The notes under the pieces are model-generated. The model was not told the origin of the DNA, did no database searches, and saw only the letters and a list, made by a program, of their open reading frames with translations. A DNA stretch of 38,475 nucleotides from Candidatus Endomicrobium neocapritermitis (GTDB taxonomy: Bacteria > Elusimicrobiota > Endomicrobiia > Endomicrobiales > Endomicrobiaceae). The translations under genes were made by a program, and so were the position numbers. Positions 1-38,475 of this stretch are shown here, one piece after another. Location of the stretch: the NCBI GenBank assembly GCA_009778325.1, contig WRJZ01000028.1:1-38475 (forward strand), written 5' to 3'. Position 1 is the stretch's first letter, and every line of letters begins with the position of its first letter.

Positions 1-154
1 TTGCCGCTTTGCGGCAACATGATGTAATGTGTCCTTGTCTTTAATGTGTACGAAGTACATACAGCATTTCCGAAGGAAACATCATGCACGAAGTGCACAT
101 CATGTCCCGTAAGGGACACATCATTGCTTTAATGTCACTTTGTGACATTAAAGC
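1..154. repeat. Tandem array of six short hairpins after aroF
   Basis: Six perfect inverted repeats follow one another: 1-17 (TTGCCGC, loop TTT), 47-59 (TGTAC, loop GAA), 67-79 (TTTCC, loop GAA), 85-97 (TGCAC, loop GAA), 103-118 (TGTCCC, loop GTAA) and 126-154 (13-bp stem starting GCTTTAATG, loop TTT). Spacers repeat the word ACATCAT. The stop codon of aroF (148-150) lies in the right arm of the last and longest hairpin. None is followed by a clear U-tract in the aroF direction, so a simple intrinsic terminator is not obvious. The array may continue beyond the left edge. Confidence 0.8.
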
Positions 155-1167
155 AGTTCTCTCCCAACGGCCTTAGCAACCAAATCAAGCTCTTTCATAA
201 GCTTTGTAAACTGGTCTGGAAGCAGGCTTTGGGGGCCGTCTGAAAAAGCTTCTTCAGGTTTCGGGTGAACTTCTAAAATCAAAGCGTCAGCGCCAGCGGC
301 AATACACGCTTTTGCCATAGTGCCGACATGTTCTCTTATGCCTATTCCGTGCGAAGGGTCAAGCACAACGGGCAAATGAGTAAGCTTTTTTAATACGGGA
401 ACCGCGTTTAAATCCAGCGTAAATCTTGTTGAATCTTCGAAAGTTCTTATGCCTCTTTCGCAAATCATGACATTATAATTTCCCTGCGAAAGAATATATT
501 CGGCCGAAAGTAAAAGTTCTTTTATTGTTGTTGCCATGCCTCTTTTTAAAAGAACCGGCTTTTGCTGTTTTCCGGCTTCTTTGAGCAAATCGTAATTTTG
601 TATATTTCTCGCGCCGATCTGCACAATGTCGCAGTACTTTGAAACAAGTCCGACCTGTTCCGCGGACATTGCTTCGCTGATTGTCGGCATATGCAGTTTT
701 TCGCCGATTTCTTCAATGTATTTCAAACCTTTTTCGCCAAGACCCTGAAAAGCGTAAGGCGAACTTCTCGGCTTAAACGCTCCGCCTCTTAATATGTCCG
801 CGCCCGCGTCTTTTACGATTTTCGCCGTTTTAAACAGAATTTCTTTTGTTTCAATAGCGCAGGGGCCTGCCATAACGTGTATTTTTTTACCGCCGATTTC
901 AACATTGCGGCTGACTTTTATAACCGTGTCGTTTTTCTGAAACTCTCTTGACGCAAGCTTGTAAGGTTTTTGTATTTCGCTTATATTTTCAACGGCTTCC
1001 ATAGCCGCGAAAATATCGCTGTACTTTTCGGCATATTCCCCGATCATGCCGATAATCGTCATATCCTTTCCCTTGGATACGTGAGGCTTGTAGCCAAGCT
1101 TTTTTATCTTATCTATCACTAAATCAATTTCTTTTTTCTTAGCGCCTTTTTTAAGTGTTATTATCAT
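148..1167 (-). CDS. aroF: 3-deoxy-7-phosphoheptulonate (DAHP) synthase, ACT-like regulated type
   Basis: This enzyme condenses phosphoenolpyruvate and erythrose 4-phosphate to DAHP, the first step of the shikimate pathway, in the cytoplasm. At 339 residues it matches the Thermotoga-type enzyme with an N-terminal ferredoxin-like/ACT-like regulatory domain (about residues 1-70) and a TIM-barrel catalytic domain. Visible motifs are GPCAIE at 101-106, [15 protein letters not shown] at 128-142, and LDPSHGIG near the C-terminus, all typical of this family. The ATG at 1165-1167 has GGAG about 8 nt upstream. It is the last gene of pheA-hisC-aroF. The N-terminal domain suggests feedback control by aromatic amino acids, by analogy with the family. 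Its TAA stop is inside a 13-bp hairpin arm. Confidence 0.95.
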
Positions 1168-1189
1168 AAAATTTACTCCGTAAATTTTA

Positions 1190-1273
1190 GAAGCTCGGAA
1201 GTTTAGCAGCTCGGCAGCTCGGCAAAAACAAACACAGCTGCTCTGAGCTGCTGAGCTGCCGAACTTCTGCGCT
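1190..1273. repeat. O8-class composite palindrome (aroF-hisC gap)
   Basis: The left arm (about 1190-1224) is built from 8-bp words such as GCTCGGCA. The right arm (about 1235-1270) is built from the complementary words GCTGCTGA and GCTGCCGA. A short A-rich core (AAAAACAAACAC) separates them. The arms pair imperfectly. This is the only content of the gap between hisC and the aroF ribosome binding site. It carries no open reading frame and no clear promoter. Confidence 0.7.
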
Positions 1274-2401
1274 TCATTTTTTAATTATCTTCTTCAGCTT
1301 CTTTATAAACATCTCATTTTCTTTATGCAGCCCTACGGTAACTCTTACCCAGTCGTAAAGCTGGTATTCGTCCATGGCCCTTGTTATCACGCCTTCTTTA
1401 AGCATAAGCGGAAAAAACTCTTTCCCTTTAAGCGGCGAAACGTTAAACAGGATAAAATTTCCCGCCGATTCGACATATTTAACGCCGAGCTTTTTAAATT
1501 CTTTGTACATATACGCTTTTTCTTTCTTCATCAGCGTTTGGCCTTTTTTAACCTGCTCTTTATCTTTCAAACTTGCCGTCGCGGCGACCTGCGCCATAAT
1601 GTTGACGTTAAAAGGGGGCCTCATCCTTTCTATGTAATCTACAACGCATGTATCCGCGAAACCGTAGCCTACTCTCAGACCGGCCAGTCCGTAAATTTTC
1701 GAAAAAGTTCTGAAAACTATCAGATTAGGATTATCCTTCAAAAATTCTAATCCGTCGGGATAATTTTTCTCGGTTGACGCGTATTCAAAGTAAGCTTCGT
1801 CAATAATCACTAAAGGTTTCACTCCTAATTTATTCATCGGAAGAGCCTTCAAAAACTCTGAAATCTCTTTCTTTGTATTATACGTGCCAGTAGGATTATT
1901 CGGATTTGTTATAAAGACCGCTTTTGTTTTTTTTGTGCAGGCTTTTGCCATTGCCTTCAAGTCGTGCGTAAATCCGTTTTTCATTGGCACAACCACGGCT
2001 TTAGAGCCCATAAGCTGCACCGCCATACCATATCTTATAAATGCGTGCTTTGATATTACTATTTCATCTTCCCGATTAAAGAACAGTTTGGCAAGCAGTT
2101 CTATAATCTCGTCTCCGCCTGCGGCAGTAAATATATTCCCGGTTGGGAACCGGTATCGCTCGGACAAAGCTTTTTTAAGTTCGTATGAGTTTGAATCCGG
2201 ATAGAAAAATATTTTATTTAAATTATCTTTTATCGCCCTAATCGCCTTTTTTGACGGGCCGAGCGGATTTTCGTTTGAAGCAAGTTTTACTACCTTTTTA
2301 AGCCCGAGCTCTCTTTTTATGGTTTCAACCGGTTTTCCGGCAATATAAGGTTCAAAGCATTTGCAGCTAGGTCTGATTATTTTTGTTATTTTGTCTTTCA
2401 T
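1274..2401 (-). CDS. hisC: HisC-family aminotransferase (histidinol-phosphate or aromatic aminotransferase)
   Basis: A class I/II fold PLP aminotransferase of 375 residues, normal for HisC. Motifs include [10 protein letters not shown] at 41-50, NPNNPTGTY at 166-174, DEAYFEY at 201-207 and the PLP-binding lysine K235 in [13 protein letters not shown]. HisC converts imidazole-acetol phosphate and glutamate to histidinol phosphate, but family members also transaminate prephenate or phenylpyruvate. The gene lies between pheA and aroF with no other his gene in view. Its main role is therefore probably the last step of phenylalanine and tyrosine synthesis, perhaps with histidine as well. That is inference from context. 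The start is ATG at 2399-2401. Both flanking gaps hold palindromic elements. Confidence 0.85.
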
Positions 2402-2417
2402 TTTTATTCCCCCGTAT

Positions 2418-2548
2418 CAATTAACAATTAACAAATAACAGTGAACAATGTCGGAGTTTCGCAAGCTTGCGAAACATATTAAACAGGTTTTCGCTTTGCG
2501 AAAACACAACAATTGTTATTTGTTAATTATTAATTGTTACTTGCCTTG
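2418..2548. repeat. H7-class composite palindrome (hisC-pheA gap)
   Basis: The outer arms at 2418-2439 and 2515-2536 pair over 21 of 22 positions and are made of 7-bp words (CAATTAA, CAAATAA). Between them are two hairpins: 2456-2475, the 20-bp palindrome GTTTCGCAAGCTTGCGAAAC, and 2487-2505, GTTTTCGC/GCGAAAAC with loop TTT. The inner flank AATGTCGGAG and the linker ATATTAAACAG match the reverse complement of the element at 33131-33258. The pheA stop codon lies at the edge of the element, where AGCAATTAAC is read Ser-Asn-stop. Confidence 0.85.
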
Positions 2549-3619
2549 TTAATTGCTTTTCGGATATGAACCCAAAACTTTCACATACACGCAATTATTT
2601 TTTAACTCTTCAAGCGCCTTTATAACTTTTTTATCAAGGCTGTGTCCTTCCAAATCGGCAAAAAACACATACTCCCAAGCTTTCTTTTTTGTCGGTCTGG
2701 ATTCAATTCTCGTTAAATTTATTTTATATCTGTTAAATATTCCCAAAAGGTTATACAGCATACCGACTCTGTCTTTTCCCATAAATACAATGCTTGTTTT
2801 ATCATTGCCTGTCGGACATGTGTTAATTTTTCCTATAACCAAAAACCTTGTATAGTTTTGCCTGCCGTCCTGTATTCCTTTTTGCAAAACATATAACTTA
2901 TATATTTTTGAAGCGGCCTCCGAAGCTATTGCCGCCGCATAAGTTTCCTTTGACGCATTCTTTGCGGCTTCCGCGGTTGAAGCAGTTGAAACAAGCTCGG
3001 CGTCGGGATAATGCTTTCCGAGCCACACGCTGCACTGGGCAATCGCGTGAGGATGCGAATAAATCCTTGTTATTTTCACTTTAGGGTCTTTAACCAAAAA
3101 GCACTGCTCTATTTTTAAGCTTATTTCGCCGCATATATACACATCCGTATCGACAAGCATATCAAGCGTGGCGTTTACGGAACCTTCATTTGAATTTTCA
3201 ATAGGCACGACTCCGAAATTCGTCCTTTCGCTTTCAACTTCTTTAAGCACTTCTATCGGAGTGGAACACGGTATAAAAAAATCCGAAGAACCGAACTTTT
3301 TTATTGCTGCCTGATGAGTAAACGTCGCCCATGGCCCCAAGAACGCTATTTTTGCCGGCGCTTCAGCATTTCTGCACGCGCTTATAATTTCAGTGTAAAT
3401 ATTATTAAGCGCTTCATCGCTTAAAACCCCGCCTTTGCAGGCGGCAAAAACATTTTTCAAAACTTCTTTTTCACGCGAAGGAACATAAAACGCCGCTCCG
3501 GAAATTCCTTTCGACTTGCCTGCTTCCAAAGCAAGCTTTGCTCTTTTATTTATAAGTTTGACTATTTCCGTATCAACCTTATCTATGATTTTTCTTGTTT
3601 CCGAAATATTTTTTGCCAT
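2549..3619 (-). CDS. pheA: Bifunctional chorismate mutase / prephenate dehydratase (P-protein)
   Basis: The protein turns chorismate into prephenate and then phenylpyruvate, the committed branch to phenylalanine. The 356 residues split into an AroQ-type chorismate mutase helix bundle (about 1-82), a prephenate dehydratase domain (about 90-268) and a C-terminal ACT domain (about 274-352). Dehydratase motifs include FLGPWATFTHQAA near 93-105, NSNEGSV at 142-148 and the catalytic TRF at 257-259. The ACT domain has the phenylalanine-binding ESRP motif at 306-309, so feedback inhibition by phenylalanine is expected from family knowledge. It is the first gene of pheA-hisC-aroF and has a recognisable promoter upstream. 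The start is ATG at 3617-3619 with AAGGA upstream. The last two residues and the stop come from the edge of a palindromic element. Confidence 0.95.
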   Translation of the reverse strand: MAKNISETRKIIDKVDTEIVKLINKRAKLALEAGKSKGISGAAFYVPSREKEVLKNVFAACKGGVLSDEALNNIYTEIISACRNAEAPAKIAFLGPWATFTHQAAIKKFGSSDFFIPCSTPIEVLKEVESERTNFGVVPIENSNEGSVNATLDMLVDTDVYICGEISLKIEQCFLVKDPKVKITRIYSHPHAIAQCSVWLGKHYPDAELVSTASTAEAAKNASKETYAAAIASEAASKIYKLYVLQKGIQDGRQNYTRFLVIGKINTCPTGNDKTSIVFMGKDRVGMLYNLLGIFNRYKINLTRIESRPTKKKAWEYVFFADLEGHSLDKKVIKALEELKNNCVYVKVLGSYPKSN

Positions 3620-3652
3620 AATGCGTTCCTTTTTACAAAGTCAATAAAAAAC

Positions 3653-3672
3653 CAGCCCTCTTTTAAGGGCTG
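3653..3672 (-). terminator. Hairpin with U6 tract between the giant gene and pheA
   Basis: On the minus strand CAGCCCT pairs with AGGGCTG around a 6-nt loop and is followed by GGTTTTTTATTG, the form of an intrinsic terminator. It lies about 125 nt after the giant gene's stop and would end that transcript. It also sits at the predicted start of the pheA transcript, so it could instead form a protective 5-prime stem-loop. Confidence 0.6.
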
Positions 3673-3677
3673 ATTAA

Positions 3678-3707
3678 ATTATACCAAAGTTATATATTTT
3701 AAAGCAA
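3678..3707 (-). promoter_or_regulatory. Promoter for pheA-hisC-aroF
   Basis: On the minus strand TTGCTT, an 18-nt spacer and TATAAT (plus-strand 3678-3683) are present, with TGG directly before the -10 (TGGTATAAT). The same nonamer precedes queF. The predicted transcript start is near 3671, about 50 nt before the pheA ATG. Confidence 0.6.
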
Positions 3708-3797
3708 AAAAATTATGAGGCAGACGGCGCATTTTTGCAAAACATTGCTCTTAACAGGCCGGCCTTCCGTTTTCCCGCGGAATATTACTCCTGTCAT

Positions 3798-6700
3798 TTA
3801 CGCGGCCGCCAACAGAGGCTTAAGTTCTCTCACGTCAAACTGAGCTGCACTGTTATTGTCTACGTCTATATTTAATCTTTCTTTGGCTAGCGCAGGTATC
3901 AGTTCTATTATTGCGCTTAAAGCTATATTATCTTCCTTCTCAAAAGCGCTTTCCGCAAGGTCATTAATTGTTTTCTTCAAAGCTGCCTGCAAATCACCGG
4001 CGACTTGTTTTTCAAAAACTTCACCTTTCATTCTAGGATATTTACCGTGAGTTTTTTCTTTTTCATTTTTTCTAAAGATATCAGAAAAAGTATTGTGCCC
4101 GTCGTCAGCAACTCTATCTTTTTCGGGTAATAGCTGCATAAGCGTATTGACGTCGGCAACTCTCTCTTTTCCGTATAGCAGCTGCAGTCTAAGCGCCTGC
4201 CCCAGCTGTTTTTCCAAAGTTTTGTTTGCAATATCTCTGGTCTCGCCCATAGTTTTACAAACAAGCAGTTTTTCAAATATTCCTTCAAGATAAGCTTTTT
4301 GCAAAGCCGCAACTTCCGCTTTATCAGCTTTCTGCGAAATATCTCTTAAATATGTATTTACGGAATATACGGCAGGCAGAGAAGTTATAACAGCTTCAAC
4401 ATTGTTTGCCCGAAGAAGTTTAATAAGCCTTGCGATTTCCTGCTCGTCAATTTTTTCAAATGCCTTAAAATTGTCCCTTCTAAGATTATACGCGGAGTTT
4501 TTCACGGTATTTTCATTCTTCTCACCGATAATTCTGGCGTCAACCGGTTTAAGCAATTGCGAAATGCCTATTCTGTCCAATATCGATGATCTGGAACCGC
4601 CGTCAATTGTTTTGACAATTTCACTGTTATTAAAAATTTTTATATCTTTCGTTTCACGTAACGCACTAATAAGCTTTTCGGCGTCTAAATATCCTTCGGT
4701 TAAATATTCTTTTTCTTTGATGACAGAAGCATTTGTTTCGCTTGCCAGCGCGAAATCATGTATAGCAAGGCTTTCTTTAGATTCTTCTTTAGATTTATTG
4801 TACAGCACTCCGTCAAAACCTGCGCTTCTGTAATCATTCTTAGCAGCAGAATCAACGTTCCGGCTAATATCTCTATGGTCTGCTATTATTTTTATACCGC
4901 TTGCGCGCACCGCGCTGAAAAACTCTTTAATTTTGTCTTTGTCATCTCTGAATTTCTTTTTAATAGCATTATAAGCATCGTAAGAAAGGATTATCTGCCC
5001 GTTTCCTATTTTCTGGAAATTCTCCAGAACCTTGTATAATTTTTCAGCAGTCTTAACATCATCCAAAAAGTAATATATATTCTCAATCATGGCCATTGTA
5101 TCTGCATCTGCAATATCCCTGATTCCTGTCATAAAATCATCAATGGCGTCTTGATTACGCTGCGCATCCTCTGGAGTTAATTTGATCCTTACGATTCCAC
5201 CTTCATAATTAAACGAAGTTTCTTTAGCTTCAGCGTCTGTCTCAACATTAAACCATCTTACCGCAGACTTCGCGTCTACTCTCTTGCCGGTAGCTTTCTG
5301 CACAAGCCTTGAAAGTTCGCGCTGTACTTTTTGATTGTCTTGCACAGCGCTTTCTATTTCTTTTAAATCGGCATTTTCCGCAAAAATTATGATACGGTTT
5401 TCCGCAGAGCCCAGCCAAACGCTCTTTTCGTTTTTTTCTATTTTGACACCCATATTTTTGAATTTAAACGCGATTTTATCCGAAGGCATTTTGTTTGTCA
5501 TCAAAATCTCAACTATTGCCTCATCGCCTTTTTCTATTATCCCGCGCGCATTCATCTGCTCTGATGTAATTTCATTTTCCGTAAAACTATAATACACGCT
5601 TATCCTTTTAATTACATCTTTTCCGCGCGTACCCGCTGCTCTTCTTGCCGGCGGAAGCCCAAGTTTAGAGTCGGCTATTTCCGGCATTTTTCCTGAAACC
5701 ATATATATTCCCGAATTTTTCAGCATTCCAAAAAACGATTTATCGGATTTCTGCAGTTTCTGTTGCTGCGCATATGCTTTTTTCTCCAATTCGGCTTGTT
5801 CAGACGCTTTTAACACGGCTGTTTTTATTTGATTATCTCCGGAAGAATCCATGCCGAACACTTCAACATCAGTGTATTTATAATCTCCAAAACGATTTGC
5901 ATAACTGCTTCGGCTCGTCAACACCGCTTCATTATCATCCATATAATATCTCACGACTATGTCGTCTTTAATAATATCGCCTCTTGCGTTTACGGGATTT
6001 TCTATTAAATTATCTTCGATAATTTGCCTTACTACAGATTTTAATCCGTCAAGAGTCAAACCCGCGGTTCGGATTGTAAAATCGTTTAAAGGCATATCGG
6101 CAATTTTTGGCATATCGTTTTCATTGACAATAGAATCGAGCTTATTTATAATATCAATGCTCCGCAAGGAGCTGCTCCGGGCGGGAGTGGGCTTGGAATC
6201 AAGGTCACTTAACATACCCCGGAGCTTTTCTTTGTCCATTAATTCCATTGAATAAATTTTATGCCCTTCGGTTTCTTTCAAGGTTATATACGCATAACAG
6301 GTTTGTCCTGATATTTTTAAAGGTGATACAAAGCGTTTTATAGAATCTATACCGCTTTTTTTATCTCTGTCAGGCCTTGTTTCCGCAAGAACAGCCTGTT
6401 TAAATAATTTATCTATCACGGACACGGCGGCATAATGAGCTTCTCTTGTAAAACCGTTTTCCTTGCTCTTTTCTACGGCGGCATTGCTGACAAGCTTATT
6501 TCTTTGATTTGTAGCCACTGTCGCCTCGATACCAGTCTCGCCGTTTACCAACTTTTTGTTGAACATATTTTTCTCAATGGCTTTCTCGGCTTCTGTCTTG
6601 GTTTTTACCGCGATTGTCTCGACAAATCCCCACCGTTTAATCGACTCCGGCAAAGCGGTTTGCGATAATTTTTCCAAAAATTCGTCCGCGGCATTCTTCA

Positions 6701-9700
6701 TAGAAAGCGCCGGAAAATCGCGCCTGTTATTAATATTCAATTGCGCTATTTCCCCGTCAGTCATCCGCCTTTGCGCAACAGCGTAGCTCGGATGCGCAAA
6801 AAGTGGGCTTGCCGCTGCATCCGTCAAATCAGAAAACGCCAAAGAAAAAAACATAGCCGCAGTTACAACCGCAGTCATAATTATTGATTTGGGAGTTTTA
6901 GCTCCAGTTTTAGTTTCGGAAAAGTCGAGTTTCGCATTTTGCCCTGTAACAGGTGCAGATGTTTTAAAGTCACCTAAAAACATTTTATTTTTTTCAAAAA
7001 AGCCATCAATATCTTTTAAGCCTTCTCTGCGGAAATTCCAAAGTTTCATATCTTTTTTTATACGGTTAAACTTATTTTCTGCTTCTGCCGGCTCATAATT
7101 GTCTGATTCGCAAAAGCTATTATATTCATTTATCAATGTTTCAATTTCATCTTTGACGCCTCTGTCCAAAAAAAGAATTTTGAAGATCCGTGCCGCTTGA
7201 GAACTTTTTCTTTCCGGAACTACTTCCGAAACTCTAAGCGCTTCATTTCCTTCATAGTATGTTTGTTGGCTTATAGAAATGTGTATCAACTTTGATCCGA
7301 CGTAGAAAAATATATTGCCTATCCATGCTTTTTTGTTAACTTCAAAAACTATATCTTTTTTAAAATTTCCATCACGCATCAGCTTAACGGTTTCGCTAAT
7401 CTGCATTTTTTCTCTTGCTAAACCTCTTATGGGGAAATCTGATTTTTTGCCTGATGCCGCTAACGACGCCGCAGATTCAAAATCGTGGGAAATATAATTG
7501 AGCGCATTTTCAATATATGCCTGTATGGTGCCGGTGCCGACAGCATATGCACGCTCGGATTCGACAGTTTCGTCGCCTAACTGAGCCAGAGCAAATTGTT
7601 GCATTTGCCGTTCCCGCAGAGCAGCCGGAACAAACACTATATTGTCGCCTTCAATTTCGAGTTTAGGATTTTTCAAAATATAAACAACATTTTTAACAAC
7701 TTCCATCCTGTCGGCATAACCGAAATCTTTTTTGAAAATTATGCCGTAAAAACCAACAATATCTTTCTGCTTGCCATTATCGTGGATTTTTATATTAGAA
7801 GTATTTTGCAATTGGAATTGTCTGTCAAATATTACATTCATCACATAGCTCAACATAACAGGGCGGCCGTCTATAGTTGTAATTTCTATGTCTTTCTTTT
7901 CATCATCAAAGTCCTCTTCCGCAAATATTCCTGCGTCAACCAATATTCTTTTCAGCTGTTCCCATCCGCTATAGGTTTGTATATGCCACAAAAATTTGCC
8001 GTCTCTTCCCTGTACAAGTTGATCGATATATATTTGAATTTGCCGAAATAAGTTATTTTCCGGAATAAGTAAACGGTTTATCGCTGAGGGATTGTTTTGA
8101 AAATATTTCAACATCGGCATAAAAGATCGATGATCCACAGATTGACTAGCCTGACGGCTTTCGACATCAAGCGGCAACCCGGGGTTTACTTCTTGCTCTA
8201 TAACAGATGCAGACGTAAAGTTACTTAAAAAATTTTTATTTTTTTCAAAAAAATCATTTATGCCGGAGTCTAATTCTTTTATGCCTTCTCTGCGGGAATT
8301 CCAAAGTTCCATATCTTTTTTTATGCGGTTAAACTTATTTTCTGCTGCTGCCGGCTCATAATCGTCTGATTCGCAAAAGCTATTATATTTGCTTATCAAT
8401 ATTTCAATTTCATTTTTGACACCGCTGCCCAGAAAAAGGGTATTGAAAACCTGTGCGGCTTTTTCAGCTCTTAGTACGTTTGATATATCAAACATACTTA
8501 CTGTTGCAGCTCTTAATACTTTACTTCCTTCATAATACATCTCTTTATTTGTGTCTATAAGAATATATGCTAAAGCTGGTCCGGCATAAAAAAATATCTC
8601 GCCTATCCCGGTATTTTTGTTAACTTCAAAAACCGTACCTTTTTTTAAATTTTCATACCGCATCAGCTTAATGGTTTCGTTAAGCTGCGCTTTTTTTCTC
8701 AAAAAACCTCTTACAGGAATTCCTGATTTTCTGCCTGTCACACGCACAAGTTCAATATCGTGCGACACATAATGGAGCGCATTTTCAATATATGCCTGTA
8801 TAGTGCCGGTGTCGATAGCATATGCCCGCTCGGATTCAACAGCTTCGCCGCCTAACTGAGCCAAAGCAAAGGTTTGCAGTTGCCGTTCCCGCAGAGAAGC
8901 CGGAACAAACGCTATACTTTCACCTTCAACTTCGAGTTTGGGGTTTTTCAAAATATCAACAACATCTTTCACTACTTCCAGCCTGTCGGCATAACCGGGG
9001 TCTTTTTTGAAAATTATGCCGTAAAAATCAACAATATTCTCATACTTCCCGTTATCGGAGACTTTTATATTGGAAATATTTTGCAATTGGAATTGTCTGT
9101 CAAATATTACATTCATCACGTAGCTCAACATAACAGGCCTTCCGTCTATAGTTGTAATTTCTACGTCTTTATTTTCATTATCAAAGTCTCCTTCTTTAAA
9201 TAATCCGGCGTCAACCAATGTTTTTTTCAGTTTTTCCCAGCCATCATTAGTTCGCATATACTCCAAAAATTTGCCGTCTGTTTTTGATTTAATCTGAACG
9301 ATATATTCTTGAATTTGCTGCTGTAGCTCTTCATAATCTTTTCCTTGAATAAAAAATTTATCTATTTTGGAAGGAGTTCTTTTCAAATCTTCCAGCATAG
9401 GTATGAAAGATTGATGAGGAAGAGAGTGAGGAAGTTGGTCGCTTTCATCGCTTCCAAGCTCAAGCTTTGCCCATGATTTTGTAACATTATGATAAGCATG
9501 TCTTGCCATGTTGAAAATAAAAGTTGTTCCGGCAACAGCCATAACGGCCGCAAATACCGAAGTTCCGGCAAAAAACATTATCAGCCCTAAGACAGAACCG
9601 GCTGAAAATCCGTTAAGCGTAGCTTTTTTTATTGCTTCCGCTCCTTTTAATCTCTCCCGATAAATATACCCATACTTGTTTGGATTGTTTATGCCCTTAG

Positions 9701-12700
9701 AGTTATAATGCATGTCAACAAATCGTTTTGCCGAAAAAATAACATTTGGCAGAAATTCCACAGCCCCCACTAAAAGACCTCTAAACCACCCGTCTTTTTT
9801 AAGCCCCAGAAAATCCATAAAACGCTCAACCCTCGGAAACTCGAGCCGCGCGTCTTCTGTTTGCGGCGGCAATTCCCAAATAGCTTCAGCATTTTCATCA
9901 CCAACATTATTTTCTGCTATTCTTGTTATTTCCCTTGATCCGTCTGCGTTTATTTCTATCAATATATCTGCGCGTTGGCCTATATGCGGCTTGAGCTTTT
10001 CATCGCCTTCTCTTGTTATACCGTCAAAATATACAAAGCCGTTTTTTCTGTTTTGTCTCACTTTTACTCCGGAAACTATGTATATTCCCGGTTTTTTAAG
10101 CATATTGCTTACTTCTTCGATTACTTTTGACGGCACTCTTCCCGTCGGAATCCGGTATGCCAACGATCTTGTTGTTTGTTTATTTTCATTTAACTCATAT
10201 ATTCGTATCATTTCCCCGCTTTCTTCCCAGAGAATATCAGCAGGACCTGCTTTTTCCACATCTTTTTCGGCTGCTCTTGTTATCTTCTTTGTTCCGTCTT
10301 TGCCTACCTCTATCAATATCTCCGCGGGTTTGCCCGCGTAATGCGACAGATTTGTTATTATCCGCATGTTGGCAAAAGATATAACGCCGCCTTCCCCAAC
10401 TTTTATGTCGGAAACTTTGTATATCCCCTGATTTTCAATCTCTTTTTCACTTGACGGCGATAATATCCCTCTTGATTCCAGCTTCCAAACAGCCGGAGAT
10501 TTTTCTTTTGCTTCCGATTGAACAATATTATCTGATTTCAAATCCCAAATGGCCTGAGAATTTTCATCCTCAACATTATTTTCGGCTATTCTTATTACGC
10601 TTTTTGCAATATCTCCGTTTTCCTTTCTGCTTACTTCTATCAATACCTCTACGCGTTGGCCTAAAAACGGCTTCAATTTCCCGCTTTCTCTTCTTATGTC
10701 GTCATATTCTACCGCCGCCGCGCCGTCTCCGATGCTGACCACTGTTAATCCGGAAATTTTGTATATTCCCTCCCGGCTGTTGAGCATATTGATTGCTTCA
10801 TCTTTTACTTTTTTTGCTTTTGACGGCAATCTTCCTTTTGAAGCCGTGTATTCTTTCACATCTGCTATTGTATTGTTTTCACCTAACCTGTATATTCTTA
10901 TCTTCTCACTGCTTTCTTTCCAGATAATTTTGCCGCTTTCTTCCGATATCTTTATTATTTTTCGCGTAATACCTTCTATAAATATATTTACGTTTTTGCC
11001 TATGTACTCTGACAGCGCTGCTATTGTTCTATGCTTTCCGCCGTATATTACTCTGCCTGCTACGATTTGACCTTCCGCGTCTGAGATTGCTATCACTCTT
11101 TTTAGAATTTTGTATATTCCCGGTTTTTCCGATATCTCGCTTCTGCTTGACGGCAGCAACTTTCCTGATTCCGACTTCTTCCAAATATGCTTTGACATTA
11201 ACTGTGAAGTATAAGAGTTCACTTGTAGTTTGCATTTGTATGCTCCGGCTATGAAAGCTGAAATAATATCAATAGGTGAAGCTGGTGTTATTGTTTCATC
11301 TTGCAGGGGTGAACCGTAATTTATCCGGTGACCTTTTTTTACAAAACCCGTTACCGGCCTTATTTGCAGGATGTGGATTGTGTTGTCCGAGCTTATTGCC
11401 CACTCTATGTCAACCGGATAACCTGTTTCTTTTTCCAACTCGGAATATATCTCGTTTAATATTACAGCTTCCGTTTCGCTTAACACGCGCGCGCCAAGTT
11501 CGCGTTTCGGCAAAGATTCTTCTTTTGTGCCGCCTTTTTCGTACGGCGTTATTTTTCCGCTTCGCCCATGCGCCTTTACATACTCTATCTTGCCGCCTAT
11601 AACTTGCGCTTTGTCCGAAGGAAATCTTCCGGACACCAAACCTTCGCCAAGCCCGAATACCGCTCCCGTCACTCCGTTAATCGTTGCGCCGGATTTGTCC
11701 ACTTCATCCGCCATGTTCTGCACTAATACCGCAGGCATCACCGCGCTTATTCCTCTATCTATAGCGTATCCTATGATTTTAGCGCTGAAAAATGACTCCC
11801 ATACTTTTAATACATTTTCTACAACTTCATCTTTGTTTACATTTAAATAACTTGCTCCCATTCCCGCATATGAATTTTCCGCGCCGTCTTCTCCTATTCC
11901 TGACGAACGCACTGCCAGCAAGTTCTGACTTTCCGACAATGTTTTGATTATCGATGATTTCAGCGATTCATTATCCGCTTTTCCTATCAGTTCTTGTATC
12001 CTTGTTCCGGCAGTCTTTACTGCAACCGCATCTTTCTTTTTGATTGCCTCCATAAATTGCTCAAATTCGCTTCCCGCGAATTCTTTAAATATGCCAAATC
12101 CTAAAGCTATACCGTCCGGAGCCGATATTTCTACTTTAAAGCCTTTCTTTTTAAGCGTTTTTTGTAAATTAGCGGCCGTCCTTAATAAAAATCCTGCTCC
12201 AATATTTTTTTCTCCGTACTCCGGCGCGTCTTTTGCTCTTAACTCTTTTATAGCTATTATTCCTGTCTTCGGAGAAAGCTGTTTCTGCTGCGTATTTATT
12301 TCATTAAATAACTCTTCGGCAGCTTTTCCTAATTCCTCATTTCCGTAATAATTTTCCCAATATTTTGCTTCTTTTATTATTTTCAATCCGGATTCAATGT
12401 CTTTTTCGGTAAATTTCTTCTTTTCGATTTTTTCGATTAAACCTCTTATTTCCGCTATTCTTATTTCGCCCAATTCCCTTACTGCCGCTTCTGCCTTTTG
12501 CAGCGCTGCGTCTATTTCGCTGTTTGTTATTCCTCTTTCTCTCAAATTTAGCGCTAATGTGTATTTCTTGAGAGGATTGTTTTCATTTTCTATCTCTCTA
12601 AGCCGTTCTTCTATATATTTTTCATCTGTTATTTGCGTTTTTTGTTCTCTTTTACCTATAACTATCTCGCCGGTCTCTCCGTCTATTTCTATTTCCTGCA

Positions 12701-15700
12701 CTTCTTTTATAATTACTTTTTCTTCTTGGGCCGCAATCACTTCATACCCATTACTTAACTTAATTTTTTTACCTGTCTTTACATAACTTAATGCCAGCAT
12801 GCCGTTTTCCCATTTGCCGGACATTATTATTCCCGCTTTCTTCTTTTCATTTAAAGCTATAGCGGAATGCATTACTTCGCTTCCGCGCATTGCTATTACT
12901 CCTTCGCTGTCCTCTCTCACCGCATCATCCGGGGTAAATTCTTCTCTTACCAATATCTTCCCTTTGGATTTTTCTATATCGTACGTTGCTTGCGCTCTTT
13001 TATTTTCTCCTTTTGCAAAAACTCTCCCTTTAAATATCATAGGTTTATCATTGTCGTCTGTTTGCGCTTCTTTATTCATTTCTTCTATAATGCCTGCCGC
13101 CTGCGCATTCAGTTCCGAATTTAATTTATAGCCTTTAGACATCTTTTCCGATATCGAGTAGCCCTCTTTTTCCAATAACTCTTTTAGCTCCGCGTATTCT
13201 ATATCTCTCCTTGCTCCGTTAGATGTCACTATCTCGGCATACGCCGCTTCTATTTTTCTTTCTCCTCTTTTAGTCATTGCTTTTACGGACAGCATATCTC
13301 CGTTTTGCAGTTTCAGCCACCCGCTTTTTATTTCCGTATTGCCTATTACGTTTTCCGTTCTGAAAAACAAATGCTCATACGGTAAATTGTCTATCGCATG
13401 CCCCTGCAGAATCAAACTTCTTGGCAATTTTTTATTTTCTCCGTCGAATACTTCAGTGAATTTAACGTATGAATTGTAGTCCCCGTTTAATTTGTAATCC
13501 GCATACGCGCGGCCTTCGGCTATGTATCTGTCTATTTCTTCGGGAGCGCGCATATCTTCGGGGATTTTCAATTTTTCATAAGTAGGCTCATAAAATTCAC
13601 GTCCTGCTTGGATTTGGGCGTCAATTTGCGTCAATTGCGGAGAAGATTTCATTTTTTCTATATATTCTTTTGTGCTGTCAGAAAGTAATTCATAAATTCT
13701 ATCATCTTGAAAATGTTGCGTCTTAATTATATGATGAGCTTCCTTGCGTGCCGCACTTTGATCCTTCGGCATCTCACGTAAGAGTGCGGTTTCTTCCGTT
13801 ATGTCCATAACTCTTGTAAAAAGAAAGAATTTCTCCGCGCATTCGCTTGCCGCATTCTGCGCGCTTTTGACGTTATATCTTACTTGAAATCCTCCCGGAG
13901 CGCTATAATCCGATATGTTGAATCCGTTATCTTTGAAAATCATGCTTAATGTTAAAGTCCTGATACCTCTTTCGTAGGACGGATCATAAAAATTTGCTAT
14001 TATTGCCTCGTCCTCTGAATCTAAATCTATCACGATATCAGCGCTATGACGGTCTCCAATCTCCACGCTGCAAATTATTGTATTTCCCAAAACGTAGAGC
14101 GTGTTAAATCTCTTTATACTGCCTAAACTTGTTAAACTTGATATGAATTCTTCCGCTTTAGGGCTCATTTTTTCTTCGGAACAATTTACAACTTGTACCT
14201 CGCCGGCACCCGGACAGATATAGATGTAATCAATTTTTTCATCAAACTTTCCCGGCATAGTTTTCAAATTTTTAAATTTTCTTATTCCCGTTTGATGCAC
14301 CGCGTTTATCAATGTGTGTATATCGTCTATTTCATCAAGCCGTTTTTCATCCAATTTATTTGGGATTGTACGCTTTTCTATATTTTTATTACTTTTCCAA
14401 TCCGCTTGTATTTTTTTATATGACTCCATCGCTTTTTGCGAAGCTTGCAAATCTATTGCCTCTAACCCGTTCTCTATCATCTTTTTAAGATGATTCAAAG
14501 CGCCCTCCATATCGCCCCTGATATACGCGGACATCGCCGCCCTGTTTGAAGACATCAATTCTTTATACCTGGAAAATCTTTTTGACAGCCATTTTTTGCT
14601 TTGCGAATTATCATTTTGGAACTCAAGAACTTTAATCGTCCTGCCGAAATTAACTAACGACACGCTATTTTCAGGCATTTTTCCTTTCAATGCGTCATCG
14701 GCAGGCTTTTCGGCGTTATCTGCTGTCTCCGCTTTCAGAGAAAGAGCTAAATCGTTCATATCTTCTATTTCTTCCGGTGAAGAGTTTCTAATTTTTGGAA
14801 CAAAATCTGCTACAGCAAATTTATTGCCGTCTTGAAATTCGAAAGAAGATTCGTTATATTCGTTATTTGAAAGAGAAATTTTAATTTTACTTGCTTCAAT
14901 TTCACTATTCAATAAATAGGCTTGACTCGCAAAAACAGCTTCTTCGCTTCTGCGATTAAGTTCGCCCTCCTGAACTTTATTAACGACTGCCGTTTTGTTA
15001 TTATTTGCAATATCAACAAATAAGTAAATAGGCGCATCTCTTTTAAAGCGGTTGCCGTAAGCAAAAGTATTTTTTAAAACTTCACGGATAGAACTCTCAT
15101 AATCATTTCTGAGTTTTGAATCTATATGCTCGGGATAAAGCCATTCGGCAAACTTCGTGGAAAAACTGGATAGGTCAACATATATTCTTTCGTAATGATT
15201 TTTATTAAGCGATTCATTTTCAAGCAATTTAAAAGTAAGCGACAGCATTTTTCCTTGCCTTACGGCTTCAATAGCCTCTTGCGCGTTATACGCTATATGT
15301 GAAATGTCAAACGCGGCTATACCTTTAGCTTTAAGATTTTTCGCAAGAGCCAAGCCGTTTTCATCTTTAACTTCAGAAGCTTTTAGTTTTTCCCGTTTTT
15401 CACGTCTTTCTCTCTTTTTCAACAGAATTTTTGCCAACGCCGCTTCATCATACCCCAAAGCTGAATACGAAGCCCAGAAAATTCTTGCGGCTCCGGTTAC
15501 TCCGTCTTCGCTGTCTATAAGTTTATTCGTTTTATGCGCTTCAAGCAGCGCGTTCTGAATGTGAATGTACTCATCGGACATTCTGCTGATCAGTTCTTGT
15601 TCCACGCCGTCAATAGGCTCGGAACTAGGGAAGTTTGTCTCAATATCAAAAATCAGCCCGTCGCCGGTTACCATATTATTTTTAGCGGCGAATTCCATTA

Positions 15701-17633
15701 CATTTTTTACTATTTTGTAAACGCGCGGGTTAAAAATGAAGTCGTACAGCAAAGCCGCGTTTGCGGCGGCACCGGCAGATACTGCCGCCGCGGAAGGAAA
15801 ATTTATTTTATTTGGCTCAACGGATTTTCCAACATTTTCGGTTAAAACTTCTACATTTCCGGATTTGTTTTTTTTAAGGGTTATTTTAAATTCATTGGAG
15901 AGTGTTAGTGTTACGGATGTCCGATCTCCGGAATAATCGGATTCAATCTCTTTTCCTAATGCTTCACTTATGCCCTTACTAATAAAAGAAATGTTTTGCT
16001 CATTATACTCGAGAGACGAAAGCGATGTTACGGCAGCATCTATCATCATCCGCGCTATTTCCGCGGGCGGCGCCTGCGAAGCAAGCGCCAAAGCCAAAGT
16101 CTGCGATGAAAAGAGCACCCCCCCCCCTCTATTTATCATCGACAAGAAAGAATTATAATTTTCTTCGGCAGTTTTTGTTTCCTGCGTGACCGAAGGCATA
16201 ATGCTTATATAAGAGACGCCGGTCTTGTTAAATATTTTATTTAAACCTTCGCTGTGGAAACCGCCCGTCACGGCTATTACGATTTCATTTTTCGCGTTTT
16301 TATCAAGTCTTTTCTCTATATTCTTCACGAATATCGCGTTTCTGTCTTTATTGATTTTGTAATATTCCATAAGAAATTTTATATCTTCTGACATTGAGCT
16401 TAACGTATTCTTAAAAGCGTATTTTGAATATATTTTCTCAAATCTCGGATACTCTTTTTCAAAAAATTCATAATCGGCAGCAGTTATCTTCGTATTAAAA
16501 AAAGATTCAAGGTACGCGTAAAAATCGCTCAGGAAAGAAATTTCTATTTCTTCCGGCGTGCTTGAAAACGCTATTCTTATGTCTTCCGCTATTCTTCTTT
16601 CTTCGTCAAGCATGGCGACAATGTTGATTTTCCTGCTCGCTTCTATATAAGAGATAAGATGCCCGAGACTGCTTCCGGCGTCTATGTTTATGCCGTGCTT
16701 TTTTGCAAGTTCCGGCATGCGCAGTCCGAGCTCTTCGACATTTGAAAAACCTGCCGTCGCAAGAGACAGTTTACTGTATTCGTTATAAGAAAGATTGTCT
16801 TTAAGGTAATTGACAAGAACCTGCATTTCATAAGAAGCTTTTTTGTAATCTATTTTTCTCGAGGTTTTAATGAGTTCGCAGTATGCCGTAAAAATAGGAT
16901 ACTTTTCAGAAGATATCGGCAGGAGAGAATTATATTTGGCGTCATTATTATCTAATTTTTCTATGTATTTTCTCAGAAGAGCGTAATATCTCTCCGCAGG
17001 CATTTTGCCCTGCCTGTAATTTTCAAAAGTCGCGGTAAATTTATGATTTTCACGGCTAAAATATTTTGCTTTGAGATATTCTATTTCGGATTTTATCTCT
17101 GAAAGTTTTTCTTGATACCGTTCATTATTATCCAGGGCTTTTGAAAGCCTTTCAAGGTTTTGATGATGAATTTCCTTGTCTTCCAAACCGTAAAAAGGCG
17201 TTTTCACGTCGTTTTTAAGATAATAATATTCCGCGCCCGTAAGCCTTCCTTTTTCAAATAATCCTTCAATAATATTATTTCTGAGTTTTTCGTCTTTCAC
17301 CCGGCCGAATATGCCGGTATCCACTTTATCATAGCCGCCTTCAACAAAAATCGCCGAAATTTCATAGCTTTTCTGCAAATTTCCGATTATCTGTTCAATA
17401 TTTTTATGCACTTCCGCGTGGCAGTGCAAATCCTGTATGTTTATTACGGTATAGCGGCTGTTTTCAAATGTCTTTGATTCTATTACCCTTCCAAGGTGAA
17501 ACGGGATAAAGCTTAGCGTATTTTCAACGGCATTGTTATTATCTCCGCTTGTTATAACGGCATGGGCGACATCCGTCCCGATGACGGAAATCATAAAGCT
17601 CAAAGCGGTAAAAAGTGAGATTAGTTTACGCAT
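3798..17633 (-). CDS. Giant exported mosaic protein (4611 aa), function unknown
   Basis: A signal peptide (about 1-26, cleavage after AHA) indicates export. Residues about 60-490 contain DLHCHAEVH (68-76), FVEGG (96-100) and GGFH ending at 460, resembling TraB/ChaN/EreA-type domains. A run of ten G follows at codons 502-506. About 840-865 (IREVLKNTFAYGN) faintly resembles a GHKL ATPase N-box. About 1545-1620 resembles a PEP-utiliser phosphohistidine domain (MHSAIA, candidate H1589). A helical linker leads to a PEP-synthase-type ATP-grasp domain (about 1795-2097; AVRSSGIGEDG, GLGEGLVSG, LQIRPVTG). Then come four A-B-A-B repeats (about 2147-2590), membrane segments (about 2615-2710), a tandem duplication (about 2740-3135 and 3167-3556), a second hydrophobic signal-like segment (about 3578-3610) and an unrecognised C-terminal part. 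The ATG has AGGG 9 nt upstream. Function is unknown. Adhesin, surface or envelope roles are possible; the enzymatic domains may be degenerate. Confidence 0.85.
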   Translation of the reverse strand: MRKLISLFTALSFMISVIGTDVAHAVITSGDNNNAVENTLSFIPFHLGRVIESKTFENSRYTVINIQDLHCHAEVHKNIEQIIGNLQKSYEISAIFVEGGYDKVDTGIFGRVKDEKLRNNIIEGLFEKGRLTGAEYYYLKNDVKTPFYGLEDKEIHHQNLERLSKALDNNERYQEKLSEIKSEIEYLKAKYFSRENHKFTATFENYRQGKMPAERYYALLRKYIEKLDNNDAKYNSLLPISSEKYPIFTAYCELIKTSRKIDYKKASYEMQVLVNYLKDNLSYNEYSKLSLATAGFSNVEELGLRMPELAKKHGINIDAGSSLGHLISYIEASRKINIVAMLDEERRIAEDIRIAFSSTPEEIEISFLSDFYAYLESFFNTKITAADYEFFEKEYPRFEKIYSKYAFKNTLSSMSEDIKFLMEYYKINKDRNAIFVKNIEKRLDKNAKNEIVIAVTGGFHSEGLNKIFNKTGVSYISIMPSVTQETKTAEENYNSFLSMINRGGGVLFSSQTLALALASQAPPAEIARMMIDAAVTSLSSLEYNEQNISFISKGISEALGKEIESDYSGDRTSVTLTLSNEFKITLKKNKSGNVEVLTENVGKSVEPNKINFPSAAAVSAGAAANAALLYDFIFNPRVYKIVKNVMEFAAKNNMVTGDGLIFDIETNFPSSEPIDGVEQELISRMSDEYIHIQNALLEAHKTNKLIDSEDGVTGAARIFWASYSALGYDEAALAKILLKKRERREKREKLKASEVKDENGLALAKNLKAKGIAAFDISHIAYNAQEAIEAVRQGKMLSLTFKLLENESLNKNHYERIYVDLSSFSTKFAEWLYPEHIDSKLRNDYESSIREVLKNTFAYGNRFKRDAPIYLFVDIANNNKTAVVNKVQEGELNRRSEEAVFASQAYLLNSEIEASKIKISLSNNEYNESSFEFQDGNKFAVADFVPKIRNSSPEEIEDMNDLALSLKAETADNAEKPADDALKGKMPENSVSLVNFGRTIKVLEFQNDNSQSKKWLSKRFSRYKELMSSNRAAMSAYIRGDMEGALNHLKKMIENGLEAIDLQASQKAMESYKKIQADWKSNKNIEKRTIPNKLDEKRLDEIDDIHTLINAVHQTGIRKFKNLKTMPGKFDEKIDYIYICPGAGEVQVVNCSEEKMSPKAEEFISSLTSLGSIKRFNTLYVLGNTIICSVEIGDRHSADIVIDLDSEDEAIIANFYDPSYERGIRTLTLSMIFKDNGFNISDYSAPGGFQVRYNVKSAQNAASECAEKFFLFTRVMDITEETALLREMPKDQSAARKEAHHIIKTQHFQDDRIYELLSDSTKEYIEKMKSSPQLTQIDAQIQAGREFYEPTYEKLKIPEDMRAPEEIDRYIAEGRAYADYKLNGDYNSYVKFTEVFDGENKKLPRSLILQGHAIDNLPYEHLFFRTENVIGNTEIKSGWLKLQNGDMLSVKAMTKRGERKIEAAYAEIVTSNGARRDIEYAELKELLEKEGYSISEKMSKGYKLNSELNAQAAGIIEEMNKEAQTDDNDKPMIFKGRVFAKGENKRAQATYDIEKSKGKILVREEFTPDDAVREDSEGVIAMRGSEVMHSAIALNEKKKAGIIMSGKWENGMLALSYVKTGKKIKLSNGYEVIAAQEEKVIIKEVQEIEIDGETGEIVIGKREQKTQITDEKYIEERLREIENENNPLKKYTLALNLRERGITNSEIDAALQKAEAAVRELGEIRIAEIRGLIEKIEKKKFTEKDIESGLKIIKEAKYWENYYGNEELGKAAEELFNEINTQQKQLSPKTGIIAIKELRAKDAPEYGEKNIGAGFLLRTAANLQKTLKKKGFKVEISAPDGIALGFGIFKEFAGSEFEQFMEAIKKKDAVAVKTAGTRIQELIGKADNESLKSSIIKTLSESQNLLAVRSSGIGEDGAENSYAGMGASYLNVNKDEVVENVLKVWESFFSAKIIGYAIDRGISAVMPAVLVQNMADEVDKSGATINGVTGAVFGLGEGLVSGRFPSDKAQVIGGKIEYVKAHGRSGKITPYEKGGTKEESLPKRELGARVLSETEAVILNEIYSELEKETGYPVDIEWAISSDNTIHILQIRPVTGFVKKGHRINYGSPLQDETITPASPIDIISAFIAGAYKCKLQVNSYTSQLMSKHIWKKSESGKLLPSSRSEISEKPGIYKILKRVIAISDAEGQIVAGRVIYGGKHRTIAALSEYIGKNVNIFIEGITRKIIKISEESGKIIWKESSEKIRIYRLGENNTIADVKEYTASKGRLPSKAKKVKDEAINMLNSREGIYKISGLTVVSIGDGAAAVEYDDIRRESGKLKPFLGQRVEVLIEVSRKENGDIAKSVIRIAENNVEDENSQAIWDLKSDNIVQSEAKEKSPAVWKLESRGILSPSSEKEIENQGIYKVSDIKVGEGGVISFANMRIITNLSHYAGKPAEILIEVGKDGTKKITRAAEKDVEKAGPADILWEESGEMIRIYELNENKQTTRSLAYRIPTGRVPSKVIEEVSNMLKKPGIYIVSGVKVRQNRKNGFVYFDGITREGDEKLKPHIGQRADILIEINADGSREITRIAENNVGDENAEAIWELPPQTEDARLEFPRVERFMDFLGLKKDGWFRGLLVGAVEFLPNVIFSAKRFVDMHYNSKGINNPNKYGYIYRERLKGAEAIKKATLNGFSAGSVLGLIMFFAGTSVFAAVMAVAGTTFIFNMARHAYHNVTKSWAKLELGSDESDQLPHSLPHQSFIPMLEDLKRTPSKIDKFFIQGKDYEELQQQIQEYIVQIKSKTDGKFLEYMRTNDGWEKLKKTLVDAGLFKEGDFDNENKDVEITTIDGRPVMLSYVMNVIFDRQFQLQNISNIKVSDNGKYENIVDFYGIIFKKDPGYADRLEVVKDVVDILKNPKLEVEGESIAFVPASLRERQLQTFALAQLGGEAVESERAYAIDTGTIQAYIENALHYVSHDIELVRVTGRKSGIPVRGFLRKKAQLNETIKLMRYENLKKGTVFEVNKNTGIGEIFFYAGPALAYILIDTNKEMYYEGSKVLRAATVSMFDISNVLRAEKAAQVFNTLFLGSGVKNEIEILISKYNSFCESDDYEPAAAENKFNRIKKDMELWNSRREGIKELDSGINDFFEKNKNFLSNFTSASVIEQEVNPGLPLDVESRQASQSVDHRSFMPMLKYFQNNPSAINRLLIPENNLFRQIQIYIDQLVQGRDGKFLWHIQTYSGWEQLKRILVDAGIFAEEDFDDEKKDIEITTIDGRPVMLSYVMNVIFDRQFQLQNTSNIKIHDNGKQKDIVGFYGIIFKKDFGYADRMEVVKNVVYILKNPKLEIEGDNIVFVPAALRERQMQQFALAQLGDETVESERAYAVGTGTIQAYIENALNYISHDFESAASLAASGKKSDFPIRGLAREKMQISETVKLMRDGNFKKDIVFEVNKKAWIGNIFFYVGSKLIHISISQQTYYEGNEALRVSEVVPERKSSQAARIFKILFLDRGVKDEIETLINEYNSFCESDNYEPAEAENKFNRIKKDMKLWNFRREGLKDIDGFFEKNKMFLGDFKTSAPVTGQNAKLDFSETKTGAKTPKSIIMTAVVTAAMFFSLAFSDLTDAAASPLFAHPSYAVAQRRMTDGEIAQLNINNRRDFPALSMKNAADEFLEKLSQTALPESIKRWGFVETIAVKTKTEAEKAIEKNMFNKKLVNGETGIEATVATNQRNKLVSNAAVEKSKENGFTREAHYAAVSVIDKLFKQAVLAETRPDRDKKSGIDSIKRFVSPLKISGQTCYAYITLKETEGHKIYSMELMDKEKLRGMLSDLDSKPTPARSSSLRSIDIINKLDSIVNENDMPKIADMPLNDFTIRTAGLTLDGLKSVVRQIIEDNLIENPVNARGDIIKDDIVVRYYMDDNEAVLTSRSSYANRFGDYKYTDVEVFGMDSSGDNQIKTAVLKASEQAELEKKAYAQQQKLQKSDKSFFGMLKNSGIYMVSGKMPEIADSKLGLPPARRAAGTRGKDVIKRISVYYSFTENEITSEQMNARGIIEKGDEAIVEILMTNKMPSDKIAFKFKNMGVKIEKNEKSVWLGSAENRIIIFAENADLKEIESAVQDNQKVQRELSRLVQKATGKRVDAKSAVRWFNVETDAEAKETSFNYEGGIVRIKLTPEDAQRNQDAIDDFMTGIRDIADADTMAMIENIYYFLDDVKTAEKLYKVLENFQKIGNGQIILSYDAYNAIKKKFRDDKDKIKEFFSAVRASGIKIIADHRDISRNVDSAAKNDYRSAGFDGVLYNKSKEESKESLAIHDFALASETNASVIKEKEYLTEGYLDAEKLISALRETKDIKIFNNSEIVKTIDGGSRSSILDRIGISQLLKPVDARIIGEKNENTVKNSAYNLRRDNFKAFEKIDEQEIARLIKLLRANNVEAVITSLPAVYSVNTYLRDISQKADKAEVAALQKAYLEGIFEKLLVCKTMGETRDIANKTLEKQLGQALRLQLLYGKERVADVNTLMQLLPEKDRVADDGHNTFSDIFRKNEKEKTHGKYPRMKGEVFEKQVAGDLQAALKKTINDLAESAFEKEDNIALSAIIELIPALAKERLNIDVDNNSAAQFDVRELKPLLAAA
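6969..9415 (-). repeat. Tandem duplication of about 425 codons inside the giant gene
   Basis: The protein copy encoded at about 8219-9415 and the copy at about 6969-8134 share order and many identical stretches, such as EITTIDGRPVMLSYVMNVIF and YAxxTGTIQAYIENAL. The spacing is 425 codons (1275 bp). At DNA level 7807-7895 and 9082-9170 are almost identical, pointing to recent duplication or gene conversion. Confidence 0.9.
9866..11195 (-). repeat. Four protein repeats in A-B-A-B order inside the giant gene
   Basis: Each unit has a GIYK(I/V) strand, a G-rich turn and a segment like (Y/L)xGxxxxILIEV, often followed by an ITRIAE-like strand and an IW(E/D/K) motif. Units 1 and 3 share IWEES-GEMIRIYEL-type ends. 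Units 2 and 4 share LKPxxGQR and RIAENNV-DENxxAIW. The pattern suggests duplication of an A-B pair. A lone fragment (MLKNSGIYMVSGK, near 5710) recurs far downstream. Confidence 0.75.
16118..16127 (-). repeat. Poly-G(10) tract inside the giant gene coding sequence
   Basis: Ten consecutive C on the plus strand read as ten G in the coding strand at codons 503-506 (Gly-Gly-Gly-Val). Loss of one G leads to a TAG stop about 24 codons on. Gain of one G leads to a TAA about 45 codons on. The tract lies just after the N-terminal domain. Confidence 0.95.
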
Positions 17634-17649
17634 AAGTTTTTCCCTAAAA

Positions 17650-17683
17650 AGAAATCCGGCTTGAGGGAAATTTCCTCAAGCCG
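17650..17683 (-). terminator. Intrinsic terminator between the small secreted gene and the giant gene
   Basis: On the minus strand CGGCTTGAGG (17683-17674) pairs with CCTCAAGCCG (17666-17657) and is followed by GATTTCTTTTT. The stem starts a few bases after the stop of the 163-aa gene. The giant gene starts only about 20 nt after the stem, and no promoter fits in between. Confidence 0.75.
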
Positions 17684-17687
17684 AATT

Positions 17688-18179
17688 CTAAATTAATACA
17701 TCGCCAATAACAAAAACATCCACGGGAACGCTTCCTTTTTGAAGCGCCTCAATTGACAGTAAATACTGTTTGGTTATTTCCGGGTCATCGCCAAAAGGGC
17801 TGCCTCGCATTCGGTCGCTCACAAAACCCGTAAAGCATATAAAATCTTTTCCGAAATGAACGCTTTTTTTATTACTGAGAGTTATTGTTTTAACTGCACA
17901 CAGAGCAATTTCGTCGGTTTTGGAATTGTATGACGGAAGTTTATTATTTCCGGCATCTTTAACGTACATATTGAAAAAGAAATCTTTTGTTCCGCCATAA
18001 TACTTTCTGACAATTTTATCGGAAATATCCAAAAGGCTTACGGCTTTAGCGGTTTTCGATGAAATTTCAGCGGATTTTGCACCGGCAAAATAAAGACCAG
18101 CCTCCGCAAAGCACGCCTGCGGAACTGATAATGAAAATAAAAAGAAAGAAATAATAACTGCTGCTATTTTCTTTTTCAT
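17688..18179 (-). CDS. Small secreted protein of unknown function
   Basis: The 163-residue protein begins with a clear signal peptide: basic MKKK, a hydrophobic core to about residue 20, and a likely cleavage after CFA near 25. The mature part of about 138 residues has no motif I recognise. It includes two cysteines (in ALCAVK and FICFTGF) that could form a disulfide after export, and a C-terminal VDVFVIGDVLI strand. It lies just upstream of and parallel to the giant exported gene, separated by a terminator-like hairpin, so the two may be expressed together through partial readthrough. The ATG at 18177-18179 has no strong Shine-Dalgarno sequence. A weak TTTACA/TACATA promoter can be drawn in the AT-rich DNA upstream. 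Confidence 0.75.
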   Translation of the reverse strand: MKKKIAAVIISFFLFSLSVPQACFAEAGLYFAGAKSAEISSKTAKAVSLLDISDKIVRKYYGGTKDFFFNMYVKDAGNNKLPSYNSKTDEIALCAVKTITLSNKKSVHFGKDFICFTGFVSDRMRGSPFGDDPEITKQYLLSIEALQKGSVPVDVFVIGDVLI

Positions 18180-18257
18180 ACTATATTAATTCTAGTACAT
18201 ATATGTATTTTTTGTAATAAATACTTGTAAAATAATAGTAAATTTTAAATAAAGTAG

Positions 18258-18396
18258 AAATGCAGGGATGCAAAGAGGCGGGGATGCAGTGTAACGACAA
18301 AGGCATAAAACTGCCTTTATCTGTCATCCAGAGTGTTTTTATCGTTTTTGTTGTTGCCCAGCCTCTCCGCATCTCTGCATCTTTGCATCCGTCGTT
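18258..18396. repeat. O8-class composite palindrome between divergent genes
   Basis: The left arm (about 18258-18290) has 8-bp words GCAGGGAT, GCAAAGAG and GCGGGGAT. The right arm (about 18360-18395) has the complementary words ATCTCTGC and ATCTTTGC. The core begins GTAACGACAAAGGC and ends with TTGTTGTTGCCCAGCC, related to the other O8 cores. An inner hairpin AAAGGCA...TGCCTTT (about 18298-18318) is also visible. The remaining DNA of this 260-bp gap is AT-rich and holds the promoter at 18401-18429. Confidence 0.7.
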
Positions 18397-18400
18397 ATTA

Positions 18401-18429
18401 TTTACATCTTCTGATTTTAATATTATAAT
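18401..18429 (+). promoter_or_regulatory. Strong sigma70-type promoter, near-leaderless start
   Basis: TTTACA (18401-18406), a 17-nt spacer and TATAAT (18424-18429) form a near-consensus promoter. The expected transcript start, about 18435-18437, is only 4-6 nt before the ATG at 18441. The mRNA would be almost leaderless, which fits the lack of a Shine-Dalgarno sequence. Confidence 0.65.
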
Positions 18430-18440
18430 CACAATCAGTA

Positions 18441-19295
18441 ATGAAACTTGATAATCCGCAAACTTACAAACAATTGCTGGCAAGATTGGCAATGATAAAT
18501 ATCTTTTTTGTCATTTTTATGACAATTACGACATTTCTTATTTTTATAAGTTATGACGCGTCGCTGTGGCACATCTGTCCTAAATCAGGCATTTTTAAAG
18601 TTTTCTTCCAAAACATCAGATTTAACCTTTCAGTTGCCGGATATTTTAACGCCCCGGTTTTTATCTCTCTTATAATTTTTTTGACTTTCAGACCTGCGCA
18701 TATCACAAAATTTTTCGCAGGTATTATAAGATCTTATTATCTTTCGGCGTTTATCGCGTCTTTTTCGCTGCTTACGCTTTCATTTCTGATTAAAAACATT
18801 AAAAGCATAGAAAAAATTATGTCCACGGAATATTTTTCAAAACTTTCGATTATTTATTCCGCTTTCGATAATCCTACGTTTGTAACAATGCTTATAATAA
18901 TGTCCGCATTATTTTTGATAACAGTGATTTTCTTTGCGCTTTTTTTCAAAATGATTTTAAAGGCAGAGGAATACACGATTGACGATTATCAGCAGGCCAT
19001 GGTCGCGACCGTACTGGCGTTGCTTCTGTGCGTATTTTTTGCCAAAGGAAAAGTTATAGGGCATCTTACTGTCCGCGATGCCGCCGTAACGCCGGTTATA
19101 CAGCTCAATGATTATGCCGTTGCCGGTCCGTACAAAATATTTAACGATTTAAAAAAGCTGAACTTATCGGACATATCGGTCATAAAAAACAAAAGAGCGG
19201 CTCTTGAGGAAAACAATATGATAATAACTGATGATGACGAAGAAAAAGCCAGGCAGCTGCTTTACAGATTCACTCCAAAGGCAATTAACAATTAA
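18441..19295 (+). CDS. Five-helix membrane protein, probable truncated LtaS-type sulfatase-family protein
   Basis: The 284 residues contain five predicted membrane helices (about 16-38, 65-83, 99-116, 147-173 and 188-204). An extracytoplasmic segment follows with QLNDYAVAGPYKIFNDLKK (about 224-242), then an acidic helix ending EEKARQLLYRF. Five N-terminal helices followed by an N-x-x-A-x-x-G-P-Y-like segment and an (E/D)-A-x-x-L(L) linker is how LtaS-like phosphoglycerol transferases lead into their sulfatase-fold catalytic domain. Here that domain is absent. The frame stops at GCAATTAACAATTAA, the first arm of a palindromic repeat, giving C-terminus Ala-Ile-Asn-Asn. I infer 3-prime truncation by the repeat. 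The LtaS link is by pattern only. The remnant may be non-functional or have a new role. Confidence 0.65.
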   Translation: MKLDNPQTYKQLLARLAMINIFFVIFMTITTFLIFISYDASLWHICPKSGIFKVFFQNIRFNLSVAGYFNAPVFISLIIFLTFRPAHITKFFAGIIRSYYLSAFIASFSLLTLSFLIKNIKSIEKIMSTEYFSKLSIIYSAFDNPTFVTMLIIMSALFLITVIFFALFFKMILKAEEYTIDDYQQAMVATVLALLLCVFFAKGKVIGHLTVRDAAVTPVIQLNDYAVAGPYKIFNDLKKLNLSDISVIKNKRAALEENNMIITDDDEEKARQLLYRFTPKAINN

Positions 19296-19407
19296 CAATG
19301 AACAATTAATAATTATTGTGTTTTCGCCTTGCGAAAACTTGTTAATAAGTTTCGGCAAAGCCGAAACTCCGACATTGTTATTTGTTCATTGTTAATTATT
19401 AATTGCC
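19281..19407. repeat. H7-class composite palindrome between convergent genes
   Basis: The arms of 7-bp words (CAATTAA, CAATGAA) at about 19281-19313 and 19374-19404 enclose two hairpins. These are 19320-19338 (GTTTTCGC, loop CTT, GCGAAAAC) and 19349-19367 (GTTTCGGC, loop AAA, GCCGAAAC), followed by TCCGACATTG. Both flanking genes end inside the arms with the same peptide, Ala-Ile-Asn-Asn-stop. Confidence 0.85.
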
Positions 19408-20048
19408 GTTAAAATTCTTGCCTCGGTTTTATCTCTTCTGTAAGAAAAAAACAAATTATCCCCGCAAAAAGTACACAACCGGCTTGAATGTATTTCTTTT
19501 ACGCCTTCTTTTTTAAGAATTTTACGCGCTGTTTCCGACAAATTCAGTCTGTTGTTTTTAAGCCGTACGCCGAATGCTTTTCCTAATTCCGCGCCGACCT
19601 CATAACAGCATTCCCGAATATGCGGGCCTATGTAAACAACAATATCTTCGGCTTTAACTTTGAATTTTTTATTAAAAATTTTTATTGTGTTTTGAAGTAT
19701 TCCTGACGCGAGCCCTTTCCAGCCCGCGTGTACCGCCGCTTTTACGGATTTGTCTTTTGACGCCATCAAAACAGGCATGCAGTCAGCAGTAAAAATTCCT
19801 AGCATTATATTATTTTCATTTGTTATAAGCCCGTCGCAGTCTTCAATAAAACCGCCTTTATCTTTTTCGCCGGCAACATGTACATTATTACCGTGAACCT
19901 GACGCATCAGCACAATATTTTTCGCGTCTAATTCCAAAGAACGCAGCAAAGAATTTCTTTGCGCGCCGTTTTTCATATCGCCGCACGATTTAACCGAAGT
20001 GAAATGCTTAAGAGGAAACCTGCTTTCAGTGATGAGTTTGTTTTTCAT
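19392..20048 (-). CDS. pgeF: PgeF/YfiH-family purine nucleoside phosphorylase (polyphenol oxidase family)
   Basis: A 218-residue member of the YfiH/LACC1 family. Members act on purine nucleosides (phosphorolysis, deamination) and, in E. coli, correct mis-incorporation during peptidoglycan precursor synthesis. The metal-site residues are visible: H52 in VHGNNV, C90 in TADCMPV and H107 in AAVHAGWKG, plus CDGLITN near 71. It is slightly short for the family (about 240-260). I chose ATG at 20046-20048; the longer frame upstream only translates the palindromic element and overlaps ftsZ. No strong Shine-Dalgarno sequence is visible, perhaps because the element lies directly upstream. It follows ftsZ in the same direction, a location that fits an envelope-linked job. 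The C-terminus (INN) and stop are encoded by the H7 element. Confidence 0.85.
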   Translation of the reverse strand: MKNKLITESRFPLKHFTSVKSCGDMKNGAQRNSLLRSLELDAKNIVLMRQVHGNNVHVAGEKDKGGFIEDCDGLITNENNIMLGIFTADCMPVLMASKDKSVKAAVHAGWKGLASGILQNTIKIFNKKFKVKAEDIVVYIGPHIRECCYEVGAELGKAFGVRLKNNRLNLSETARKILKKEGVKEIHSSRLCTFCGDNLFFSYRRDKTEARILTAINN

Positions 20049-20059
20049 AATTAAAATTA

Positions 20060-20157
20060 GAAGCTGGGAGAGCTGGGAAGTTGAGAAGCTGAGCAAAGAC
20101 AACGACAAAGACAAAACGAACGCAGCTCCTCTCAGCTTCCCAGCTCTCCCAGCTTCT
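20060..20157. repeat. O8-class composite palindrome (pgeF-ftsZ gap)
   Basis: Perfect 21-bp inverted arms lie at 20060-20080 and 20136-20156, made of GAAGCTGG, GAGAGCTGG and GAAGTTGA words. The core between them contains CAAAGACAACGACAAAGAC and ACAAAACGAAC. The element fills the gap and stands directly before the pgeF ATG, where no good ribosome binding site is seen. Confidence 0.85.
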
Positions 20158-21246
20158 TCATTTAAGTTTTTTAACTTTCCAATAGGTATAAGCCGGTTTT
20201 GAAAAATCCAATTCTTCGGACGCGCCTGCTTCGGGAGCGTCAAAGAGCGACGCCTGCCCGAGTTCTTTTTTTACCGGAGCATCGCTTTTAAACCCGGTCG
20301 CTATTATGGTGATTTTAATTTTATCGTCAAGCCTGTTGTCTATTGCGTGGCCGTAATATATGTGCCCTTTCATGTCGTAACTTTTTATTACATCGCCTAT
20401 GTCTTTGAGCTTCAAAGCCGAAACATTCGCGTTTGTCGTTACGTTTATAAGCATCTTTTCGGCTTGGGAAATATCATAATTGTCGAGAAGAGGGCTTGAA
20501 ACCGCTTTTGCGATTGCTTCTTTGACATTGTCGCTGCTCGCGCTTTCGCCTATTCCTATCAGAGCCGTTCCTGAATTTGCGACTATGGTTCTGACGTCGG
20601 CAAAATCCATATTAATTTCGCCGGGCGTTGTTATCACGTCGGTTATAGCCTGCACGCTCTGCCTTAAAACGTCGTCGATAATCTGATACAAAGCTTTTGC
20701 CGACATTCTTTCGTCAACGACGTTAAATACTCTTTCATTCGGAATTATTATGAGCGTATCGGTATAATTTCGCAGATTGCCGATACCTTCCTCGGCCTGC
20801 GACATTCTGACCTGTCCTTCAAACCCAAACGGTTTTGTTACGACCCCTATAGTCAAAATGCCTTCCGATTTTGCTATCTGCGCGACAACGGGCGCCGCGC
20901 CCGTGCCCGTGCCTCCGCCCATTCCGGCGGTGACAAAAACCATATCCGCGCCTTTAATCGTTTCGCGTATGATGTCCATGCTTTCTTCGGCGGCCTTTTG
21001 CCCGATCGCCGGATTTCCTCCGACGCCAAGCCCTTTGGAAATTCTTTCGCCAATCTGCAGCCGCACCGGAGCCGCGGACTCTCTCAAAACCTGCACGTCC
21101 GTATTTATGGCGATAAACTCGACGCCGCTCACGTTAGCGGCTATCATTCTGTTAACTGCGTTTGAACCGCCGCCGCCTACGCCGATAACTTTTATTACCG
21201 CAGGCTGACCATTGCTTGAATTTTCAACAGGCAATATTATCTTCAT
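20158..21246 (-). CDS. ftsZ: Cell division protein FtsZ
   Basis: A tubulin-like GTPase that forms the division ring. The 362 residues carry VIGVGGGGSNAV (about 21-31), the tubulin signature GGGTGTG at 110-116, NERVFNVVDERMS near 170 and the T7 catalytic loop NMDFADVRT at 212-220. The linker after the globular domain is very short (roughly 30 residues). The tail LDFSKPAYTYWKVKK is a variant of the usual conserved C-terminal peptide (D-I-P-x-[FY]-L-R), the FtsA-binding site. I chose ATG at 21244-21246, one base after the ftsA stop, with GAGGAAA upstream inside ftsA. A TTG 18 nt earlier (21264) is the alternative. It is the seventh gene of queF-murC-murB-ddl-ftsQ-ftsA-ftsZ. Confidence 0.97.
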   Translation of the reverse strand: MKIILPVENSSNGQPAVIKVIGVGGGGSNAVNRMIAANVSGVEFIAINTDVQVLRESAAPVRLQIGERISKGLGVGGNPAIGQKAAEESMDIIRETIKGADMVFVTAGMGGGTGTGAAPVVAQIAKSEGILTIGVVTKPFGFEGQVRMSQAEEGIGNLRNYTDTLIIIPNERVFNVVDERMSAKALYQIIDDVLRQSVQAITDVITTPGEINMDFADVRTIVANSGTALIGIGESASSDNVKEAIAKAVSSPLLDNYDISQAEKMLINVTTNANVSALKLKDIGDVIKSYDMKGHIYYGHAIDNRLDDKIKITIIATGFKSDAPVKKELGQASLFDAPEAGASEELDFSKPAYTYWKVKKLK

Positions 21247-21247
21247 T

Positions 21248-22489
21248 TTAAAAAGTTTCCTCAAACCATTTGCTTACTTTGGAAAAAAATCCGTTTCCGG
21301 AAGATTTCGGAGAATATACGGAGTAAGTGCTGCCCATAGTCGAAGCGACCGCTCCGATTGCGGTTGTATAAACCGGATTTAAAACTATTTCATGCGGGCC
21401 TACAACTTTCTCGGAATTCGGCACGCCGATTCTTACGGAACATCCGAAATATTTTTCAAAAGCTTCGGTCATGCCTTCAAGCTGGCAGCCGCCGCCGGTC
21501 AAAATAATTCCTCCCGACAAAAACTGCGAACCGTAAGAACTTTTTTTCATCATATCTTCTATAACAAACAGCATCTGTTCCACTCTCGGCTGTATTATTT
21601 CCACCAAATTCTTTCTTTCGTATTTTTTTACGCTTCTTCCGTCAGCCGCCCTGTATTCGAATTCCGAATTTTTTAAATTAGGATGCGCAAAAGCCGCTCC
21701 GTACATTTCTTTAACTTCTTTCGATACGGAAAAAGAAGCCCTGAGCTTATGCATGATGTCCCGCGTTATATAATCCGCGCCGACCTGCGCTTCTCCGGTA
21801 TGCCTTATTATCCCGTCGGCATAATGCACAAGCCCTGTTGTCAGCCCGCCCAAATCAACGACAAGACATCCGAGCTCCTTTTCTTCTTTTGTTACAAGAA
21901 TATCGCTTGCCGCCAAATAGCCGTAAACTTTTTCATCACAGCTTATGTCGACTGAATTCATAGCCTTTATTATGTTGCCGATATTGCTGCTGACGGCTAC
22001 CAGAGCGTGCACGTCAACTTCTATAAAAGTGCCTTCCATCCCTATGGGGTTTTGTATTCCGCGCTGCTGGTTTAAAATAAATTCCCTCGGAATTATCTGC
22101 AAAATTTCATGTTCCGGGTCGAGTTTAATCATTTTTCTCGCGCTGTCTAAAGCGTTTACGACGGTCTCCTCGGTAATTTCCCTGTTTGAGTGCGTAATAT
22201 TCGCCACTCCTTTGGAGTTTTTCGCTTCAATAAAACTGCCTCTTATCGCGACAATGACATTGCCTATATGGCTTCCCGCGGCCTTTTCAGTTTCTTCAAA
22301 AGCTCTTGCCATTGCCATTGCTGCTTCCTGTATGTTTATTACGGCCCCGGCTTTTATACCGTCGCTGCACGGAACGCACGCGCAGCCCAAAATTTTGACA
22401 AGCCTCGCGTCTTCGTCCCTGGCTCCCGCAACGCAGCAAACCTGATTGCTTCCGATATCAAGCCCTGCTATAAGCTCTTGTTTTGGCAT
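21248..22489 (-). CDS. ftsA: Cell division protein FtsA
   Basis: An actin-like ATPase that tethers FtsZ to the membrane and recruits later division proteins. The 413 residues show the phosphate-1 motif AGLDIGSNQVC near the N-terminus, phosphate-2 VVDLGGLTTG in the middle and the adenosine motif ILTGGGCQLEGM near 330. The C-terminus FFSKVSKWFEETF is a short amphipathic helix, the expected membrane-targeting sequence. The start is ATG at 22487-22489 with AAGGA about 8 nt upstream. It is one base from ftsZ, so the two are probably translationally coupled. Between ftsQ and ftsA is a palindromic element of about 120 bp, unusual inside a division operon. Confidence 0.95.
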   Translation of the reverse strand: MPKQELIAGLDIGSNQVCCVAGARDEDARLVKILGCACVPCSDGIKAGAVINIQEAAMAMARAFEETEKAAGSHIGNVIVAIRGSFIEAKNSKGVANITHSNREITEETVVNALDSARKMIKLDPEHEILQIIPREFILNQQRGIQNPIGMEGTFIEVDVHALVAVSSNIGNIIKAMNSVDISCDEKVYGYLAASDILVTKEEKELGCLVVDLGGLTTGLVHYADGIIRHTGEAQVGADYITRDIMHKLRASFSVSKEVKEMYGAAFAHPNLKNSEFEYRAADGRSVKKYERKNLVEIIQPRVEQMLFVIEDMMKKSSYGSQFLSGGIILTGGGCQLEGMTEAFEKYFGCSVRIGVPNSEKVVGPHEIVLNPVYTTAIGAVASTMGSTYSVYSPKSSGNGFFSKVSKWFEETF

Positions 22490-22504
22490 TATTCATTCCT
22501 TTTT

Positions 22505-22620
22505 GAGAAGTTTAGAGAGCTGGGATGTTGGGAAGCCGAGAGGAGCTGTGGTCGTTTCGTCTTTATCTTTTGCCGTTGTCTTTACTCAGCTTCCCAGCTT
22601 CCCGGCTTCTCAGCTTCAGC
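22505..22620. repeat. O8-class composite palindrome (ftsA-ftsQ gap)
   Basis: The left arm (22505-22546) carries GAGAGCTGGGAT and GGGAAGCCGAGAGGAG. The right arm (22586-22619) carries CAGCTTCCCAGCTTCCCGG. On the minus strand the core reads AAAGACAACGGCAAAAG, matching the core at 20094. The ftsQ stop codon TGA (22616-22618) is part of the right arm. Confidence 0.8.
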
Positions 22621-23434
22621 CGTTATTGTCGTTTCTTGGTTTTACGACCGCTTTTCCGAGTTCGTAAAAAGTCATATCTATGTACTCTATTTCTTTATGT
22701 TTATTAACCGCGTCAACGTAAATTTTCTTGAGCTTATCAAATTTGTGTTTCACGTATTCAGGCCTTTCATCGCCCCAAAAAATTACCGTTCCGTCATAAG
22801 TTTTAAAAACTATGTCTCCCGTTTTTGAAAATCTTATCTCGGCTATATTATCGAGAAAATCCTCGCACGCGGGCTTAAAAATTTTCAAAAACTTTAAAAT
22901 ATCGCTTCTTTCGCTTTCGGTTTTATACGCGATTACCGGAATTTTCATGCCGCTCATAAAACCGCGCAGAGGAAAAGGCTTATCTTCAAAATCCACGCCC
23001 ATTATTTCCCCGCCGGACATTACAAAAGCTTCCGGAGTCCTTTCATAAAGTTTTACGCGCACTTTCTGCCATCTTCTGTTAATTGAAATATTCATGAGCT
23101 CGGGCTTAACTTTCTTTATCTCTTCTTCGGCTTCGGATAAATTTATTTTCAGCAGATTATCGCCTATTTTAAAAGGCAGAAGCTCTCTTATTTCGGCTTT
23201 TGTGACATTTTTGCATCCGACAACGTCTATTTCTTTTACCATTATGCTTTCGGAAGCGTAAACATATCCGACAAGTTTTTTCGCGCCGATATAGATAAGC
23301 GCGCACAGAAAAGTTATCAGGCAAAGGTAAATAAAAAGTTTTCCGAACTTTCTTCCTTTTTTAGAAGAACGCCCGTGCCCATGGTTTAAGGCAACTCTTC
23401 TCTTGTATGTATACTTTTTTCTTTTAACAGGCAT
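22616..23434 (-). CDS. ftsQ: Cell division protein FtsQ/DivIB (POTRA domain)
   Basis: A single-pass inner-membrane division protein of 272 residues. It has a basic cytoplasmic N-terminus (MPVKRKKYTYKRR), one membrane helix (about 32-52), a POTRA domain (about 63-135: MVKEIDVVGCKNVTKAEI, then LYERTPEAFV) and a periplasmic beta domain. In the divisome FtsQ links the ring to septal peptidoglycan synthesis. Order and direction (ddl-ftsQ-ftsA-ftsZ) match the classical dcw cluster and support the call. The start at 23434 is 3 nt after the ddl stop. The last codons (AAC GAC AAT AAC GGC TGA) resemble the O8 core, and the stop lies in the repeat arm, so the C-terminal few residues are probably element-derived. 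Confidence 0.9.
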   Translation of the reverse strand: MPVKRKKYTYKRRVALNHGHGRSSKKGRKFGKLFIYLCLITFLCALIYIGAKKLVGYVYASESIMVKEIDVVGCKNVTKAEIRELLPFKIGDNLLKINLSEAEEEIKKVKPELMNISINRRWQKVRVKLYERTPEAFVMSGGEIMGVDFEDKPFPLRGFMSGMKIPVIAYKTESERSDILKFLKIFKPACEDFLDNIAEIRFSKTGDIVFKTYDGTVIFWGDERPEYVKHKFDKLKKIYVDAVNKHKEIEYIDMTFYELGKAVVKPRNDNNG

Positions 23435-23437
23435 TTT

Positions 23438-24352
23438 TTACAATGAACTCTCTATAATTTTTAAAACCAGCTCTTCAAAACTTATGCCGCAAGCCCTTGC
23501 CGCGTCCGGAAGAAGAGAAGTTTCCGTCATTCCGGGCACCGTATTATTTTCCAAAACCCAGACTTTTCCGTTTTGGTCGACTATCATATCAACCCTGCAC
23601 ACGGCGCGGCATTTAAGCGACTTATAAACTTTTTCGGCATTGTACTGGGCGTGATTATACGCATTTTTGCTTATTTTTGCCGGGATTATATGCTTTGAAC
23701 CGCCTTTTGCGTACTTTGATTTAAAATCATAAAACTTTCCCTTCGGCACGATTTCAATGACTGGCAGCGCTTCTCCGTCTAAAACGCCTATTGTGATTTC
23801 TTTGCCTTTAATAAACTGCTCGACGATAATCTCATCGCCGTATTTAAAAGCTTTTTTCGCGGCGGCCGCAAGCTCCGACGCTTTTTTAACTATCGATATT
23901 CCTATAGCCGACCCCTGGTCAACAGGTTTTACGACAACGGGATATTTTTTTATTTCCGGAATCATTTCAAATTTTTTTAAAACAAACCAATCAGGAGTTA
24001 ACACGCCCGCGCATTTAAAAAGATCTTTTGAAATGCTTTTATTCATCGAAGCCGAACTCGCAAAAACGCCGCAGCCCGTGTAAGGTATCCCCATAACTTC
24101 AAGCATGCCCTGTATTGTCCCGTCTTCGCCGATAGGGCCATGAAGGGCTATATACGCGATATCTATTTTTTCTTTTCTGATTTTTTCGGCGACATTTTTA
24201 TCAACGTCTATGGCGGTAACTTTAAGTTTGAGCTTTTTCATGGCGTTTATAACGGCTTTTCCGGATTTCAGCGAAATTTCTCTTTCGCTCGATGTTCCTC
24301 CGTATAAAACGCCTATTTTTTTATTTTTCAGTTTATCTGGAATTACAGTCAT
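23438..24352 (-). CDS. ddl: D-alanine--D-alanine ligase
   Basis: An ATP-grasp ligase that makes the D-Ala-D-Ala dipeptide of peptidoglycan in the cytoplasm. The 304 residues are typical. Motifs include VLYGGTSSEREISL near 15-28, ALHGPIGEDGTIQG near 68-81, VVKPVDQGSAIGIS near 140-153, EQFIKGKEITIGVL and, near the C-terminus, NNTVPGMTETSLLP for Mg/ATP and substrate binding. The residue before NTVPGMT is Asn where Leu is more common, a minor change. It lies between murB and ftsQ with 8 and 3 nt gaps, so it is co-transcribed with both. Confidence 0.96.
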   Translation of the reverse strand: MTVIPDKLKNKKIGVLYGGTSSEREISLKSGKAVINAMKKLKLKVTAIDVDKNVAEKIRKEKIDIAYIALHGPIGEDGTIQGMLEVMGIPYTGCGVFASSASMNKSISKDLFKCAGVLTPDWFVLKKFEMIPEIKKYPVVVKPVDQGSAIGISIVKKASELAAAAKKAFKYGDEIIVEQFIKGKEITIGVLDGEALPVIEIVPKGKFYDFKSKYAKGGSKHIIPAKISKNAYNHAQYNAEKVYKSLKCRAVCRVDMIVDQNGKVWVLENNTVPGMTETSLLPDAARACGISFEELVLKIIESSL

Positions 24353-24360
24353 GTTTTCCT

Positions 24361-25269
24361 TTAAAAATCAAATATTTTCAGTTCCAGCTCCAAATCCACG
24401 TTACACTTATCTTTCACCGTCTTTCTTACAGTATAAATCAAATCAAGCACGTCATTATAAGCGGCGTTTTTGGCATTTACTATAAAGTTGGCGTGTACTT
24501 GCGAAACTTCCGCGCCGCCTTTTTTCCTGCCTTTAAGCCCCGCATCGTCAATAAGTTTTCCGGCGCTTAGCCCAGTAGGATTTTTAAATATGCATCCTGC
24601 GTTCGGCAGAGATAAAGGCTGCGATTGTACGCGTTTTGAAATGCTGTCGGATACAGTCTTTAAAATATCATTTCCGGCGTCTTTTTTCAAGGAAAAATTA
24701 ATTTTTGAAATCACGCAGTCTTCAAGACCGCTTTTTCTGTATTCAAAAGGGATTTCATTCTTTTTTAAAACCTGTTTTTTATAAGTATTGTCTGAAGTTT
24801 TTTTAAAAATTTCAACGCTTTCTACCGCACTGCTTATCCAATTGTCCGCACTGCCGGCATTTCCGAAAACTGCGCCGCCTACAGTCCCCGGAATTCCCGC
24901 GCAGCATTCAAGCCCCGAAAGATTTGATTCTGCCGCGCTTTTAACAAGAGCAGAAAGACTCGCTCCCGCCCCACAGGTAACTTCGTTACCTTTTATAAAA
25001 AGACCCTCAAATTCTTCCGTTAATTTCGCAATGATGCCTCTGTAACCTTTATCCGGAAAAAGAATATTCGTGCCGCTGCCAATGAAAAGAAAAGGTATTT
25101 TTTCATCGGAAACAGTTTCTAAAAAAGCCCGAAGAGCGTTTTCCTCAGGTATTTCAGCAAAATAATCCGCAGGGCCGCCTATCTTAAAAGAACAAAGCTC
25201 CGATAACATTTTATTGTTATGTATTTTGCATCCCGCGTCAGATAATTTTTTTAAAGTTTCATTTGTCAT
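24361..25269 (-). CDS. murB: UDP-N-acetylenolpyruvoylglucosamine reductase
   Basis: A FAD enzyme that reduces UDP-GlcNAc-enolpyruvate to UDP-MurNAc in the cytoplasm. From ATG 25267-25269 the protein has 302 residues, with CSFKIGGPADYF (26-37), the FAD-binding IGSGTN (63-68), AGIPGTVGGAVFGNAG (about 124-139), the YR pair at 177-178 and NAGCIFKNP near 223-231. The usual catalytic Ser is Cys226; Cys at this position is known in other MurB proteins. The type lacking the E. coli-specific extra domain fits. A TTG start at 25293, with AAAAGG 8 nt upstream, would add eight residues and is a real alternative. A half-size O8 element separates it from murC. Confidence 0.93.
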   Translation of the reverse strand: MTNETLKKLSDAGCKIHNNKMLSELCSFKIGGPADYFAEIPEENALRAFLETVSDEKIPFLFIGSGTNILFPDKGYRGIIAKLTEEFEGLFIKGNEVTCGAGASLSALVKSAAESNLSGLECCAGIPGTVGGAVFGNAGSADNWISSAVESVEIFKKTSDNTYKKQVLKKNEIPFEYRKSGLEDCVISKINFSLKKDAGNDILKTVSDSISKRVQSQPLSLPNAGCIFKNPTGLSAGKLIDDAGLKGRKKGGAEVSQVHANFIVNAKNAAYNDVLDLIYTVRKTVKDKCNVDLELELKIFDF

Positions 25270-25314
25270 TGTTTTTGTTAATGCTAAAGACAAATCACCA
25301 GCCTTTTTTCAAAA

Positions 25315-25375
25315 AGGGGATTGCCTTTCGTTGTTGCCCTGCATCTCCGCCTCTTTGCATCCCTGCGTCTTTATT
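25315..25375. repeat. Half-size O8 element (murB-murC gap)
   Basis: Only one arm (8-bp words GCATCTCC, GCCTCTTT, GCATCCCT, GCGTCTTT) and one core half (TTGCCTTTCGTTGTTGCC) are present; the opposite arm is missing. The words match the arms of the element at 18258-18396, so this may be a deleted or partial copy. Confidence 0.65.
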
Positions 25376-26726
25376 AAATTATCTGCAGTAATTCTTCGCC
25401 TTTTTTCCACACGTCTCCGGCTCCGAGAGTCAGCACTATATCTCCGGAAGACAATGTTTCGCATAAAGCTTCCAAGCTTTTAAATCCTTCAGCTTCGCAT
25501 TTATTTTTTTTCAGGCTTTTTATTATCAAATCCGAACTTACGCCTTCAATAGGTTTTTCTCCCGCGGAATAAATATCAAGAACTTTTATAAAATCCGCGG
25601 CGTAAAAACTTTTTCCGAACTCATTATAAAGATTTTGCGTTCTTGTATACCTGTGAGGCTGAAATAAAACAATAAGCTTTCTTTTAGGCCAAAAATGTTT
25701 TATGGCTTTAAGCGTCGCGGAAACTTCAGTGGGATGATGGCCGTAATCGTCTATAACGGTCACGCCGTTTTTTTCGCCTTTAATTTCAAGCCGCCTTCCG
25801 ACGCCGTCAAAAGAGTTAATGGCCCTTGAAATATGATTAAACGGAATGCCCAGCCATAAACCTACGCCTATTGACGCCAGCGAATTTGACACATTATGAA
25901 GACCGGGAATTTTAATGCATACCTTGCCGAGCTTTTTGCCGTTATAAATAACTTCGTAAGCAGTGCAGTCAGCCTCTCTCTTAATATTTACCGCTTTAAT
26001 ATCAGGCTCGCCCGCCAGCCCGTAAGTAACATATTTTCTTGTTATTTTAGGAATTATTTCTTTCACAAGTTTATCATCCGTACAGACAATAGCGGCGCCG
26101 TAAAAAGGAATACTGTTGATATGTTTTATAAAAGCTTCTTTAAGATTTTCCATATCGCCGTAATAATCCAAATGATCGTTGTCTATGTTAGTCACAACTG
26201 TTATCACGGGCGAAAGTTTTAAAAATGAGCCGTCGGATTCATCTGCTTCGGCTACCATATATTCTCCGCGCCCGAGACGCGCGCTGGTTTTTAGGTTTTT
26301 AAGCCTGCCTCCGATAACTATAGTCGGATCAAGCCCGCCTTCGTCCAAAACCAAAGCCGTCATGGAAGTGGTTGTGGTTTTCCCGTGTGTGCCGGCAATC
26401 GTAACGGCATATTTTAATCTGGCAAGCTCGGCAAGCATTTCCACGCGCGGTATTACCGGAATTTTATTTTTTAAAGCGGCGACAACTTCCGGATTGTCCT
26501 TGCGGACGGCGGTAGAAGTTACTACAACTTCGGTATTTCTTATATTTTTCGCGTCGTGGCCTATAAAAACTTTCGCTCCGATTGCTTTCAAATGTTCGGT
26601 AACATCCGTTTTCTTTAAATCCGAGCCAGAAACATTGTGCCCTAAATTTATCAAAACTTCCGCGATTCCGGACATTCCGGAGCCGCCTATACCTACAAAA
26701 TGTATATTTTGATTTTTTCTAAACAT
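25374..26726 (-). CDS. murC: UDP-N-acetylmuramate--L-alanine ligase
   Basis: A Mur ligase that adds L-alanine to UDP-MurNAc with ATP. The 450 residues contain the Rossmann motif GIGGSGMSG at 12-20, the P-loop GTHGKTTTT at 112-120, EADESDGSF and TNIDNDHLDYYG in the central domain and YGHHPTEV in the C-terminal part, all diagnostic of MurC. The ATG at 26724-26726 directly follows the queF stop codon with no spacer, so translational coupling is likely. It heads the cell-wall/division part of the operon (murC-murB-ddl-ftsQ-ftsA-ftsZ). The upstream dcw genes (mraY, murD, ftsW, murG) are not adjacent here. Confidence 0.97.
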   Translation of the reverse strand: MFRKNQNIHFVGIGGSGMSGIAEVLINLGHNVSGSDLKKTDVTEHLKAIGAKVFIGHDAKNIRNTEVVVTSTAVRKDNPEVVAALKNKIPVIPRVEMLAELARLKYAVTIAGTHGKTTTTSMTALVLDEGGLDPTIVIGGRLKNLKTSARLGRGEYMVAEADESDGSFLKLSPVITVVTNIDNDHLDYYGDMENLKEAFIKHINSIPFYGAAIVCTDDKLVKEIIPKITRKYVTYGLAGEPDIKAVNIKREADCTAYEVIYNGKKLGKVCIKIPGLHNVSNSLASIGVGLWLGIPFNHISRAINSFDGVGRRLEIKGEKNGVTVIDDYGHHPTEVSATLKAIKHFWPKRKLIVLFQPHRYTRTQNLYNEFGKSFYAADFIKVLDIYSAGEKPIEGVSSDLIIKSLKKNKCEAEGFKSLEALCETLSSGDIVLTLGAGDVWKKGEELLQII

Positions 26727-27116
26727 TTATTTGCCCTTCATTTTTTTGGAATGATACTCCGCGCTGACAGTCGTAGTGATTCCGCCGCGGATTCCGAATT
26801 CAAGCTCAACGCTCATATTTTTAGGTTTTACGGCTTTAACCAAATCATCCATTATTCTGTTCACAACGCTTTCATGAACCATACCGACCATTCTGAAAGT
26901 CTGAAGATACATTTTAAGCGATTTAAGCTCAACTACGGTTTTAGCCGGAACATAATTAATTACAAGATAAGCATAGTCAGGAAGACCCGTCCAAGGGCAA
27001 AGGCATGTAAACTCTTCGGTTTCAATGCAGACATTAATATCTTTTCCCGCGTATTGATAAGGCATTGCTTCAAGAAGCGAAGGCGTAACTTTGTCAAAAA
27101 CCGGCATATTTTTCAT
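26727..27116 (-). CDS. queF: NADPH-dependent 7-cyano-7-deazaguanine (preQ0) reductase QueF
   Basis: It reduces the nitrile of preQ0 to the amine of preQ1 in queuosine synthesis. The 129 residues match the short, single-domain QueF type. Visible are ETEEFTCLCPWTGLPDYA with the thioimide-forming C40 and D47, the QueF motif ELKSLKMYLQTF (63-74) and H81-E82 (VHESVVNRIMDDL). The start is ATG 27114-27116 with AAGAGG upstream, and an extended -10 promoter lies just before it. It abuts murC without a gap, so the queuosine gene leads the division and cell-wall operon. No other queuosine gene is in view. No preQ1 riboswitch fits the roughly 25-nt leader. Confidence 0.93.
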   Translation of the reverse strand: MKNMPVFDKVTPSLLEAMPYQYAGKDINVCIETEEFTCLCPWTGLPDYAYLVINYVPAKTVVELKSLKMYLQTFRMVGMVHESVVNRIMDDLVKAVKPKNMSVELEFGIRGGITTTVSAEYHSKKMKGK

Positions 27117-27147
27117 AAAACCTCTTATTTAAATATAAATTTTTCAC

Positions 27148-27156
27148 ATTATACCA
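27148..27156 (-). promoter_or_regulatory. Extended -10 promoter for the queF-murC-fts operon
   Basis: On the minus strand TGGTATAAT is present (TATAAT at 27148-27153), identical to the nonamer upstream of pheA. No good -35 hexamer lies at 16-18 nt, which fits an extended -10 promoter. The predicted start is near 27141, giving a leader of about 25 nt with AAGAGG before the queF ATG. Confidence 0.55.
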
Positions 27157-27159
27157 TAA

Positions 27160-27300
27160 TTAACGGCAAACGGCGAAGCAAAAACGGCGAGAAAGGCAGA
27201 AGGTAAGATGATAGGAAGTTATGAAGATAAGTAACGGCAAAGACAAAACAAACCTTCTTTCTCTTATCATCCTACCTTCTTATCTTCTATTCTTCCATTG
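27160..27300. repeat. O8-class composite palindrome between divergent genes
   Basis: The left arm (about 27185-27227) has GAAGGTAAGATGATAGG and GAAGTTATGAAGATAAG. The right arm (about 27255-27297) has CTTATCATCCTACCTT and CTTATCTTCTATTCTT. Both have an 8-bp period and pair imperfectly. The core reads TAACGGCAAAGACAAAACAAAC. The left edge TAACGGCAA also occurs at the ends of H7 elements. Confidence 0.7.
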
Positions 27301-27327
27301 CATCTGCCCAAATTGTTAAAAAACTTG

Positions 27328-27333
27328 TATAAT
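27328..27333 (+). promoter_or_regulatory. -10 box (TATAAT) upstream of the 27355 gene
   Basis: A perfect TATAAT lies 22 nt before the ATG at 27355, with GGAG at 27346-27349. No convincing -35 was found at the right distance, so the promoter call is tentative. Confidence 0.4.
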
Positions 27334-27354
27334 ATCTGTATTAACGGAGAAAAT

Positions 27355-28632
27355 ATGAATTGGAAAGCAATTGCCGAAAAAATATCACCATTAAAAGAAC
27401 TCGCCAATAACGAGGAAATTAAAGACAAGCTTGAAAGTTTATCTTTATATAATTCTTCGCTCAAACAGCTTCTTGACGGGGACGGAGCCGCAGAACTTGC
27501 GCCTGCCGTAATTAAAGAAAATGAGCTCAGAGACAATACGTTGGCAAAAATATACGAACTGCAAAAACAGGCCGAACAGTCAAAAACAGCCGAAGAAGAA
27601 ACCGCCAAGCTTATCGAATGCTTTTTTTATATAGATAATTATCTCAGCCTGTATTCGGAGCCGGAGCTTTTTTTTATAGAGTCTCGTAAAAGTTTGCATC
27701 TTTGCGACGCTCAAGAACTTATTGATTCAAAAAATAAGTTTGAAAATATAATACAAAGCATGTTTTTCTTTCAGGAACTTAATACAAAAGCGCATATGTC
27801 CGTCGCGGCTTTATGCAATTTTTTAAGAGGAAGCAAAACGAACGTTTCGGAATTTATCGACACGGTAGATTATGTCATATATAAGCTTGATTTTATTAAC
27901 CGTACGGTTTTTGAACAGAAAAAAGCCGACGACGCGTTAACAGCGCTGTACCCATTCATCCTTTTAATAAACTTTACCGCGCAGAAGCTTATGCTGCATC
28001 GCTTTACAAGCAATTATCCTTCAAGCGCGGATAAAAAAATTTTCCAGCAGGCGCTCAAACAAAAAGAGTATATTTTGGACAGAATTAAAGGTAAAATAAT
28101 AAAACGCGCGGAAACAATAAAACAGCTTAAAGAAAAATTTTCCGAACGCATGGATCAGGGAATATGGTTTGACGAAAGATGCGTTGAAGTTTACGACGAA
28201 GAACTTATTTTAAAAAGAGAAGAGCCCGAAGCGGAAGGCGAAGCGGCTTCAATAATCGTATCGACGGATAAAATTAACAAAAGCTGCGCGACGGCGTACT
28301 GGATAGCGTTTTTAATGACAAATGACAAAAAACTCGCTGCCAAAGAAAAAAATACGGAAGCGGACGGGTGGCTTAAACTGTATCTTTCAACTTCAAAAGA
28401 AGATAAATATGAAGTTATGTTTTCTATCAGAAAACTTCTTATTGAAAAAGACGCGGGAACTTCACAGGCTTTCAACAGCATTAAAATTAAAATAAAACCG
28501 CAGAAAAAAGAAAAAGGCCGTTCGCCTTTTGATAAGGTTATGCCTTTGTGGCTTGTCTGCGCTATAGCCGCGAGCTTTTCCGCGGTTTTTATTTATTTCA
28601 TTATATCAGGTGCAAAAACAATAGCGCTTTAA
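27355..28632 (+). CDS. Unrecognised protein with a C-terminal membrane helix
   Basis: The 425-residue product has no family I recognise. The N-terminal two thirds are mostly charged helix, with possible coiled coil around 55-85 (KENELRDNTLAKIYELQKQ) and 230-270 (basic KGKIIKRAETIKQLKEKF). A mixed alpha/beta segment (about 310-385) follows, then a basic linker (KPQKKEKGR) and one hydrophobic helix at about 400-420 (LVCAIAASFSAVFIYFII). The helix is near the C-terminus, so the protein would be tail-anchored with its bulk in the cytoplasm. ATG 27355 has GGAG at good spacing; a TTG at 27298 only adds repeat-derived residues. It is a lone plus-strand gene between two minus-strand blocks. Confidence 0.75.
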   Translation: MNWKAIAEKISPLKELANNEEIKDKLESLSLYNSSLKQLLDGDGAAELAPAVIKENELRDNTLAKIYELQKQAEQSKTAEEETAKLIECFFYIDNYLSLYSEPELFFIESRKSLHLCDAQELIDSKNKFENIIQSMFFFQELNTKAHMSVAALCNFLRGSKTNVSEFIDTVDYVIYKLDFINRTVFEQKKADDALTALYPFILLINFTAQKLMLHRFTSNYPSSADKKIFQQALKQKEYILDRIKGKIIKRAETIKQLKEKFSERMDQGIWFDERCVEVYDEELILKREEPEAEGEAASIIVSTDKINKSCATAYWIAFLMTNDKKLAAKEKNTEADGWLKLYLSTSKEDKYEVMFSIRKLLIEKDAGTSQAFNSIKIKIKPQKKEKGRSPFDKVMPLWLVCAIAASFSAVFIYFIISGAKTIAL

Positions 28633-28639
28633 AAGACAG

Positions 28640-28718
28640 AGAATAGAGAAAAGATAAGAGATAAAAAGTTTTGTTTTTGCAGTTTTTCCGTTGTCGTTGA
28701 TTCGTAATTCGTAATTGC
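28640..28718. repeat. Chimeric repeat between convergent genes
   Basis: An AGAGAATAGAGAAAAGATAA-type purine arm is followed by an O8-like core (minus strand AACGACAACGGAAAAAC). It ends in the 7-bp word ATTCGTA repeated twice and ATTGCCGTTA. The two ends do not pair with each other. Parts of both element classes thus occur in one short gap. Confidence 0.55.
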
Positions 28719-28720
28719 CG

Positions 28721-29896
28721 TTATCTCACCAACGCTATTATGAAGTTAAGATATTCCGTTTCCGGCATGGAAGCAAGTATGGGATGGTCTTTTGACTGGA
28801 AACCGTATTCAAGTATTAAAACCTCTTTTTTGGTTTTTGCCGCAGCCTGGCTTACAACTTCTTTAAAATCTTTAAATGCTAAATGGTGGGAACATGAAGA
28901 TGTTGCCAAAATGCCGCCGCTTTTTAGAAGCTTCATAGCTGATTCATTTACTTTCACATAATGTTTAAACCCCGCGTTAAAATCTTTGCGGCTTTTGATA
29001 AGCCCGGGCGGGTCAATATTTACAATATCAAAACCTTCTTTTTTGGCTTCGGACGATTCAAGATATTCCAAAGCATCGGCTTCAACGCCGTCAAAACTTT
29101 TAAACCCGTTCAGAGTATAATTTTTTTCTGCTGTTTCCAAAGCAGGTCTTGAAGAATCTACAAAAATAACTTCTTTTGCTCCCGCCTTTTTAGCATATAT
29201 GCCGAAAGCGCCTGTGTGGCAGTAACAATCCAGGAGCTTAGCTCCTTTTACATATTGCGCAAGCTTTGCGCGGTTGTCTCTCTGGTCAAAAAAATAGCCG
29301 GTTTTCTGCCCGCCGGCAATATCAACATAAAATTTCAATCCGTTTTCTTCAATTATGCTATCTTGCGGGATCTGTCCGCAAAATATTTCGTTTTCGGATG
29401 AAAGCCCGGCATTTTCAAGTTTTCTTAAATTTACGTCATTACGAATATAAATTCCTTTGCTGTTGAATACGGTTTTTGCCGCTTCCAAAATATCGCTTTT
29501 ATGAACGTCAGCTCCGGCAGAAACAAACTGCGCGCAAAGATAATCTTCATATTTATCAATAACAGTTCCGGACATATTGTCGGATTCGCCAAACACAGCC
29601 CTGTAAGAATTTGCCTCAGGGTATATTCTTTCCCTCAAAAGCTTTGCTTCTTCCAATCTTTTTTTCCAAAAAGAAATATTTATATTTTCATCTTTATCGG
29701 TAAGCAGCCTAAAAGCAATCAAAGAGTGCGGATTATAAAAACCTTTGCCTATAAAAACTTCGTTATTATCATAAAGAGCAGCTGTCTCGCCTGCTTTGGG
29801 GCTGCCCTCAACAAGCTTTATTTCATTAGAAAACACCCACTTATGCCCGTTTTTTACTCTCTTTCCTTCACCGGCTTTTAAAATTACTTTTTTCAT
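28721..29896 (-). CDS. rlmI: RlmI/RlmK-type 23S rRNA (cytosine-C5) methyltransferase
   Basis: A class I SAM-dependent methyltransferase of 391 residues. An N-terminal PUA-like RNA-binding domain covers about 1-70 (GHKWVFSNEI). A central segment has GGQKTGYFFDQRDNR at 195-209. The SAM-binding core has LLDCYCHTGAFG at 221-232, the acidic D247, NIDPPG at 293-298 and SSCSHH at 333-338, where C335 is the likely catalytic cysteine. E. coli RlmI methylates 23S rRNA C1962. The exact target here is inferred from overall family likeness. The upstream gap of 200 bp is rich in palindromes and holds a TTGACA box. The stop TAA is the first triplet of the TAACGGCAATTACG repeat edge. Confidence 0.85.
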   Translation of the reverse strand: MKKVILKAGEGKRVKNGHKWVFSNEIKLVEGSPKAGETAALYDNNEVFIGKGFYNPHSLIAFRLLTDKDENINISFWKKRLEEAKLLRERIYPEANSYRAVFGESDNMSGTVIDKYEDYLCAQFVSAGADVHKSDILEAAKTVFNSKGIYIRNDVNLRKLENAGLSSENEIFCGQIPQDSIIEENGLKFYVDIAGGQKTGYFFDQRDNRAKLAQYVKGAKLLDCYCHTGAFGIYAKKAGAKEVIFVDSSRPALETAEKNYTLNGFKSFDGVEADALEYLESSEAKKEGFDIVNIDPPGLIKSRKDFNAGFKHYVKVNESAMKLLKSGGILATSSCSHHLAFKDFKEVVSQAAAKTKKEVLILEYGFQSKDHPILASMPETEYLNFIIALVR

Positions 29897-29923
29897 GAAA
29901 CTTAGTTCCTATTATTATATTTT

Positions 29924-29953
29924 ATATTGAATTTTCAATAAATTATCTGTCAA
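29924..29953 (-). promoter_or_regulatory. Candidate promoter of the rlmI-like gene with overlapping palindrome
   Basis: On the minus strand a perfect TTGACA (plus 29948-29953) is followed after 18 nt by CAATAT (29924-29929). The palindrome TATTGAA-TT-TTCAATA covers the -10 region, a position suited to an operator. A second TATAAT lies further downstream (29914-29919), so the exact -10 is uncertain. Confidence 0.4.
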
Positions 29954-29977
29954 ATACTATTAAAAAATATTAGTATT
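29951..29977. repeat. Inverted repeat AAATACTA / TAGTATTT
   Basis: An AT-rich inverted repeat (8-bp arms, about 11-nt centre) lies just upstream of the TTGACA box of the rlmI-like gene. It may be a regulatory site or chance structure in AT-rich DNA. Confidence 0.4.
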
Positions 29978-30013
29978 TAAAAATTTAATAGTGCTCTTAT
30001 TATCATTTTATGC

Positions 30014-30052
30014 CAAAAGTGATAATATAGCAAATTTATATTATCACTTTTG
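30014..30052. repeat. Perfect 16-bp inverted repeat between glyA and the rlmI-like gene
   Basis: CAAAAGTGATAATATA at 30014-30029 pairs perfectly with 30037-30052 around the 7-nt loop GCAAATT. A degenerate half-site TTATTATCATTTT lies next to it at about 29997-30010. It starts about 45 nt after the glyA stop and lacks a U-tract in that direction, so it may be an operator-like site or a weak terminator. Confidence 0.7.
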
Positions 30053-30096
30053 ACAAATTACGATAAATGACAGAAGAACTGCGCCTACAGCGTAAA

Positions 30097-31347
30097 TCAA
30101 TATTTCAATTTGTTATAAATAGGAAATGCTTTGCAAAGAGCAAGCATATCCGCCCTTACTTCGCTTATAACTTTTTCATCATTTATATTTTTAAGCACTT
30201 TTACTATGCCTTCTCCGATTTTTACCATTTCAGGCTCTTTCATTCCTCTTGTTGTAACTGCCGGAGCGCCGATTCTGATGCCGGATGTAATCGTAGGTTT
30301 TTCAGGATCATAAGGAATTCCGTTTTTATTTAAAGTTATTCCCGCTTTTTCCAAAATTTCCTGCGCATCTTTGCCTTTAACATTCAAAGGCCTTAAGTCA
30401 ACCAAAAATACATGCGAATCCGTTCCTCCGGAAACAATACGCAATCCGCCTTTTTCAAGCGTTTCAGCTATTTTTTTTGTATTTATCAGTACTTGTTTTT
30501 GATATTCTTTAAATTCCGGCTGTAAAGCCTCGTTGAAAGCAACGGCTTTTGCGGCTATAACGTGCATTAAAGGCCCGCCCTGTTCTCCCGGGAAAACAGC
30601 TGAATTTATTTTTTTCGCAAGCTCTTCATTGTTTGTAAGTATCAATCCGCCGCGCGGTCCGCGCAATGTTTTGTGCGTTGTTGTGGTAACAATATCGGCA
30701 TGTTCAACCGGCGAAGGATAAACTCCCGCGGCTATCAAACCGGCATAATGCGCCATGTCGGACATATGGTAAGCGCCGACGCTTTTAGCTATTTCACCGA
30801 TCCTTTTCCAATCCCAAATTCTGGAATAAGCGCTTGCTCCGCTTATGATAAGTTTCGGTTTGTGCTCTTGCGCCAATTTTTCCATTTCGTCGTAATCAAC
30901 ATATTCGGTTTTTGGGTCAACATTATAAGCAACTATGTTAAACCATTTGCCGGAAACATTAAAAGGATTGCCGTGCGTTAAATGCCCGCCGTGCGACAAA
31001 TTTAATCCCATAATCATATCGCCTGGCTTTAAAAGCGCGAGCAAAACCGCAAAATTTGCCTGCGCGCCGGAATGCGGCTGAACATTCGCAAATTTCGCAT
31101 TAAAAAGTTTTTTCGCTCTTTCTATTGCGGCGGTTTCAGCCATATCCACAATTTCGCACCCGCCGTAATATCTTTTGCCGGGATATCCTTCGGCATATTT
31201 ATTTGTAAGACATGAGCCCTGCGCTTCCATAACAGCCTCGGAAACAATATTTTCAGAAGCAATAAGCTCAATCGTATTTTTCTGTCTTTCAAGCTCTTTT
31301 GCCAAAATAGAATGAAGCTCTTTGTCAGACTTTTTTAAATTTTCCAT
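30097..31347 (-). CDS. glyA: Serine hydroxymethyltransferase
   Basis: A PLP enzyme that interconverts serine and glycine with tetrahydrofolate and supplies one-carbon units. The 416 residues are standard. Motifs include [11 protein letters not shown] near 26-36, the [13 protein letters not shown] segment at 51-63, the HSGAQAN loop at 92-98 and [14 protein letters not shown] with the PLP lysine K226. The ATG at 31345-31347 has a strong GAGGGG Shine-Dalgarno sequence. It follows the HerA-like gene in the same direction, with an H7-class palindrome in the gap. Nothing in the sequence is unusual for the enzyme. Confidence 0.97.
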
Positions 31348-31364
31348 TTTATTCCCCTCTTTTT

Positions 31365-31487
31365 AGAGAGTGAAGAGTGGAGAGTGAAGATATTGTGTTT
31401 CGGCTTTGCCGAAACCTATTTATCAGTTTTCGTTTTGCGAAAACACATCATCTCCACTTTTCACTCTTTAATCTTCACTCTTTTTGT
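31365..31487. repeat. H7-class composite palindrome with AGAGTGA arms (glyA-HerA gap)
   Basis: The arms are built from the 7-bp word AGAGTGA (left about 31365-31392, right about 31450-31487, complementary). Inside are two hairpins, GTTTCGGC/GCCGAAAC with loop TTT and GTTTTCG/CGAAAAC, joined by CTATTTATCA. The architecture matches the CAATTAA-type elements although the arm words differ completely. The HerA-like gene ends in AAAGAGTGA, so its stop comes from an arm word. Confidence 0.8.
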
Positions 31488-33109
31488 TTTAACAACGGCG
31501 TATTATAAACCGGAGGACTATCCGGCTTATCAAGTTTTACAAGCAAAGGCATAGGAAAATCAACGCCTATAAGCAATGCTTCGCCCTCTCCGAGAGCAGG
31601 TAAAAATGATAACATATTTTTACCTGCCGAAGAAGCGGCATTTTCAACGACTTTTTTATCGCGCTCGTTTATAAGCCTGTGCACAATAAAAGAACCAAGC
31701 TGGCTAAGCGTGCCTTCAGGGATGTCCCTCGGCATCTGCGTAGCAAGGCACAAAAACAAACCGTACTTTCTGCATTCTTTGGCTATAAGGTCAAAAGCGT
31801 CAAGCGGAAGGCTTTCAAAATGTTCGTCGGTAACGCCTTTATTCATAAACTGATGCGCTTCGTCAACAACAAGAATCACCGGAGATTCTTTAAAATCCTT
31901 TTCTCTGGCTTTATTTAAAAGGTATGAGCCTATGGCATTGGCGGTAATTTCTTTGGCGGAAAACAAAGAAGAAACATATTCTAGATTAATTCTCAAAATG
32001 CTGCCTTTGCTCTGCGTGTCTTCGGTAAAATTTTCAATGACATCTATTATTGAAGCGTGCTCTTTCGGCACGTTTTTAAAACCGAACAATCTGTTAAAAA
32101 CATCGGTATTTATAAGATTGACTATTCTGTTTACAAGCGAAGCCTGCCGGTCATAAAGCTTTGTATCAGCCTGCCCCCATCCTTCGGGAAAGTATGAAAC
32201 GCACTCTTCTTTTATCTGCGGCACAAGAAAGTTAATATCAAAATTACATGTATTGTCTTCAATTTCAGTAACATTTTTTTCGTACAATTCATTATACTCT
32301 TTTCTTTGCTGATAAGCTTTTTTAAACGTACCTGTTTTACCTGACAAACGCACGATTTTTAATGAGCGCACGGCCTCAAGTAAAATAGATTTTTGCGATT
32401 CGCCTCCGGGCTTCAATAAAATAAACAAATCGTTTATGGATAGTTTTTGGTAAGGAAGATAAGAATCTTCGCCTAAAACGACCGTTTTTGATTTTATCGC
32501 ACCGTATTCGCCGGTTGCGTCAAACAGTATTATCCTGTTATTTGTTTTTGATATAACCTCTTCCATCAGCTTTGAAACCGTCCAGCTTTTTCCGCCGCCT
32601 GTTGTGCCGACAACAGCGCAATGTCTTTGGAACAAAGCGTTCAAAGAAACATTACACTGCGCAGTTCCCGAAACAAGTTTTCCGAGCGGCGCATAAATAT
32701 CGCCTTCTTTCTCTTTATTGCCGAACCTGCGTATATATTTTTCAATTTGCTCATCGGAGCAGGCATAAACTTTAGAACCTACGGGAGGATAAGCAAAAAC
32801 CGTTTTTTGCGCTTTATCCGGATCGGAAATTTTAAAAATTAAAAGGAGCTCAGCTTTTCCCAAAAGCTGTAAATCATCCTGCTCTGATTTTATTGTTTTG
32901 TTACAGCCGTCATGCAAACCGGTTTCAATAAGCCGCGCGAGAAAACCGTGTTCTTTTCCTTCAATAATGATAAAATCGCCCACATTAACGCCGCTTTTAT
33001 CCCCGCGTTTTTTTGACAAAAGCTTTGACGAAGGAAAATATATTCCCGCAAACTGCGGATTAATTTCGTGCAGATACCCTAAAAATAATTCATCATCAAA
33101 AATTTTCAT
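31475..33109 (-). CDS. HerA/DUF87-type hexameric ATPase
   Basis: A FtsK/HerA-superfamily ATPase of 544 residues. An N-terminal HAS-barrel-like region (about 18-60, SGVNVGDFIIIEGKEHG) precedes the P-loop GTTGGGKS at 168-175 and FDATGEYG at 196-203. A Walker B VILVVDEAHQF and a sensor-like ATQMPRDIPEGTLSQLGSFIVHRL follow in the C-terminal half. HerA in archaea pairs with NurA in DNA-end resection; in bacteria relatives also serve DNA repair or defence. No nurA, SIR2 or nuclease gene is adjacent, and the neighbours (tsaC, glyA) are housekeeping, so a defence role is not supported here. The final Lys-Glu-stop is written in the AGAGTGA repeat. Confidence 0.85.
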   Translation of the reverse strand: MKIFDDELFLGYLHEINPQFAGIYFPSSKLLSKKRGDKSGVNVGDFIIIEGKEHGFLARLIETGLHDGCNKTIKSEQDDLQLLGKAELLLIFKISDPDKAQKTVFAYPPVGSKVYACSDEQIEKYIRRFGNKEKEGDIYAPLGKLVSGTAQCNVSLNALFQRHCAVVGTTGGGKSWTVSKLMEEVISKTNNRIILFDATGEYGAIKSKTVVLGEDSYLPYQKLSINDLFILLKPGGESQKSILLEAVRSLKIVRLSGKTGTFKKAYQQRKEYNELYEKNVTEIEDNTCNFDINFLVPQIKEECVSYFPEGWGQADTKLYDRQASLVNRIVNLINTDVFNRLFGFKNVPKEHASIIDVIENFTEDTQSKGSILRINLEYVSSLFSAKEITANAIGSYLLNKAREKDFKESPVILVVDEAHQFMNKGVTDEHFESLPLDAFDLIAKECRKYGLFLCLATQMPRDIPEGTLSQLGSFIVHRLINERDKKVVENAASSAGKNMLSFLPALGEGEALLIGVDFPMPLLVKLDKPDSPPVYNTPLLKQKE

Positions 33110-33130
33110 TTTAATCCCTTTCTTGAAAAT

Positions 33131-33258
33131 TAATAATTAACAATTAACAAATAACAATTGTTGTGTTTTCGCAAAGCGAAAACTTATTTAATATGTTTAG
33201 CAAGTTAAACTTGCTAAACTCCGACATTGTAAATTGTTATTTGTTAATTGTTACTTGC
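33131..33258. repeat. H7-class composite palindrome, best-preserved copy
   Basis: Perfect 22-bp outer arms lie at 33138-33159 and 33232-33253 (words CAATTAA, CAAATAA). Two hairpins lie inside: 33165-33183 (GTTTTCGC, loop AAA, GCGAAAAC) and 33195-33219 (GTTTAGCAAGTT paired with its complement). The linker TTATTTAATAT and the flank TCCGACATTG match the copies at 2418 and 19281. The predicted shape is a long stem carrying two side hairpins. Confidence 0.9.
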
Positions 33259-33261
33259 CGT

Positions 33262-33876
33262 TTATATATATTTCAAAATCTCATTCGTATCCAAACAGCC
33301 TTTGCGTATTATCACATACGGAAACTGCACCATATCTATTACTGTTGATTCAAAAGAAAAACGGCACGCGCCGCCGTCCACTAAAATATCCGCAATTCCG
33401 TCAAAAGCCAAAACTTCTTCAAATTTCTTTGCGCTTTTTTTACCGGAAACGTTTACCGAAGTAGTCATTATCGGAGTTCCGATTTCTTTTAGAAGTTTCA
33501 ACATAAACTCATTATCCGGGATACGCACGCCGATATTATCTCTTCCGCCGGACATAATTTTACCGATTTCCGTAGTAGAAAATATCAAAGTGAGCTGCCC
33601 GGGCCAAAACTTTTTTGCAATCTTGAAAGCCTTTTCCGGTATCTCGACAAGCATACGCACGCTTTCAATATCCGGAGTCATGGCTATCAACGGCTTTTTA
33701 AAGTTTCTGCCTTTTATCTTATATACCTTCCGCTGGGCTTCAATATTAAAAGCGTCAGCGGCAAAACCGTAAACGGTTTCCGTAGGAATAACCGCCACCC
33801 CGCCTTTTTTTATTATTTCCGCAGTTTGTTTATGTGAATTTTTATCTTTGTGTGATATTTTTATTGTTTGTTTCAT
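33262..33876 (-). CDS. tsaC: L-threonylcarbamoyladenylate synthase (TsaC/YrdC/Sua5 family)
   Basis: It makes threonylcarbamoyl-AMP from threonine, bicarbonate and ATP for the t6A modification of ANN-decoding tRNAs. The 204 residues form a single YrdC domain without the extra Sua5 domain. Motifs include GGVAVIPTETVYGFAADA near 25-42, KIKGRNFKKPLIAM near 54-67, FWPGQLTLIF, GRDNIGVRIPDN and TTSVNVSGK. The start is ATG at 33874-33876. It lies between argJ and the HerA-like gene, both gaps being filled by palindromic repeats. The stop TAA directly precedes the ACGGCAAG repeat edge. Confidence 0.92.
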   Translation of the reverse strand: MKQTIKISHKDKNSHKQTAEIIKKGGVAVIPTETVYGFAADAFNIEAQRKVYKIKGRNFKKPLIAMTPDIESVRMLVEIPEKAFKIAKKFWPGQLTLIFSTTEIGKIMSGGRDNIGVRIPDNEFMLKLLKEIGTPIMTTSVNVSGKKSAKKFEEVLAFDGIADILVDGGACRFSFESTVIDMVQFPYVIIRKGCLDTNEILKYI

Positions 33877-33878
33877 GT

Positions 33879-33950
33879 TCGTAATTCGTATTTAAGGTCT
33901 TTAAGGACTTTAAAGTCCTTAAGGTCATTATTAGTAATTTGTAATCGCCT
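33879..33950. repeat. Palindromic repeat with ATTCGTA arms (tsaC-argJ gap)
   Basis: 7-bp words (GTAATTCGTA on the left; ATTAGTA, ATTTGTA on the right) surround a perfect 22-bp palindrome at 33901-33922 built on TTAAGGACTTT. It is a short relative of the H7 design with one central palindrome instead of two hairpins. The word ATTCGTA recurs at 28700-28715. Confidence 0.7.
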
Positions 33951-33951
33951 T

Positions 33952-35178
33952 TTAAGATCGGTAGTCTCCGTTAATCTTCACATAATCATACGAAAAATCG
34001 CATGTATAATATTTCGAAGCGGCTTTGCCGCTTTTTAAATCTACAACTATTTTAACTTCTTTTTTGAGTAAAGCTTTTTTTGCTTTGCTTTCGGAAAAGT
34101 TTAATGCCATGCCGTTTTTGCATGTTAAAACGCCGCCGAAATAAACGTCTGTTTTCATAGGGTCAAAATTTACTCCCGCGCGTCCTGCGGCTGCCATTAC
34201 CCTGCCCCAGTTTGCGTCCGCGCCGAAAATCGCGGTCTTAAATAACGGAGATGTTGCAATAGTAGCGGCTATGGCTTTTGCATCGGAAACATTTTTGGCG
34301 TTACGCACTTCAATTTCAATAAGCTTTGTCGCGCCTTCGCCGTCTTTTGCCATCTGCTTTGCAAGCGATAAACACACTTCATTTAAAGCTTCCGCAAACT
34401 TTTTCATATCAGCAGATGAAAGCCTGCCCGTTTTGCTTTGGCCGTTAGCCATAAGTATTAAAGTATCGTTTGTGGAAGTATCGCCGTCAACGCTCACGCA
34501 GTTAAAAGACTTTTCCGCCGCATTTTCCAAAAGTTTTTGAAGATTCTTCGAGTCTATTTCCGCGTCAGTAAGTATAAAAGACAACATTGTAGCATGCAGC
34601 CCTTTAAGATTAGGGTGAATCATACCCGCGCCTTTAACGCAGCCCCATATTTTTATTTCTCCTTTGGCGCCATTGACGCCAACTTTTATTTTCTTTGAAG
34701 CGATTTTAGCGAAAGTGTCCGTAGTCATAACGGCGGCAATTGCTTCCTGCTCGTTTTTTGAAGAAATGCCTATGGCATTTTTTAAAAGTTCCATGCCGGT
34801 TTTCAGCTTCGGCATTTTTATGTACTGCCCTATCACGCCTGTTGACGCGCACAAGACAGATTTTTTTGGAAGATTAAAATATTTTTCCGTTATTTCACAC
34901 ATTGCCTTCGCGTCCTGCAGCCCTTTTTTGCCTGTACACGCGTTTGCGCAGCCGGAGTTGGCTATAACAGCTGAAATTTTTTTGTTTTTCTTTAAAATTT
35001 CTATATCCAAAATCACGGGAGCTGCTTTTGTTGCGCTTTGCGTAAACATAGCGGCCGTATCGGCCGGCGTTTCCGAAATAAATAATGCTAGATCTTTTTT
35101 TCCCTCTTTTTTATGTATTCCGCTGCGCACTCCGCCGACTTTAAAACCATTGGGAATGGAAATACTTTTTACCGGCAT
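33952..35178 (-). CDS. argJ: Bifunctional ArgJ: glutamate N-acetyltransferase / amino-acid acetyltransferase
   Basis: ArgJ moves the acetyl group from N-acetylornithine to glutamate in the cyclic arginine pathway and may also use acetyl-CoA. It is made as a precursor that cuts itself before a conserved threonine into two chains. The 408 residues are normal. NSGCANACTG at 74-83, CASTGVIG at 110-117, KGAGMIHPN at 182-190 and ATML at 196-199 (T197 nucleophile) are visible, and VDGDTSTNDT follows. Between HPN and ATML there are five residues (LKGLH) where many ArgJ proteins have one, apparently a short insertion beside the cleavage site. The ATG at 35176-35178 has AGGAG upstream. It is probably co-directional with tsaC. 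Confidence 0.94.
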   Translation of the reverse strand: MPVKSISIPNGFKVGGVRSGIHKKEGKKDLALFISETPADTAAMFTQSATKAAPVILDIEILKKNKKISAVIANSGCANACTGKKGLQDAKAMCEITEKYFNLPKKSVLCASTGVIGQYIKMPKLKTGMELLKNAIGISSKNEQEAIAAVMTTDTFAKIASKKIKVGVNGAKGEIKIWGCVKGAGMIHPNLKGLHATMLSFILTDAEIDSKNLQKLLENAAEKSFNCVSVDGDTSTNDTLILMANGQSKTGRLSSADMKKFAEALNEVCLSLAKQMAKDGEGATKLIEIEVRNAKNVSDAKAIAATIATSPLFKTAIFGADANWGRVMAAAGRAGVNFDPMKTDVYFGGVLTCKNGMALNFSESKAKKALLKKEVKIVVDLKSGKAASKYYTCDFSYDYVKINGDYRS

Positions 35179-35220
35179 GACATTTTCTCCTAAAAAATTT
35201 ATAGTATAAAAATTTGTCCT

Positions 35221-35297
35221 AAACTCGTTTCAGCATCTTGTCGTTAAAAAGACTAGACCCTGAAACAAGTTCCAAGCTAAGCTTGTTAGGGTGACAC
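35221..35297. repeat. Palindromic repeat of the CTTGTTTCAG type (argJ-Sel1 gap)
   Basis: Arm 35222-35238 (AACTCGTTTCAGCATCT) is an inverted copy of 35255-35271 (AGACCCTGAAACAAGTT) with 14 of 17 matches. A third arm, CTTGTTAGGG (35282-35291), pairs with the CCCT and AACAAG parts of the second. Words of the form AACTTGTTTCAG are, to my knowledge, common in intergenic palindromes of several bacterial phyla. It is unlike the H7 and O8 elements. The rest of the gap is AT-rich with nothing else recognised. Confidence 0.65.
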
Positions 35298-35324
35298 AAC
35301 TGTTTTTTACAGACTTTTTATTGG

Positions 35325-35996
35325 TCATTTAATTTTATGGAATATGTTTTTTGATTTTTTGGCAACGATTTCAGAAGCTTGCACAAGTTTTTCTGCCGAC
35401 TTATCGACGGCTTTTAAGGATGCTTCAATCGCTTTTTCCGTTGCCGCTTTGGCTTTTGCAGCCGCTTCAGCCGCCGCTCTTTGGGCAGCTTCTTCCGTTT
35501 CCTTAGCTTTTTTTACCGCTTCGGCCGCTGCTTTTTGCGCGGCTTCTTTAGTCGCATCCGCGGCAGACTTCTTTTTTGCCTCTAAAGATTTTTTCTCGTC
35601 TTTTATTTTTTGTTTTGCAGAGGCAATAAGCTCATCAACTTTTGCACCTTTATACTTTGTTTCTTTTGACGCTTCAAACCACTGTATTGCTTTCTCGTAA
35701 TCGCGTTTAACTTTACCGCTGCCGGTATAATACAAATTTCCCAAAGTATATTGCGCTCTGCCATAACCGCTTTCGGCTGATTTCGTAAGCCATTTCAAAG
35801 CATTTTCCGCGTCCTGTTTATAAGTATAAACCATGCTGAGCTCATATTGCGCGCCTCTGTCGCCTTTTTCAGCGTCAGCCTTTAATTCCGCGACATCTTC
35901 GGCAGAGTCAGGGTTTACGGCCTTCTTTTGAGCCCATGCTAAATTCGGAAATAAAAGCAACCCTGCAATAATTGCCGCAAAAAATTTTATTTTCAT
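35325..35996 (-). CDS. Exported Sel1-repeat protein with Ala/Lys-rich coiled-coil tail
   Basis: A 223-residue protein with a signal peptide (about 1-22, cleavage after LAWA). Two or so Sel1/TPR-like repeats follow (about 32-105: AEKGDRGAQYELSMVY, AESGYGRAQYTLGNLYYTG and YEKAIQWFEAS). The C-terminal half is a long Ala/Lys/Glu helix with an 18-residue repeat (KEAAQKAAAEAVKKAKET, then EEAAQRAAAEAAAKAKAA), reminiscent of TolA or LEA-type helices. It is probably periplasmic, with the Sel1 part as a protein-binding platform; the partner is unknown. I chose ATG 35994-35996 because it begins the signal peptide. The longer frame from 36044 overlaps moxR. It lies 13 nt after moxR. Confidence 0.85.
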   Translation of the reverse strand: MKIKFFAAIIAGLLLFPNLAWAQKKAVNPDSAEDVAELKADAEKGDRGAQYELSMVYTYKQDAENALKWLTKSAESGYGRAQYTLGNLYYTGSGKVKRDYEKAIQWFEASKETKYKGAKVDELIASAKQKIKDEKKSLEAKKKSAADATKEAAQKAAAEAVKKAKETEEAAQRAAAEAAAKAKAATEKAIEASLKAVDKSAEKLVQASEIVAKKSKNIFHKIK

Positions 35997-36009
35997 ATTT
36001 TCTCTGCCG

Positions 36010-37002
36010 TTACGGCACTTCAACCCCGCCAAAAATCTTTTCAATTATATCATCGGAATTTATTGAATCCGCTTCTGCTTCGTATGTTATAAGTATTCTG
36101 TGCCTTAAAACGTCAGGTCCGATAATTTTAACGTCTTCGGGCATAACGTACGCTCTTCCCTGCAAAAACGCGTATGCTTTTGCGGCGAGAGTAAGATTTA
36201 TGGTAGCTCTCGGCGATCCGCCGTAAGCAATCAGGTTTTTCAAATCTTTGAGATTATATTCTTCGGGTTTTCTTGACGCAAAAACGATGTCCACTATATA
36301 GTTTTTAACTTTGTCGTCAACATAAATCTGCTCTATAAGCTCTTTTGCGTCTTCGATGTCGTCTAAAGATACAACCTGTTTAATATCTTCTATCGTATGC
36401 GTCATTTTTTCGAGAATTATTTTTTCATCGCTTTTATCGGGATAATCGACTTTCAGCTTCAGCATAAATCTGTCGACCTGCGCTTCCGGCAAAGGATACG
36501 TTCCTTCCTGTTCAATCGGGTTTTGCGTTGCCATTACCAAAAAAGGCTTTGGAAGGAGAAAAGTATTATCGCCGATAGTTACCTGTTTTTCCTGCATGGC
36601 TTCAAGCAAAGCGCTTTGAACTTTCGCGGGCGCGCGGTTAATTTCGTCGGCAAGTATCATATTGGCAAAAATCGGACCTTTTTTAACATTGAAATCTCCG
36701 CTTTGCGGATTATAAATAAGCGTTCCCGTTATATCGGCGGGAAGCAAATCCGGAGTAAACTGTATTCTTTTATAAGAAGCCTGTATTGACGCGGCCATAC
36801 TTTTTACGGCAAGAGTTTTCGCAAGACCCGGCAAACCTTCAAGAAGTATATGTCCGTCTGAAAGAAGCCCTATCAGCATTCTTTCCAAAACATATTTTTG
36901 GCCTACGACTGTTTTGGAAATTTCTTCCAGCAGTTTTGAAGCAAAAATACTTTTAGAACGAACTTTATCGTTCAAAGCGTTTATATCCGCCAATTCTGAC
37001 AT
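36010..37002 (-). CDS. moxR: MoxR-family AAA+ ATPase
   Basis: An AAA+ chaperone-like ATPase of 330 residues. Visible are the P-loop GLPGLAKT at 56-63, the Walker B MILADE at 115-120 followed by INRAPAKVQSALLEAMQE, sensor 1 MATQNP at 157-162 and EGTYPLPEAQVDRF after it, all typical of MoxR. Family members usually act with DUF58 and von Willebrand A proteins encoded next door to mature enzyme complexes or sense stress. No such genes follow here; the next gene encodes the exported Sel1 protein. I chose ATG 37000-37002 with GGGGGA upstream; the longer frame from 37059 translates the palindromic element. It is probably transcribed with the Sel1 gene. Confidence 0.93.
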   Translation of the reverse strand: MSELADINALNDKVRSKSIFASKLLEEISKTVVGQKYVLERMLIGLLSDGHILLEGLPGLAKTLAVKSMAASIQASYKRIQFTPDLLPADITGTLIYNPQSGDFNVKKGPIFANMILADEINRAPAKVQSALLEAMQEKQVTIGDNTFLLPKPFLVMATQNPIEQEGTYPLPEAQVDRFMLKLKVDYPDKSDEKIILEKMTHTIEDIKQVVSLDDIEDAKELIEQIYVDDKVKNYIVDIVFASRKPEEYNLKDLKNLIAYGGSPRATINLTLAAKAYAFLQGRAYVMPEDVKIIGPDVLRHRILITYEAEADSINSDDIIEKIFGGVEVP

Positions 37003-37016
37003 TATATCCCCCAAAT

Positions 37017-37115
37017 AGAAGTTGAGAAGTTGGGCAGTTGCGAAGCTGAGCAAAGGCAAAGACTATGTTTTGTTGTCGTTACTCAGCTTCTCAACTTCCC
37101 AGCCTCTCAGCTTCT
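37017..37115. repeat. O8-class composite palindrome (moxR-proA gap)
   Basis: The arms 37017-37050 and 37082-37115 match over about 29 of 34 positions and have a strict 8-bp period (GAAGTTGA, GAAGTTGG, GCAGTTGC, GAAGCTGA). The core holds CAAAGGCAAAGAC and the complement of GTAACGACAACAAAAC. Confidence 0.85.
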
Positions 37116-37117
37116 GT

Positions 37118-38383
37118 TTATTTTCTTATGTTTCCATTGCCTTCAACAATATATTTCGTAGTTGTAAGTTCTTTTATACCCATTGACCCGCGCGCATGAA
37201 GTTTTTGTGTTGAAGTGCCTATCTCGCATCCAAGCCCGAAAACGCTTCCGTCATGCAGCCTTGTGGAAGCATTATGAAAAACAGCAGCTGCGTCAACCTC
37301 CATAAGGAATTTCTTTGCAGCTTCTTTATTTTCGGTAACTATTGCTTCGGAATGCATGGAGCCGTATTTGTTAATATGCGCTATCGCTTCTTCAAGAGAA
37401 TTAACCACTTTCATTGAAAGTTCAAGGTCATGATACTCTTTATTCCAGTTTTCATCGGTAGCGGCATTTATGTCGGACACTATGGATTTCGATATATGGC
37501 AGCCGTTAATTTTTACGCCGGCTTCAAAATAACCTTTACACATTTTAGGTAAAAACTGCTGCGCCACGTCTTTATGCACAAGAAGCGTTTCCATTGCGTT
37601 GCATACTCCGGGTCTTTGGCATTTCGCGTTAAAAGCTATTTTATAGGCCATTTCCAAATCCGCGTCTTTATCTATATAAGTGTGGCATAATCCCTTGCCG
37701 TGCGATAAAACCGGAATAGACGAGTGATGATTTACAAAATTTACAAGCTCTTCACTTCCTCTGGGTATGATAAGATCTATAAAATTATTAAGCTTTATCA
37801 TTTCAAGAACGGCGGATCTGTCCGTTGTGTCAATAAACTGTATGGTTCCGGCGGGCATTCCGGCTTTTACCCCGGCTTCGCTTATAATCTTTACAAGTAT
37901 TTTATTTGAGTTTATCGCTTCCGAACCGCCTTTTAAAATAATCGCGTTTCCGGCTTTAAGGCATAGAGTCGCGGCGTCAACGGTAACATTAGGGCGCGAT
38001 TCGTAAATCATCGATATCACTCCCAAAGGCACTCTTATTTTTTTAACTTCAATTTCTATTGAAGTTTTGCAGTCTTCAACTGCCGTCCCGACAGGGTCTT
38101 CCAAAAGAATAACGTCTTTTACGCCTTTTATCATATCGTCAATTCTTTTTTCATTTAAAGTGAGCCTGTCAATCAAAGCCGAAGACAGCCCTGATTCTTT
38201 GGCTGCTTCAACGTCTATTTCGTTATGAAAAATAATTTCTTTTACGTTCTGCGCCAAAGCGTCAGCCATGGCCGCAAGCATATTATTTTTCTGTTGAGCC
38301 GTCATTATCGCAAGCGCGCGTGAAGCTTCTTTAGCCGCTGAAGCTTTCATTATAACAGCCTGTTTTATTTCGTTATTTTCCAT
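37118..38383 (-). CDS. proA: Gamma-glutamyl phosphate reductase
   Basis: It reduces gamma-glutamyl phosphate to glutamate semialdehyde with NADPH, the second step of proline synthesis. The 421 residues are typical of ProA, an aldehyde-dehydrogenase fold. RVPLGVISMIYESRPNVT lies at 117-134, LKGGSEA at 150-156, IDLIIPRGSEELV near 202-214 and CQRPGVCNAMETLL with catalytic C261 at 255-268. The C-terminal LHARGSMGIKELTTTKYIV is also characteristic. proB is not in view. The start is ATG 38381-38383 with AAAAGGGGTTG upstream. The upstream gap begins another H7-class element cut by the window edge. Confidence 0.97.
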   Translation of the reverse strand: MENNEIKQAVIMKASAAKEASRALAIMTAQQKNNMLAAMADALAQNVKEIIFHNEIDVEAAKESGLSSALIDRLTLNEKRIDDMIKGVKDVILLEDPVGTAVEDCKTSIEIEVKKIRVPLGVISMIYESRPNVTVDAATLCLKAGNAIILKGGSEAINSNKILVKIISEAGVKAGMPAGTIQFIDTTDRSAVLEMIKLNNFIDLIIPRGSEELVNFVNHHSSIPVLSHGKGLCHTYIDKDADLEMAYKIAFNAKCQRPGVCNAMETLLVHKDVAQQFLPKMCKGYFEAGVKINGCHISKSIVSDINAATDENWNKEYHDLELSMKVVNSLEEAIAHINKYGSMHSEAIVTENKEAAKKFLMEVDAAAVFHNASTRLHDGSVFGLGCEIGTSTQKLHARGSMGIKELTTTKYIVEGNGNIRK

Positions 38384-38395
38384 GTCAACCCCTTT

Positions 38396-38475
38396 TAACG
38401 GCAGTTAATAGTTAATAGATAATAACTAATAGTTATTGAATTTCGGCGAAGCCGAAATCTATTAATAGGTTTTCG
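38396..38475. repeat. H7-class composite palindrome, cut by the window end
   Basis: The left edge AACGGCAG is followed by 7-bp words AGTTAAT, AGATAAT and AACTAAT. A hairpin ATTTCGGC, loop GAA, GCCGAAAT, the linker CTATTAATAG and the first half of a GTTTTCG hairpin follow. The right arm must lie outside the window. Confidence 0.8.

Follow-up and report, generated by a model that had tools for sequence, protein, structure and literature searches.

Could a run of ten guanines in the 5' part of a very large gene act as a switch for the protein which it encodes? This question is raised by a locus in the genome of an uncultured gut bacterium of the Endomicrobiaceae (Elusimicrobiota), within a stretch of 38,475 nucleotides to which we refer as the window. 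The tract begins at nucleotide 1507 of a giant ORF (Table 1), and a check of position and frame confirmed that, as the initial annotation had stated, it is in frame with the whole of the 4611-residue product. According to our frame computation, the removal of one G gives a product of 525 amino acids and the addition of one G a product of 543, so that a change of a single unit truncates or restores the protein; the fragment sizes agree with the range of about 525-545 first claimed. The rarity of such a run was also borne out: apart from it, G or C runs in the window reach 5 at most, and 400 kb of the same genome, taken as a sample, contained no G/C run longer than 8. The tract falls within the PhasomeIt cut-off for a phase-variable gene, a G/C homopolymer of at least 7 within an ORF or promoter (PMC6321876). 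Codon usage does not explain it, since GGG makes up only 13% of the glycine codons of the giant gene and since, in our alignment, none of the three same-genus orthologues has either the G10 run or any glycine run at this place.

Table 1. Features of the giant gene and its surroundings in the window
Feature	Position (strand)	Residues or codons	Remarks
G10 tract	16118..16127 (-)	codons 503-506, in frame	C10 on the + strand; putative slippage site
Giant ORF	3798..17633 (-)	4611 aa	apparent Sec signal peptide; family with 17 loci in the genome
N-terminal domain	16070..17633 (-)	~47-500	common to the family; near-invariant QDxH, EGG and GGxH motifs
PPDK_N / PEP-synthase-type ATP-binding domain	11346..12173 (-)	1821-2096	
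LPD3 large polyvalent protein-associated domain	6252..6602 (-)	3678-3794	
Terminator-like hairpin	17652..17688 (-)		directly ahead of the start codon of the giant ORF

Where does the tract lie with respect to the domains of this protein? In the predicted structure (mean pLDDT 82.7 overall) the values drop below 50 from residue 504 on, and the disordered linker which follows the N-terminal domain starts at the tract. The G10 run is predicted to mark the edge of the folded domain in the window gene, in line with the earlier claim that it comes directly after that domain. Export of the protein is likewise a prediction, judged by eye from an apparent signal peptide, MRKLISLFTALSFMISVIGTDVAHA. For an EreA/ChaN/TIKI-like fold of the N-terminal domain we found no significant fold or profile match: the best Foldseek hit was EreC 6xcs (prob 0.23, E 0.71), ChaN 2g5g reached prob 0.09 (E 4.1), a search of the PDB by profile brought up no convincing match, and a short DUF1722 match of the family domain is restricted to its helical part. 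The protein is not a complete PEP synthase or pyruvate phosphate dikinase with ATP-binding, mobile and PEP-binding domains; PPDK_N is the only significant domain of this kind, with a sub-threshold PEP-utiliser domain ahead of it. The hairpin in front of the giant ORF has similar counterparts ahead of its orthologues in three genomes of the same genus.

The tract is not alone in its genome. We counted 12 distinct G runs of at least 9, where 0.05-0.28 are expected from the 400-kb sample (39.4% GC) extrapolated to the whole genome. Runs of 7-8 are nearly missing from that sample, while runs of 9-10 exceed expectation; tract length peaks at 9-10, and about half of the tracts have a 3' TA flank, compared with about 8% after G4 runs. 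The window gene belongs to a family of genes for giant exported proteins, whose 17 paralogues, about 1500-9000 codons long, together make up about 8% of the genome. Six of the 12 runs belong to six of these paralogues and lie within their first ~520 codons, although such stretches amount to 1.1% of the genome (P=1.7e-9; P=5.6e-8 when the window's own run is left out), and the confinement of all six to this part of genes which reach ~9000 codons is in itself improbable (P=8e-6). At the assembled length the reading frame is open in 6/6 family tracts, for which the chance is 1/729. The tracts occupy about five different positions, one of them common to two paralogues, and one tract is C on the coding strand; in the five tract-bearing members other than the window gene the tract lies inside the N-terminal domain (profile positions ~235-245, 401, 443 and 447-450). 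The varied positions, the C tract and the three orthologues without a run together indicate that the tracts arose repeatedly.

Two further tracts were found in giant-family members of genomes G002 and G003. The C-tract of G002:C238 is near the same profile position as that of contigs C14/C26; the genes are not orthologues, and the orthologue of G002:C238 in G001 has no pure run. Conservation of a tract position between species was not found among the genomes compared, and the idea of tracts as a family-wide feature was rejected, as the N-terminal domain is free of them in 80 members from other genomes. We also rejected the tract as a sharp recombination breakpoint, because the identity step at the tract between C30 and C19/C43 became gradual in 100-base windows. 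A first scan of the genome contigs, with a single protein as query, gave no match.

We hypothesize that the G10 tract serves as a contingency locus for phase variation, and that the same type of switch arose independently in several giant paralogues; on the evidence from sequence this is probably so. DNA polymerase, by slipping in the run, would lengthen or shorten it by one G. With ten Gs the cell would make the giant exported protein (ON), and at G9 or G11 translation would stop some 20-40 codons beyond the tract, so that the other ~4100 residues would be lost (OFF) and the N-terminal domain alone would possibly be released. With independent switches in several paralogues, the combination of ON and OFF genes would differ among the cells of one population. 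The genomic context supports this proposal well: independent tracts recur in one gene family and are confined to the 5' part, the frames are preserved, contigs break off at tracts, and an isolate from the same bacterial family carries a comparable set. We infer from this context that slippage takes place in living cells, that populations are mixed, that the genes are expressed and that switching is beneficial; phase variation, which the initial annotation had suggested for the window tract, appears to be its best explanation. Several observations count against it. Each of the six family tracts is in the ON state, although OFF copies would be expected among tracts that drift freely, and MutS and MutL are present in the window genome and in nearly all relatives, so that slippage should be lower; their presence also led us to reject the idea that the tracts stem from lost mismatch repair. 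The toggle between full protein and secreted fragment, proposed in the same annotation, is possible in the window gene because the tract there comes after the folded domain. It is not a general feature, since in the five other members a slip would destroy the domain within which the tract lies. A simple ON/OFF switch therefore seems the better general reading, and only in the window gene would an intact secreted domain be set free.

Is there any sign of mixed tract lengths? In the contig pairs C19|C43 and C26|C14, which represent two sibling loci, each of the two facing ends is exactly G9, and homology places the members of each pair in the same gene (via paralogue C30 for the first and orthologue L302 for the second). 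In a de Bruijn simulation mixed tract lengths led to a break with G9 on both sides and unmixed lengths to one spanning contig, and the G9 ends are consistent with mixed lengths at these loci. Poly-G read errors or PCR stutter may also produce contig ends in G runs, and the end of contig G004:C24, with its ~130 impure Gs, looks like such an error. The window tract was assembled unbroken, so that one length dominates at this locus, a further point against the proposal.

Of the other explanations, the one which survives best, though we regard it as unlikely, is that the lineage tends to grow G tracts by mutation and keeps them where they are harmless, with switching unselected. G tracts outside the giant family in other genomes of the bacterial family would fit this, as would the open frames of all six tracts and the TA flank bias, which hints at a sequence-specific origin. 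However, neutral growth would not place half of the runs in 1.1% of the genome or confine them to the first 14% of giant genes, and the scarcity of runs of 7-8 beside the excess of 9-10 also speaks against it. Could the tracts be errors of poly-G base calling or chimeric joins across G runs? Several contigs do end in G runs, as does the one from G004 with its impure stretch, but we consider this highly improbable: the frames are preserved at all six family tracts, two paralogues share a tract position, and such tracts occur in the finished PacBio genome of an isolate from the bacterial family. A chimeric assembly at the window tract is rejected, as both flanks align in order with the three orthologues.

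Even less credible is transcriptional slippage or ribosomal frameshifting, by which both products would come from one fixed DNA length. The frame is ON at the assembled length and both neighbouring frames stop quickly, so that a short secreted product would result from slippage; however, tract positions differ among paralogues and mostly cut the folded domain, and the contigs broken at G9 would be left unexplained. Efficient transcriptional slippage is, moreover, best known on A/T runs. The least probable explanation, that the run encodes a glycine (or proline) linker whose nucleotide purity is incidental, draws on the position of the window tract within a predicted disordered linker and is opposed by the orthologues without a glycine run there, by GGG as a minority codon and by paralogues with the tract inside a folded domain or as poly-C.

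In G014, presumed to be the cultured Endomicrobium proavitum (1,588,979 bp), runs of at least 9 lie in surface-glycan genes, namely those for a glycosyltransferase, an epimerase and an FkbM methyltransferase, and one gene is out of frame at its tract, with tract lengths that come from PacBio RS, for which homopolymer lengths are uncertain. In the literature searched, phase variation was not linked with Endomicrobium, nor "phase variable" with Elusimicrobi-. The tracts resemble the poly-G/C contingency loci of Campylobacter, 53% of which are G9 and 26% G10 (PMC6321876), in being far above chance, mostly 9-10 long and mostly within ORFs, and in that several of them are on surface-structure genes. 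They differ in belonging to the phylum Elusimicrobiota, in that half of them are in one giant exported family, in the presence of mutS and mutL, in the TA which follows many of them and in that their switching is a prediction. In Neisseria, poly-G loci have been tested experimentally in hmbR (PMC3786947) and the porA promoter (PMC3639595); there too the run lies within a coding sequence or a short distance ahead of a gene whose product is exported. The giant genes, unlike them, form a multi-copy family of ~1500-9000 codons, and their switching is predicted from sequence. Very large predicted proteins of uncultured bacteria have been described in Omnitrophota (PMC10066038) and in a survey (PMC11573180); the present family appears to be set apart by its own N-terminal domain and its occurrence in Elusimicrobiota.

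Perhaps the Elusimicrobiota possess a phase-variable repertoire of giant exported proteins, with combinations that differ from cell to cell and with tracts generated by a process which favours a GGGGGGGGGTA end and goes beyond ordinary slippage. This wider proposal is tentative and we hold it to be possible rather than probable. For gut symbionts of this phylum, a random switch on the 17-member giant family would in itself mean that individual cells differ in the proteins they turn outward, a kind of variation which Campylobacter and Neisseria show in smaller proteins.

In the window, the initial annotation had placed an in-frame poly-G(10) tract directly after the N-terminal domain of a 4611-residue protein, with early stops on a change of one G, and this description of the tract and its frames is correct. 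Ten C residues on the plus strand read as G10 on the coding strand of an ORF of that length; the product shortens to 525 residues with one G fewer and to 543 with one more. In an AlphaFold2 model of residues 1-521 (mean pLDDT 82.7), pLDDT lies below 50 from residue 504 on, and the tract is therefore placed at the end of the folded domain. Gene starts and signal peptides were assigned by eye, and the N terminus of the protein looks like a Sec signal peptide. Also by eye, the protein has apparent membrane segments, and a stretch of several hundred residues is duplicated in its second half (GRPVMLSYVMNVIFDRQFQLQN is present twice). The neighbourhood (148-3619 and 20158-26726) is ordinary. A terminator-like hairpin with a T run behind it directly precedes the start codon; a similar hairpin of changed sequence is kept at the same place in the orthologues from three genomes of the genus, which suggests attenuation or read-through control.

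Features of the giant gene, its product and its flanks
Feature	Position	Strand	Remark
G10 tract	16118-16127	-	codons 503-506
Giant ORF, 4611 codons	3798-17633	-	
Terminator-like hairpin	17652-17688	-	
PPDK_N ATP-binding domain	residues 1821-2096		downstream of tract
LPD3 domain	residues 3678-3794		downstream of tract
DAHP synthase, aminotransferase, prephenate dehydratase			aromatic amino-acid genes, one flank
ftsZ, ftsA, ftsQ, mur ligase			opposite flank

The genome is a fragmented draft (2.38 Mb, 54 contigs, the window being C28), in which a profile search gave 19 matches, representing 17 loci of the giant family, whose open frames total about 186 kb or 7.8% of the genome. Family frames reach about 9000 codons here and 11,000-12,000 in relatives (at G000:C40, G004:C13, G026:C12 and G029:C28). 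The N-terminal domain has its nearest named relatives in Endomicrobium MAGs, then in rumen and other Endomicrobia, all Elusimicrobiota; under the terms searched, no mention of a family of this kind appears in the main paper on the genomes of termite-gut Endomicrobia (PMC11257099). The domain's near-invariant QDxH, EGG and GGxH motifs resemble the EreA/ChaN/TIKI group. Fold searches gave weak matches to EreC and ChaN and nothing stronger, and we therefore do not claim membership. Pfam DUF1722 gives a short match in the helical part, scoring just above the cut-off when the domain is the query and just under it in the scan of the full-length protein.

Are such tracts expected by chance? A 400-kb sample held 549, 59, 5, 1 and 1 G/C runs of length 4 to 8 and none longer, which extrapolates to 0.05-0.28 runs of at least 9 genome-wide; 14 were found by contig, or 12 distinct ones once two split genes were joined. 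Six lie in family loci (C28, C21, C30, C49, C19|C43 and C14|C26), each in the first ~520 codons. With runs treated as independent, six of 12 within family 5' stretches (1.1% of the genome) gives P=1.7e-9, or 7.5e-8 with C30 and C19|C43 counted once; 5.6e-8, without the window's own run, is the fairer figure because the family was picked for holding that tract. For all six to fall within the initial 14% of the giant genes, P=8e-6. At assembled length every one of the six frames is open through its tract (chance 1/729), which speaks for genuine coding sequence and for ON, the open frame, as the common state; no OFF copy was seen among these six loci. TA directly follows about half of sampled G runs of at least 9 in the lineage (L009-L021, L170-L199, L310-L320, L042-L070; 7/11 in this genome, 7/10 in E. 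proavitum) and about 8% of G4 runs; counts over 77 family genomes were 169 for GGGGGGGGGTA and 74 for its mirror.

The tracts sit at profile positions ~235-245 (two close paralogues), 401, 443, 447-450 and 518, and one reads as C on the coding strand. In three other species of the genus, the orthologue of the window gene lacks both the run and about five residues at the site. Family members in two relatives (G002, G003) carry one tract each, and the domain is free of tracts in 80 members from other genomes. Tracts were therefore gained repeatedly within the family and within this genus.

A G9 run forms the exact end of contigs C4, C14, C19, C26 and C43, and a G13 run that of C52. C19 and C43 form one gene, as unbroken paralogue C30 shows, and a single orthologue (L302) spans C14 as well as C26; both junctions have G9 on either end. 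In a small de Bruijn simulation, mixed lengths such as G9 with G10 always broke into two contigs, the left ending in the shortest run and the right beginning with the same run, and a single length gave one contig. The match is indirect evidence for mixed tract lengths at these two sibling loci, which PCR stutter could imitate. The window's own tract was assembled unbroken, and this support is therefore confined to the siblings.

Outside the family, one run opens an FkbM-type methyltransferase frame, one stands directly before a hypA start codon and one precedes the start of a secreted LTXXQ-like protein. In the genome taken as E. proavitum Rsa215 (one contig of 1,588,979 bases, equal to the length published for Rsa215, which was PacBio-sequenced), tract genes encode a family-2 glycosyltransferase, an NAD-dependent epimerase, an FkbM methyltransferase and two paralogous unassigned proteins, one out of frame at the tract. 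At three loci there (L310, L312, L317) a stretch around ATATTCGGGGGGGGGTATAAATGTATCCC recurs, its G tract ranging from G9 to G13; it is apparently an intergenic repeat or a promoter. In Campylobacter, where phase-variable surface-structure genes are standard, G9 and G10 dominate too (PMC6321876).

The best reading of these sequences is that slippage in the tract would toggle the giant protein between ON and OFF, an early stop; since mismatch repair is present in the genome, rates may be modest. At five of the six loci a slip would truncate the protein inside its N-terminal domain, and in the window gene it would release the whole domain; the secreted fragment proposed in the initial annotation would thus be specific to the window gene. 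Perhaps, and this is a guess, the giant protein is an enzyme or effector that faces outward and acts on hosts or neighbours.
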